DNA from: Asterias amurensis
Lineage: Eukaryota > Echinodermata > Asteroidea > Forcipulatida > Asteriidae
Direction: 5' to 3'
Length of the DNA: 64,000 bases
Assembly: GCF_032118995.1 (NCBI RefSeq)
Contig: NC_092654.1
Coordinates: forward strand, 12,594,284 to 12,658,283
Part shown: positions 1 to 64,000 of the stretch, in pieces
Numbering within the stretch: the stretch's first letter is position 1
Layout: each line of letters begins with the position of its first letter
Translations under genes and position numbers: made by a program
Notes under the pieces: generated by a model
Database searches by the model: none
What the model was told of the DNA's origin: nothing
Seen by the model: the letters and a program-made list of their open reading frames with translations, nothing else

Positions 1-490
1 TCATTACAATGGTGACAGTGATGAGACCGATGTTAAAAGCAGAGCCATTAACAGCTCAACAAGTTGGGCTAAGTGCATACCACCTTGTTTTACTCTTGTT
101 TTAGCATTCATTCATGCTAAATTCGAAGCACTTCCGTCCTTGTTGTCCCTTGTCTTTGTCTTTAAGAGTCTTTAATTATTATGTAGGTTAGGGTACAAAA
201 GCTAAGGCTTCACATACATGTATCCTAAGTTTTGCCCTACTGAATTGTAACTGTTTATAACTGTTACTATTATGAAACATGTATTTTATCGTGTGAAGGC
301 AATACCAAAATAGATGTTTTCTTTATTGAATTGAATTGAGTTTCATCATATGGATTCATTTCACATGACGCAAATTTGCGATTTTATTATAACATCGATT
401 CGATTTTGCAAGCTAAAATCATTTAGAAATTTTGTTTGAAATAGGCTAAAGACCAATTTATTCACATAGCACCATTTAAGGGAATAAAAG

Positions 491-607
491 GGTAGCGACT
501 AGTCTTTCACGGCCGTTTATAAACCAGCAGGGTGGAATTGCCGTGTGATAAAGGTAATTCAATCCTGCAAGGTTTTAAAAACAGCCGTGAAAGAACTAGT
601 AGCTACC
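491..607. repeat. Short foldback element with about 23-bp inverted ends
   Basis: The left end (GGTAGCGACTAGTCTTTCAC) is matched by the reverse complement at the right end (GTGAAAGAACTAGTAGCTACC region). The spacer is about 70 bp. This looks like a small hairpin MITE; no second copy was noticed. Confidence 0.55.
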
Positions 608-867
608 TTTTATTTTTCATTCATAAATACCTTTTTGGTTAAAAGGCGTAATAAAGTAAGAAACTCTGTAAAACATATTTTCATAAACCATAAGCTTGAG
701 ATCGTTGGGCCATCTGGGTCATGCAAAAATAGTGAAAAAAACAATTACACATTTTCCATGACATTGATTAAAAAACTAAATAAAACACTCATTGAGCAAC
801 CTCCAAACAGGAAACTGTTTTATAATTTTTTTCTCATCAAATTTGACATTTCACACAGAAAGATTTA

Positions 868-977
868 AAGGGATGTTTTCTACTATCATTATCATTTGAC
901 TGTGTAAGTTAAGTTTAAATCTGTGATCTTGGACAGGTTTTTCTTTACCAACTCTGTAATGTACCTTTTAAGGACAT
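868..977. mobile_element. Half copy of a palindromic MITE (ends near AATTGGTAAGAAACAA)
   Basis: The segment with TTTCTACTATCATTATCA and CTTTACCAACTCTGTAATGT resembles the arms at 12617-13000 and 38870-39055. The family is related to the GTCCACAGATTTACAT family listed below but ends differently. Confidence 0.5.
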
Positions 978-984
978 AAGTGTC

Positions 985-1083
985 TTGACCTGGACTCGAA
1001 CCCTCACGCTGCTGTTTAGAAACACCAGAGATTGAGTCCAATCTGCTTAACCGCTTGGCCGCACACACTCCAGATCGCTCCAC
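985..1083 (-). repeat. tRNA-derived SINE remnant
   Basis: On the minus strand it reads GTGCGGCCAAGCGGTTAAGC (A-box-like) and, about 50 bases later, GAGGGTTCGAGTCCAGG (B-box-like), as in a Leu/Ser-type tRNA. It does not fold into a good acceptor stem and runs on into non-tRNA sequence, so it is read as a SINE head. A related SINE is at 35335-35421. Confidence 0.55.
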
Positions 1084-1128
1084 TCAAGATTTGTTGGTTT
1101 CTGAACTTTTTTATGTTTTCCTTTGTAG

Positions 1129-1368
1129 ATCCAGTGTTCGATGCAGCCCCATGTGTCGAAGAAGTAAACGTCCAACCAGATGCCAATAAGAATGTAGCCA
1201 GGGCATTCTGGATCTTCCCCACAGCTACAGATGAAAACGGTAACCCAGCTGCAGTGTCATGCGATCAGCCCAACGGAGGTATATTCAATGGAGGGATGAC
1301 AACTGTAACCTGCACTGCCACAGATTTGACTGACCAAACAGCTACATGTTCTTTTGATGTAAAAGTGT
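1129..1368 (+). CDS. HYR domain exon 1
   Basis: The exon follows TTTCCTTTGTAG and ends before GTAAGTAG; phase 1-1, 80 codons. It opens with DPVFDAAPC and carries the HYR signature AVSCDQPNGGIFNGGMTTVT followed by CTATD and a final CSFDVKVC. It belongs to the longer-loop type shared with the exons at 4253 and 7525. Confidence 0.88.
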
Positions 1369-4300
1369 GTAAGTAGGCCTAATTAGGTAATTACTCCCCC
1401 AAAATTGTTTGCTTAAAAACCTACTTGATAACAAGCAACGGAGAGCTGTTGATGGTATAAAACATTGTGAAAAAACAGCTCCCTCTGAAGTAACATAGTT
1501 TTTGAGAAAGAAGTTACGTACTTCCCACTTTAATAAAAGACAATAGACACTATTGGTAATTGTCAAAATCCATACTTCTCACTTGGTGTATCTCAACATA
1601 TGCATAAAATAACACACCTGTGAAAATTTGAGCTCGATCGGTCGTCGGAGTTGTGAGATAACTATGAAAGAAAAAAAACACCCTTGTATCACACGAAGTT
1701 GTGTCCTTTCAGATGCTTGATTTCGAGACCTCAAATTCTAAACTTGAGGTGTCAAAATCAAATTCGTGGAAAATTACTTCTATCTCCAAAACTATGTCAC
1801 TTTAGAGGGAGCCGTTTCTCACAATGTTTTATACTTTCAACCTCTCCCCATTATTCGTTACCAAGTAAGTTTTTATGCCAATAGTTAATTTGAGTAATTA
1901 CCAATAGTGTCCACTGCCTTTTAATATTAGAATTGAATTTGAGACCTCGGCTGAGGTGTCGTATTCAAGCATTTGAAAGCACACAATTTGTGCGACAAGG
2001 GTGTCTTTTCTTCCGTTATTCTCTCGCAACTTCGACGACCATTTGAGTTCAATATTTAATGCATGTGTTGAGAGATACACCATGTGAGAAGACTGGTTTT
2101 TTGACAACTACCAAAGGATATCCAGTGCCTTTAAGCGAAACCCTTCCCTTCCAAATGGTTCGTATTTTGTTGCATTTTGCAGTCAACACAACTCCTATAC
2201 TCTATTTCATTGGGTTACAAATACCATGGTACACAGATCCTCGACTTGTACAGTACCCAGCGAGCTTCAATACATTTTGTTGCAGTTAGATCTTTGGTAC
2301 ACAAATTTAAATATTTTTTGCAGCCTTGTTTTTAGCAGAGAAAAATGTCAAAACTGGATTCACACTTAAAGGGTCTATGTAACTTTTCATGACAAAAAAA
2401 CACAGTGTCCAAAAAAACACAGTTTGAAGATAATGATAGTAGAAAGCTTCCCTGATAATATTACGTGCTGTGGTGCTGTAGTTTTGGGGGAAATGAGTAA
2501 AACAATGTCATGAAAAGAATTTTCATCTCATGAGACGAAAATTATTTTAATCATTTACAAACGTATTTTCATCACAATGTTTTTACTAATTTCTCAAAAA
2601 CTACAGCACCTCAGTAAGTATTGAAGGTAAGGTTTCCACTATAATTATCTTCAAACCCTGAGAGTTTCATGTAAATCTATGGACATTTTGAAAAAGTACT
2701 CAAATCCTTTAAGCTTACTTTCATTTGGCATACAGTCGGTAAACAAAATGTTCATGTGTATTTCATATTATAAGCAGTTTTTATCTAAAAAAGTTGTCAG
2801 GACATGATTATGATGACTATTGAAGCCAATGAGGTATCTTCATTTGACCTCACCAGTGAGGGCAATGCTATTTGAGGTTTTTTGTGACAAGAGGGTCTTC
2901 TTGCAAACTAGACAACGTGGAATAAAATCTTCTCTGTAATAAGTCATTTGATATTTCAACCTCTCGCTAATCAACATAAATGAGTTTTGTTTGGAATATT
3001 TTGTTCCAGATCCTACATTTAGCACAGGCTGTCCAAACAACATCATATTAGAGACGGAAGATACTTTGGACTTCGACACACCCATTGCTGTTGGCTCCGA
3101 TAACACCAATCCTGAAGTGACTTGCAAGCCCCCAACTGGATCAACGTTTACCGATCTCGCTACTGAAGTAACGTGTACTGCAATGGATTCTCTTTTGATT
3201 GATCAGCAAGTCTCTTGCGTCTTCACAGTATCAGTCGGTTCAAGTAAGGATTGTTTTTTTGTGACTTGCGATTGGTTTGGGGACAATGCCCCAAAACTGT
3301 TCACAGAGGCAACAAAGGCGATTGCCTCATTGCCCCCTGGTCATTGCCTTGGTGCCCTTGAAATTCTCCTGTAGAATTTTTTCAATTTCATGATACCATG
3401 GAGAAAATGCATTGGTACCCATGCCCTTTCAAAAATGAAGCATAAAGGACTTTAAAGATTGGGGTCCTTTTTGTAACACAAAACACAATACTCACAGATT
3501 GGCATTAAATTTACACGATTTGAAGATAATGATGGTAGAAAGCTTACCATAAAACATTACTTGCTAGATTTTGAGAAAAGTGCGTGAAACCATGTCACCG
3601 AATTTACATGCTAAAATAATTTTCTTAACACCGTACTGGCGTTAAAGACACTGGACACCTATGGTAATTGTCAAAGACCAGTCTTCTCACTTGGTATATC
3701 TCAACATAATGCATAAAATAACAAACCTGTGAAAATTTGAGCTCAATCGGTCATGGAAGTTGCGAGATAATAGTGAAAGGGAAAAACACCCTTGTCACAC
3801 AAAGTTGTGTGCTTTCAGATGCTTGATTTCGAGACCTCAAATTCTAAATCTGAGGTCTTAAAGTTAAATTTGTGGAAAATTACTTTTTTCTTGAAAACTA
3901 CTCCGCTTCAGAGGGAGCCGTTTCTTACAATGTTTTATACTACCAACCTCTCCCCATTACTCGATACCAAGTAAGGTTTTATGCTAATAAATATTTTGAG
4001 TTGTTACCAATAGTGTCCACTGCCTATTACAGCGAGACCTGAATAATCAAAGAAGCCCGTCTTAATGTGTATATTGGGGATTCTCCTGATGACAAGCAGG
4101 GTATACTGTTCAAAACGTTGAGATCACACCAGCTCTTTTTTAGATGCCAACACCGATCGACACAAAAGAGACTTGCACATGCTTGTACCCACAAAATTAC
4201 TATATCCTTATAGTTTCTTCCTCATTATGTATTGTGTTTTCTTCTTTTGCAGTTCCAACATTCAACACTCCTGGTTCCTGTGACGCTACTGGTATCATTA

Positions 4301-7300
4301 ACGTACAGCCGGATACAGGAAAAAACACAGCTTCTGGTATTACTTGGACCGAGCCAGCATCAACTGACTCCACTGTGTCCTGTGAACCAGACCCTGATAC
4401 GGCAGCATTTCCAGGGGGTGTAACTAATGTAACTTGTACAGCAACAAATGATGTAACCCCAACTCTCTTCAGTACTTGTGAATTCGCTGTGCATGTTTGT
4501 AAGTAGTTTTTTAAAGGATGTGGATACTTTTTGTAACACAAAACACAATGTCCACAGATTCACATTAAACTTACACCGTTTGAAGACAATGATAGTAGAA
4601 AGCTTACCTTCAAGTATTACCAGCTTAGGTGCTGTATTTTTTTTTATAGAAATGTGAGTAAAACAGTGTCCCAAAAATACGTTTTACTGCTAAAATGATT
4701 TTCAACTTTAGAGATGAAAACTGTTTTGGTGACTTGTTTTACTCATTTCTCAAAAACTACAGCACCTCAGAAAATAGTTTTTAAAGGAAGCTTTGTACCA
4801 TCATTATCTTCAAACTGTGTGAGTTTAATGTAAATCTGTGGACATTGTGTTGGGTGTCCTACAAAAAGTACCCAGGTAGGGTCATACTTTTATAATAACC
4901 CTTATTTCTGGCGAGCTGCAGAGCAGTGCCCACAATACCAATTTCCGTACGGCGTCTGTCTGTCCGTCCCCGTTAAAGTTTTTGGTTTAAGTTTAAATCT
5001 TTGAGTTGAGTTGTTTTGGTATATATAAGCCAAAGTGAGATTGTTATAAACAGTTGCCAGTCATTTTCAGAAATTTTCAGCTATAATTTCAAATAATGTT
5101 GTAGTTTTTGGAATAAAAAAAAAAAGTTATTTTTGGAATACCAAAAAACTTAAAGTTTTTTTCAGGCTCAAACATTGACATCTGGATTTATATGAAGAGA
5201 TCAAACTTAAAGAATTAATCACTGGTTTCAGTTGAATGAGCTAAAACAATGAACAAATTGAAGAGGCATAACTCCTTATTTCCATGATGTACTGACTTGA
5301 AACCTAAATCAAATATCACTTTTTACATGTAATGATAAAACTCAAAGAGTGCATCACTGAAGACGCAAAGTTTTAATCAATTATTGCTGCTTAGATGTAT
5401 ATAATATGAAAAGATAAAACAAAAAGATCACTGGTTCCAGTAGAATGAGCTAAAGCAATGAAAACCTTAAATGTCATAACTTCATACTTGTCAACATCCC
5501 CACCCCTGTGACCATCAGTTGATCAAATGATTGGTTTTTCTGTCAGTCATTGGTTCTACCTGGTGATCGGCAGCTTGCCATGGCAGCTTCGCTGTTCTAG
5601 TTTATTTTGGAATTTCTATCCAAAATTTTGGGGGCCATTCTGAATAAGGGAATCAATGTGTGGTGAAGAGGTTTTCAACTAGTGGTTTAATCCCAACGAG
5701 GCCTGGTTGCTAATTTTACTGAGACGAAGCTCTCCTCTTTATAACAATACAAATAACAACAATACATAATTCTTATAAAGCGCCTTACCCTTAGGTGCTG
5801 TACAAATCAAAATAGCACAAACCAAGAAGAGGAAATAATAAAAGAGCATAACAAGATTTCTTAAAACGTAAAACCACAAAAGTGGACCAGCCAATACTTT
5901 TAATGAAACCACACACCACGAAAGTGGTGAAATAGATAATAAAGAAAGTACTGAAATTAGAAAAACTGATTTTTCTTGTTCTTTTTCAGATCCAACGTTT
6001 GACGCAGAAGGATGCCCTGATGATGACATAATGGAGATAGCAGGGACCAATAGTTTTGTAGCACCTACTGCGAACGCTGACTCAGATGGAACACTAGCAG
6101 TAGTGACTTGTGACCCGGTTTCTGGATCAAATTTTGCTAACCCTTCTACTGTCGTTACTTGTACGGCTACAGATTCAGTTTTGACTGATCAGGAAGCGTC
6201 TTGTTCATTCACGATAAGCGTAGGAGCAAGTAAGTATTATGAGCAAGGCCAAATTTTAACAAGCTGCTTAACAGCCAATGTTGTTCTTATTTAGCAAGTT
6301 TGTATTTCATAAGGCTGACTGTAAGCGCACGAAACGGCTTCATTCCAGAGCAAACTGTATAAAAATGAGTGACATAACTATGCCAAACCATGGTGAATGC
6401 ACAAGCTGGTGGTGGTCGTACTTTTTTGCTTACCTGTGAAGTAGGCTTATCCTTGAAGACACTGGACACTATTGGTAAATCTCCAAATAATTGTAAGCAT
6501 AAAAACTTACTTGGTGACTTGCAATGGACAGCTGTTGATAGTATAACACATTGTGAGAAACGGCTCTCTCTGAAGTAATGTAGTAATTTCTCACTCAAAT
6601 AATATTTAGATTGATTTTGAAACTTCAGTTGAGGTCTTGAATTCAAGCATCTGAAAGCACATAACTTGTGCCGCAATAGTGTTTTTGTCTTTCATTATTT
6701 TCTTGCAATTTTGCTGACCAATTGAGCCCAAAATGTCACAGGTTTGTGTTGTTATGCCTATGTCGAGATTTACACCAAGTGAATACTGGTCTTTGACAAT
6801 TACTGAAGGTGTCCACAAAAAGTTGCTTGAGGGCAATTCCACGGTAACGGAAGGATGTTTTGACTCGTTAAACAACATTTAAATCATGGATATCATTAAC
6901 AGTTTAATTAGTTTCATCAAGCAAATGTCCTTCCATTACCGACCTTATTAATATTCATATTTTATTCATCCTTCCATTACCGACCTTATTAATATTCATA
7001 TTTTATAAACTAAAAGTTTTTCAGCCAAAAAGAGGGGACCATTTTGAAGGCAGTCATTTAATAAAAGAAACTGTGACATTTGCTTGATGAAACTAATTAA
7101 ACTGTTAAAGATATCCATGATTTAATTGTTGTTTAATGAGTCAAAACGTCCTTCCGTTACCGTGGAATTGCCCTTGAGTAACGCTGTGAAATTGCCCCCT
7201 AGTTTGCCACAATTAGGTTGTAAATATAGGATTCGAACTGCCTTTCGCTTCTGGGAAATCTTTGTGGTGTAGTTGGTATGACACTGCTCTAGATTTCCAA

Positions 7301-10300
7301 ATGTTGTGGGTTCAAATCCCACCCGAGTAATATTCCTGTGATCTTTATTTTGTATTATTATTTTTTTATTTTTTTATTTTTTTTGGGGGGGGGGGGAGTA
7401 CTGAGTATAAAGTCCTTCCTCTCATCGGTGCAAACATATTTTATTTTATCCTTGATGCAAATTTAACATCTAATATGCCCACAGTACCTGACAGACTGAG
7501 TTGCTCTGTTTTGTTACTTTTCAGAACCAGTATTCAATGCACCGTGTGTTGGTCCAATCATCATTGATGTGTCACCAAATGACGGCAAAACTACAGCCTC
7601 TGGCTTTACCTGGGATAAGCCATCCGCAACTGGAGCCACTGTGAGCTGTGAGCCTGACCCTGACTCTGCAATATTTCAAGGGGGTGAAACCAGTGTGACG
7701 TGTGCAGCAACGAATGACATCACCCCAACACTCATTGAAACTTGTGAACTTACTGTTCGAGTCTGTAAGTTGGTGTTTTTTATGCTCCTTTCATGAACTC
7801 AGTTTTAAAGGAGACTTTTGAGACGCTGGCGGTAGCAGACGTAACAGTCCTTATTTGACCATGAGCCAAATTTTTCCCAGATTTGTTCTTATATGCCTAT
7901 GTTGGGATACAAGTGAGAATACTGGTCTTTGACAATTTAACATGGGTGTCATGTGTAGGCCTTGGCGATTAGTGAATTTAGTTCTCGACAAGTTGTACCT
8001 TAAATTGTCACGACTTCGACACTAGTTTTCAAAAGTTGGATTGTTTGACGCAGGTGCAACATAGCGAAATTCACACTGAAAAGATTGCAGGATTGGGTTA
8101 TACTGATGTCTGATTGTGTTTCGTAGGTAAATTATGTTGTCGTGAAAAGTCGAGTGCGACACAATTGGTTAACCAAGCAGGATCGCGACTAGTTTTGTAT
8201 GTAGTCGCGGGGGCACGATTAACCGCGTAGTTGAAAAACGGTAGTCGCGACTTGACTAAACAATTGCGGCTTCGACACGAGTCACACTAGTTGCCGATGG
8301 CTTACTCCAGTGCCTCTAAGCTATTGCATGGCTATAATTCTCTCAAATAAGATGCCTATTGCGTGTAGATAAAGAAGCGTATTCATTTGCATTTGTAATA
8401 TGGTCTGGTTCACATAGTTGTTTTGATTCGAATGAAGAATTGATTTTGCAATTGTAGCAATATTTTACTTAATTTTTTTTAATTTTTTTTCAAATTCCAT
8501 ATCAAATCAACATTTATTTCCATACAAACATATACAAATACAAACAATAAGATTTTGCCAAACTGAAAGTGTATGGAGGCATGACCCATTGAAGCAAAAG
8601 CTTGTGCGTTTGCATTCTGACTTATATTGACAACTTGCTCGACTGGAATACCAGTAGGTCTATAATAAACCCAGGAATAGGTCTAATACTTTGCAGGACA
8701 AAAAATTAGCGCTTTGATATGCCATTAGTGGTGTGATAAAGTGCTATCTTAGAACCTAGTGTTAGTATTATTATTATTATTATAAAATGCCTTTTCAATT
8801 CTGTCGTTACAGTTCCAGCCTTTGAAGACAACAAGTGTGTCAGTGACTTAATAAGGCAACAAGGTGTTGGTGGAATAAGTGCCAAAGTTGCCTGGCTTCT
8901 GCCTAAGGCCACACTCAAGAACGGGGATCCAGCAAGTGTGGCTTGCATTCCAGAATCTGGGAGTTCCTTCAGCAGTTTGGAAACAGACGTGGTCTGCACG
9001 GCTTCAGAAGCGCCTGATGTCGATGTGTCCACGTGTTCATTTAAAGTCAGCATTCGTAAGTGCAGCTTCGATTATAGATGAAATGCTTTACCATGTAATT
9101 TGGTGCTTTCTACACCCTTATTAAGTATGTAATTTGCTGTAAGCAGAACCATGAAGTTAGGCCCTGCCTAATCTGAAAAAGTCGGTGTAATGACCCTCTT
9201 ATTTAATGAGCACACGAAAAGGATGTATGTACTTTTCAAGTGTTTTTGGCCAAACTCCAAAATTCTTTAACCCTTTGGTTGATACCATAATTCTGGCAGC
9301 AGCAACTCAAGAAAAAAAACTCAACCAAAAACATGTAACATTAGACTTTGATAAACGTTCATAGCCTAAAAAAATACAGCATCCATATCTACGCCCTCAT
9401 TCAGTTCTTTAGAGTGATTGTTGAGCTTAAGGTGATGTTCTACTACACAGAGTGCTATTGAAAGTTTGGAGAAAAACACGGTTGAATTCCAAAAAAAATA
9501 AAAAATTATTTTGTTATATTAATCTGTGCAAGGGTTAAAATGTCAAGTCGTGAACTTTGCTGAATTCCACTTAAAATGTTTTCGATGAATAAGGAAATCG
9601 AGTCATATGATGATAAATAGGTTTCAATTGTGTAAAAAAACAATCATTTTGTATGCCCTTGTCCAGAGCTTATCTGCGAGATTTGCGAAAAGCCCCGTTA
9701 CGTAACCACTCTCAAAACGTCATAAGTAGATAAAGCCGCTTTGTTGCAGCGTGGATGTATAACAAAGCAAACTCCCACAAATGACGTCAGCGGCATTGTC
9801 CTTTGACGCCCGCTCTCAATGGCAGAAGTGTTTTTAGTTTTTCAAAAAAGCTTTAGGTAGGGGTAGGGGCCTGATTTTTAATCGATAATTGCGAAAAGTT
9901 CAGAAGTGTACACATATCAATTAAAATGGTGAACAAGTGCATTATAAACAAGTAAAAATACCATTTCTGTTGAAAATTCCGCTCAGGTAGGTGTTTAAAG
10001 GCACTGGACACTATTGGTAACTACTCAGAATAATTGCATTATACAAACCTAATTGGTATTTAAACAAACGATTTTTATTCATATTGGGATACACCAAGTG
10101 AGAGCACTGGTCTTTGACAGTTCATGTAGGCCTGGGTGATTAGTGAATTTACTACTTGACCAGTCGCCCCTCAAATTGACTTTGACACTAGTGGTCACTT
10201 ATTTTTAATTCCTAAGTTGCATTGCAACAAAGTGTTTACTGCAGGCGCAATATAGCAAAATTCACGCTGAAAGAATTGAAATTGTGTCACTGATGTCTGA

Positions 10301-13300
10301 TTGTGTTTCGTCAGTAATTTTTTTATTACCAATTTGCCTTCTATTTAATTTCAAATTTTAAATTTATGTAAAATTGTTGTAATTCAGCCTTTGTGCTGCA
10401 AGGAAAGTTTTTTTAATAAACCATTTTATCTATCTATCTATATCTATCTATCTATGTTGTCCATGCCTTTAATGGCTCTCTGTGTCTTTTACTAGATTCC
10501 TTGGCACCAAATTTTACTGATGGCTGTCCCAATGATGTCTCCATTGATGTCACCTCGACTGGCTCAAACATGGCTGCTCATATCTGGGACATGCCAGAGG
10601 CCACCAATGATTACACTCCTCAGGAACAAATCAAAGTGTTATGTGTTCCAGCCAATAACTCAACGTTCCTCTTCGGGGAAACGACAGTATTGTGTTTTGC
10701 CATTGATTCCAGGGGCAATACTGCATCTTGTGACTTCACTATTAGTGTTGAAGGTAAGTGGTGTAACAGGCTAATGCTAGCAGTCTGCCTATTCTGCCAG
10801 TACCTTTGTTTGGTGGGGTGCCTCTCTCGAGTTCACTTAGCTCTTCGCATGAGCAAACTATATGGCATTGAAAAAGGTCAACAAACTGTCATGATTATGC
10901 ATGAACATTGCTCTTCAAAATCCAATCAAGTAACAGTGTTGTAACCTATGCATATCATTTAGGATGATTAACACATACTTTTGAACTCTTTCATTTTTTA
11001 TCAATCACATAGAACCTTAAAAATACTAATGAGTTATAATTGGGTCTCAGAATTCATCACTGCAATAACCTATCTTTTTGGAAGTTTGTATATACTCAGC
11101 GCCTTGAGTACCTTGTTTGGTAGATACGTGCGCTATATAAGACTTCGATATTAGTTAGTGGTAATTTCATAATAAAAAAAACTGGTCCTAACTTGAGATA
11201 AAACTAGTCTTAACTCTTTGTGAAATCCACCCAGGGGAATCAATGTGTGGTGAAGAGAGCTTTTCAACTGGTGGTTTAGTCCCAACAAGGCTTGGTTCTG
11301 GATAATTTTACCGAGACAAAGTTGAGGTAATTTATAAAGAACCATGCCTCGGCGGGTTTAAACCGCTAGTTGAAAACCGATTCAACACACTTTGATTTCC
11401 ATTCATAAATACCTTTTCGGTCAAGAACATCATCACTTTTTGGTCAAAAAGTAAAATAAATGCACAAATTAATGACTGTTTCATTTGATTCTAGGCACAG
11501 TAGAGTGTACTCCTGAATGCAATGCCACCTCAATGTGCACACTAAGCAATAAAGGAGAGTCTGAGTGCATCTGCAACGAGGGATACACACTGAGTGACAA
11601 TCAATGTACAAGTAAGTTTCTTCATTCACATCTTGGGTGACTGCCTAGCCCCTGTGTTTTTTTATTATTTATTTTTTTTATTGCAAGTCGCCTGACACAC
11701 AAGGCCTGAAAGCCACTTCAAGGTGTGGGCTACAATTATTTTTTCCAGAGGCCGTTACCCCTTTTACAGTCCATACGAATGTAGGCTTGGGTATCATCAA
11801 TTAGAAGCCTGGCCAATAGAGCAGAAAGCACTACCTACCCAATTTAAAATGGTGAATCCGAGAGAGATATACTAATATCATAACAATTAAAAATAGATTT
11901 AGTTAAGTTTGCATCTTTTCTGTTCTGTAAAGCTGGCCTCAAGTCAACGTTGCATCAACAAAAAACAGTCGTGATACTGACTTTTCAGGATCACTTACTG
12001 AGCCTGAGCTAAGACCATCGGGAACTTTTACTGAGCATAAAGCCTGGTTCATACTTTATGCGAATGCGAAGCGAATTTGATGTGAATTTGACGTCACGAC
12101 CCTCCTTTCGCAGCGATATTTGCAAGTGAGTAGAGCAGAGTTCAACTGCTGCGAATTATTCATTGCGAATTTATGAAGTCAACGTTCGCTTCGCATTCGC
12201 ATGAAGTATGAACCGGGCGTAACTGAAACTGAAACAGCTGCCGCTCGAAAAAAATTAGCGGTCGCAAGAGTAGAACAATTTCAACTTGTATGACGTAATT
12301 CGGTCAGTCGGGAAACAATCGCAGGCGCACGATTACTCAGTATTTGTGACCTGAGCATATTTTGTCTGCGCGTTGCCGACGGTTTGTTGCGGGCATAAGA
12401 AAATCGTAGGTCGACCTGAGGCCAGCTTAAGGCATCCCTCCTCAAGCTTTGCTTTTGGGAATTTGCCCCCATATCCCTTTCTCTTCAAGTTCTTGTTTAT
12501 TTGATGGCCATTCTGTAAGCTCTTTTGTTAGTTTACTTAATGTAATTGTCTATTTCCTGTATGCACTTTGGTCTTTCTGTGATATGGAAATGAATGAATG
12601 AATGAAATGCATAACGTCACTTAAAGGAACGTTACAGAATTGGTAAGAAACAAAAACCGTGAAGATCACAGATTTACATAAAACTTGATGGTGATAGTAG
12701 AAAGCAGCCCTTGAAATATTTCTGTCTAAAATTTCATATTTGATGAGAAATAAATAATGTAACTTTACGTTTGGAGTTTATCGCTCAGTGAGGGTTTTAT
12801 TCATTTTTATTTTGGCATCAATGCAATGCAAAATTTGTGACGTGTTTCACTACTTTCTCGGGACCCAGATTGCCGATCGATCTCAAACTTCTACAGGTTT
12901 GTCAGTTTAGGTATTTGGTGGATTACATAAAGTGCTTACACTGCCGGCAACTGTTTTGTAAGCAAAAGCCGATTCTGTAAAGTTCCTTTTAAAATTTGTT
13001 TTGATTTTGTTTTTGTTTTGTCCACAGATAAAGATGAGTGTAAAGTTGACCAGCCATGTCATGCTATGGCAGACTGTCTGGACCTCGAACCACCTGAGAT
13101 GTTCAATTGCTCATGCAAGGAGGGGTACTTCGGTGATGGAATGTACTCTTGCAGTAAGATATTAGGATGTCTCAATGTTTGTGTTGTTTCAGGGAACTAT
13201 AAAGTTTCTTGAAATTAAAAGGCACTTGACATCATTGGTTATAATGTCAAAGACCATGCAGTATTCTCACTTTGTGTATCCCAACATGTGCATAAGATAA

Positions 13301-16300
13301 CAACCCTGTAAAATGTTGGTCTCAAACTTGTCATTTAAGTTGCGAGAGAATAATAGACAAATAAAAAACACCCTCGATGCACTGTGTGCTTTCAGATGCC
13401 TAATAAAAGGCTTCAGGCCTGAAGTCTTTTATTAATTGAGTGAGAAAAAAATAACCTCTTTTTCAAATACTTTGTTACTTCAGAGGGAGATGTTTTTCAC
13501 ATCAGTGTAAACTAGCAACAGCTCTTCATTAGTCATTACCAAGTAATTTTTTATGCTAACAGTTATTTTGGGTAATTACCTTTCTCTATGCTGATAGTAC
13601 CCATTGCTTTTTTCTTTATGCAAATGTGATCTCACTTTAAAAGTGTTTCTAATTGAATCTAATATCAACTTGGTTTTTGTTCTTATTTTTGACCATAGGC
13701 TCAGCTCCTGTCGTATTTCCAGACCTAGACTCCACAGGTAAATAAAGCAATTTTTTTCCCCGTTCAACACAAAACAATCAAACATATTGTGTTTTATTGG
13801 CAGCAAATTGCGCCACAGCACCTTGTAAAACATTACATGGTGCTATAAGAATTAGGTCTCATAATTCAAAAACAGTCCCACATCTTGCAGGAAATACTGT
13901 GTTACAGCGCCAGGAGCGTCACTGAGTGACGGACATGTGCGCTATATAAGAAGCCACAATTATTATTTGTTATTATTATTATTGAATATCTCCAATCTTG
14001 TAGGATTAAAGCAGTCGAACGGTTCAAAAAACCAAATGTAAACTATAGTACGTTTGTATACTATGATATGGAAAGGTTTCCGGTAACACAAAGTAATGAC
14101 TATCTCTTAATGAGTTTGGGTGGTTCTGAAAAGAAAAGTTGGTGTCCACTTGATGTTTCAATCAGTATGCCCCGATCAGAGTTGAAACCAACGGTTCTTT
14201 TCAGAACCACCCGAACTCATTTAGAGATAGTCATAACATGGTTTTACCGCAAACTTTTCTGTGTTGTATTTCCACCATGCAAAGTTTCAAATCCAACTTA
14301 GTTTACTATGCTTTTAAAGCATGCCTGCTTTGATCCACCACTTCCAATACCTCCAATACTGAACTTCAAAGATGTACAATAATCTTCTTCTTTTTTTGAA
14401 TTTTAGAAAACTTTGAGAAGGTTTTTAATGTTGAGATAGCCATTGCTGATTCTTCAGTGAGTGCATGTGAGCCCTATGTTGACACTCAAACTGTTGAATG
14501 CATCGCTCTCGTCAGAACCTTCATAATTCAAGTGAGTACAATCACTAATGTATCTAAAATGTATCCCACCTGGGCCCAATTTCATGGCTCTGCTTACCGT
14601 AAGCACAGAATCCGCGCTTACGGAAGCAGGGAATTCTGTGCTAACGGCAAGCGTATGTCACGGGTTAGCGGCGAATTTTGGCTTCTGCGCGTGCGTACGT
14701 ACTTCACATTACTAGGTATTCTACGCTTACAAGGCTAGCCCAGAAATTTGGCGCTGGTACGTAAGCGGGGAATCGTGCTCGTAAGCGCAGAATTCGGCGG
14801 TAAGCAGAGCCATGAAATTGGGCCCTTGCATGGCTCTGCTTACCGCCCACTAAACCGTTTTGACAATATGGCGGACACAATACTACAACACTATAAAGTT
14901 TGGGTAGGTTTGTACAAGAAGTTTCCCTAAACCCAAAAGTTTTCTGTATAAGGAAATGTTTTGCTGGATATTTACTCAATCTAGCAATTGATGCCGGGCT
15001 TGAAACATACATATTTTAGTCATAAAACACCTTTGCAATGTTCATAATATGCTCCTGATTTAATGTGTGTGTGGAGGGAATAATCCTTATTGAATTATTG
15101 ATATATTTGTATGTGTGTTAAAGACAGTGTACACTATTGGTAATTGTCAAAGACTAGTCTTCACAGTTGGTGTTATCTCAACATATGCATAAAATAACAA
15201 ACCTGTGAAAATTTGAGCTCAATCGGTCATCGAACTAGCGAGATAATAATGAAAGAAAAAAACACCATTGTCACACGAAGTTGTGCGCTTTCTGATGCTT
15301 GATTTCGAGACCTCAAATTCTAAACTTTAGGTCTCGAAATCAAATTGATGGAAAATCACTTCTTTCTCGAAAATCACGGCACTTCAGAGGGAGCCGTTTC
15401 TCACAATGTTTTATACCATCAACCTCTCCCCATTACTCGTAATCAAGAAATGATGATAATTATTTTGAGTAATTACCAATAGTGTCCACTGCGTTTTGTA
15501 TCTACTTGTGTGATTGTAAAATCTTTTCTGTAGGATATTTTATAACATAGTAATGTAGGCCTATATTCTTACTTGTTCATGTTTAAGCATTTGTTTCCAT
15601 TGTTCAGCGCATTGAGGAATCTGAGATTCATAATACGCTTTATAAATGCTGTTTGTTATTATTGTGTTGTTGGGATGCTTTGTTTATCAACAGGTAACGC
15701 CCCTTTATCAGCAAGTGTCCGTCGACAGTTTTATACGGATTGATGTCAACCAAACAAGTATAAGGTAAGTAAAGCATCAGCTTTTTCCATCCTTTGGGCG
15801 GTGGACTCATTTTTTCAAGAAACTACCCAAATGTTATCTACATCAACAAGAGTATTTTAATAAACTCCATGTATTTGTCTTGAGCTCCTTTGACAATTGT
15901 TTGTTGATTTTGTCATTACATGTATACAAATGTCGTCTAATTGATTGATAAATTGACTCAAGTTCTGTAGTTTACAGATAAAAAAACCACTCTCATGAGT
16001 CATATCGGCTGCAGACAGAACTTTCCAAGTCTTGCCGAAAAAGGAAAAAGAAAATAGAATGAAGAGTTGGAAAGTCTAGGGTTCGAATCGCATCTTGGTG
16101 TCCTGTAGGTTTTTTTTCAACAGGTGACGCATACAGCATTACGTTGATTTTTGCACTGTCCTCATAAAGACTAAAGTTTACTTCAGATAAATTCTTCATA
16201 CATTGTCTAAACGATGTATAGGAGTGCTCTTTGGCGATCCCAACCGGAAGCGTGTTTGACGATGCTGTTCAGACCAAATGGTAACCGACTTGTTGAGTCG

Positions 16301-19300
16301 GTTGGGCTTGAATGGGGTCGCCAAAACGCACTCCAGATATAGATAGACAGGTGAAACATTTTTTTTCAACTGAAATCAATATGCCACATTCAAAAGCAAA
16401 TCGAAAATCCATCTGTATAATTCTGTAATAAAGCAGTAAATAACATATTTCTCACATCCACGTGAAAGGGTAGTATAAGAAATTGTTTAGCTTGTGATTT
16501 TTTACAGTAATTGTATGTCTTACTGTAATTTATGTTAATTGGTATTTAATTTGTATTTTTTAATATCTAATTTTGTTTTAGTTATGGTTTGTCATACTGT
16601 ATTTTCTGTATATTTAATTTGTATTGTTGTTAGGCCTACTGTGGTTGTTTTTAAAAGAGTTGTTTTGTGACCTTTATGTTTCAGCTGCAAATGAAATACA
16701 ATAATCAGTATTTTAAATGCCGATGTATTATACAGGTATCTATAAAATAACACGAAATTGGGCATATAAAAAGTCTTGCCAGAAGCTAATGTGTTTCCCT
16801 GATTAGATGCCAAATCAGAACAAACTTTTCCCTCTCTGATTCTGTAGAAATGGCAGTGTCATCATACCGCACAACGTCATCTATAACTTCTCCAAAGAGG
16901 ACATTAGGGGTATGAGTGCAGATGAGTTTTACGACAAATCGATAAAAGCTGCCGTTGAATCTGGAAGGATGGGAAGCTTAGCCGTTGTGGTTAACTGTAC
17001 AAGTTGTCAAGATCCCAAGGGTGAGTGACAAAAGCTGGATTTGAAGGGGACACAGAAAACTGAGAAAAACGAAAACGAAATCTTACAAGTTTATAACACA
17101 AAAATTTACAAAAAAAGTTGTTTTCGAATGCGAACAAGAATATGCGCAAATGATTGCGCCATCGATCTGCATTTAAAAGGCATTGGACACTATTGACAAT
17201 TCTTCAAGATAATTTAAAGCATCTTTATTTTGGTCTTGCAAACAAAATTTTAGTCTAGTAAAATTTTCTAACTCCAAGCCCTGTCTTGTGCATTTTTCCC
17301 TAAAATTTGAGCCCTGTCACAGCCACTAAAAGTTGTCATGTTTGTTTTTTAAAGTTTTTTATTTTTGTGTTATTCATTTTATTTTGGGGGCGCTGTTTCA
17401 CTGTTCTTTTTCATTTTTTATTCAGCAAACTTCAGATTTTTTTTAAGATACTACAATAATTTTCATATATTCTCTACCTATCCTCTTTTTCTCTGTATGA
17501 CATAAAGTCCCCCAATGATTATTACCCTCCAGTTTTACTTAAAAATGTGTAATAACGTCAAGGTGTCTGAGGCTTGAGCGATGATCAATAAGTAAATGGG
17601 TATGTTCATGTTCAGACAGCGTACTAAGTTAGACCCGAACCAGTTTAACTTTCGAGATAGTTGTAAAAAGTTGTTCCCCTTGCATTCGGACAGCACTTAG
17701 TTAAACCCGAAACGGTTTATCTTTGGTTTTTAAGAAGTTGAAGCAAATGCGACCCTGTTACTCTAACATCCGGTATACTGTCCTGTTTATTGGTCTTCGT
17801 GTATTTACGTTATGATTACAGAGGTCAATGGTCTGTCTTTTTGGGGTTGAACTCGATTCGGTCTAACTTTAGAGCCATTTGAGCTCAATCGGGTTGAAGC
17901 ATGAGTTAAACCAACTTAAAGGAACACGTTGCCTTGGATCGGACGAGTTGGTCTATTAAAAGCGTTTGAAACCGTTTGTTATGAAATGCATATGGTTAGA
18001 AAGATGTTTTAAAAGTAGAATATAATGATCCACACAAGTATCACTCGAAATTGCACGGTTTTCCTTTTACGTCGCGAGCTATCACGGTTGGCCATTTATG
18101 GGAGTCAAAATTTTGACTCCCATAAATGGCCGATCGTTTTAGTCGACAGGGTAAAAGGAAAACCGTGCAATTTCGAGGCATGTTTGTGTGGATCATTGTA
18201 TTCTACTTTTACAACATCTTTCTACCCATATGCATTTTATAATAAACGGTTAAAAACGCTTGTCAAAGACCAACTCGACCGATCCAAGGCAACGTGTTCC
18301 TTTAAGTACTGTGTCTGAACGCCGTGAATGACATTGAGATCGCGCTGGGTCTGTACTATCTGCCAATAACGTTTCTTCTTGACATCTTGTTGTAGATCAC
18401 ACAGACGTTTGTGCCGCAGCAAAATGTGCCGAAGGATATTCACTGGTAAATGACAACACCATTGGAAAATGCATTCCCACTTGTGTTTCTGTCTGTACTT
18501 CAAACTCTGAATATTGCAATGAAGGCACATGCACCCACGAGGTTGGGAAACCCGTACTATGTAGGTAAGTGAGAATTGAATGGTCTTTATTCTTAGTTCT
18601 TAACTCTTACATCTTTGCCTCTCTTTTGCTTAAAGACACTGGGTAGTTTGCGGATATGCAACTTGGGAATTAAAAATTAGTCACCACTAGTGTAGTAGTC
18701 GCAACAATTTGAGGGCCGACTGGTCGAGTAGTAAGTTCACTTATCGCCCAGGCCTACACTTGACACACATGGTAACTGTCAAGGACTAGTATTTTCACTT
18801 GGTTTATCCAAACATATGCATACAATAACACAAAATTTTGGCTCAATTGGTCATAAAAGTTGCAAGGGAATGATGGAAAAAACACCCTTCTTGCACAAAT
18901 TTGTGAGCTTTCAAATGCCTAAATGGCTTCTGGCCTGATGTCTTTTAATATTGGAGAAGAAAAAAAAGCTCTTTCTCTAAAACTGCTTTTCTTTCTTTGG
19001 GAGCCGTTTCTCACAATGCTTTATCAACAGCTCTCCATTGATCATTACCAAGTTGTTACATTCTAACATTTATTTTGAATGATTTTCAATAGTGTCCAGT
19101 GCCTTTAAATGCAGATCGAAGGCGCACATATTTTTTGTGTGCATACTCTTGTTCAGGCGGTAAAGTAACACACCCTGGTTTTGTGATGCGTTTTTCATTT
19201 TTGTAAATATTTGTGTTGTAACTTTTTGTTTTATAACATATTTGTGTGTGTCCTTACCTTTTCTTACATGCTTTGTATTTTACTATTTTGGTTATAACAT

Positions 19301-19809
19301 GCTCTGTATTTTACTATTTGGTTCTTACATGCTCTTTATTTAACTATTGGTTCTAACATGCTCTTTATTCAACTATTATTTGGTTCTTATATGTTCTTTA
19401 TTTAACTATTATTTGGTTGATTTAACTATTATTTGGTTCTTATATGCTCTTAACTGTTATTTGGTTCTAACATGCTCTTTATTTAACTATTTTGGTTCTT
19501 ACATACTCTGTTTTTACTACATGTGGTTCTTACGTGCTCTCTGTTTTAATATTTTGATTCATGGTTTTGTTTTATTGCTCTGTAGTTGACTATTAACATT
19601 CATGACTTTTCTTACATGCTCTGTAGTTAACTATTTTAGTTTAAGGCATTTCTTAATGCTCTGTATAGTAGGCCTACTATTTTACTACTGTTTGTACACA
19701 GGGCTCCTGCAAAGGATACCCCATCTTAATACATTTTAGAAAGTAGGAGAAAGAAATATTGGTTATGAGTTGAACACCCAGCAGGATGGATACGTGCGCA
19801 TTACAGGTC

Positions 19810-19841
<32 letters not shown>

Positions 19842-21875
19842 TAGTTAATAAAACAATATTAAGAACATGTTTCGTGATTTTGAACTAAGTTTGGTGCAAT
19901 TGTTTAATTTTTTATTTTTTTTACCGAGATTATAAAATCAATTAAGTTGAACTTATTGTGTTTTATTCAAACCCTTTTCAGTAATTTTTTGAAACCGGGA
20001 TTACAAAATAAGAGTTTATGACAATTTGAACATTTACCTTTTTGCAATTTGAATATCTTTCCTTGAAGTAATTGCCCAGCAGAGACTACAGGGGAAACCT
20101 GCGAACCAATACCGCAACAAGATCTAGCCCTCATCATAGGATTGTCAGTTGGCCTTGGTGTCCCTGCCCTCTGTATTATCATCGGAATCATCGCATACTG
20201 CGTGTACAGCAAGGGCAAGAAAGCAAAGGTCAACATGAGTGGAGATGGGTGAGAAATAATAATGATAATATAACAACCAGTTTTTAAAAAGCACTTTTCA
20301 CATGGGGGACGGGCATCTCAAAGTGCTTCCACCATTCCCCTGGTCACAGGGCCATTTAATTCATTCCTTAAACCATCTAAGCCCCCTGTGGAGCATACAA
20401 CCTGTGCTACAAATATACACCTACTATAGATAGTTCCCACATGACGTAAATCGGCCATCTTTACGGGCAATTTGGAACACATAGCCATGTGTTTTGCGCG
20501 AGAACGGCGTGCAGCACGCGCAGAATTTACAAAACTCGTTGCCTGATTGGTTAGTAAACAGCGTGGTTGTGTTAATAAACTGAGCGCTTGACGCACCTGC
20601 AAGCTTAAATGCAATTTGCCCGTAAAGATGGCGTCTATTGCAACCTATCTATAAAGCTCAATCAATCACAAGAACCATCCCTGCCCTCACATCACATCCC
20701 CAGGTACCTATTAACCCCTGGGTGTAGAGAAACAATCGTATGTAAGTGTCAGATACATGGGCAATGGTGAGGTTGGGGCAGGTTGGCATAGTACTTTTTC
20801 TTGCCTTCTACTTCTATGACCCCGGTTCGAAACATGGATTGGGGTTTCAGTCCCTACCTGACTGCGTGGGTTTTCCCTGGAATATTTTCCTGGGGTTTTC
20901 CTCCCACATCTAAAACTGATACTTCCTTCCTTGTCTTCTCTCCGTTGGGTTCTTGGCTGGTACAGTGATTCAGTTTGCTTTCCTGAGAGTCCTTGGCTTC
21001 ACAACCAGAACAAATGAAAAGCAATGAAATTAAACAAATTTTCTCGGTCTTGGCTGTCAAGGGCAGCATCAAATTGACTAGAACAATGGCTTGTGCTTAC
21101 TGACCTTCTTCATTGTTAATCCCTTGCTTTTTCTGAGTGTTTTTTCCCTCTCTCTCTTTCCTTTATCTATTTATTTCAGCAACTGCTTCTTTTACACCAG
21201 TATATCTGTTTATGTGTGTTGTGTTGTCCTTTAGCCTTCAAGCAAATGCCCTTAACTGTGTTTTGGCTCTGAAAAACATTAGGTGGATATAGGATGGTAA
21301 TACAAAACTAATTTACTTTGTTAGGCTATGAACTCAATAAGTTCATCTTATTAAAGTCTCTTGATTATTGCTTACCTAGATTTATAAATCATGAATTTTA
21401 TATTTATTAAGTATTTATATGTCTTTCTGGAAGGGCAGACCTCAAATGTACAAACTTCTTCTTTTTTTACCTCCCCATACTATTATTAAAGTTTGTGCAA
21501 AACTTGTCCATTGCATGTTACTTGCCTTAAGGTATGGAGGATGAATTGGAGGGGGGGGGGACTAAAACTTAAACCTGAAATGGTCAACCAAAAGCTGTAT
21601 TATGCCAGATGGGCTCTGTCATGTAACGCTGCGTTCAGTGTTCCAGTGAAAGGTTTCACCTTTTGTGAAAAACAAACCCAAATTAGACGGAATGCAATTT
21701 GCCACCAAGTACCTTTGTTAAGAAGTGCTGGACCCAACATAAAGAGATAGGCCTGGGTAAAGCCATGTATATACATGTACACAGATGTTTATTTGTAGTA
21801 TTCTTCTTCTCTTTTTTCCGCAGTGGAAGCTCTAATGATGACATGGCTATGGAAAATGCAGGGGTTGCAACCTGA
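1129..21875 (+). CDS. HYR-EGF-SEA-transmembrane mosaic protein (3' part of gene)
   Basis: Sixteen exons join without a phase clash into about 916 residues. Order: seven hyalin-repeat (HYR) domains, an EGF, a calcium-binding-type EGF, a short linker, an SEA-like module over three exons, a Cys-rich EGF-like stem, a transmembrane helix (LALIIGLSVGLGVPALCIII region) and a roughly 30-residue tail starting with KGKKAK. HYR domains are immunoglobulin-like folds of extracellular adhesion proteins such as hyalin. With the EGF stem and single helix, this suggests a type I surface adhesion protein or receptor; its ligand is unknown. The ten exons from the first HYR domain to the linker all have 1-1 phase, typical of shuffled extracellular modules. 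The amino-terminal part lies before the window. Domain calls are by eye; the splice joins are strongly supported by phase. Confidence 0.85.
1380..2135. mobile_element. Old palindromic MITE split by a younger one
   Basis: Outer halves lie at about 1380-1529 and 1925-2135 and together resemble the unbroken copy at 6455-6815. Between them sits a complete TTAA-type copy (1534-1920). TTAA occurs at 1530-1533 and again at 1921-1924, as expected for a 4-bp target-site duplication. Confidence 0.7.
2366..2712. mobile_element. Palindromic MITE, GTCCACAGATTTACAT family
   Basis: The two arms are complementary: the left has AAGATAATGATAGTAGAAAG, the right has CTACTATAATTATCTTCAAA. The centre is CATCTCATGAGACGAAAATT. 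The same family recurs at 4513, 24468, 48236, 49283, 58496, 62515 and 63455. Confidence 0.75.
3010..3243 (+). CDS. HYR domain exon 2
   Basis: The acceptor is TTTTGTTCCAG and the donor is CAA|GTAAGG; phase 1-1, 78 codons. The protein begins DPTFSTGCPNN and ends VSCVFTVSVGSS, with EVTCTAMDSLLIDQQ in between. It is closely similar to the exon at 5990 and lacks the longer insert of the 4253/7525 type. Confidence 0.88.
3466..3640. mobile_element. Partial MITE, GTCCACAGATTTACAT family
   Basis: One arm only (AAGATAATGATGGTAGAAAG), abutting the TTAA-type MITE at 3645. Confidence 0.55.
3645..4030. mobile_element. TTAA-type MITE (AGACACTGGACAC... family)
   Basis: Complete palindromic copy in an intron. 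The left end is TTAAAGACACTGGACAC and the right end GTGTCCACTGCC. The centre holds the diagnostic TTTCGAGACCTCAAATTCTA. This is the dominant repeat family of the window. Confidence 0.75.
4253..4498 (+). CDS. HYR domain exon 3
   Basis: The acceptor is TTCTTCTTTTGCAG and the donor is GTTT|GTAAGT; phase 1-1, 82 codons. Key stretches are VPTFNTPGSC, TASGITWTEPAST, VSCEPDPD and CEFAVHVC. It is nearly a sister of the exon at 7525 (both have TVSCEPDPD and TATND/AATND). Confidence 0.88.
4513..4880. mobile_element. Palindromic MITE, GTCCACAGATTTACAT family
   Basis: It starts a few bases after the donor of the HYR exon. The arms pair over most of their length; the centre lies near 4700. Confidence 0.7.
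4881..5989. other. Intron, mostly unclassified
   Basis: No exon is visible. There is a sub-repeat pair around AAGATCACTGGTTYCAGT (about 5195-5240 and 5425-5465). A segment at 5650-5740 resembles the left part of the foldback at 11231-11400. At 5755-5815 there is an AAGCGCCTTACCCTTAGGTG tail, as in other SINE-like fragments here. Confidence 0.45.
5990..6229 (+). CDS. HYR domain exon 4
   Basis: The acceptor is TTCTTTTTCAG and the donor is GCAA|GTAAGT; phase 1-1, 80 codons. It begins DPTFDAEGCPDDD and ends ASCSFTISVGAS, with VVTCTATDSVLTDQE. Its closest relative in the window is the exon at 3010. Confidence 0.88.
6455..6815. mobile_element. TTAA-type MITE, divergent subfamily
   Basis: The left end is GAAGACACTGGACACTATTGG; the right end merges with a second foldback at about 6830. 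It serves as the unbroken reference for the split copy at 1380-2135. Confidence 0.65.
6830..7178. mobile_element. Foldback element with GGGCAATTCCACGGTAACGG ends
   Basis: The ends are exact or near-exact reverse complements (GGGCAATTCCACGGTAACGG versus CCGTTACCGTGGAATTGCCC). Second-level arms pair too (AATCATGGATATCATTAACA versus TTAAAGATATCCATGATTTA). A 41-bp segment containing CCTTCCATTACCGACCTTAT is tandemly doubled at 6929-7010. Confidence 0.75.
7262..7330 (+). repeat. tRNA-like fragment (SINE head or tRNA pseudogene)
   Basis: It has an A-box-like TGGTGTAGTTGG and a B-box-like GGGTTCAAATCCCACCC about 40 bases apart. The outer stem does not pair, so a functional tRNA is not claimed. A T-rich tract and a G-run follow at 7355-7396. 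Confidence 0.45.
7525..7764 (+). CDS. HYR domain exon 5
   Basis: The acceptor is GTTACTTTTCAG and the donor is GTCT|GTAAGT; phase 1-1, 80 codons. It has EPVFNAPC, TASGFTWDKPSAT, TVSCEPDPDSA and CELTVRVC. It is the closest paralogue of the exon at 4253. Confidence 0.88.
7765..8812. other. Intron with a dispersed repeat
   Basis: The segment at about 7880-8120 (for example TGTCTGATTGTGTTTCGT) has a second copy at 10115-10315 and a shorter relative at 18640-18770. TTA repeats lie just before the next exon. Confidence 0.5.
8813..9055 (+). CDS. HYR domain exon 6
   Basis: The acceptor is CTGTCGTTACAG and the donor is ATTC|GTAAGTG; phase 1-1, 81 codons. The reading frame gives VPAFEDNKC, VAWLLPKATLKNGDPASVAC, TDVVCTASEAP and CSFKVSI. 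Cys spacing and the final beta-strand motif fit HYR; it is the most divergent of the set. Confidence 0.82.
9056..10495. other. Intron between HYR exons 6 and 7
   Basis: It contains half of a TTAA-type MITE (from about 10003) that runs into the dispersed segment at 10115-10315, and a TATC microsatellite (10430-10455) close to the acceptor. The part from 9130 to 10000 holds nothing I can identify. Confidence 0.45.
10496..10753 (+). CDS. HYR domain exon 7
   Basis: The acceptor is GTCTTTTACTAG and the donor is GAAG|GTAAGT; phase 1-1, 86 codons. Key stretches are APNFTDGCPNDV, AHIWDMPEATNDYTP, TTVLCFAIDSRGNTASCDFT and ISVE. The A-x-D-x-x-G-N-T-A-S-C core is the classic HYR motif. Open sequence beyond the donor up to 10944 is read-through and not coding. 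Confidence 0.88.
11097..11150 (+). repeat. SINE-like tail
   Basis: The pattern CAGCGCCTTGAG ... GTGCGCTATATAAGAC recurs at 13908-13955 and, more weakly, at 15604-15650 and 19781-19840, twice followed by TTA runs. This is the typical tail arrangement of short retroelements. Confidence 0.5.
11231..11400. repeat. Foldback element, CAATGTGTGGTGAAGAG ends
   Basis: The left arm has TTCAACTGGTGGTTTAGTCC and CAAGGCTTGGTTCT; the right arm has AGAACCATGCCTCG and TTTAAACCGCTAGTTGAA. A one-sided copy lies at about 5650-5740. Confidence 0.55.
11495..11611 (+). CDS. EGF-like domain exon
   Basis: The acceptor is TTGATTCTAG and the donor is ACAA|GTAAGT; phase 1-1, 39 codons. Six cysteines are arranged C-x3-C-x5-C-x10-C-x-C-x10-C in VECTPECNATSMCTLSNKGE and the following CICNEGYTLSDNQC. 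This is a compact EGF module at the join between the HYR array and the stem. Confidence 0.85.
11685..11870. repeat. Dispersed repeat (CTTCAAGGTGTGGGCTACAA)
   Basis: It shares CAGAGGCCGTTACCCC, GTCCATACGAATGTAGGCTT and GTAGAGCAGAAAGCACTACC-type blocks with 24588-24775. The second copy sits inside a palindromic MITE, so the element is mobile. Class unknown. Confidence 0.55.
12040..12220. mobile_element. Foldback MITE, GCCTGGTTCATACTT ends
   Basis: The left end GCCTGGTTCATACTTTATGC pairs with the right GCATGAAGTATGAACCGGGC, and GCGAATGCGAAGCGAA pairs with TTCGCTTCGCATTCGC. A half copy is at 51421-51510. Confidence 0.65.
12617..13000. mobile_element. Palindromic MITE, GTTACAGAATTGGTAAGAAA family
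   Basis: The left arm starts AAAGGAACGTTACAGAATTG. The right arm ends GATTCTGTAAAGTTCCTTTT just before the polypyrimidine tract of the next exon. Confidence 0.55.
13028..13153 (+). CDS. Calcium-binding-type EGF exon
   Basis: The acceptor is TGTCCACAG and the donor is TGCA|GTAAGA; phase 1-1, 42 codons. The join gives NKDECKVDQPC at the start, close to the D-x-D/N-E-C calcium-binding EGF opening, then CSCKEGYFGDGMYSC. The six cysteines are in EGF spacing. Confidence 0.87.
13217..13606. mobile_element. TTAA-type MITE, AAGGCTTCAGGCC-centred subfamily
   Basis: The ends are AAAGGCACTTGACATCATTGG and GATAGTACCCATTGC. The centre is the short palindrome AAGGCTTCAGGCCTGAAGTC. Related centres occur at 18930-18950, 59150 and 61150. 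Confidence 0.6.
13699..13737 (+). CDS. Linker mini-exon
   Basis: A 39-nt, phase 1-1 exon between TTTTTGACCATAG and ACAG|GTAAAT. It encodes APVVFPDLDST, joining the second EGF to the SEA-like module. It is called because it is the only short open segment that keeps phase between 13153 and 14407. The donor is average, so it is less sure than its neighbours. Confidence 0.6.
14067..14290. repeat. Foldback repeat with GAGTTGAAACCAACGGTTCT
   Basis: The left arm (TATCTCTTAATGAGTTTGGG) pairs with the right arm (CCGAACTCATTTAGAGATAG). The right part has a second copy at 34867-35020, next to a hairpin that resembles a degraded hammerhead ribozyme. Confidence 0.5.
14407..14531 (+). CDS. SEA-like module, first exon
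   Basis: The acceptor is TTTGAATTTTAG and the donor is TCAA|GTGAGT; phase 1 to 0. It encodes ENFEKVFNVEIAIADSSVSA and continues CEPYVDTQTVEC to ALVRTFIIQ. Alternating hydrophobic residues and position before the GSVII motif fit the start of an SEA-type alpha/beta fold; the cysteine pair is unusual for SEA. Confidence 0.7.
14571..14824. mobile_element. GGGCCCAATTTCATGGCTC foldback MITE
   Basis: The ends are reverse complements (GGGCCCAATTTCATGGCTCT and AGAGCCATGAAATTGGGCCC), with inner GTAAGCRCAGAATTC blocks in both orientations. Other copies are at 35422-35668 and 46139-46394. A stray end-like piece follows at 14824-14850. Confidence 0.8.
15120..15494. mobile_element. TTAA-type MITE
   Basis: Complete copy in an intron: TTAAAGACAGTGTACACTAT at the left and AATAGTGTCCACTGC at the right, centre TTTCGAGACCTCAAATTCTA. 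Confidence 0.75.
15694..15764 (+). CDS. SEA-like module, second exon
   Basis: The acceptor is TGTTTATCAACAG and the donor is ATAAG|GTAAGT; phase 0 to 2. It encodes VTPLYQQVSVDSFIRIDVNQ then TSI. The pattern (VSVDSFIRIDV) is like the strand preceding the cleavage turn of SEA domains. Confidence 0.75.
15765..16847. other. Intron within the SEA-like module
   Basis: No exon is visible. A tRNA-like B-box (AGGGTTCGAATCGCATC) lies at 16077-16100, probably a SINE remnant. A short inverted repeat (GCGATCCCAACCGGAAGC versus GACTTGTTGAGTCGGTTGGG region) lies at 16200-16340. The rest is AT-rich. Confidence 0.45.
16848..17020 (+). CDS. SEA-like module, third exon with GSVII motif
   Basis: The acceptor is CTGATTCTGTAG and the donor is AAGG|GTGAGT; phase 2 to 1. 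It opens RNGSVIIPHNVIYNFS and ends VVVNCTSCQDPK. NGSVII is close to the G-SVVV site at which many SEA domains cleave themselves between Gly and Ser, leaving two associated chains. Whether cleavage occurs here is not known. Confidence 0.82.
17021..18395. other. Intron
   Basis: No exon is visible. The right part is a full PAL-3 foldback (17919-18306). The part from 17170 to 17200 resembles a MITE end (AAGGCATTGGACACTATTG). Confidence 0.5.
17919..18306. mobile_element. PAL-3 foldback MITE (GGAACACGTTGCCTTGGATC ends)
   Basis: A near-perfect palindrome of about 390 bp. The ends are AAAGGAACACGTTGCCTTGG and its complement; the centre is GGGAGTCAAAATTTTGACTC. A second full copy is at 29229-29618; broken copies are at 36180, 43075 and 50029. 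Confidence 0.8.
18396..18564 (+). CDS. Cys-rich EGF-like stem exon
   Basis: The acceptor is CTTGTTGTAG and the donor is GTAG|GTAAGT; phase 1 to 2. It encodes VCAAAKCAEGYSLVNDN, then CIPTCVSVCTSNSEYCNEGT. Cysteine spacing at the end (C-x3-C-x6-C-x4-C) runs into the next exon's CPAETTGETC to complete a juxtamembrane EGF-like module. Confidence 0.82.
18630..19107. mobile_element. TTAA-type MITE carrying an extra dispersed segment
   Basis: A MITE beginning CTTAAAGACACTGGG and ending GTGTCCAGTGCCTTTAA. Just inside the left end lies the segment (AGTCACCACTAGTG ... GCCCAGGCCTACACTTGA) also seen at 7960-8060 and 10125-10200, here inserted in the other orientation. Confidence 0.55.
19260..19690. repeat. 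Degenerate minisatellite, ATGCTCTTTATTTAACTATT
   Basis: About a dozen imperfect units of roughly 25-35 bp, each with ATGCTCTGTA/TTTATTT, AACTATT and GGTTCTTAC. Unit length drifts through the array. It is intronic. Confidence 0.7.
20069..20248 (+). CDS. Transmembrane exon
   Basis: The acceptor is TCTTTCCTTGAAG and the donor is GATGG|GTGAGA; phase 2 to 2. It encodes CPAETTGETCEPIPQQ, a hydrophobic helix of about 23 residues ending VPALCIIIGIIAYCVY, and a basic stop-transfer SKGKKAKVNMSG. The orientation rule (positive inside) makes this a type I membrane protein. Confidence 0.9.
20249..21823. other. Last intron
   Basis: It contains a foldback around GCCATCTTTACGGGCAA / TTGCCCGTAAAGATGGC (20450-20632) and a SINE-like piece with GACCCCGGTTCGAAAC (about 20780-21060). 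No exon is visible. Confidence 0.5.
20430..20655. repeat. Foldback element, CTATAGATAG ... CTATCTATAAAG ends
   Basis: Inner arms GGCCATCTTTACGGGCAATT and AATTTGCCCGTAAAGATGGC are complementary, with about 130 bp between them. Confidence 0.55.
21824..21875 (+). CDS. Terminal exon, cytoplasmic tail end
   Basis: The acceptor is TTTTTTCCGCAG. In phase 2 it reads GSSNDDMAMENAGVAT and stops at TGA 21873-21875. The tail has no obvious signalling motif. A good donor-like AAGG|GTAAGT follows the stop at 21889, so the 3' UTR may itself be spliced. Confidence 0.85.
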
Positions 21876-23032
21876 GTTTGTTGTTAAGGGTAAGTTTATC
21901 AGAGTGAGGTTTTGCTTCATTCTATGTCTATACTTTCTTAACCAGAGTAGACGATTACACTAAAGTTAATTGCTCTTTCGTGATGGGTTTCTTAAATTCA
22001 ATGTCAAAGGCACAGGAGTTTTTGGTGAGGAGTTAAACTTCATAAATTTTGTTTAGCTTTTGTTAGCGATATTATTGTTATTATGTTAATATTCTCAGTG
22101 GTTTGATTTAAATATACAAAACTCTTTGAATTGTAATATTTGAGGTGTTTCATATTAAGTTTGTTCTCCCAAGGCTTAATTAACATTTAAATAAATGCAT
22201 GCACAAAAAAGTAAAAGGAGAACATAGTATATTTTACGCTGCTGATTTGTTCAAGTGAGGTGTTTTTTACTATTACATATTTTCTGAAGTAATGGTTGGA
22301 AAGAACAGATTGAATGTATTTTGATAAAATTTTGTTTCATTTATGGAATCATCCTTATAAGAGACCTCTCATCAGTTACACACTCAGCCATCGCAAAGAA
22401 ATAAGAGTTTGTATGCGCCCACACAGATTTTACCATGCAGGCTCTGTTCTGGCCTGTGGCGTCAGGGTACTGACAAGGGTGCACCCCACTAAGGGAAAAC
22501 ATAGAGTGTCTGCCCAATTTATATTTTGTAGGCCCTAAAAGTCTTAGACATTATTATTTGAGAGTCCTTTAACAGGGGTATAGTGTAGAAATATTTCCAA
22601 TGGTTGTCTGGGGTTGTTGGCTTGATGTTTTTGGATGATATAGGCTCTTAAGCAACAGTCGTATTTGCCGAGAGGTGTAAAGAAATCTTTTGAGGTTGAT
22701 GCTTGGACGTTTAGAAAATTACACTGGCTAGGGGTGTTTTTATTGGAAGGAGAACAAGTACAGGTTCTCCCATATCAAATTGAGCAGAGAATAAAAGTTC
22801 AAGAGCCGATTGGGTAATTTAATTTTCCCTTTACTGTAAACTGAAAAAGCTGTGAGACTCCACTTTTTTGTGTGTGTATTTTTGAATGTTTTGAGCATTT
22901 TACACTTCATGCTATGGTTTTTTTAGTGGGGTGCACCAACAAAAATACTGCCTTTGCTGAAGTCTGGCACATAACTATCGGCCAATCAGAGGTCTTCCTG
23001 TGACCTCGTTGAGGGCGCTGTTTGAGCTTGTG

Positions 23033-23192
23033 ACTATAGACCTTATCGCAAATACCAATGCGCAAGCGCAGACTGTTGAATGAGGTGCATTGTGGGATAT
23101 ATATGAATCAAATTTGTAATCAGCTAGACCACAATGCACCTAATTCCAAGCTTTACGCGCGCGCCCCAGTATTTGCGAAAAGGTCTATGACG
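23033..23192. mobile_element. Short foldback MITE, TATAGACCTTATCGCAAATA ends
   Basis: The left TATAGACCTTATCGCAAATAC pairs with the right GTATTTGCGAAAAGGTCTA. TGAC flanks both ends (possible 4-bp duplication). The centre includes TGCATTGTGGGATATAT and CCACAATGCACC. Confidence 0.65.
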
Positions 23193-23540
23193 CAAGGGGT
23201 CTTTTGTGAGCATTTACTGATCGTGTAGACACAATAAATATTACAAAACACATAGAGGGCTAAATAATTAGAATATGCAAATTATTAGTATGCTGTAGGT
23301 ATGTTTTGTGTCTTCAGAGTTTGAGAACAATTTGTTGCCAAAATTGTAGGCCTATTCACTTGCTTTTAAATATATATATATGGCTAAAAATATGAGCTAG
23401 CTTTTTTGCACTGGCAGCTTTTTTTAAACAACTATAGAGGCAACCAAATGCACAAGGAACCCTTTGGCAGAACCCGGCCCAATTTCATAAAGCCAGTAGG
23501 CCTTATAAAAAAATTGCTGAACACAGAACAGTATTGTTTT

Positions 23541-23690
23541 AAAGCCATTGGACACTTTCGGAACAGAAAAAAAAATTAAAGTTCACAGATTTACAAATAA
23601 CTTACTGTGTTTACAGAAGGTAATGGTGAAAGACATTCTAGAAATATTATTCCATGAAATGTTTTACTGTTTACCGAAGTGTACTTTCAA
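23541..23690. mobile_element. Half copy of PAL-5 MITE (AAGCCATTGGACACTTTCGG)
   Basis: It matches the left arm of 30059-30425 and ends near the centre of the palindrome. Confidence 0.6.
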
Positions 23691-24467
23691 CTGGTGGCCC
23701 ACTAACGTTTTGTGTTGCAGAGCATTATATTTTCTGGTTGCCAGCTCTATTAAATTGGGCCCAGGAGAAAATCTTATAATTATGAGTTGGCCTTAATTAT
23801 GTATGACTATGACTTATATATCATTATTAATTAGAATTTATTTGTAATTAGGACTTGTGCCATTAAGGTCATATTATTTAACTTTCTTTGAAGTAATTTT
23901 AATTGAAATTCCAGATTTTTTGAAAACTTAGTGGAACAATGTGTTTTGATTTCGTCAGTCAATCCTGATGTGTTAAAACTATGTATCATAATGATTGTTC
24001 TCCCCATGACTTTTCTTGTAACTTCGTTGGTCTATATCACCAATATGCAAACACTAGTTTTTGATAATATTATATCCGAGTTGTCCGTATGCTTTAAGCA
24101 AATAACATTGGAAACCAAAAATGTTCCGATACTTACAATACTTGCATGGTTTATTGTTGTCTTAAACTGATTGATTATACAATAGATTATATTAGAATAT
24201 GCTTAATATTAGTCTAAAGTGGTCGTATATTTAATAAATGTTAATAATTATCTATAGTTTACAATAACTCCGAGTTAAAATTCCATGGTTAGTTGTGGTA
24301 CATAATACTGTATAATAAGACTATTTGTTCCGACCTGAGTTAAAACTGAGCCAGTGATTTAAATCATCCCATCCTTCTCTTTTGTGACTACCCACTTCTG
24401 TAATAGTGCTGACAGTAAACGCAGTTTAGCTAGCTGAAGCCATTTCGCAAAGCTGCTCTGCTTAAAG

Positions 24468-25038
24468 GGTATATGTACTTTTTTGGGGACAAAAAAAAAT
24501 GTCCACAGATTTACATTAAACTTACACAGTTTGAAGATAATGATAGGAGAAAGCTTCCCTGAAAATATTACTTGCTGAGGTTTTTTTTTTGCACAAGGCC
24601 TGAAGGACACTTCAAGGTTTGGGCTACAACTATATTTTCCAGAGGCCGTTGCCACCTACTCCTAGGGCTGAAACAGGGTTACCCCTTTCACAGTCCATAC
24701 GAATGTAGGCTTGGGTATCATCCATTCGAAGCCTGGCCGGTAGAGCAGAAAGCACTACCTCCCCAATTTTCGACAAATTGGTGCAGTTTTTGAGAAATGA
24801 GTAAAAACACTGTAATGAAAATAATTTTCGTTTCACTGATCATGAGACGAATATTATTTTCGCATGTAAAAACGTATTTTCATGACATTGTTTTACCCAT
24901 TTCTCAAAAACTACATCACCTCAGCATCTACTATTTTCAGGGAAGCTTTCTACTATCATTAATCTCAAACGGTGTAAGTTTAATGTAAATCTGTGGACAT
25001 TGTGTTTTGTATTAGAAAAAGTTCCCGAATCCTTTAAA
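24468..25038. mobile_element. GTCCACAGATTTACAT-family MITE with an inserted repeat
   Basis: The arms pair across the whole element. At 24588-24775, inside the left arm next to a T-run, sits a copy of the 11685-11870 repeat (ACGAATGTAGGCTTGGGTAT). The inserted repeat is therefore younger than this MITE. Confidence 0.7.
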
Positions 25039-25416
25039 GACACTGGACACTATTGGTAATTGTCTAAGACCAGTCTTCTAACTTGGTGTATCTCAAAGTA
25101 TGCATGAACTAACAAACCTGTGAAAATTTGAGCTCAATGGGTCTTCAAAGTTGCGAGATAATAATGAAAGAAAAAACGCCATTGTTACATGAAGTTGTGT
25201 GCTTTCAGGTGCTTGATTTCGAGACCTCAAATTCTAATCTGAGGTCTCGAAATCAAATTCGTGGAAAATTACTTATTTTGTCGAAAACTACGTCACTTCA
25301 GAGGGAGCCGGTTCTCACAATGTTTTATACCATCAACCTCTCCCCATTACTCGTTACCAATTAAGGTTTTGTGCTAATAATTATTTTGAGTAATTACCAT
25401 CACCAGTGCCTTTAAA
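25036..25416. mobile_element. TTAA-type MITE
   Basis: The left end is TTAAAGACACTGGACACTAT and the right end CACCAGTGCCTTTAA, with a small deletion near the right end. It shares its left boundary with the preceding element. Confidence 0.75.
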
Positions 25417-25459
25417 GAAACCTGTTGGTTTGACCCTTACACCGAGAACAAAATCACAG

Positions 25460-25838
25460 CAGTGGACACTATTGGTAATTACTCAAAATAATTATTAGCA
25501 TAAAACCTTTCTTGGTGATGAGTAATGGGGAGAGGTTGATGGTATAAAACATTGTGAGAAATGGCTCCCTCTGAAGTGACATAGTTTTCGAGAAAGAAGT
25601 AATTTTCCACGAATTTGATTCAAGACCTCAGATTTAGAACTTGCGGTCTCGAAATCAACCATCTAAACGCACACAACTTCGTTTGACATGGGTGTTTTTT
25701 CTTTCATTATTATCTCGCAAGTTCGATGACCGATTGAGCTCAAATTTTCACAGGTTTGTTATTTTATTCATATGTTGAGATACACCAACTGTGAAGGCTA
25801 GTCTTTGACAATTATCAAAGGTGTCCACTGCCTTTATT
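25460..25838. mobile_element. TTAA-type MITE
   Basis: Opposite-type copy: CAGTGGACACTATTGGTAAT ... AAAGGTGTCCACTGCCTTTA. The centre is ACTTGCGGTCTCGAAATCAA. It lies downstream of the stop of the minus-strand 323-residue gene. Confidence 0.72.
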
Positions 25839-26073
25839 GTAAAGAAAACTTGCCACGTGACAGACAAAGTATTGCCTGGGTGAAACGGGTTATCATGCAA
25901 TGCAGACGATGTGGCAAGAACAATTGTGCTGAATATATCTGTAAAATGACCGTAGCTATGCACATGTTGGTTTGGCAAAGGTCTTGGATCATACTGTATT
26001 GCACTGATATATGTCATCCGTACCGCCCCGCCCCCAGTTTGTTGTTTTCAAAAGGGAGCCTGCAATCAATTAA

Positions 26074-27045
26074 TTATGACGTTAAGTGTCGACTGTCATT
26101 ATCCGTTGCAATATCTGATAGGGATGGAACTCTATCTGTAATGACCCTCGTCCTTTGCACCAACTTTCTTCTCTTTCTTTCTTGGCGATCCGGCTGGTTT
26201 CCCGCCATTCCTCCCGTGGTGTCCCGTCCGCGCGAGAAGTCCGTCGACCGGGCTAGCAACGGTGACGATTTCGTTCGCGTTACGCTTCGACGAGAAACGG
26301 GTGCAGTTCCCATGAGTTCTTGTGTGTGGTCGTTATTCCGTATCCTCGGTAGGACAGTCAGTGATTTGGACATCGGGTGCTGCTGTTCCAGTTTGTCTCT
26401 GGCTTTGACGGCAAGTTTGTCCAGGCGGTGCACCCTGAGACAAGCAGTGCAGTAACGCTGTCCCACGACATCGCAGTAATGCCGGGCGTTCCCTTTGCAA
26501 GTTTGTTGCTGCTGTTGGCCGTCAACTTCCTTAAGCGAAGGCAGCGACATATGCATGCCAAACTTACGGGTTGCTTTGTTCGGAGCATTCCCTCCATAGT
26601 TGGGAAGAAACAAGCTAGTCCTGTCCCGATAGAAGTCGTCAATGTACTTGCGTTCGACCTTCGATTCGGGGTAGCGCAATGCGGGGTCCCGCCCGTCGGC
26701 ACCCGGGTCTACCATAATATCCAGCGTACGGTGAAAAGCATCTCCGTAGATCCCGTTCTTATCAAACCGATTCAGTTCCTCCTGGTTCCCAAATTTCTGC
26801 TCGTGTGACTTATGTTTGAGTTCTGGCGACTGCTCAGAACCAATCTCCAAAGCTTGGTTTTTCTGAAGACGCCGGGTCTCTCTTGGAACCGTCCACATTG
26901 GTTCTTTCTTACGAACGGGTTTCTTGTTACGCATGCGCGAGTTGCCGATGATTGTGAATTTTGAGCAGGGGATCTTCGGTAGAAACTCGGTGCTGACTTC
27001 AACTCCGTGGTCCATAACTGACTTAAAACCTTCACCAGTTTCCAT
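26074..27045 (-). CDS. Intronless basic protein of 323 residues, unrecognised
   Basis: A single open frame starts at METGEGFKSVMDHGVEV and ends DNDSRHLTS. It is clearly more GC-rich than its surroundings, which supports coding. The protein is rich in Lys/Arg, has no signal peptide or membrane helix, contains a short Gln run (GQQQQQTC, about residue 180) followed by a small Cys/His cluster (CKGNARHYCDVVGQRYCTAC), and has a Ser/Arg-rich carboxy end (RSVTRTKSSPLLARSTDF). The middle (YGDAFHRTLDIMV, FYRDRTSLFLPNYGG) looks ordered. I do not recognise the family; a nuclear or cytoskeletal role would be a guess. The first Met is preferred because a TATA-like box lies about 75 bases upstream. The antisense frames also look open over parts of the region but lack this composition. 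Confidence 0.6.
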   Translation of the reverse strand: METGEGFKSVMDHGVEVSTEFLPKIPCSKFTIIGNSRMRNKKPVRKKEPMWTVPRETRRLQKNQALEIGSEQSPELKHKSHEQKFGNQEELNRFDKNGIYGDAFHRTLDIMVDPGADGRDPALRYPESKVERKYIDDFYRDRTSLFLPNYGGNAPNKATRKFGMHMSLPSLKEVDGQQQQQTCKGNARHYCDVVGQRYCTACLRVHRLDKLAVKARDKLEQQHPMSKSLTVLPRIRNNDHTQELMGTAPVSRRSVTRTKSSPLLARSTDFSRGRDTTGGMAGNQPDRQERKRRKLVQRTRVITDRVPSLSDIATDNDSRHLTS

Positions 27046-27120
27046 TTTGCCCGCAGTGAACGTTTTCCCTTGAATAGCAGAGCGAAATGCCGCGTCACAT
27101 TGCTACTGAAAAATCATCAT

Positions 27121-27128
27121 TTTTTATA
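27121..27128 (-). promoter_or_regulatory. TATA-like box of the 323-residue gene
   Basis: On the minus strand it reads AGTATAAAAAATG, placed about 75 bases before the start codon. The distance allows a short 5' UTR. Confidence 0.4.
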
Positions 27129-27840
27129 CTAGATATCAGCAATCATCAGTGTGCACCAAACAAGTTCAGTCTAAATTTCTTGCAATGCAAAATTGCTAGA
27201 CGAAATCCTTCCCTCCTTCCCTTTTTGAGTTTTGCACAACACTATTGTTTATAGCCGAAAGACGATGTTCATTTCTCCAGATAGCTACAAGAAACGGACG
27301 TTAATCATAGCAATGTGATACTGAACAAAAGTTCAGCTGATGCATTTGTCTAGTTTGTCTATGCTTCAGATCTAAAGTGTTCCAGAACTATCGAATCCTC
27401 AACAAATTATTTAGTTTTGAACAAGACCACTGTTTATAGCCGAAGGCAAGATTTTCAGTTCTCCAAATACCCAATAAGCGACGGACGGGATTCCTGCACA
27501 CTTTTGTCCCAGTTTGTTGGTGCATGTCCATCCAAAAATAATGTTATATCTGTCAAGAGTTGTTAGAACATCCCCTCCAACAAATATTCAAAATCTTCAC
27601 AAAACTTCAAGCCATACTCGAACTCATTCCCCTGGTGCCAAACATATTCAGCTATTTATAAAAAGCTGGAATTCGACCCCGTGTGACGTACGGTGGTAAG
27701 TTGTTTCCGTGGTAACTGTAAACGACTGCCATGAATCGGGCAGAGCGAAGGCAGTGATTTGCGAGTCCGTATGTTGAACTCCTGAAATTCAGTCACGTAA
27801 ATAATGCCTATGCCAATTTGATTTATGATGATGGTTTGTG
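27129..27840. other. Spacer between two possibly divergent genes
   Basis: No exon is visible. A short repeat pair TGTTTATAGCCGAAGGCAAG / TTGTTTATAGCCGAAAGACG (around 27245 and 27430) with similar flanks suggests an old local duplication of about 185 bp. Confidence 0.4.
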
Positions 27841-28110
27841 TATAAAGCTCATGCCCTTGACTCCGTATAAACGTCAATGGCGGACACTAAAAAGTGCGAG
27901 TCAAAAAATATGACAACTTTCTGGCTGTCATTTATCGGCTGTCAATTCTCTCTGAATTCCAATGACTCCACGGTACTGGAAACGGGTGATTCCACCAAAT
28001 ATGCGAGCAGCCACGCATCAACGCCAAGCCGGTGGTCCTTAAAAAAACCAGCAATTTTAACTTTACAAATGTTGGCCTATAGTAATCCTTTAAAATGTGG
28101 ACTATTTTAA
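27841..28110 (+). CDS. Possible first exon of a small gene (weak)
   Basis: TATAAAG at 27841-27847 lies 30 bases before TCAATGG (ATG 27877), a good start context. The frame reads MADTKKCESKNMTTFWLSFI and stays open to 28110. A donor-like ACGG|GTGATT near 27984 could join it to the open segment at 28522-28754, but the phase only fits with a poor acceptor. Could be non-coding. Confidence 0.25.
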
Positions 28111-28521
28111 GTAGGATTCCGCTGATGAGTTCATATTCTCCATGTCTAGAACATTTCTAGACTTTTACAACGGCTGTCTTTCCCCCCATAGTCTGCCGTC
28201 TATACTTGTCAAAGTTACACTGAAGTTTTTCCTCCGTGCTGAAGTCGAAAAGCAATTTTAGGCCAGTCGAGTAGTCAACATACACAAACGCTTGGAAACC
28301 TAGTTTCAATTATATTCCCAAAACGTATTATCCACAGGAACACCGCTGGGTAAATGGTCCAAACCGTCTGCTGTGTTTTTCTATAAGGGGAATTTGTTTG
28401 TGGTAAGTGCGACCAACCAACTTGTTGATCGCACAATTAAATCAGCGCTCAATCTAGCCCTTTTGAAACTCTATTTATTCCTCATTGTTGGTGGTGTGTT
28501 TTTCTCTCCCACATGTTACCA

Positions 28522-28754
28522 GTCAAACGGTACCAGGCAACGCTGATTCAGCGGGTGAATTCGCTCTTTGTACCGACCCGGTGAAGTGCTATGAGCCGCC
28601 GGGTCCTCATCCCCGGCCTTCAGTCAACACGGGCTGGTACCACGGAAAAGATTACAATAGAAAAAGGCCACAGCAAATAATCCACCTCTTGAGAATCTTT
28701 AAGCGTGCTTGTACAGGCCTTTGTGTCTATTGTAACCGGTTGAGATTTCGCTGA
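28522..28754 (+). CDS. Possible terminal exon (weak)
   Basis: It follows CCCACATGTTACCAG and reads CTDPVKCYEPPGPHPRPSVN, TGWYHGKDYNRKRP and ends NRLRFR at TGA 28752-28754. Raised GC and Pro/Arg-rich composition resemble coding sequence, but no partner exon is secure. Confidence 0.28.
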
Positions 28755-29228
28755 GTGAACACCTCACAAACATGTAAATTTAGACAAATAACATTTTTGG
28801 CTTGTCAGTGGTGATGATGATGTTGCCCTTCGAACACTCCACAACGCGTGAAAGATAGGTCTGAATTGTTAAACGAATCGCTCAGAAATTAAGGTAAAAA
28901 TTTACACTGCAAAACCTGGAGTTTAAAATTGACACAATGAGTCAAAACTAACACCATGGTGGTAACATTTCTGCCAACATTGGTGTTATTTTAGCAACCA
29001 CCATGTCCATTTTATTTACATAAAGACTGGTCTTTGACAATTACCAAAGGGTTCCAGTGTCTTTAATGGAGCAAAAACGTCATTTTCTAAGTTCAGAATT
29101 AGTACGTCAAAAGATGATTGATATCTTGACGATTAAGTCAGTCAAGTCCACTATTCGGTAAGGACCGAAAAGAATTTCCCATCGGCGATGATAAAGTGCA
29201 ACTGAACACGAAGCAGGGAAGTCATGTT

Positions 29229-29618
29229 TAAAGGAACACGTTGCCTTGGATCGGACGAGTTGGTCAAAACAAAAGCGTTTGTAACCGTTTTTTATAAAAT
29301 GCATATGGGTAGAAAGATGTTGTAAAAGTAGAATACAATGATCCACACAAGTTTGCCTCGAAATTGCGTGGTTTTCCTTCTACTGTGCGAACTAACACGG
29401 TCGGCCATTTATGGGAGTCAAAATTTTGACCCCCATAAATGGCCGATGTGTTAGTCGACGAGGTAAACGGAAAACCACGCAATTTCGAGGCATGTTTGTG
29501 TGGATCATTGTATTCTACTTTTACAACATCTTTCTACCCATATGCATTTCATAAAAAACGGTTACAAACGCTTTTCAAAGACCAACTCGACCGATCCAAG
29601 GCAACGTGTTCCTTTAAC
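29229..29618. mobile_element. PAL-3 foldback MITE, full copy
   Basis: Near-perfect palindrome; ends TTAAAGGAACACGTTGCCTT and complement, centre GGGAGTCAAAATTTTGACCC. Open frames across it are repeat-derived. Confidence 0.8.
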
Positions 29619-29714
29619 TCATTTGTCTGTCATGAACCAGAGCTCCTTGTACAATATCCCCTATCTTCACATTCGGTTGTTTAGTTCTAACATTATTGCA
29701 CTCTTCCTTGTAGC

Positions 29715-30060
29715 CACTATAAAACCTCTCTTGGTAACGATAACGGGGACAGGTTGATAGTATAAAACATTGTGAGAAACGGCTTCCTCTATAAAAGTGA
29801 GGTAGTTTTCGAGAAAGAAGTAATTTTCCACCAATTTGATTTCGAGACCTCAAGTTTAGAATTTGAGGTTTCGAAATCAAGTATCTGGAAGCACACAACT
29901 TCGGGTGATACTTGGGTTGTTTTTCTTTCGTTAATATCTCGCAACTCCGACGACCAATTGAGCTCAAATTTTCGCAGGTTTGTTATTTTATGCATATGTT
30001 GAGATACACCAAGTGAGCAGACTGGTCTTTGACAATTACCAATAGCGTCCACTGGCTTTA
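29715..30060. mobile_element. TTAA-type MITE, left end truncated
   Basis: It begins inside the family (TAAAACCTCTCTTGGTAACG) and ends CAATAGCGTCCACTGGCTTTAA, abutting a PAL-5 copy. Confidence 0.65.
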
Positions 30061-30425
30061 AAGCCATTGGACCCTTTCGGTACAGAAAAAAAAAAGTTCA
30101 CAGATTTACAAATAATTTACAGGGTTTACAGAAGGTTATGGTGAAAGACTTCTCTTGAAATATTAGTCCATGAAATGCTTTACTTTTTGAGAAAACGGTA
30201 AAACAATATAAATTCTCGTTAACGAGAATTACGGATTTGTTATAAACACATGTCATGACACGGCGAAACGCGCGAAAACAGGAGTGGGTTTTCCCGTTAT
30301 TTTCTCCCGACTCCGATGTCCGATTGAGCCTAAATTTCCACAGGATTGTTATTTTATATATAAGTTGTGATACACGAAGTGTGGAACTTGGACAATACTG
30401 TTTACCAAAAGTGTATAATGGCTTA
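30059..30425. mobile_element. PAL-5 MITE (AAGCCATTGGACACTTTCGG family)
   Basis: Arms AAAGCCATTGGACCCTTTCG and TGTATAATGGCTTAAA; centre TTCTCGTTAACGAGAATTAC. A second complete copy in the other orientation is at 33836-34211. Confidence 0.7.
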
Positions 30426-31084
30426 AAGCAATTTTTTTGCTTAAGCAGTTCTATGAAATTGGCCCCTGAATTCATTATATTATAGGATTTAGTTTTCTAT
30501 CAAAATCTTTGGTCGATGCGACTCTGCTATGTTTGAACGATGGGTTCGCGATGGGGAACTATGTGTGATAAAGCATGATTTTGTAAATATTGTGATTTTG
30601 CATGCCTATAGTGAAAAGCAATAATTTCATAGATTTCTGCTTATGTCTGTGGGTTCGTCCATCCCACGGCTTGCTGCATGATGGCTCGATCGAAACAGCG
30701 CCCTCAATGTTACCTTAGTTCACCAGCGTCTTAAACCTAGACTGTAATAAACGATATGTAATGTAGGTTGCAACAGGTCACCATGTTGTTAATCATAAAA
30801 CAACATCAAAATCAAACTCCAAAGACATGAAAGAAGTCGCTTGCAAGGTGTGGTGAGTGACTGAAGGCTATTAACAAAAACTTCATTAAATAGTGTTTGC
30901 TGTATTCCAAAGTTGAAGGTATGTATAAACACATTGCACAGAGCCCTGTGAAAGATTCCGTATCTTGCGACCACCTTTACATAAATTTGTATATTATAAT
31001 CATGTTTGTTAAAAAATATCTAGCTGTCACAAAGTGTCAGTGTCAAGTGTCAGGGGGAGCTAGCAGCTAGCTGTATTGTACCCC

Positions 31085-31140
31085 TAGAACTATTTCGGTT
31101 TCGTCCGGCTATCGTCTCCCGTAAATAGTTCTAGGAGTAG
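31085..31140. repeat. Short hairpin, CCTAGAACTATTT
   Basis: CCCCTAGAACTATTTCGG pairs with CCGTAAATAGTTCTAGGAG; CTGTATTGTA flanks both sides as a possible duplication. Confidence 0.45.
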
Positions 31141-31152
31141 CTGTATTGTATC

Positions 31153-31402
31153 CTCCTCTTTCTTACCAGTTTTCACGGTAGTATGCTTTTTTTTTTTTTT
31201 TTGGAAAAAACTAATGATCCCATATCAACCGATGCCCTAATTATCTTCGTTTGTCAATATGAAGTATGCAACCATATCCTCTGCTTACCAGTTATCACAC
31301 TATTATGCCTTTTTCTTTGAATTGGGAAAAAAATAATGATGCAATATATCAACCGATGCCCTAATTATCTTCATGTGTTAATACGAAGTATGCAAACATA
31401 TA
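31153..31402. repeat. Direct tandem duplication of about 125 bp
   Basis: Two adjacent copies share CATATCAACCGATGCCCTAA (second reads TATATCAACCGATGCCCTAA) followed by TTATCTTC and a GAAGTATGCAA block. Confidence 0.65.
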
Positions 31403-32643
31403 TTAAAACTTGATGGACATTGAAATGTTCACACCACACACCGATCTTGGATGACTTCAACTGGCCCCATTTGTTTTGAGTTTTTCCTATTTTCACGGCA
31501 AACAAGAAAGTATGGTTTCCCGGTGAAGCCATACATGGAAGAAACATCTGCAGTGACTACAAGTGTTCTTTGAGACTCTGTGTATGACTGTATAGTCAGC
31601 AGTTGCCTTCATTTTATTCAAAATATTTTTTTATTAAATTTTTAAAATTACCATGGTAACTTGCAAAAAATTTAAAAAAATAAAACAAAAATAAAAAGTG
31701 TGAATAATAACTGGCTTCAAAATCTGATTTCTATTTATTTTTTTTCTACTTTTTTTCTTAATATTTATAATAAAGCGTATTAAGAAACAGTGATAATTGA
31801 ATCAGCAAGCTGATGTTTAAATTTTAATATAAATAATAGTATTGATACGAGGGTTACAAAATAAAAATCTCAAAAAATATTAGAAAATGATATAAGGCAC
31901 ATGGCTTCTTTAAGCCTCGGTATTTTGCTTTAAGAATGCTAAGCAAAACATTCAGTCACATGATTTTGATCATCATGAATTGTGAATTGAAATAGCGTTT
32001 GATGAAACTTTTTCGGTGGGCAAATATTTTTTTATGGCCTCAACATTATGACATATTTTTGTACCTTGTAGAAATGCCTAAAATACCAACTTTTTTGCAT
32101 TTACAAGTGCAAATGACCAGTGGAGCCTTACGTGTTTCTAAGTTTTGGTCAAAGAAGAGGAGACTCTTTGCTTGGCAAATAAAACCACACAATTTTTATC
32201 TAGGGACTGTTTACATCGCGCACAGAGAGGTAAAAGATTTGCCACGATATTAGGGACACCTCGAAAACAGGACCTCCTACGATATATTAAGACTTGAAAG
32301 TGTGAATAATTACTAGCTTTCAAATCTGATTTTTAAGAACTCGTCACCTACTACTACTCTTTTATTCCCTTATTATTGTGCACAAAATGTATTATCGCAT
32401 GCTACTGTAGTTTTACTTGGGTAATTTCAACATGTGCTATTTTTGTAAATGTAATGTATACCAGCATTGAGCATTGAAATAAATGTTTTACTGACTTCCA
32501 TAGGAACGTGGAAGTTCAAGTCCAAACAGGATTGTCAAAAGTAAATAAATACATTTCCTGAACCATCAATATCATTGTCAATTCATCATCAAATCTACCT
32601 AGCCATATAGGACTCTTTCTCTATACACAGATAGTCCTAACTA

Positions 32644-33345
32644 TAAATGGTCCGTTTCTGGGGCGGAAAATTTTCAAAGCCTCATAACTCAAATCTTAGG
32701 CCATGAGAATGAAAGTTTTAGATTTGCGTTCCGGCATTTTTGAAATGACGTGAGTTTTTTTTTCATTTTTCATTATTCATTATTTTGCACACGAAGATGC
32801 ACAATCTTCAAATTGCGCAAACTGGAGCTCGATACACAAATTTGCCTATTCTGCATAGCGCAAATTAAAAATTGCGCAGAATATTTTTGCGCAAATTTGT
32901 TGATTGCGCTCACAAATCCGTAATTTTCGTGGAAATAATGCAGCTCCCAACATTAAAAAATTCACGTTTTGATTGTTTTCTCACTGTGTTGTCTTCTGCA
33001 GTGCGTACGCGTAAATACCTTCGCGTGCAAGATGCAAGACACGTGAATTGGTCACTGTATCTTGACTGCACAGCATTAACACGCAAACGCAACACAAGAT
33101 TTGCGTGTCTTGCATACACACACATGGCAGACTGTGGGAGTATAAAACAAAATGGGAATGCCTAAACATTGGGAGCTGCATTATTTCATGAAAATGACGG
33201 ATTTTTGAAGAATATATGACGATCAAAACCCAGCGCAGGAAAATATACAGTGTAGGCTGCCATTGAATGTGAATCTGTTGAAATTAGTGGTTTCTTGCAG
33301 GTAAGATTTGAGTTATGAAGCTTTGAAAATTTTCTGCCTCAGAAA
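32644..33345. repeat. Large composite foldback, about 700 bp
   Basis: Outer arms (GAAAATTTTCAAAGCCTCAT versus ATGAAGCTTTGAAAATTTTC) and inner arms (AATGCAGCTCCCAACATT versus AATGTTTAGG...GGGAGCTGCATT region) pair. The core holds ACACGTGAATTGG and CTTGCATACACA blocks that pair again. Confidence 0.6.
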
Positions 33346-33515
33346 TGGACCCTGTACATGTAGTACAATACGAAAGTGTAAGACCACCAGGGCTAGTCTA
33401 TACCTCTTCTTAGCAAATAAGGCACATTGAATGGGATTTAAAAAGAGTTTTGAAGTCCCTATCAGAATGAAGATTTGGCTAAGGTAAGTAGGCACTAGTT
33501 CTACCTCCAGTAAAC

Positions 33516-34382
33516 AGACAAAGGGCCTGACAAAGATGAGGGGTCTCCTATCTCAAATGTCAACGGCATGCTCACTTTAAAGCCCTTGAGTGTTAAAATC
33601 CAAGCAAAACCTAAGGCATTAAAAAAAAAAAAATTTTATGTTGGCATAAACCTGACCTACCCTAAAAATATGGTCGACCCTAAATGTTTTTATTTATTCA
33701 AGGGAAGAAATTTAACGATTAAAATCTATTAAAGACATAAAATATAAAATAAATGTCATCAAGAGTTTAAAAATGTACTATTTGTTGTGTGAAGCCTTGT
33801 TTTCTTTTGTTATCGTGTATACTATACTACCAGCTTAAAGCCATTGGACACTTTCGATAAACAGTATTGTCCAAGGCCCACACTTCGTGTATCACAACTT
33901 AAATAAATAAATTACAAACCTGTGAAAATGAAGGCTCAATCGGTCATCGGAGTAGGGAGATACAAACGGGAAAACCAAGCCTTGTTTCCGCACGTTTTGC
34001 CGTGTCATGACATGTGTTTATAATAAATCTGTAATTCTCGACATCGAGAATTAATCATTGTTTTAATGTTTTCTCAAAAATTAAAGCATTTCTTGGAATG
34101 ATATTTAAAGAGCAGTCTTTAACCATTACCTTCTGTAAATCCTGTACCTTATTTGTAAATCTGTGAACTTTTATTTTTGTTTTCTGTTCCGAAAATGTAC
34201 AATGGCTTTAGCAGACAAAGGGCCTGACAAAGATGAGGGGTCTCCTATCTCAAATGTCAATGGCATGCTCATTTTAAGCACTTGAGTGTTAAAATCCAAG
34301 CAAAACCTAAGGCATTAAAACAAAATGTTATGTTTGTGTGTAGCCTTGTTTTCTGATGTTATCGTGTATACTACCAGCTTAA
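33516..34382. repeat. Direct duplication with a PAL-5 MITE between the halves
   Basis: A block of about 110 bp (GGCCTGACAAAGATGAGGGG ... AATCCAAGCAAAACCTAAGG) occurs at 33516-33625 and 34211-34320, and the following block (GCCTTGTTTTCT, GTTATCGTGTATACTA) at 33790-33836 and 34340-34382. A PAL-5 copy fills 33836-34211. Confidence 0.65.
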
Positions 34383-34562
34383 GAAAACATGTAATTTGTT
34401 GCTGGGAGGGGGAAAAATCTTTCTTATTTTTGGGGGCCCGTTACGCCAACATAACATTTTTTTTATCGAATGGAACAGCAACAGGTTCACATACAACTAA
34501 TGTCTAGTTGTATTTTTACTATTTTTTAAAATTTTTATCAGATCCAGCAGATTGTCCTTACA

Positions 34563-34764
34563 ATGGCAGAGCAAGAACAGCAGCACGCTAACGCTGATGA
34601 GGAATGGGATTGGGAGAACTCCAAACTGAGCAAGGTTAAACAAGCCTTTAAGGAAGAGTTCATCGCCCGTATAGCACTAGATAAGGGGCATCGCTTGATG
34701 GACATAGGATGCGCTGAGGGTGAATTCTTGGACCAGCTGTCTAGCCAAGTCCATTCCATTGTAG
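34563..34764 (+). CDS. Methyltransferase exon 1
   Basis: It starts TTACAATGGCAG; the frame reads MAEQEQQHANADEEW to LDQLSSQVHSIV and ends at GTAG|GTAGGT in phase 1. It holds SAM-binding motif I (DIGCAEGEF). The 21 bases before the ATG probably belong to the same exon after an acceptor at 34540-34541. Confidence 0.85.
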
Positions 34765-37700
34765 GTAGGTAGGTGTTTGGAGAAGTTGAACAATGTACAT
34801 GTACGCCTCTATTTCCCGCCTTCGTGCATCACCAATCCACCTAAGCAGCATGCAGCATCAGAGTCCAGCTTTCTCCAGAAGACGATCAGAGCATACTGAT
34901 CGAAATGTCGAGTTGAAACCAACGGTTCTTTTCAGAACCACCCCAACTCATTAGAGATTACATGGTGTTACCGCAAACCTTTCTATATCGTATTTCCACC
35001 AAGCAAAGTTTCAAATCCTACTGATGTACATGTAGAGAGGCATAAATTTCATTATGGGTTGTTATGGGTTTTCATTTATGGTGCTTTGTCAAACCCCTAG
35101 GGGCATATCAAAGCGCTCGTTGTTTGTTTTCAAAGGAATGATCCGAGCTTAATTTGATTTCTGAGACCCATTGGTTTGACAAGCATCTAGAGCACATTTT
35201 GCAGCCACTGCCTGAAACACGGGGGCAAAGCTGGTGTACTATTGGTTTTTTTTACGTGCATTACACAATATATTGGGTTCTTTTATGTGCATTACACAGC
35301 ATAATAGACCTACGGCTTTGCATCTCATTCGGAGGATTGCTTAAAGACACAAGTGTCAAGACCAGCCCTGGACTCCACCCACACTCTGATGATTAGAAAC
35401 ACCACAGAGTGTGAGACCAGGGCCCAATTTCATGGCTCTGCTTACCGCCGAATTCTGTGCTTACGATCACGATTTCCCGCTTACGTGCAAGCGCAGAATT
35501 TCTGCGCTAGCCTTGTAAGCCTAGAATGCCTAATAACGGGGAGTACGCACGCGCAGAAGCCAAAATACGCCGCTAACACGTGAAATATGCTTGCTGTAAT
35601 CACAGAATTCCCTGCTTCCTAAGCGCCGATTCTGTGCTTACGGTAAGCAGAGCCATGAAATTGGGCCCAGTGCTCTTGGCCGACTGGCTGCTTGGCTAGT
35701 ATACTGTCCTGGGCCCAAATTCATAGAGTTGCTATAGTCACAAAAATTAGCTTAGCACGAAATTTCTTCCATTTATTGCATATTGCTTGTTACTGGTATT
35801 CAGCTGTTGTTTGCTTATCCTGAAAATCATGTGGAAATTTGGTTGGTAATCTTGTTTTTATCCAGGCAAAAAATTCATGCTAAGCAAATTTTTGTGCTTA
35901 GCAGCTCTATGAAATTGGGCCTAGCTTGAGGTGTATCTAACCAGCATTATACAACCAGCCAAACTTGATTTAAAAAAAACATGGGAGTCCGGAATTAGCT
36001 TTCAAAGCTCAGTGTAATATTTTAACCACACTGGTATGAAGTCAGTGCAAGTAAATACCTGTGTGGATACCTGCCCCTGTTCCATGGGCCTTGAGCTATC
36101 CTGGAACCTTCTCACCTTCTTTGGAGTATGCAGCACCAGTAGCCAAATTTTCGAAGCAATAATGGTTTTAGTGTCTTGTTTAAAGGAACACATTGCTTTG
36201 GATCGGTCGAGTTGGTCTTTGAAAAGCGTTTGTAACCGTTTGCTATAACATTCTCTGCTGATCAGTTCACTTCCACCCTTTCTTATTCTGTACAGGTATT
36301 GACATTGATGCTGGCGAGATTAAAAAGGCAAACGAGAAAAACACCTGCCCCAACATCATCTACAAGGTGGCAGACTTTGGGACCGATCTGGGTGACTGCA
36401 GTAAGGAATGGCAGAACAACTTTGATACCATTATGAGTGGCTTTACGCTGCACTTCATTGAAGACCAGCCGAAAGCTCTGAAGAACATGTACGACTGTCT
36501 GAAGCCAGGAGGGAAGTTGCACCTAACGTACATCGGGGACAAGCGTGGCTGGACGACTAAGGCAGAGGCTTATGTCAGGAACCATCCAAAATGGGGACCA
36601 CTTGTCAAGGTTTGTGTTGTTTAAAAGTAGGGTCAGTCCTTCACAATTTTCCAGTACCCCCCAAACCCCCCGCTGCCCTTGCAAATATATTCAGATGGAT
36701 GTAGTGCCCTTAAACAAAAAAGGAAAAGCAATGTCTCCCCCCCTCACTGAAAAGCAATACCCCCACTGGACACTATGGTAAATTTGGCACATGCCCCTGG
36801 CCCCATACATAACACAAAGTGTGCATATAATACATGTACAGCGTATGTACACATACTGTACATGTACGGTACACTCACTGTACATGTACGGTACACTCAC
36901 TGTACATGATTACTTTCTAAGTAGCGCCCTGATGGTTTTGTGTCTGCCAAAACTTGGGGCGGAGCTCATTATGCTATTGTTCACTAAAAAGCAACCTGTT
37001 CTCATTGGTTGCTGGTTGACCTATTCACTCTCGCTGCGATGTCAATCACAACGTTCTGCAAGCAATCGCACGTGCTCGTTGACGTAAACAAGCAAGTGGC
37101 TGTTGTAAAATATGGCAATGGCGCCGGGCGAGAGAGACATCTCTACTCGGTCCAGTAGGTTGTTTACTGTAAGTCGCTGGAAACCAATGGTGTATAATTT
37201 GCAACGGTACATCGTAGTCACAACTTTGCTATACTGTTCTCGCTGTACAATGTACTGTACATACAATGTATACGTTGTTAGTGTATGCACTGCGTGCAGA
37301 TCGCGAATCGTGCCGGGCCACGCCACACTACACTACGCCAACAGCCTTGAGTCAAGGCTACGTGTGGGTAGAAGCCTATGGTTTATTTATTTAAAAATGT
37401 TTTCGCAGCACACTGCTAAATTGCAACAGCATTCTCAATCATTAAAAAAATAACAATCGTTAAAGGCAGTGGACACTATTGGTAATCACTTAAAATAATT
37501 ATTAGCATAAAACCTTTCTTGGTGACGAGTAATGGGGAGAGGTTGATGGTATAAAACATCGTGAGAAACGGCTTCCTCTGAAGTGGCATAGTTTTTGAGA
37601 AAGAAATAATTTTCCTTGAATTTGATTTCGAGACCTCAGATTTAGAACTTGAGGTCTCGAAATCAACCATCTAAACGCACACAACTGCGTGTGACAAGGG

Positions 37701-39339
37701 TGTTTTCTTCTTTCATTAATATCTTGCAAGTCCGATGACCGATTGAGCTCAAATTTTCACAGGTTTGTTATTTTATGCATATGTTGAGATACACTAACTG
37801 TGAGGGCTAGTCTTTCACAATTACCAATATAATAGTGTCCACTGCCTTTAAAACCTGACATTAAAGTGTAGCATACAATCCAAAGTCACAGAAATCAGTT
37901 AAAAAATTTCACAAACTTTAATCTATCATGACAAGTCTTACAAAAAAACAAATCCACCTACTCATCTTAAATTCAGGATGCAAAGGGAAAGAACATTATC
38001 ATCGAGTCTACGGCCGATAAAGTGAAGGGGATGATTGAGAGTGTAGGATTCCAAGACGTTCAAGTGTATCAGGATCACGATCTTGCTGAGGATGACTATG
38101 ATGATGATGATGCCTCAGGTAAGGATACAGTGTTGCTAGCGATACTGCCACTTACCACCACCTCTATTGTATGTCTTAAAGGCAGTGGACACTATTGGTA
38201 ATTACTCAAAAAAATTATTAGCACGAAACCTTAGTTTGTGACGAGTAATGGGGAGAAGTTGGTAGTATATAACATTGTGAGAAACGGCTCCCTCTGAAGT
38301 GGAGCAGTTTTCGAGAAAGAAGTAATTTTCCCCGAATTTGATTTTGAGACCTCAGATTTAGAACTTGAGGTCTCGAAATCAAGCATTTGAAAGCACACAA
38401 CTTCTATGACAAGGGTGTTTTTTCTTTCATTATTATCTCACAACTTCGACGACCGATTGAGCTCAAACTTTCACAGGTTTGTTATTTTATGTATATAATG
38501 AGATACGCCAAGTGAGACGACTGGTCTTTGACAATTACCAATAGTGTCCACTGTCTTTAAAAGCCACAAATATTGACTTTACAGGCTGTACAGGTATTTC
38601 CTTTGTTGGTTTTTGTATTGTTCTTGTTATAAAAGCGTTTGAAACAATGTTTTGCGTAATCAATATTTTAATGCATTGAAATATGCATCGGGCATTTCGG
38701 GACGGGCAAAAAACCTTGTATTATCTGGAACCTCGTAATATGAGAGCTTGTAATAACAGGAGTTTTTCTCTTCTTTGTTTTTGCCAAGGACTTGCTTTTG
38801 CAACCGATCACAAATTTTGCATTGCATTGCATCGATGCTGAAAACAAAATTGACAAAAACGCTCACTGAGCGATAAACTCCAAACCCGAAATTAGATTAT
38901 TTATTTATTTCTCATCAAAAATGAAGTTTTAGACAGAAATATATTAAGGGATTTTCTACTATCATCATCATTAGACCGTGTAAGTTTTATGTTAATCTGT
39001 GATCTTCACGATTGTTGTTTCTTACCAATTCTGTAACATTCCTTTGAGCAACACACTACACTATTGTTGCTTACCATGATATGTAGGTCAGCTCCTGTTC
39101 TGATAGTTTTCCAGCTGTTTTTCAAGGCATCTGGGAAAAAAAATGGTTTTTATCGAAATTTCCAACATCTTGTTTTCATTTGTCTCTCCTTAGGTTATAT
39201 TTACGGAGTGTTGAACCTCTCCTTTTCGATTCCTGATGCAGTCTGTAAAGAATACATGGCGGATGTCAGCAAGTTTTCACGAGACAACTTTGGCACAAAT
39301 TCACCCTGGGAGTACGTTGAAATTGTCTGCAAAAAGTAA
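34563..39339 (+). CDS. Class I SAM-dependent methyltransferase, JHAMT-like, complete
   Basis: Four exons join to a 267-residue protein with start and stop. Motif I is RLMDIGCAEGEF (about residues 44-55), the acidic end of strand beta2 is GIDID (68-72), then VADFG (92-96), the beta4 region IMSGFTLHFIEDQPKALKN (113-131) and LKPGGKLHLTYIG (136-148). Length and motif order fit small-molecule methyltransferases of the methyltransferase-11/12 type; the HFIEDQ after motif IV is like juvenile hormone acid O-methyltransferase and its relatives. Echinoderms are not known to make juvenile hormone, so the substrate is probably another small carboxylic acid; that is inference. Exon 3 carries an acidic insert EDDYDDDDASG. 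The start ATG is preceded by TTTATCAG, a likely acceptor, so an untranslated first exon probably lies upstream. The protein has no signal peptide. Confidence 0.87.
34867..35020 (+). repeat. Dispersed repeat with hammerhead-like hairpin
   Basis: CAGAAGA is followed by the hairpin CGATCAG-AGCATA-CTGATCG and AAATGTC. This order (core, stem II, GAAA) resembles a hammerhead ribozyme, as found in Penelope-like retroelements, but the core differs from CTGANGA at one position. Downstream GAGTTGAAACCAACGGTTCT matches 14170-14200. Confidence 0.4.
35335..35706. repeat. tRNA-like SINE interrupted by a foldback MITE
   Basis: SINE sequence (AAAGACACAAGTGTCAAGAC ... TGATTAGAAACACCACAGAG) is broken at 35421 and resumes at 35669 (TGCTCTTGGCCGACTGGCTG). 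The related uninterrupted SINE is at 985-1083. Confidence 0.55.
35422..35668. mobile_element. GGGCCCAATTTCATGGCTC foldback MITE
   Basis: Complete palindrome with GGGCCCAATTTCATGGCTCT at the left and its complement at the right. CCAG appears at both junctions. Confidence 0.78.
36180..36249. mobile_element. PAL-3 fragment
   Basis: Only one terminal arm (AAAGGAACACATTGCTTTGG ... AACCGTTTGCTATAAC) remains, 46 bases before exon 2. Confidence 0.6.
36296..36609 (+). CDS. Methyltransferase exon 2
   Basis: The acceptor is TATTCTGTACAG and the donor is CAAG|GTTTGT; phase 1 to 0. It covers residues 68-172: GIDIDAGEIKKANEK, VADFGTDLGD, SGFTLHFIEDQPKAL, LKPGGKLHLTYIGDKRG and HPKWGPLVK. It contains most of the SAM-binding core. 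Confidence 0.88.
36830..36908. repeat. TGTACATGTACGG short tandem repeats
   Basis: A unit of about 26 bp with ACTGTACATGTACGGTACAC repeats two to three times in intron 2. The frames through it are repetitive and not coding. Confidence 0.6.
37460..37850. mobile_element. TTAA-type MITE in methyltransferase intron 2
   Basis: Complete: TTAAAGGCAGTGGACACTAT ... ATAGTGTCCACTGCCTTTAA. It has an extra ATAATA near the right end and lies 126 bp before exon 3. Confidence 0.78.
37977..38118 (+). CDS. Methyltransferase exon 3
   Basis: The acceptor is CTTAAATTCAG and the donor is TCAG|GTAAGG; phase 0 to 1. It reads DAKGKNIIIESTADKVKGMI, GFQDVQVYQDHDLAE and an acidic run DDYDDDDAS. The acidic run is not part of the family core. 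Confidence 0.85.
38178..38562. mobile_element. TTAA-type MITE in methyltransferase intron 3
   Basis: Complete: TTAAAGGCAGTGGACACTAT ... GTGTCCACTGTCTTTAA; starts 60 bp after the donor. Confidence 0.78.
38850..39055. mobile_element. Half MITE, GTTACAGAATTGGTAAGAAA family
   Basis: Right arm only (TCTACTATCATCATCATTAG ... TTCTTACCAATTCTGTAACA). Confidence 0.5.
39194..39339 (+). CDS. Methyltransferase exon 4, terminal
   Basis: The acceptor is TTTGTCTCTCCTTAG; phase 1. It reads GYIYGVLNLSFSIPDAVC ... FGTNSPWEYVEIVCKK and stops at TAA 39337-39339. A polyadenylation signal AATAAA lies at 39544-39549. Confidence 0.87.
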
Positions 39340-40216
39340 TAGCGCCACCAAGAGCAAATTCAAGCAAGGGACTATAGTTGACCATTGTCGACCATTTGAA
39401 AAAAATTCTGGTGCCCAGTATGTATTAAATGCATAGGACCCCATGGAATATTGATTAGTGATTGACAAATGGTCCCTATACCGAACCTGACCTATAGACC
39501 TTTCTCACGATGCAGCCATCTTGAATTTTTTACCAACGATATCAATAAACCTTTCTTTTGCAACGTCAAAGCCCGAGTTTTTGCCAACCCAGATTGGAAA
39601 ACTATAGAAAGCCATAAGTGCAAATCAAGAATAGATTGCTATTTTTGGTAACAATGTTTCAAATTTTGTTGATGTTGTTTAAAACAAAGCAACTTATCAT
39701 GAGAGGTATTTTATTTATATGAAAATTTGCAGAAAATGTTGAATTTTGTGGAAACATCTGTTTTTACAATTAAGTGTTTTACTAACATTCGGCCGACCAT
39801 GCCAACCAAGGCGGTTTGTTTATCAACGAAAGAAAGGTCTATGTAACCAAATCAAGGCAGGAAGAAAAAATAGTGTGGTTCCTATTTGCAAAATGATGAT
39901 TTGCATTCATTTTTGTTATTCGATACAAGGAACATGACCAAGATGGAAAAAAGCATGATAAAGGTCTATTAGAAGCCTTGTATATGGGTAAACAACTCAG
40001 TGATGAAAATGCGCAGTAGATTTAGAAAACCTGTTCTTTTTGTCACCTTTCACTCACCAATCAATGTTAAATATAATTTCAGAGAATGATTTAAAAAGTC
40101 AATATTTTTGTACGATTTTAACTCGAATAGATGCCAAAGTCTTTCCTCGTAACCTGAAATCATAAGTTCCTTTTTTAATGAAGAAATTGTATTTTTTATG
40201 AAATAGTATTGTTCTT

Positions 40217-40596
40217 AAAGACATTGGACACTATTGGTATTTGTTAAAGACTTGTCCCCACAGTTGGTATATCTCAACATACAAAAAAATATCTGTGAAA
40301 ATTTGAGCTCAATCGGTCGTCGAAGTTGCGAGATGGTAATGAAAGAACAAACACCCTGGTCACACGAAGTTAAGTGCTTTCAGATGCTTGATTTCGAAAC
40401 GCCAAATGCTAAAGTTAGAACTCTAAATCAAATTCGTGGAAAATTACTTCTTTCTTGAAAAAATATGTCACTTCAGAGGGAGCCGTTTCTCACAATGTTT
40501 TATACCATCAACCTATCCCCAGTACTCGTAATCAATAAAGGTTTTATGCTAATAATTATTTTGAGTAATTAACCAATAGTGTCCACTGCCTTTAAG
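40217..40596. mobile_element. TTAA-type MITE
   Basis: Complete: TTAAAGACATTGGACACTAT ... ATAGTGTCCACTGCCTTTAA, with several point changes in the centre. Confidence 0.75.
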
Positions 40597-42206
40597 CATG
40601 AAACCAGTATCCACACTTTGTGTGACCCAACATTTACATGAAACAACAAATCTGTGTAATTTTGACCCTTACACTGACATGTATTAAGCACTGTATTCCT
40701 GAGTTCTGTGGAAGGATCCACAGGCAAATAACTAAAAATATAAACCAGAACTGTTTGTTTTAAAGACCTGAAATTTTTTACAGTTAAACTTTTAGGAGTT
40801 GAAAAGCTGAATAATATATAAGTAAAACCTCTCAGAATATAGTGTTTGGGAAAGCTTTTCAATAAGAAAAAACCCTAAAAATGTTACCCTTTCGAAAGAA
40901 AATATTTGAGGTCTTGAAAACAAATAGTGTGAACCTTCTAAACTGCTATACGGTTGTCAGAAATTCGTTTTTGTTTCCCAATGCGAGTACTCCACGAAGT
41001 GGTAATTATTACATACCAAATTTACTGGATGATTAGTCCATAATCAAAGCTCTTTTTTGGAACTCTTTTATCAGAATTTTGTTCATGTTCATACAAATAC
41101 ACTCTTAGTTTATCAACATACATTGCGCTAATAATGCAAGAGATTTTAACCTCTGAACTAAGCGAGTTGGCAACTGCTCTAAGCACTAAACTTATTAAAG
41201 TTGTATTGTCTGATCATAAACGGATTAATTCAACCAATACCTTAAATGTAACAATTTTTCTCGAATCGAAATAGCTTGTTAGAAATGTTAAATCCTATGT
41301 TGGTGTGAAATCAGCAAAATAACAAACTCGGTATCTAACAACTCACTCACAGCACACTCGTATTATAGTCTTTATCAATTGAAACCACCTCGCACTGTCA
41401 AAGACCTGCTACTATTTTATGTTATTTTCAATTACAAATACAACCATTGTTTGCCATCATATTATAAAGATCAGGCATGATAGTCTTCCTACATTAGTCT
41501 GATTTTCAATTCGTTTGCCCTTAGTAAATTCAGAGAAATTTTGTTTAAATTGCCTAAAATTGCCTAAATGTCTTATAAAGGTGTGTATATAATAGCTCAG
41601 CCCTTGTTCTCGATAACATTTTTTCCTACTTTTTTGTTCTCGAAGGACCAGATATTATGCCTGAAATATGGTATATATTTTTCAGATTCAAATTTCACAA
41701 ATTGATTAAAGAGTTTTCTCAGCCATGTATTCACAAACATAGTCTTCTTGATGTTCAGAGTTTTAATCCATGTCAGTTTTGTGTTTACTTGCATGGGTTT
41801 ATGATTGTTACTATCTTAACATATTTTGCATAATGACTGCCAATTATGTTGAGTTTTTGTACATCAGAAACTGCCGTACACTGGTGGTCAAAATAATGAA
41901 ATTGGGGCTAAAAAATAACATTCTTGCTCCTTTAGTATTCCTAATAATTTTTTTTTAGCTCACTGAAGCAATTTAAATAGCTAAGTGTAATATAGTGGAG
42001 AAAACATCTCACAAGCTGCAAGGCTAACACACAAGAACTCTCTGGATAACCTAAAAACATGGTGCCGTTTTCAAAAGAGAAGACACATCCCAGTTGTTGT
42101 TTTATTAACTATGCAAAAGTGGATGATATTAGTTGCTTTTTAATAAACACAACTATTGAAGATACCATGGTGTTAGTTTTTTTTTTTTTACTAATGTCTA
42201 TGTTTG

Positions 42207-42791
42207 AAGGCACTGGACACTATTGGTAATTACTCAAAATAGATGTTAACATAAAAACTATTGGTAACAAGCAATGGAGAGCTGTTGGTGGTATAAAACA
42301 TTGTGAGAAACGGCTCCCTCTGAAGAAGTGCAATTTTTGAGAAAGAAGTAATTTTCCACGAATTTGATTTGAAGACCTCGGAAATAGATTTTGAGGTCCC
42401 GAAATCAAGCATCTGAAAGCACACAACTTCGTGTCGAAAGACACAGGACACCTTTGGTAATTGTCAACAATTAGTCTTCCACTTGGCGTATCTCAACATA
42501 TGCATACAATAACAAATCTGTGAAATTTTGAACTCAATCGGTCGTCGGAAGTTGCGAGAGAATATTGGAAGAAAAAAACACCAGTGTCGCACAGTTAGTT
42601 ATGTGCGTTCAGATGCTTCAGTTCAATTATTTTAGTCAGAAATTACTTCTTTCTCAAAAACTGCGTTACTTCAGAGGGAGCCGTTTCTCATGTTGTATAC
42701 TATCAACATCTCTCCATTGCTCGTTACCAATTAAGATTTTATGCTAAAAAAAAAATTGAAGTAATTACCGATAGTGCCCAGTGCCTTTAAG
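42207..42791. mobile_element. Two abutting TTAA-type MITEs
   Basis: The first (42207-42432) lacks its right part; the second (42433-42791) starts GAAAGACACAGGACACC and ends GTGCCCAGTGCCTTTAA. The break in the first element coincides with the second, suggesting insertion plus deletion. Confidence 0.65.
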
Positions 42792-43074
42792 AGAGGATAG
42801 GAAAGTGGGGAATTGTGTACAACTGCGTTTTCCGGGGAAAATGTTTGTTTCTTGAAAAAATCTGAACGGCGGGGCCGCGCCCCCCCCCCCCGCCCCCAAC
42901 CCCAGGAATAGGCCTGGTCCGCCCATGAAACATCAGTAGCTAATTTTCTTTTTTAAAAGTTGGTGGATTTAGCGCGGATAGTCGCGTCAATGAAACTGAG
43001 AGGAAATAAAGAGAAGAAGTAGTTAGGTTGGGTGAAGTTATTGCACACTCGGCTTTTGAGACCACACCCTTCCT

Positions 43075-43672
43075 TTATCCCTGCGAACTAACACGGTCAA
43101 AATTTGACTCCACAAAATTATAGCTTGCCGTGTAAGTTCACGACGTACAAGGGAAATCGTGCAATTTCGAAACACATTTGTGTGGATCATTCATTGTATT
43201 ATATTTGTAAAACACCTTTAAAGGCAGTGGACACTATTGGTAATCACTCAAAATAATTATTAGCATAAAACCTTTCTTGGTGACCAGTAATGGGGAGAGG
43301 TTGATGGTATAAAACATTGTGAGAAATGGCTCCCTCTGAAGTGCCATAGTTTTCGAGAAATAAGTAATTTTCCACGAATTTCATTTCGAGACCTTAAGTT
43401 TAGAACTTGAGGTCTCGAAATCAACTATCTAAACGCACACAACTTCGTGTGACAAGGGTATTTTTTCTTTCATTATTAATTATCTCGGAAGTTCGATGAC
43501 CGATTGAGCTCAAATTTTCACAGGTTTGTTTGATACAACAAGTGAAAAGACTGGTCTTTGACAATTACCAATAGCTGCCTTTCAAACCATATGCATTCCA
43601 TAACAAACAGTTTCGAACGCTTTTCATAGACCAACTCGCCCGATCCAAGAAAACATGTCCCTTCAAGTGTGC
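43075..43672. mobile_element. PAL-3 copy interrupted by a TTAA-type MITE
   Basis: PAL-3 sequence (GCGAACTAACACGGTCAAAA ... TATTATATTTGTAAAACACC) stops at 43217 and resumes at about 43585 (AACCATATGCATTCCATAAC). Between them is a TTAA-type copy (43222-43580). The left junction is TTAA, the right TTCA, one substitution away. Confidence 0.68.
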
Positions 43673-43763
43673 AACACAATTTTGCATGCACAATCATTGC
43701 GCTGCTGTAGCTCGCGTTGCTGTCGTGATCAGCAGTGCGAAGACTATACGAACCGGTATTCTA

Positions 43764-43881
43764 ACCATGTGGCACCGACCCGGGCCTCACAGTTCCAGTG
43801 AAAAGGCCACAAAAAACGATTGGTGGACACAAATTCCTTCTTTGGCTAGCATGGAGGAGCAGTTGAGGAAAATTGACACCG
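43764..43881 (+). CDS. Possible isolated first exon (weak)
   Basis: ACCATGTGGC starts a frame MWHRPGPHSSSEKATKNDWW then TQIPSLASMEEQLRKIDTG, ending at GGGAA|GTGAGA or at TGA 43887-43889. Composition is coding-like but no partner exon was found on this strand. Confidence 0.3.
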
Positions 43882-44988
43882 GGAAGTGAGAGTAAGTTAT
43901 CTTGGAATCTGTTAATTATCTTTACCTAAAAACTTCATAGACAGTGTGTCGGAAACAGACGCTCTAACCCTTGACCTACTTGATTAGATAAACAAAAGTC
44001 TTGGAAATTTATATCGGCTGATTTAAGTCCATACGATTCAATATACCCTCTAAACAGCTTCCAGTTTATAAGCATATCTACCGAAGTTGGAGTGTGGTTG
44101 CTCATACAAAAACAAATTTTGTTTTGCTACACTATTACTGTCTGAGTAATAACGGTGGACACGTTTATTGTGGTGCAATGAGAGTGGGTTCGAATCTCGG
44201 TCTTGACACTTGTGTATCGTCGAGCAAAGAGCAAGACACCGGTTCTATACGCCATTTGCACCGGTCAGCCATTTGCCACCAGAGTACATCGAATTAGCGC
44301 TAGAGGAAATTCCTCCATTCTACTACCATGCTCCATGTAGGCCTAATCATTAAATAACTCTGTATTGTCACGGTATTATGTAATGACACTTGCATTCAAG
44401 AACGGTAAAATAACAGTCACTCAAAGCAGAAAGTCGATGCTTTGCATGCACATGGGGGATCTATGCAGGTAGGCCTAGGGAATTGCTCCTTGACGTTTAT
44501 TCTTGAACCTATAGACGTTGACGATAGAAGTAGATAATTTTTTTGATGAAGCCGTTTATAGGCTACAATCGGAGGTCCACATTATGTTATCATTGTCCAA
44601 TTCCAATAGTAAAATGTCCAATCATGTTGGTAATTGCATGAGGTTTTGAAAATCCCGCGTGTTTTGTTGCCGTCAATTGCTATAACGCCAAATCTGTGGT
44701 TTGGGTACGTTTTGTAGGACACAAAACGCAATGTCCACAGATTGACATTAAACGTATACGGTATAGTAGAAAGCTTCCCATAAAATATGTTGTGCTGATG
44801 AGTGTGGTATCGAGTAAAGCGTAACAATGTCACGAAAATTATAGCACATATAACGTATTTACCAGTAGGTCTACTTTTAATTTGTCATTGATCCCGAAAC
44901 ACCCCTCCAATGTTGCTGAATGACGTGACTTCCTCACAGAGTAGTTTGATGCCAAGACCCTTTCACTTATTGTTATATAGTAGGCGTT

Positions 44989-45372
44989 AAAGACAGTGGG
45001 CACTATTGGTAACTGTCAAAGACCAGTCGTCTCACTTGGTGTATTATCAACATATGCGTAAAATAACAAACCTGTACAAATTTGAGCTCGATTGCTCGTC
45101 GGAGAGTGCGAGATAACTATGACAGAAAAAACACCCATTGTCACACGAAGTTGTGTGCTTTTAGATGGCTGATTTCGAGACCTCAAAATGGTAAACTTGA
45201 GGTCTCGAAATCAAATTCGTGGAAAATTACTTCCTTCCCAAAAAACGTCACTCAGAGGGAGCTGTTTCTCACATTGTTTTATACTATCAACCTCTCCCCA
45301 TTACTCGTTACTAAGTTAGGTTTTATGCTAATAATTATTTTGACTAATTACCAATAGTGTCCTCTGCCTTTA
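44989..45372. mobile_element. TTAA-type MITE
   Basis: GCG|TTAA|AGACAGTGGGCAC at the left and GTCCTCTGCCT|TTAA|CGG at the right show TTAA at both edges with different flanks. Confidence 0.76.
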
Positions 45373-45702
45373 ACGGAAAGACAGTAAAGTGGTTCTTAAT
45401 GAGTTGATTCATTTTGGATATTACTGAAGAAGTATATTATGAACGTCGTTTCTCAGAAAACCGACAGAGTAGGCCTACCTTTATCTTTGCGTTGAAAATA
45501 ATGAACATAAAATGAGTAATTAGTAAAAAATTAATTAGATATCCCCGATGCAAATTTATTAGTATCTTTCAACATCTATTGGGATGGACAGGGATGGGCA
45601 AGCCTCAATATGAATCTGACCTCGGTCGACCAGAAAGGGGAGTATCTATTAGTTTATAACCACTTAGTGATGATTTTGGTACCCGGCTGTTGGTGTGCAA
45701 GT

Positions 45703-46062
45703 TCAGTTAAGGGAAGGTGCACGTTTGGTAATTGTCAAAGACCCGTGTTCTCACTTGGTGTATCCCATCATAAGCATAAAATAACAAGCCTGTGAAAATT
45801 TGAGCTCAATTGGTCATCGAAGTTGCGAGAAAATTATGAATGAAAAACACCCTTGTTGGACGAATGTGTGTGCTTTCAGATAGGAATAAAAGACTTAGAT
45901 CTAGAAGTCTTTTATTATTTAAGTGAGAAATTACCTCTTTCTCAAATTCAGAGAGAGTCGTTTCCCACAATGTTTTATACTACCAACAGCTCACCAATGC
46001 TCGTTACCAAGTAAGTTTTTAAGTTAATATTTGTTTTGAGTAATTACCAAACGTGTACAATG
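45703..46062. mobile_element. TTAA-type MITE, GGAAGGTGCACGTTTGG subfamily
   Basis: Ends AAGGGAAGGTGCACGTTTGG and AATTACCAAACGTGTACA; centre AAGACTTAGATCTAGAAGTC. The sister copy is at 47868-48235. Confidence 0.65.
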
Positions 46063-46138
46063 TTCAAATCGCAAAAAATAAATCGTTGTGAACAATATCG
46101 GGAAGAACACAGGAGTTGCCTGAGAAGGCCTATAGTCC

Positions 46139-46394
46139 TGGGCCCAATTTCGTGGCTCTGCTTACCGCCGAATTCTGTGCTTACGATCACGATTCCCCGC
46201 TTACGTGCAAGCGCCGAATTTCTGCGCTTAGCCTTGTAAGCGTGAATACCTAGAATTAATGTGAAGTACGCACGCGCAGAAGCTCAAATTCGCCGCTAAC
46301 CCGTGAAATACGCTTGCCGTAAGCACAGAATTCCCTGCTTCCATAAGCGCCGATTCTGTGCTTACGGTAAGCAGAGCCATGAAACTTGGCCCAG
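46139..46394. mobile_element. GGGCCCAATTTCATGGCTC foldback MITE
   Basis: Starts GGGCCCAATTTCGTGGCTCT and ends GCAGAGCCATGAAACTTGGC; CCTG/CAGG immediately outside both ends extends the palindrome. Confidence 0.78.
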
Positions 46395-46794
46395 GTGTTA
46401 AGTAGCCGAATTCTCACGGGATCCTGACTCTTTTCTGTGTCAGGCTGATCCCAAGAATGCTTTCCTGGTTTGCTGGCATCACTGTCAATTTGTTAAATTT
46501 TATTATTGCTCCTCTTTTGTGCTTTTTGTGTTTTTTGTCATCTCCCCTGTAACTTTTTTGATGGTTGTAAACATCTTTGCATCGGTGTTTTTTGTCCCGT
46601 TCATGTTTATGTTTATAGTTTTTTAAATTCTGCATGTGTTTTTTTATCATTGATGCACACTGTGAGTGAATTTTCATGTTTTTAACGTAATGTGAATAAT
46701 AAATTGAAATTAATTGAAATTGAATTGAATGATCCCAAAACGACATTTTGTATACGAGGCTTTTGCGTCAGTCTGAAACAGTTTCGGTTTAGTA

Positions 46795-46930
46795 TACACA
46801 GACGCCGGGTCACCCCGCATTTGGTGTGGCACCCAGCGACCCGGAACTCGGGTCAATTCCGATCGGAAGTTGACCTGGGTCCGGGTCAACTGCGATCCGG
46901 GAGTTTTAGTGGGTGTGTATTGTGCAAGAA
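46795..46930. repeat. GC-rich patch with clustered GGGTCA/TGACC motifs
   Basis: CCGGGTCACC, CGACCCGG, ACTCGGGTCAATTCC, GTTGACCTGGGTCC and GGGTCAACTGCGATC occur in about 100 bp, in both orientations, in an AT-rich neighbourhood. Function unknown; probably part of a foldback element. Confidence 0.5.
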
Positions 46931-47867
46931 AATCAGCTTTTCAGTCAAATCTATACGAAATGTTTTGTTTTGGGGTAATTTTTGACAACATTTTATTTTA
47001 TCTTTGGAGGCTGCCGTGGCTGTATTTTACAGATTTGTTTGTTTCATAAACCCCAATTTTGTGTATTACAAAGAGTGGCCTGTGGGGTTTAATTCACACA
47101 GCTTAGTTCATGTTACAAGCCCCATCTATCGATGGCCGTTTATTGACTGTTGTCACGCTCTCAATATGTGTAAGGCAAATCGGAAACGTGTAATGTTGCC
47201 TGAAGTGCCCCCTAATGCAAACTATGATCGCCAAAATGGCGCGCATAACCAATATTGTTGTCATTGATGACGTCAGGTGAATTGGACCAACAGAGCATTC
47301 ATAGACAAAAAGAGAGAAAAAGTTGGCCATCATGCCTCATAAACAGACCGTAGATTATTATTTACAGTTGAAAGCATTTTTGCAATATATTTAAACCCAT
47401 AAATGTTTCGTTTTTCATAGAAATTGTTTTCATACCAATAATGTTTTGCATGGCGCCATTTACATTATTGTAAATGGTTGAGGGGTTTTGCAAAATGATC
47501 GCCCGAACCCTTGATCAAAAAGAGCTTAAAATTAAGTCTGGAATACATCCTTTTTAAACAAGTTGCTGAAATATAAGTACTTACCTAACTTTTCCTTTAC
47601 ACCTTATAAATGTAAATGTAAAATATTCAGTGTTTCAACTTCGATAACATAATTTTGCACCATCCCTCTACTCTTAAAGAAGGTCCTGCAATGTTTCTGT
47701 CTAAAATACATCCACCAACGGAAGAATTTTTGTAATCATAGTGCCGGTTTGTGTTCTTCTTCTTTTGTTCTCGGTTTGACAATTCTAAAGAGTTGGGCTT
47801 TGAACACAGCACAAAAACCAGCAGAAACATATCTCGTTATTTTTGGGCTATAGAGCTGCGTTTGCTT

Positions 47868-48235
47868 AAAGGGAAGGTACACGTTTGGTAATTACTCAAA
47901 ACAAATATTAACTTAAAAAGTGACTTGGTAACGAGCATTGGGGAGCTGTTGATAGTATAAAACATTGTGGGAAACGACGCCCTCTGAAGGGATGTAGTTT
48001 TTGAGAAAGAAGTAATTTCTCACTCAAATACTAAAAGAGTTCTAGCTAGAAGTCTTTTATTCATATCTGAAAGCACACAAATTCGTCCAAATGGGTGTTT
48101 TTTCTTTCATCATTTTCTCGCAACTCCGATGTCCAATTGAGCCCAAATTTTCACAGGTTTGTTATTTTATGGTTGTGATGGGATACACCAAGTGAGAACA
48201 CTAGTATTTGACAATTACCAAACGTACCTTCCCTT
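47868..48235. mobile_element. TTAA-type MITE, GGAAGGTACACGTTTGG subfamily
   Basis: Ends AAGGGAAGGTACACGTTTGG and CCAAACGTACCTTCCCTT are perfect complements; centre AAGAGTTCTAGCTAGAAGTC. Confidence 0.72.
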
Positions 48236-49125
48236 TAAAGGGTCCATGTCCTTTTTGTAGGACAAAAACCACAATGTCCACAGAATTACACTAAACTTAC
48301 ACAGTTTGGAGATAATGATAGTAGAAAGCTTCCCTGAAAATATTACCTGCTGAGGTGCTGTAGTTTTTGAGAAAATAATTTTCGTCTCTGTGATCATGAG
48401 ACGAACATTATTTTAGCATGTAAAAATGTACTTTCATGACATTGTTTTACTTGTTTCTGAAAAACTACAGCACCTCAGCATCTAATATTTTAAGGTATGG
48501 CTAAGGTAAGTTTAAAGTCACCTGGAAGTGGTTTTTTTTTTCAAAATAAAGCTTTTGTCACTAATATATGTGTTTTGATGAGTGGAATGTGAATAAACAG
48601 TTAACTAAGGTCTTAAAAAATCAGTTCTTATGTTATTTACAAATTTAAGAGTAGACCCCGACCCGAGAGGGTGCTGTTCGTGACGTCAATCGAGGCAGAC
48701 TTTGCCTGTAATGCGTAGAGTAAACACAATTGCAAAGTACATGTACGGACCAAGTCGTGAGTTTGTACGTTAAAAAAAAAAATGCCGACCAGGTGAATTG
48801 CTGCTGAATGCAAAAAAAACACTTTTGAAATGTACCAACTCACGACTTGGACGAACATGTACTTTGCACGTGAGTTTACTATACGCATTGCAGGCAAAGT
48901 CTGCCTCGATTGACGTCACAAAAGGGGTAGGCGGAGTCAGCCCCCAAACAACTTTATATATTTTTTAAACATATAAATCGTGACAAACAATTACTACAAA
49001 AATTGTTTTATTGTTCGTAAGCATATATTCTTATGTTTGAAAGATTTTATTTTTGTATTTCCAGGTGACTTTAATGTAAATGCGTGGACATTGTGGATTG
49101 TGTTACAAAAAGTACCCAACTCCTT
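48236..49125. mobile_element. GTCCACAGATTTACAT MITE interrupted by a foldback
   Basis: The host MITE covers 48236-48515 and 49071-49125. The insert (48516-49070) begins AGTCACCTGGAA and ends TTCCAGGTGACT, and is flanked by TTAA at 48512-48515 and 49071-49074. Reading across the insert restores the family sequence AAGTTTAATGTAAAT. Confidence 0.8.
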
Positions 49126-49282
49126 TAATACGTTAGCAGAAACAAACTCGTTATCAGCGCACGTGCTTACATAATTAGCAAGAAAGATAGGCGGTAAATT
49201 TGCGCGTTGACCATGGATAGCGTGTTACTTCAGTCACTTGCTTTACATAATTGCGCAGGGCCCAACTTAATAGAACTGTTTA

Positions 49283-49640
49283 AAGGATTTGGGTACTTTT
49301 TCAAAATGTCCATAGATTTACATTAAACTAACAGGGTTTGAAGATAATGATAGTAAAAAGCTTCCCTTCAAATATTACTTACTGAGATGCTGTATTTTTT
49401 GAGAAATGAGGAAAACAATGTCATGAAAATACGTTTGTAAATACTTAAAATAATTTTGGTCTCATGAGACCAAAACTATTTTCATGACATTGTTTTATTA
49501 CTCATTTCCCAATAACTACGGCACCTCAGCACGTAATATTTTCAGGCAAGCTTTCTACTATAATTATCTTCAAACTGTGTAAGTTTAGTGTAAATCTGTG
49601 GACATTGTGTTTTTTGTTCTACAAAAAGTACACACATGAA
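49283..49640. mobile_element. GTCCACAGATTTACAT-family MITE
   Basis: Complete palindrome with centre TGGTCTCATGAGACCAAAAC. Confidence 0.75.
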
Positions 49641-50028
49641 AGCACATGGGCACATGGACCAATATCATAGAGCTGCTTTAAAAGAACATCAACTAACAGA
49701 AACAAAGTTTTGCTCGCCATAATGAGGTTACCAGTCAATCTACCATGTTGCATGTACAATTTGTGACTGGTAATCTTGTCATATCTCCTTAGCAGTCAAT
49801 GTCTGCTCAAGCACCTTGGTGAAATTTGGCCCTGTGGTTTTACCATAAATTTGCCACAAAGTTGAAATAAACACACACATTTTTTTATGGTTGAAGGCTC
49901 TTTATTTTTTGAAAACCAGTTGATTTTGACACATCCAAACCTTTTAAGAATAATTTCAATCACAATACACTACTTTACTTTTCTTTACAAAAACCCAACT
50001 ACATTACAAACTCTCAAAACCATCCTTA

Positions 50029-50718
50029 AAGGGACATGTTGCCTTGGATGGAGCGAGTCGGTCTATGAAAAGCATTTGAAAACGTTTGTTATGAAATGCA
50101 TGGTTATAGAAGGATGTTTCAAAAGTAGAATACAATGATCCACACAAATATGCCACAAAATTGCTCAGCTTTTATTTTGCGAACTAACACATTAGGCCTT
50201 TTTGTGGAGTGACAAAATTTTACTCCACAAAATGGCGTGCCATGTTAATTCACGATGTAAAAAGAAAACCATCCCAATGCAAGACATAGTTGTGTGGTCA
50301 TTATATTTATCTTCAAGTACGCGCTAATCCTCCAATCAGATTGGCAGAATGGAGTGGTGATAAAAACCTATATTGCACGGCTAATATCACTACCATGCGT
50401 CTTGTGTGTTCTATGTCACGCGCTAAGTTTGCTTGAAGATAAATACGTTATCACACGCGCGCTCGTGGAAATACGGAAAATATAGCGCGTCTGCGTCCCA
50501 TATCCAACTCGGCCTTCGGCCTTCGGCCTCGTTGGATATGGGACGCAGAAGCGCTATATTTTTCCGTATTCCACTCGCGCTTGTGTGATTACTTATAATA
50601 TAAACACCTTTCTATAACCGTAACCATTTTCACGGGTGGCATTTTATAACGAACGGTTTCAAACGCTTTTCGAAGACTAATTAGCCCGATTCAAGTCAAC
50701 GTGTCCTGTTAAAAAGGA
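50029..50718. mobile_element. PAL-3 copy interrupted by a strong hairpin element
   Basis: PAL-3 arms lie at 50029-50311 and about 50601-50718. The insert contains arms ATATAGCGCGTCTGCGTCCC and GGGACGCAGAAGCGCTATAT around a centre with three CGGCCTT repeats. Confidence 0.65.
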
Positions 50719-51420
50719 AAACAAATAAATAATGAGATCTACCTCTAGTGCTGGCACCTTTAAGGTTACGAAAGTGTTTTGAAACAAATATTCTGAAAGT
50801 TTACTTTTACTAAACCAAGACCGCTTTCCACACACTGTGTTTTCTTGATGTCGCTTTGAATAAAGTCTATTACAAACGTTGCTCTATTGTTGAAATCAAC
50901 AGTGCATCATACATTTTTAAAGATGCTGGATCTATTCATTTGGCCGATTTGTGCCGAAAAGATTTCGAGCCGGGTTTTTTTTCCAGAGAAAGTTAAATAT
51001 TGCACGAAAACATCCACAAGTGTGGAGTTAGAATGAATTATTGCACGTTACAGTACAGTCATTTTTGTGCGTGTGCGACAATTCTTGTTTGATGTATATT
51101 TTTTAGTTTTGAAACAACGCCATCTGTCTAAATTTAATCAGAGACAAAAAAATAATACAAAACTCATTTCCCCAAAAATCGGACCAAGAATCCTTTTTGG
51201 ATATGGTGGACACTATAGGAGTGTACTGTGTGGTTTGGGTATGTACAGACAAATGTATCCAAACCTAATAGTGATGTAGTATTGTGTCCACCATGCTTCA
51301 AAATGGCGGCTTATTACTTAACCCCGTATCACAATTGCATAACTGCACTAAAAAGAAATATCAATGCATAGGCGAAAATGTATAGTTGCGCAATAAACAC
51401 ATTACGTAACAACACAAGCC

Positions 51421-51510
51421 TAAAGCCCGGTGCATACTCCCTGCGAACGCGAGAATGCGATACGTATTTTGACGTCATAAATAGCAACAAATAATTCGGA
51501 GGAGTAGAGA
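51421..51510. mobile_element. Half of the GCCTGGTTCATACTT foldback
   Basis: AAGCCCGGTGCATACTCC, GCGAACGCGAGAATGC and TTTGACGTCATAAATAG correspond to one arm of 12040-12220. Confidence 0.5.
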
Positions 51511-51878
51511 AACGCCCGTGCTTTTTAGTACCGTGATTGTTTTGTACAAAATAATAAATATGTCCCTTTTAAAGATACATTTCCCATTGAGGCATTTTAC
51601 TTTAAGGTTGCACTTTAAGGAATGTTGTTCTTGTTTTCGTTAGGGTTGTTTTTACTGGCCATATTGTTTGATAAAACATGATTTTCTAGTCTCGTAGTTA
51701 TTATGATAAAATATCATATGCATTTTTTTTTTTACAGTCACTGACATTTCCCGTTGAACTTTTTCACTTTAATGATGCACTTTGAAATGTTGTTTTTGTT
51801 TTTGGTTATTGATTACCTTTGGTTAGGTTTTTTTTTTTTACTGGCCATATTGTTTGATAAAACAGACTTTTCCTGGTG

Positions 51879-52005
51879 CTAGTAACTCGCAGCACAGCTG
51901 CAGCAAGTTTCTATCGCAATCCACTCCCACTTGTAACCTCCTACGGTGTCGTCTTCAACGTAAGCAATCGTCCACGACGAACGGGATTTACACTCGGACG
52001 TTATT
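51879..52005 (-). CDS. Cystine-knot exon 2 (terminal)
   Basis: On the minus strand the acceptor is TCCCCGACCCACTACAG. In phase 2 it reads ITSECKSRSSWTIAYVEDD then TVGGYKWEWIAIETCCSC and AASY, stop TAG. The C-x29-C-C-x-C spacing with alternating beta-strand residues matches the last hairpin of neurotrophin and Spaetzle domains. Confidence 0.72.
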
Positions 52006-55000
52006 CTGTAGTGGGTCGGGGAGCAGAACAATGAAAAAGAACAGCAATTGGTGTGTTATTTAAACAAAATTAGCGTAAAGACTAGCAGCTTTGTCGTCTG
52101 AGGTTGAGTTTGACGCTATTTTGTATCGGGCAAGTCTCTTAAAGGCAGTGGACACTATTGGTAATTACTCAAAATAATTATCCTCATAAAACCTTCGCTC
52201 TCTGAAGTGACGTATAGTTTTCGAGAAAAAAGTAATTTTCAACGAATTTGATTTCGAGACCTCAAATTCTAAAATTGAGGTCTCGAAATCAAGCATCAGA
52301 AAGCACAAAGTGTTTTTTCTTTCATTATTATCTCGCAAGTTCTATGACCGATTGAGCTCAAATTTTCACAGGTTTGTTATTTTATGCAAATGTTGAGATA
52401 CACCAACTGTAATGACTAGTCTTTGACAATTACCAATAGTGTCCACTGTCTTTGAATGCACTGGACACCGTCCTTGCTGGGATATGTCAAAGACCAGTGT
52501 TCCCACTTGGTTGCAAAAAGTTGCAAAGAAAACAATGAGGTTTTTATTCTAACAATTATGTTGAATTATTACCAGTAGTGTACGGTGAAAATTACTTATA
52601 ATATTTGAATTGAATTCGAGACCTCAGCTGAGATCTAGAATTCAAACATCCTGAAAGCACACTTGTGCGACGAGGGTGTTTTTCTGCCATTATTCTCTCG
52701 CAACTTCGGCAACCAATTGAGTTCAAATTTTCACAGGTTTGCTATTTTATGCATAATATGTTGAGATACATCGAGTGAGAAGGCTGGTCTTTGGCATTCA
52801 CCAAAGGTGCCTTGCACTCTAAAACATTCAGAGTCAGAGTTTATCCAGATCCTGAGGGGTCTGGCCCATTTCTGGAATCTGAGTCATTATAACCTCAGAA
52901 AGAGATCAATCTTACACCAGAATACGAGTTAAAAACCCATGCTTTAATTACTTTCCGGGTCATTACTCGTTTTCAATTTATAAAGGGTGTATGAGAAGGT
53001 ATGTTTAATTTAGAAAAGCAGAATTATCTTGACAATACACCCCCATCCTCCCCTATGTCTAATCGAAACACTTCATCCCCGGGGTGCATGTTGCGCATGC
53101 CTGCCTGATAAGCGACCTTTCGAAACAATTTACCTCTATCAACAGCTTTATAGAAACAGTTTTGATTGACAATAAAAGTGAAATAGACTTGTAAAGAATA
53201 CAAATGCCGTTGCGTGGGTCTCATTTTCAAAAGATTTGGTAAACTGAGCATTGTTTTGTTTTTAAAAGATGCATCAACAAAAAATAATCTTCAGAAAATT
53301 TTGTTGGTAACTAATACAGCGTGCAGTGTTATTCAATTCAATTCAGTTCAACAACAACAAAATGTTTGAAAATTTAAAAACAACTTTTTAAAATAACAAC
53401 TTGGGCAACACTGCAAATAAAGACACTGGACACTATTGGAAATTGGTGTATCTCAACTTGGTGTATCTCAACATATGCATTAAATAACAAACCTGTGAAA
53501 CTTTGAGCTCAATTGGTCGTCGAATGTGCTAGATAATAATGAAAGAAAAAACACCCTTGTCACAGTAAGTTGTGTGCGATCAGATGCTTGATATCGAGAC
53601 CTTAAAATGCAATTCTGAGGTCTGGAAATCAAACTCGTGGAAAACTACATCACTTCAGAGGGAGCCGTTTCTCACAATGTTTTTTTACTACCAACCTCTC
53701 CCTTTTACTTGTTACCAAGTAAGGTTTTATGCTAATAATTATTTTGAGTAATTACAAAGAGTAATAGAGATACACCACTGCCTTTAAAGAAACAAGGGCA
53801 TGGGATCAACCAACCAAAATGATATTTTGCATTTTTGGTACACTTTTGAGTGACGTACCTGATTGACATGTGGTTGCACCTTTCTCCATTATTGCGACAC
53901 TTTGTGACATAAAAATGCTGGTCGGGATGGAGGTTGACGACCTGGTGAGTTCGTGTGATTCCTTGGACCTCCTCCTGCCAGCCACTATCGCTGGCGCATA
54001 TCTCAGTCAGGCGCCCACTGGCTGTTCTCTTCTCCTATACAGAGACAGACATAAGAAGAAAGGGAAGAATAAGAAACTAGACATTGAGAGTCTGTCTTGA
54101 CACAAACTTTAGCTGTTCTCTTCTCCTATACAGAGGTAATCATTAAAAGAAAAGAAGGGGAAGAAAAGAAACTAGACATTGAGAGTTTGTCTTGACAAAA
54201 ACTCTAGCTGTCCTCTTATTCATATTTTATGGAGGCTATCATTACAAGAAACGAAAGAGAAGAAAAATGAACTAGTAGTTGAGAGTTTGTCTTGACACAA
54301 ACTCTAGGTGCTCGTTAACAGCTGACGAAAATGTGTTTGCAAATTTAACACAGATTTAACACAGTAAATAATTTTAAATTTGATTGGGGTTTGCACCTCA
54401 ATGTTTGACTTCAATTCTTAACGTTTTGAAAACCTACAAACAGGGACAAATTTACGTTTGGCCCAGTAGTTCCCCCCCCATAATACACTTCAACTTCTGA
54501 GGTAAAAGGTTGCACAGGATGGAATCGATACTTTACTATCATCGTGTGATAACAAAGTAACTCGCATTTTGTCATCATTTTGTTGTACCACCGTCATGTT
54601 GTTGTGGTTGGTCCCGATTTGTAAGCTATTAGGGGAGAATAATTGCTCTGCTCTATTAAAGGCAGTGGACACTATTGGTAATTACTCAAAATAACTATCG
54701 GTGAGATACACCAAGACTGGATTGTGACAATTGCCAATAGTGTCCAGAGTCTTGAATGTAAAAGAGTGAAACATTCACTCTCTTGTCCGAGTGGTGTCAA
54801 TTTCGCGAATTGAGAGTGAAATTTAATCTATGTTTTTCACTCTCTTTATGTAAAAGAGTGAAAAAACACTCATTTTGGCCGCCATACCACTATTGGAAAG
54901 AGCCTCATAGCGGACAACTCTTTTTGAAAAACGGGTAGCCTACTTTCAACTTTTTGAGTGAAGGTCGTTCCAATTTCACTCAAAAAGAGTGACACGGGTT

Positions 55001-58000
55001 AACTTTCACTCTGAAAAGAGCGAACTGGCACCATACTCGGACAAGCGAGTGAAAGTTTCACTCTTTTACATTAAGGAGTAGAGCTCTGCTTGGAATCTCT
55101 ATACATTTTAAATCCACGATCTGGATTAATGGAAAATGATTCTGTTATGGAGCCTATACCCTTCATCAAGGGGATTTGATTTATCCGCAATTTCCGTAGC
55201 AATTTGTACTTCCTTGTTGGCGAGTGTTGTATTCACAGGGATTCAAACTGGGGGGGGGGGGCTCTCTCTAGTTCATGATTTCTCAACAGTAATTTCATCC
55301 GATCTTATTCCAGAAGATCTAGAGAAGAAAATAGGAAATTGCCAAGTTGACCTTTCTTCGCAAACACCATCACATTCATTTTGATAAAAGTATATTTTCG
55401 GCACGGTATGAACAGTGGCTCCCGAATCCCGCAAGATCTGCAAACTGGCCAGAATCTCTTGGGCAATCAGAAATCAAACCACCGTAAAACATGCAGATCG
55501 AAAACACCACAAATAAAAAAAAACAAAAAAAAAAACTGTAATCTGTGTATAGGCCGCTGTTCGGTTAAGACAGTCAAACCTTTGGGTTAACTCACATTTA
55601 TAGTTATAGTTATAAGCACGTTTTAATTTATTAGAAATGTTATGACAAAATATACTGTTTGTCAGACACTTATTATGAAGAGTTTTGTAGATTTTGCATT
55701 ATTTTGACCATGACATGAATCCCCCCTCGCTGTTAAAGGCAGTGTACACTATTAGTAATTGTCAAAGACTCACAGTTGGTATCTCAACATCAGCATAAAA
55801 TAACAAACCTGTGAAAATGTGAACTTAATCGGTCATCGAACTTGCAAGATAATAATGTAAGAAAAAACACCCTTGTCACACGAAGTTATGTGCGCTTAGA
55901 TGGTTGATTTCGAGACCTCAAGTTTAGCGAGACCTCAAGTTCTAAACTCGAGGTCTTTAAATCAAATTCGTGGAAAATTACTTCTTTCTCGAAAAACTAT
56001 GGCATTTCTGAGGGAGCCGTTTCTCACAATGTTTTGTACCATCAATCTCTCCCCATTACTCGTCACCAAGAAAGGTTTTATGCTAATAATTATTTTGAGT
56101 AATTACCAATAGTGTCCACTGCCTTTAATGAAGATTAATCGTATGATGTGGTTTAATCTATAGGTAGTTTCAAGCGTTAAATTATTGAGAGAGAAAAAAG
56201 GAATACCACAGAGCAATGCTTTCAGAAGAAGCGCGGTTTTGTGTGATTTTCTTTTACTCGTTTCTCAAAAACTAAATCACCTTTTCAGAAAGTCATATTT
56301 GAGGGAAGCTTGTTTCTACCATCATCATCTTTAAGCCGTGTAAGTTTAATGTAAATCTGTGGACTTTTGTGTCTTGTGTCGTACAAAAAGTAGCCAAATC
56401 CATTAACTGCCCATTGATTTGATGACAATCACTGTATCGAAAGAACAACAATATGATCTTTTCAAAAATTCACTTTAATTTTTTAAATAATATGGCGTTT
56501 CCGGTCAATTTCAGCGAACAATAAAGTCTTACTGACATTCAAAATCCACGAATGTTTTCCCCGAATTAATTCACAATTTTTCGCGTTATTTCAAAATCAA
56601 ATTCGTTTCGTATGCTTTCTTTCTTCCCAATACAGGTTCATTTCAATTCATTTAAAATTATTGTTTTTTCGTTCTCTTTTTTTCTTTTGCATTTTTTAGT
56701 GGAATACGAATGCCTACCTTCAGCTCCACTGAGTTTCTGCATTTCTATGTTTTCTTTCTTGTAGCCCTTTACCTATAGTGGCTTTTAGCCTCGTTTTGGG
56801 CGAATTGCATAAAAAAAAACTCACTAAATTTGTTTCTGTTGTTCTCTCTGTCCTCAGATTGCTTTGTTCTCCGGATCGCTTTGTTCTTGCTTTGTACAAG
56901 CCCGTGCTCGTCAGTAGATATTCACCGAGTGGATGACGGTGTGGATGACGTCATCGTCATCGATGGAATGGATTGTGAGTATTGTAACTGACAAATTGTG
57001 TTTGTTTGTTTTGTGTTTTTGTTTGTTTGTCTGTTGTTTGTTGTTTTGTTTGTATTCTTTTTAATTTTATTTTGTATTTATTTATAGACGATCTTTCGGT
57101 GAAGAAAACTTGGCAAAGCTCCAAACAGGGAATGTAAACACCAAGCTCGTAACGTTGGTTTATCTTCTGTTTGGTATTTTTAGACTACACACGATCGCGG
57201 GCGTCTTACAGATTCTCATTAACATCAACCTTCTTTGATATATTATTCGTGGAGTTTTGGGAGCATTATAAAATATTAGCTGTAAAAATCAAACAGGCGC
57301 GAACGGTAAACAAAAATGATAGATGTGGTGTTTATAAAGTTGCCTTTACACACACACAATTTGCACCTGTTTTGTTTGACCCCCGCATTGACGTCATAAT
57401 GTTTGATGAAAATAGATAGAAATTGCACAAATAAAGAATTTGTAACTCTGTAATTAGACGACAATACTTTTCTAGTCATCATGAAGTCAGCCTCGAACCC
57501 ACAACCGTGTGATTGCACTTCCTGCAGTCTAACCACTGGACCACGGTGACACAGTGTGCCCGATTTCATAAAGCTGCATAAAATTCTGCTAACCAAATAT
57601 TTTGTCTTAGCGAGAAATGACCGAAGTACCAGTATCAGCAAAAGTAACTGTATGGCATTCTGGCTGGTAATCTATTTTTTTTTTTTTTTTTTACTAAGAT
57701 ACAGTATGTTCGTGCTGAGCAAGTTTTTGTGCTACCAGACTTTAAAAAATTGGGCCAAGATGTTGAACGATGGAGGGATTTTTATTTGTTATTCTCACCC
57801 GATTGTCGGGGTAGTCTTCTGAACTTTCAGGCCAGTATTTGGCAAAGTCAGGTTTGGTCTTGCTGAAGGCTATCCGATTGTTGTTCAGTGCCGGATGTTT
57901 CAGGATCTCATCATAGAAGCCGGTGATCTTCTCATGTAAAATCTCCCCTTGTCTTTTGCTGAGCTCGATGTGGCCCTCCGACTGTATCTCGCCGATTAGC

Positions 58001-60817
58001 TTCACTGCAAGATCTGTCAAGAAATTAAAACTTCCTTTGTGTATAGCAGTTCTTCTATGGGGTTGCAGAGTGCATGTTAGGCGAGTAGGTTTTAAGCCAG
58101 TGCGAAGATGTTGAACCTGTATTACACAATTTATAAAACACACTAGCAGTTCTTCTATGGGGTTGCAGAGTGCATGTTAGGCGAGTAGGTTTTAAGCCAG
58201 TGCGAAGATGTTGAATCTGTATTACACAACTTATAAAACACACTGCAAGGGTTTTCGAAAGTGCTGATTTTGTTTACGTGCATATAACACGGCACACGGG
58301 ACCACCGGTATAACGTCTCAGACGAAGGGCGAAGCATTAATTAGTTAATCTTGCTGAATGATAAAGGGTAGCTCACCGATTCGTTTTCACGGCAAGATCT
58401 GTCATAAAATTAAAAATTGTATTTGTTTGTATAACATTCCATCTATAATGGGCGTTGCAGAATGCATGTTAAACGAATATGTTTTTCGGTATATATGGTA
58501 TATGTACTTTTCCTTAACAAAAAACACAATGTCCACAGATTTACATTAAATTTACACAGTTTGAAGATTATGATTGTAGAAATATTCCCTTGAAATTTTA
58601 CTTACGGAGGTGCTGTAGTTTTTGAGAAATGAGTAAAAGTAATAATTTTCGTCTCAGTTTCAGCATGTAAAATGTATTAACCAGTTGCGCTATGGTTTTG
58701 GTATTGGGAATTTTACATGCTAAAATAATTTTGGTCTCATGAGACCAAAACTACTTTGTGACTTGTTTTACTCATTTCTAAAAAAAATACATAACCTCAG
58801 TTAGTAATATTTGAAGGAAAGCTTTCCACTATCATTATCTTCAGACCCTGTAAGTTTAATGTCAATCTGTGGACATTTTGAAAAAGTATCCGAGTCCTTT
58901 AAAGAGTACAGCTCGTGGTTCTTTACCATTAACTAACTCAGGATAGGATAAATCCTAGCGGGGCTCACTTGGTGGTTCCCAACATATATGCATAAAATAA
59001 CAAACTTGTGAAAATTTGACTGAATTGGTCATCGAAGTTGCAAGTGAGTTGAAGAAAAACGCCTTAAATTCTTTTAATATTTGAGTGATAAATTGCCGGT
59101 TATAAAAAAACAGGCGTTTCCTTTCAGGTGCCAAAAAAGTTTCAGACCTGAAGTCTTTTAATTTTTGGAGTGAGAATAACCTTTCACTCAAAAACTAAGT
59201 TATTTCAGAGCGAGCTGTTTTTCACAATGTTTTCAACTATCATCATCTCTCCATTTGCTGGTACCAACACAGTCTCATGAGACCAAAATTATTCTGTGCC
59301 TTTTTTTACTTATTTCTCAAAAACTACACAACCTTAGTTTGTAATATTTGAAGGGAAGCTTTCCACTATCATTATCTTCAAACCCTGTAAATAAGTTTAA
59401 TGTAAATCTGTGGACATTTTGAAAAAGTACCCGAATCCTTTAAAGGCACTGAGGGACAAGTACTATTGGTTTAATTGCTCAAACTATAAGAATTATCATA
59501 AAGACGTACTTGGTAGAGAGCAATAGAGAGCTGCTGGTAGCATGGAACATTTTAAAGGGTGTTGGTTGGGGTTGGGTATTCTGCTTGGATTTGGCAATTA
59601 TGATATACTCACAGTGAAGTACAAGATGAAGCATTCCATTGTCGTGTATCGTTTTGGGAAATGAAGGCTTTCTGTCGGGCATTTCTTCGACTTCAAAACC
59701 ATAATCTGATTGACAAAAAATTACATGTTGTTAAATAAGTTATTTCTCTCAGTCGTAGTTAAAGATCAACTTGAACAAAATTTACACTGCTGTTAATTGG
59801 TTGTAAAAAAGTTAATGAGTGCGATGATTAATGATTACATACACATTGAGTTAAACTCAATAATCGTGCCATAAGGTGATTTGTTGTTGGTTGAGCAGTG
59901 ATACACTATAACTTGCCAAAGACGCCGATTTTCATGAAAAGCCCTTAAGCGCATAGGAAACAGCACTGTGGCGTCATACAGTGGACTGGATAAGCATTAT
60001 GACTGCAATGGATTAGTGGCGACACTCTGAAGTAAGGACGTTCGAACTCCTTCCGTGGTCCTTTCTCTGTGTCATTTCGCTATGTCCTCACACAATCGTG
60101 TTTTTCAACTATTTTTTAGTGAATGGCATGGAGAATAAAAATTAGCATAGCAAGCACTGAGTTAGTTCACAGATAAGCATAAAACAATGAAGACAGGCAA
60201 TCAAACCAATGCAGATCAATAGCAAAATAAAGGATTAGGTATTGAACAAATACAAATTGACTAGAGCGGGATTTGAACCAACAACCTCCGGTTGGTTGAA
60301 ACTGCTCTTTCTAAAAAGGAGTCATAATTAAGTTTCTCCTATACAAAAATGGTTATAACTAGCATGATTTGGGATAGAACAACGAGAAATTTACTATTTG
60401 AACCAACAACATCCGGTTTAACTTGCCGACGCTCTACCACAAGTTAACTAATGTTAGTTTCTTCTGTGGTTTATAACTTGCAATTTTTTTTTTTTTTTTA
60501 AGACACTCACACTAAAGTCTCTTGGCATTCAAATCGTTATTCAAATATTACATTTCCCACTAGTGTGGCATTGCACTTGAAAGCAATCAGGATAAGGATC
60601 AGCATAATTACCAGTTTCCCGGGATTTACATCGTTCCCAATCAAAATATAATCCAATTTTGTAATTCCGTGGAGGTAGAAATATCGTTTTTGACTTTTGA
60701 TGAGATACTGTAAAATAAAATATATATATATATACATGTATATATATAATATATATTTGCATTTATACATACCTTCGTACAAATCCATCGGTTGACTGAC
60801 AAAATGTTCTGTTGCAT
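51879..60817 (-). CDS. Spaetzle/neurotrophin-like cystine-knot pro-cytokine (5' end missing)
   Basis: Six minus-strand exons (60773-60817, 60612-60707, 59613-59705, 57799-58013, 53859-54034, 51879-52005) join in consistent phase, giving about 250 residues with a stop at the end. The first four encode a prodomain with one cysteine (FDWERCKSRET) and no domain I recognise. The exon join then creates DNR-EKR, an R-x-K-R proprotein convertase site, followed by a mature domain of 97 residues with seven cysteines: EIC, TKC, ERC, SEC, then CCSC near the carboxy end. Spacing, the QHFYVTKC strand and the final WEWIAIETCCSC fit the cystine-knot growth factors. The seventh cysteine in a CCxC tail points to Spaetzle, the Toll ligand of arthropods; the overall layout also fits neurotrophins, which echinoderms have. 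Secretion is inferred; the signal-peptide exon must lie above 60817 and was not found. Confidence 0.72.
52140..52455. mobile_element. TTAA-type MITE in the cytokine intron, internally deleted
   Basis: TTAAAGGCAGTGGACACTAT ... ATAGTGTCCACTGTCTTTGA, missing part of the left arm. A second partial copy follows at 52456-52820. Confidence 0.68.
53418..53790. mobile_element. TTAA-type MITE in the cytokine intron
   Basis: It ends 69 bp from the cystine-knot exon (53859). It carries a short duplication of CTCAACTTGGTGTAT near the left end. Confidence 0.68.
53859..54034 (-). CDS. Cystine-knot exon 1 with cleavage site
   Basis: On the minus strand a long pyrimidine tract leads to TGTCTGTCTCTGTATAG; the donor is CAATCAG|GTACGT. 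Phase 0 to 2, 58 codons: EKRTASGRLTEICASDSGW, VQGITRTHQVVNLHPDQHF and YVTKCRNNGERCNHMSI. It holds cysteines 1-3 of the knot. The plus-strand frame over the same bases is a shadow. Confidence 0.78.
54013..54310. repeat. Three degenerate tandem copies covering a splice acceptor
   Basis: Units of about 90 bp (TTCTCTTCTCCTATACAGAG ... AACTAGACATTGAGAGT ... TTGTCTTGACACAAACT) run from inside the cytokine exon into its upstream intron. The second unit keeps the acceptor and the first bases of the exon. Confidence 0.7.
54655..54756. mobile_element. TTAA-type MITE, about 100-bp deletion derivative
   Basis: Both ends (TTAAAGGCAGTGGACACTAT and AATAGTGTCCAGAGTCTT) are present but almost the whole interior is gone. 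Confidence 0.65.
54757..55072. mobile_element. Foldback with many AAAGAGTGAAA motifs
   Basis: The ends TGTAAAAGAGTGAAACATTC and GAAAGTTTCACTCTTTTACA are complementary, and CTCTTGTCCGAGTGG pairs with TCGGACAAGCGAG. The motif AGAGTGAAA or TTTCACTCT occurs about ten times inside. Confidence 0.7.
55735..56126. mobile_element. TTAA-type MITE
   Basis: TTAAAGGCAGTGTACACTAT ... ATAGTGTCCACTGCCTTTAA; the centre has a small duplication (GAGACCTCAAGTTTAGC twice in part). Confidence 0.75.
56230..56400. mobile_element. Partial GTCCACAGATTTACAT-family MITE
   Basis: One arm (CTCGTTTCTCAAAAACTAAA ... AATGTAAATCTGTGGAC). Confidence 0.55.
56858..56974 (+). CDS. Possible plus-strand exon with a hydrophobic stretch (weak)
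   Basis: A very good acceptor (GTTCTCTCTGTCCTCAG) and donor (GATT|GTGAGT) enclose 117 bases open only in phase 1-1: CFVLRIALFLLCTSPCSSVD then DDGVDDVIVIDGMD. It resembles the end of a signal peptide plus the start of a secreted chain. It lies inside an intron of the minus-strand cytokine gene, and no partner exon was found. Confidence 0.35.
57483..57560 (-). repeat. tRNA-like fragment
   Basis: The minus strand has CCGTGGTCCAGTGGTTAGAC and, 40 bases on, GTGGGTTCGAGGCTGAC (A- and B-box-like). The acceptor stem does not close; a SINE head or tRNA pseudogene. Confidence 0.45.
57799..58013 (-). CDS. Cytokine prodomain exon
   Basis: On the minus strand the acceptor is TTTAATTTCTTGACAG and the donor is CGG|GTGAGA; phase 1 to 0, 71 full codons. 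Protein: LAVKLIGEIQSEGHIELSKR, GEILHEKITGFYDEILKHP, ALNNNRIAFSKTKPDFAKYW and PESSEDYPDNR. It is mostly helical in character and charged. The final Arg becomes P4 of the cleavage site in the next exon. Confidence 0.75.
58045..58244. repeat. Exact 100-bp tandem duplication
   Basis: Copies 58045-58144 and 58145-58244 differ at only a few positions (for example TTGAACCTG versus TTGAATCTG). The duplication starts 31 bp upstream of the cytokine exon acceptor. Confidence 0.85.
58496..58905. mobile_element. GTCCACAGATTTACAT-family MITE with altered centre
   Basis: The arms are intact; the centre contains CGCTATGGTTTTGGTATTGG, shared with the copies in the right-edge tandem array. Confidence 0.72.
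59613..59705 (-). CDS. Cytokine prodomain exon
   Basis: The acceptor on the minus strand is TTTTTTGTCAATCAG and the donor is CACT|GTGAGT; phase 1-1, 31 codons. Protein: YGFEVEEMPDRKPSFPKT and IHDNGMLHLVLH. The short length and 1-1 phase match the neighbouring prodomain exons. Confidence 0.68.
60260..60460 (-). repeat. tRNA-like fragments
   Basis: The minus strand has GGTTCAAATCCCGCTCTAG (60260-60280) and, separately, GTGGTAGAGCGTCGGC (60427-60442) with GTTGGTTCAAAT nearby. Probably two SINE remnants in an intron. Confidence 0.4.
60612..60707 (-). CDS. Cytokine prodomain exon
   Basis: The acceptor on the minus strand is TATTTTATTTTACAG and the donor ACTG|GTAATT (weak); phase 1-1, 32 codons. 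Protein: SHQKSKTIFLPPRNYKIGLY and FDWERCKSRET. The other frames close or do not match the phase of the flanking exons. Confidence 0.62.
60717..60760. repeat. TA microsatellite
   Basis: TATATATATATACATGTATA and adjoining TA steps in the cytokine intron. Confidence 0.8.
60773..60817 (-). CDS. Cytokine prodomain mini-exon
   Basis: A 45-nt exon, phase 1-1, between GTTTTTGTTTTTATCAG and GAAG|GTATGT on the minus strand. It encodes ATEHFVSQPMDLYE. Both splice sites are good. The exon carrying the start and signal peptide should lie at higher coordinates or outside the window. Confidence 0.6.
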
Positions 60818-61435
60818 CTGATAAAAACAAAAACAACGGAAAACAGTACTGTTAAATACTCGATCTTTATTCATGATATACGATTAAGGGTTGATTTATG
60901 CGTGGGTTGAGGACTGGGTTCCCATCCGGGAGGGTGTGGGTAGCCTGGGTACATTTCCAAATCATATTTTGTTCTGATTTGTTTAGTTGCCCTTTGAAAG
61001 CAATCGATTGGTAATTACTTAAAACAGTTTTTAGCACAAAACTGTATTGGTACCAGCAAATGGAGAGATGATGATAGTTGAAAACATTGTGAAAAACAGC
61101 TCCCTCTGAAATAACTTAGTTTTGAGTGAAAGGTTATTCTCACTCCAAATATTAAAAGACTTCAGGTCTGAAGCTTTTTTTGGCATCAGAAAGGAAATGC
61201 TTTTTTTTTTTTTTTTTTTTAACAACCGACAATTTCTCACTCATATATTAAAATAATTTAAGCTTTTTTCTTTATTCTCTTGCAACTTCGATGACCAATT
61301 TAGTCAACATTTTCACAAGTTTGTTATTATGTTGGGATACACCAAGTGAGCCCCGCTAGGATTTATCCTATCCTGAGTTAGGATGAGTTACCCGTCCTAA
61401 CTTAAGATTGGTTCAATGCGTCCTAAACATAATGG

Positions 61436-61705
61436 GTATGGAACACATGCACTTACTAAGGTGATGTAGTTTTTGAGAAATGAGTAAAACAATGTCAAGA
61501 AAATACGTTTGTAAATGCTTATATTTACGTCTCATGAGACGAACATTATTTTCATGACATTGTTTGACTAATTTCCCAAAAAACTACAGCACCTCAGCAC
61601 GTAATATTTTCAGGGAAGCTGTCTACTATCATTATCTTCAAACTGTGTATAAGTTTAGTGTAAATATGTGAACATTGTGTTTTTTGTCCTACAAAAAAGT
61701 ACATA
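61436..61705. mobile_element. GTCCACAGATTTACAT-family MITE, left end missing
   Basis: It begins inside the left arm (GGTGATGTAGTTTTTGAGAA); centre ACGTCTCATGAGACGAACAT; ends GTAAATATGTGAACATTGTG. Confidence 0.65.
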
Positions 61706-61978
61706 CACGCTTTAAACTAAACAGTGTACATGGTTTGACCTTGCCTCTGGACACCACCGGACAAGCTCGATGGGCTACTGCACAATAAATATGCTTCATT
61801 AGAACGGTGGAGTTCGAATCTCGCCAGAGTAGCCCCCCCCCCCGGAGATTCCGGAAAGCATATCTGAGCACGATGTAAATTTCACATCTCTTTACATCTA
61901 CACTGTCCCTGTTTTCACACAAAACGAGTGCTTGTTACCACACATAACGTAATGGTAAAGAACCACAAGCTGTACTCT

Positions 61979-64000
61979 TTAACCACTGTTCATTTTTTAC
62001 ATCAATTATGAAACCCCAAGAGGAAAGCTATCAATAATGCCCATTAAATATAGAGGATGCTTTTTCGGTTACAGGAATAAAAAAAGAGCCTGCCGCAAAA
62101 TCTCATCAACTATAGTTTGAAAGACAAACATCACCTGCTATCCACCAACGCACCATGCATTTAAATACCACATCAAAATTTAAAAGTATAGAAAGAAATG
62201 TTTCTGAAAGCCCGAAAAACCTTTAAATAAATATTGGTTATTTATTTCTATCTATACAGCAATTGGCATTTTAAAGTACTATAATGTGGGATTATTATAA
62301 TCGCTTAAGAATTAGCGAAGAGGAATTTTGATGAGAAACCTCAAGGCTATCATATTATTGTAAAACTAATCCTTTGATACCGTTTATGTTTTGTTATCAA
62401 TGTTGAAGCAACTCACTCCCATGTGATTAACCCCTTCGCTATTCCCCAGCGCATTGTATGCTGTAGACTGGCCGCTGGAGACGAGCGAAAAATTACACCC
62501 ACCCTCCTCCCCCTTCCCCACTTACTCAATGACTCAATAGTGGAAAGCTTCCCTTCAAATATTACTAACTGAGGTTGTGTATTTTTTGAGATATGAGTAA
62601 AACAAGTCACAAAGTAGTTTTGGTCTCGTGAGACCAAAATTATTTTAGCATGTAAAATCCCCTTAACCAGTTATGATATTATACCAAAACCATAGCATAA
62701 CTGGTTAATACGTTTTTACATGCTAAAACTGAGACGACAATTATTACTTTTACTCATTTTTCAAAAACTACAGCACTCAGTAAGTAAATTTTCAAGGGAA
62801 GCTTTCTACTATCATAATCTTCAAACTGTGAAAGTTTAGTGTAAATCTGTGAACATTGTGTTTTTTGTTAAGAAAAAGTACATATACCCTTTAACCATTG
62901 TTCATTTTTTACATCAATTATGAAACCCCAAGAGGAAAGCTATCAATAATGCCTATTAAATATAGAGGATGCTTTTTCGGTTACAGGAATAAAAAAAGAG
63001 CCTGCCGCAAAATCTCATCAACTATAGTTTGAAAGACAAACATCATTTGCTATCCACCAACGCACCATGCATTTAAATACCACATCATAATTTAAAAGTA
63101 TAGAAAGAAATGTTTCTGAAAGCCCGAAAAACCTTTAAATAAATATTGGTTATTTATTTCTATCTATACAGCAATTGGCATTTTAAAGTACTATAATGTG
63201 GGATTATTATAATCGCTTAAGAATTAGCGAAGAGGAATTTTGATGAGAAACCTCAAGGCTATCATATTATTGTAAAACTAATCCTTTGATACCGTTTATG
63301 TTTTGTTATCAATGGGAGTGTGTTGAAGTAACACACTCCCATGTGATTAACCCCTTCGCTATTCCCCAGCGCATTGTATGCTGTAGACTGGCCGCTGGAG
63401 ACGAGCGAAAAATTATACCCACCCTCCTCCCCCTTCCCCACTTACTCAATGACTCAATAGTGGAAAGCTTCCCTTCAAATATTACTAACTGAGGTTGTGT
63501 ATTTTTTGAGATATGAGTAAAACAAGTCACAAAGTAGTTTTGGTCTCATGAGACCAAAATTATTTTAGCATGTAAAATCCCCTTAACCAGTTATGATATT
63601 ATACCAAAACCATAGCATAACTGGTTAATACGTTTTTACATGCTAAAACTGAGACGACAATTATTACTTTTACTCATTTCTCAAAAACTACAGCACCTCA
63701 GTAAGTAAAATTTCAAGAGAAGCTTTCTACTATCATAATCTTCAAACTGTGAAAGTTTATTGTAAATCTGTGGACATTGTGTTTTTTGTTAAGAAAAAGT
63801 ACATATACCCTTTAACCATTGTTCATTTTTTACATCAATTATGAAACCCCAAGAGGAAAGCTATCAATAATGCCTATTAAATATAGAGGATGCTTTTTCG
63901 GTTACAGGAATAAAAAAAGAGCCTGCCGCAAAATCTCATCAACTATAGTTTGAAAGACAAACATCATTTGCTATCCACCAACGCACCATGCATTTAAATA
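61979..64000. repeat. Tandem array, unit about 915 bp, running off the right edge
   Basis: The block GTTCATTTTTTACATCAATT recurs 912 and then 921 bases later. The units are nearly identical, and each contains a GTCCACAGATTTACAT-family MITE (62515-62890 and 63455-63810). The second unit has a 9-bp longer version of the CAACTCACTCCCATGTG region. The third unit is cut by the window end. No open frame of interest. Confidence 0.8.

Follow-up and report, generated by a model that had tools for sequence, protein, structure and literature searches.

Two groups of proteins frame the gene reported here. In the accessible text of Wilson 2009 (PMC2772990), the sea-urchin NT2 is described as a member of the neurotrophin family with a split precursor and an extra cysteine, from which a covalent dimer was inferred, and the extra cysteine is also reported in an acorn-worm neurotrophin. 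The same text places the NT2 group closer to protostome neurotrophins, as does Lauri 2016. For Spaetzle, the available portion of PMC9427763 describes a central dimer bond conserved in fly and mosquito, and assigns the cutting of Spz1 to a trypsin-like enzyme and that of Spz2 and Spz5 to furin. Counted on chain 7b1b, the Spaetzle central-dimer cysteine is the first C of CCKC.

The window is a stretch of 64,000 nucleotides, which a first-pass annotation had attributed to a probable echinoderm, correctly, as the host is the sea star Asterias amurensis. It is well supported that this stretch holds a real sea-star gene encoding a secreted NGF-like protein with one extra cysteine.

Gene Model and Tandem Paralogue

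The window gene (copy a) is modeled with six exons encoding a 247-aa precursor, which comprises a predicted signal peptide, a prodomain, an REKR convertase site and a 97-aa seven-cysteine domain. Its features, with one discarded segment, are as follows.

C7:12675069-12675156, 16.8 kb beyond the window end: exon 1, putative signal peptide, found by scan and by match with the paralogue, separated from exon 2 by an intron of 20 kb
60773..60817, minus strand: exon 2 (the first exon of the first-pass annotation), start of the prodomain, (D)ATEHFVSQPMDLYE, AG/GT borders
59613..59705, minus strand: exon 3, prodomain, YGFEVEEMPDRKPSFPKTIHDNGMLHLVLH, 71% identical to the paralogue exon over 31 residues, same phase
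57799..58013, minus strand: exon 4, prodomain with the C-terminal end YPDNR, 44% identical to the paralogue exon over 64 residues, same phase
53859..54034, minus strand: exon 5, EKR followed by the N-terminal half of the mature domain (knot cysteines I-III), 53% identical to the paralogue exon over 55 residues
51879..52005, minus strand: exon 6, C-terminal half of the mature domain (knot cysteines IV-VI) and TAG, 59% identical to the paralogue exon over 44 residues
58377..58398, minus strand: truncated copy of the exon-4 start with its own AG and GT (exon table, translation), not part of the model

All five window exons have an AG acceptor, a GT donor is present in each of the four that need one, and a single unbroken frame runs across them to the TAG of the final exon. 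Exon 4 stops after YPDNR, immediately before the EKR of the convertase site, so that REKR spans the 57799/54034 join; the EKR codons occupy 54026-54034 and the mature domain begins at 54025. This agrees with the earlier reading of a prodomain, a convertase site and a 97-residue domain with seven cysteines and a CCxC tail. The extra cysteine is codon 51903-51905 in exon 6 and corresponds to the first C of TCCSCA. Signal peptide, prodomain and convertase site, all expected of a neurotrophin-family member, are present, as called from hydropathy, conservation and motif rather than by a trained predictor. This anatomy upholds the description of a secreted pro-cytokine, and the placing of its domain in the neurotrophin/Spaetzle superfamily was likewise right.

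The gene model is established by conservation with a tandem paralogue (copy b) of 248 aa, which matches the window gene at 124 of 243 aligned residues and shares with it all six exons, phases included. Differences at codon positions 1/2/3 number 75/65/155 over the 243 codons, third positions dominating. NG86 estimates are dN 0.41 and dS 3.9 (saturated) for the two genes, and dN 0.38 and dS 1.50 for the signal-plus-prodomain part. With six exons in the same phases, these identities and this codon-position bias, the similarity exceeds chance. Exon 2 has phase 1 at both ends and a paralogue counterpart of identical length and phase, and its peptide alignment scores above 5000/5000 shuffles. The signal-peptide scan returned one candidate upstream of the window gene and three upstream of the paralogue (two of these being one exon with two ATGs). 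The best candidates of the two genes agree in phase and donor, their peptide alignment likewise exceeds 5000/5000 shuffles, and 55 bases of their DNA align at 76% identity.

The first-pass annotation had proposed six in-phase minus-strand exons. Five are retained on their AG/GT borders, common frame and paralogue counterparts, whereas the segment 60612-60707 is unsupported: the tandem paralogue has no counterpart, and it is one among 38 in-phase open exon-like segments (45-150 bases) found by a simple scan of 28,251 intron bases. A GTRAG donor occurs in three of these 38, and 60612-60707 is not one of them. The mini-exon 58377-58398 was rejected because translation with the segment brings in an in-frame stop. 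A 95-base repeat spans the exon-5 acceptor. The prodomain gave no Pfam family match at E 10, in a query version that still included 60612-60707, and the Rfam search of the window returned nothing at gathering scores.

Neurotrophin-Family Genes in the Genome

Genome protein searches and a Pfam search identified five neurotrophin-family genes in Asterias amurensis, all on contig C7. One has six cysteines, and four (a to d) carry the TCCSCA ending and are arranged as two pairs. The canonical six-cysteine gene (C7:14709762) also has REKR preceding its domain, with prodomain and mature domain contained in a single 299-aa open frame. Complete exon structures refer to copies a and b. Copy c is an unspliced relative. 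In the search for 5' exons, two overlapping and weak signal-peptide candidates were found upstream of copy c, and none between copies c and d. An exon-by-exon search of the whole genome with Pfam Spaetzle gave no match at E 1; since the controls were equally silent, this result says nothing about absence.

Cysteine Pattern and Diagnostic Sites

The cysteine pattern of the window gene is Spaetzle-like. The six knot cysteines are alignable in fold order in all four seven-cysteine copies, and each copy has TCCSCA, with the extra cysteine beside knot cysteine V; the CCxC tail with a seventh cysteine had rightly been recognized as the Spaetzle arrangement. The I-II and II-III loops fall short of those in the neurotrophins used for comparison, and six residues separate cysteines II and III, the same number as in fly Spaetzle.

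The residues that discriminate the two families read as neurotrophin. At Wilson's sites, all four copies have the neurotrophin residues Trp130, Ile133 and Gln44 and lack Pro13, and the Spaetzle combination (Pro13, an aromatic residue at 133, no Trp130) occurs in 0/4. Position 136 is Glu, His and Lys in copies a, b and c, and Pro only in copy d. The mosquito Spaetzle used for comparison also has no aromatic residue at 133. The signature [GSRE]-C-[KRL]-G-[LIVT]-[DE]-x(3)-[YW]-x-S-x-C, a vertebrate consensus that is not defining for invertebrates, is not matched by the window gene, which reads RCNHMSIRITSEC (by eye); the canonical sea-star gene likewise deviates from it, at two places.

Family Placement

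The first-pass annotation had suggested both Pfam profiles as a check on the mature domain, and it passes the cut-off of one of the two. Against a cut-off of 27 bits for each family, the window gene scores above it with NGF (mature domain 28.3, precursor 27.9) and below it with Spaetzle (24.0 and 21.1). Fly Spaetzle reaches 107.5 bits with the Spaetzle profile and a solved NT-3 reaches 22.4, so that the 24.0 bits of the window domain carry little Spaetzle-specific signal. Exons 5 and 6 joined exceed the NGF cut-off; exon 6 alone stays below it (21.1 bits, E 3.4e-4), and exon 5 alone has no Pfam match at E 10. Copies c (32.4 bits) and d (27.7-29.3) also exceed the NGF cut-off. Copy b (17.2-20.2) is under both, with Spaetzle slightly ahead of NGF (18.3 vs 17.2 and 21.3 vs 20.2 bits). 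Changing the extra cysteine to alanine in silico raises the NGF score (window domain 28.3 to 31.5, copy b 20.2 to 23.3) and lowers the Spaetzle score (24.0 to 22.3 and 21.3 to 19.2), and therefore this residue moves the NGF/Spaetzle balance by about 5 bits.

The earlier view that the fold is equally like both families proves overstated. Sequence identity of the window domain to four neurotrophins is 26-28%, and to two Spaetzles 13-21%. When the four seven-cysteine copies are combined in a profile, neurotrophins are matched at E 6e-14 (2.2e-11 with the three vertebrate ones alone) vs 9.5e-4 for Spaetzles. As a lone query, the window domain matches solved neurotrophins only at E 0.0018. A three-member sea-star profile (window gene, copy c and the canonical gene, the last of which biases it towards neurotrophins) matched 18 chains of neurotrophins (E 1.2e-17 to 7.6e-14) and two chains of mosquito Spaetzle (E 0.26-0.27). 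In the tree, the two Spaetzles separate from the other eight rows with support 100/99; six of the seven inner branches are weak, the four seven-cysteine copies form one clade in just 48% of bootstrap trees, and the program flags long branches for fly Spaetzle and the canonical sea-star gene. Spaetzle membership was rejected on the profile scores with their controls, the identities, the profile comparison, the diagnostic sites and the tree, the last with its long-branch warning. Profiles and diagnostic sites thus favor a neurotrophin over a Spaetzle, with one copy tying on Pfam.

Proposed Function and Alternative Explanations

We consider it probable that the window gene is a multi-exon NT2-type neurotrophin gene whose product is a secreted, convertase-cut, covalently dimeric cystine-knot protein with a local role in growth or survival. 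The gene model, family placement, cysteine pattern, convertase motif and one tandem paralogue of like anatomy are the sequence-level ground for this proposal. The gene would most likely yield a secreted precursor from which the signal peptide is removed, and a furin-type convertase would then cut after REKR. The 97-residue domain is predicted to fold as a neurotrophin cystine knot, with a I-IV, II-V, III-VI pairing that we take over from NGF. Two such domains may join through a disulphide linking their extra cysteines, each beside knot cysteine V, in the manner of Spaetzle, and the dimer would signal most likely via Trk and/or p75NTR.

How this neurotrophin came to resemble Spaetzle is a separate matter. 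The extra cysteine and the short loops may have been acquired independently in an echinoderm/hemichordate neurotrophin line, a convergence that concerns origin only and is compatible with the neurotrophin explanation. It is a serious possibility, held tentatively and at somewhat less than even chances: the family-discriminating residues read as neurotrophin, and one additional cysteine would be easily gained where the halves of a two-fold dimer meet, but that cysteine and the II-III spacing of six residues jointly match fly Spaetzle (the mosquito spacing is eight), and the accessible text of Wilson 2009 (PMC2772990) and Lauri 2016 both place the NT2 proteins closer to protostome neurotrophins.

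That the gene is a true Spaetzle orthologue retained in a deuterostome, serving as ligand of a sea-star Toll, is very unlikely. Seven cysteines with CCxC, the fly-like II-III spacing, the slight Spaetzle lead of copy b on Pfam and a multiple-cysteine-cluster Toll, of which the genome has at least one (C18:4553408), would suit it; the sub-threshold Spaetzle score nearly matched by NT-3, the low identity to both Spaetzles, the presence of Trp130 and Ile133 without Pro13 in 4/4 copies, and the separation of the Spaetzles from the sea-star copies in the tree speak against it. No finding here tied the gene to Toll-like receptors or ruled such a tie out. It is similarly unlikely that seven-cysteine neurotrophins represent a pre-split state of covalent dimers engaging both Toll and Trk/p75-type receptors, of which the sea star would keep at least one of four copies as a Toll ligand; if true, a deuterostome Toll would thereby have an endogenous protein ligand. 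That the gene is a pseudogene, decayed or silent, is highly improbable, since the local rearrangement marked by the truncated exon-4 duplicate and the repeat over the exon-5 acceptor is set against a full open frame, canonical splice sites, a signal peptide and the constraint that the two tandem genes show.

Significance

A sea-urchin gene with a split precursor and an extra cysteine is already on record in the accessible text of Wilson 2009 (PMC2772990), a precedent that corrects the first-pass idea of a combined pattern unreported in deuterostomes; new are the sea-star copies and the complete gene model. The latter, backed by conservation, describes a sea-star neurotrophin of NT2-like type, and the genome has four such copies alongside one canonical neurotrophin. 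One animal thereby offers a testable set of seven-cysteine (probably covalent) and six-cysteine neurotrophins, in which one can ask whether the two use different receptors and whether any contacts a Toll.

Comparison with Known Systems

Measured against Wilson's description, the window gene has the NT2-type traits of an extra cysteine and a precursor spread over several exons. Sp-NT2 of Strongylocentrotus purpuratus likewise has a multi-exon split precursor, and both it and the acorn-worm NTb carry the extra cysteine adjoining knot cysteine V; as with the window gene, the two belong to the neurotrophin family by tree and a Spaetzle-like covalent dimer was inferred for them. Unlike in the descriptions of Sp-NT2 and NTb given in the accessible text, the sea star has four copies, grouped as two pairs on a single contig. 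The Pro136 found in Sp-NT2, which the same source does not present as defining, is replaced by Glu in the window gene and recurs in copy d only. Sp-NT2 was compared by published description rather than by direct alignment, and the window gene is therefore termed NT2-like rather than NT2.

Canonical neurotrophins (NGF, NT-3, NT-4 and the canonical sea-star gene) share with the window gene knot cysteines I-VI, Trp130, Ile/Val133 and Gln44, but differ in having six cysteines and longer I-II (42-43) and II-III (9-16) stretches. Spaetzle (Drosophila C-106, Aedes Spz1C) resembles it in the CCxC tail with an intermolecular cysteine and, for the fly, in the II-III spacing of six (eight in mosquito), but lacks Trp130, has Pro13 and Pro136, and is only 13-21% identical. 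The window gene thus combines a Spaetzle-like cysteine pattern with diagnostic residues that favor the neurotrophins.

Exon structure and tandem duplication

Copy a, the minus-strand neurotrophin gene of the window, has six exons and a complete precursor frame of 247 residues. The first-pass annotation had proposed six in-phase minus-strand exons, of which five were retained as the last five of the gene (60817 to 51879; borders, phases and translation checked), while its second, 60612-60707, was rejected as unsupported, having no counterpart in the neighboring copy b. The rejected segment is open and in phase. It is one of 38 recovered when the 28,251 intronic bases of copy a were scanned for stretches of 45-150 bases that stay open in phase and are flanked by a pyrimidine-rich AG acceptor and a GTR donor. 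A GTRAG donor is carried by 3 of these 38 and is missing from 60612-60707, which may be an alternative exon.

Exon 1 was located at C7:12675069-12675156, 16.8 kb past the end of the window. When the upstream sequence was scanned for hydrophobic phase-1 exons that open with ATG and have a good donor, the 28.0 kb before copy a yielded a single candidate and the 29.3 kb before copy b three, of which two are the same exon started at different ATGs. The best candidates resemble each other (MSFCTELTLERLTLYTTVSLLLLCSICRT and MRLCGDLTVVRLSMVTMVTLLVLCICGT) and share the donor CGG|GTGAGT; their peptide alignment score was reached by none of 5000 shuffles, and their DNA is 76% identical over 55 bases (blastn, E 4.9e-4).

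The other gene of the tandem is:
C7:12683164-12692877, same strand as copy a, outside the window: copy b, complete tandem paralogue of copy a (L005, L021)

Copy b encodes 248 residues and starts 8 kb past exon 1 of copy a. All six exons correspond to those of copy a with identical phases, and the two products are identical at 124 of 243 aligned residues. Differences fall at 75 first, 65 second and 155 third codon positions, giving an overall NG86 dN of 0.41 and a saturated dS of 3.9; the signal-plus-prodomain part yields a dN of 0.38 and a dS of 1.50, and the mature part no dS value. In a blastn comparison of the two loci, matches within known exons pair like-to-like (exons 1, 3, 4, 5 and 6). 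Many further matches lie outside exons and, since most recur at several places, were taken for dispersed repeats. Copy b lends support to copy a as a gene. Its convertase site is KEKR, which by the furin rule we take to be weaker than the REKR of copy a.

Other features of the window

Repeats adjoin two exons of copy a, and further repeats and open frames were recorded:
54021-54307: 95-base tandem repeat in three copies, spanning the exon-5 acceptor and the first bases of exon 5; the upstream copies could serve as decoy acceptors 95 bases off, not a multiple of three
58044-58244: 100-base direct repeat directly upstream of exon 4
58377-58398: truncated copy of the exon-4 start, upstream of the 100-base repeat, with AG and GT intact
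~61980-64000: tandem units of ~0.9 kb, with the same 45-residue frame at 61983, 62895 and 63816
~1000-13200, plus strand: HYR domains in 3 of 10 frames scanned, one below cut-off; EGF domain in one open frame
36262-36621, plus strand: frame with a methyltransferase domain (Pfam Methyltransf_11, E 2.8e-11)
26077-27102, minus strand: open frame of 342 residues, longer than any other stop-to-stop frame of the window and matching nothing in Pfam at E 0.01

Family members in the genome

The genome comprises 491,506,623 bases in 23 contigs; on contig 23 (16,427 bases), COX1 translates as FSTNHKDIG with the echinoderm mitochondrial code and as FSTKHKDIG with the invertebrate one. Searches of this genome identified a second pair of seven-cysteine neurotrophin genes (L002/L018):
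C7:3122793-3123125: copy c
C7:3134600-3136560: copy d

The Pfam NGF family reached two places at E ≤0.001, the canonical six-cysteine gene (C7:14709762, 87.2 bits) and copy c (29.7 bits). The copy a precursor, used as a query that still contained the rejected exon 60612-60707, reached 13 places at E ≤10: four exons each of copies a and b, the rejected segment, a single place apiece in copies c and d, and the canonical gene, which scored no better than E 0.137; the remaining place, on contig C22 (E 0.183), is insignificant and has three stops. The copy c domain reached seven places, five of them in the four copies (c, d, one exon of a and two exons of b) and the other two, on contigs C17 and C2, insignificant and interrupted by stops. 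From the matches of these three queries, at least five neurotrophin-family members are recognisable, all on contig C7, a count that covers the best candidates scored only and from which split exons could hide others.

Four of the five members end in TCCSCA, the CCxC tail with the extra cysteine, and the canonical gene in TSCNCA. Intron positions within the domain differ among the family, since the mature domain of copy c lies unsplit in one exon and that of copy d is interrupted between cysteines I and II; in copies a and b the intron lies between cysteines III and IV. A search for the 5' parts of copies c and d did not find them.

Cysteine pattern and placement between neurotrophins and Spaetzle

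The Spaetzle arrangement of seven cysteines first noted in copy a was borne out by the spacing, and all four seven-cysteine copies share with fly Spaetzle the six residues between cysteines II and III.

Table. Residues between successive cysteines
Copy a: 32/6/10/28/0/1
Copy b: 32/6/10/27/0/1
Copy c: 32/6/12/28/0/1
Copy d: 32/6/14/28/0/1
Fly Spaetzle: 36/6/13/29/0/1
Mosquito Spaetzle (eight cysteines): 36/8/2/5/28/0/1
Four neurotrophins compared: 42-43/9-16/11/27-28/1

The central dimer bond of Spaetzle is formed by Cys-94 in mosquito and is conserved in fly, according to the available passages of PMC9427763; by our own count on chain 7b1b, Cys-94 is the first C of CCKC. By analogy with this cysteine, and with the covalent dimer that Wilson 2009 infers for Sp-NT2 in the text available (PMC2772990), the seven-cysteine copies would form covalent dimers.

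The first-pass annotation had judged the rest of the fold equally like neurotrophins, a balance that profile comparisons did not uphold. On the mature domain of copy a, Pfam NGF matched (28.3 bits, cut-off 27) and Pfam Spaetzle fell short (24.0 bits, cut-off 27). As controls, solved NT-3 scored 168.9 bits on NGF and 22.4 on Spaetzle, and fly Spaetzle 107.5 bits on Spaetzle with no NGF score. NGF/Spaetzle scores were 32.4/15.5 bits for copy c and, in two scorings, 29.3/19.3 and 27.7/21.1 bits for copy d. Copy b, at 17.2/18.3 (precursor) and 20.2/21.3 bits (mature domain), is thus a tie, slightly on the Spaetzle side. Among solved structures, the top match of the copy a domain was NT-3 (E 0.0018), with no Spaetzle matched at E 10, and that of the copy c domain an NGF-type chain (E 4.1e-6).

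A profile of copies a, c and the canonical gene, biased toward neurotrophins by the latter, matched 18 neurotrophin chains at E ≤7.6e-14 and two mosquito Spaetzle chains at E 0.26-0.27. A profile of copies a-d only gave E 6e-14 against four neurotrophins (2.2e-11 against three vertebrate ones) and 9.5e-4 against two Spaetzles, compared with 0.016 between neurotrophins and Spaetzles. By these values, copies a-d are far closer to neurotrophins, yet their distance to Spaetzle is somewhat smaller than that of other neurotrophins. Pairwise identity to the four neurotrophins is 25-35% for copies a-d (26-28% for copy a) and to the two Spaetzles 13-21%, for copy a as for the set. A 10-row tree separates the two Spaetzles from the other eight rows at 100/99. 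It carries a long-branch warning and is weak at six of its seven inner branches; copies a-d come together as one clade in 48% of bootstrap trees. Wilson's diagnostic sites (Trp130, Ile/Val133 and Gln44 present, Pro13 absent) show the neurotrophin state in all four copies, with strings read by eye.

Candidate receptors

A TIR search of the genome returned 21 matches, six of which were read. Two groups lie in arrays:
C15:3406509-3460459: array of seven TIR-bearing frames
C1:22631578-22641587: pair of highly similar TIR-bearing frames; in the second, ectodomain and TIR lie in separate open frames

In one further match, L044 on contig C18, the middle of the ectodomain carries an LRRCT-type cluster with a CxC cluster after it, and another LRRCT-like stretch precedes the membrane; the LRRCT matches are weak, below their cut-offs. 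We take this layout to be that of the multiple-cysteine-cluster kind of Toll, to which insect Toll belongs. The sea-star genome thus contains a Toll of this layout, but nothing ties L044 to copy a. Among solved chains, the sequences closest to L044 are those of TLR3 and other leucine-rich-repeat proteins; insect Tolls rank lower. In the text available, Wilson 2009 (PMC2772990) cites p75NTR sequences for both sea urchin and acorn worm.

Comparison with known neurotrophins

Copy a is a real neurotrophin gene, complete and conserved, that carries an additional cysteine of the Spaetzle type. No publication on a sea-star NT2 was found among the matches listed in the open-licence literature, and the word neurotrophin is absent from the echinoderm genome papers examined. 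The combined pattern, first read as new for a deuterostome, had been reported: in the passages available of Wilson 2009 (PMC2772990), sea-urchin NT2 and acorn-worm NTb, both within the neurotrophin family, have an extra cysteine beside the fifth, recalling some Spaetzles, and no Spaetzle genes had been found in deuterostomes at that date. SpNT2 and the acorn-worm neurotrophins were grouped closer to protostome neurotrophins in the part available of Lauri 2016 (PMC4812194). The same passages of Wilson 2009 describe in sea urchin a canonical NT with a single-exon precursor and an NT2 with a multi-exon precursor. This layout is repeated in the sea star, with one canonical neurotrophin, whose prodomain and domain lie within one open frame, and seven-cysteine genes split over exons; copy a, as one of four copies of this type, is a new member of the NT2 kind from a sea star.
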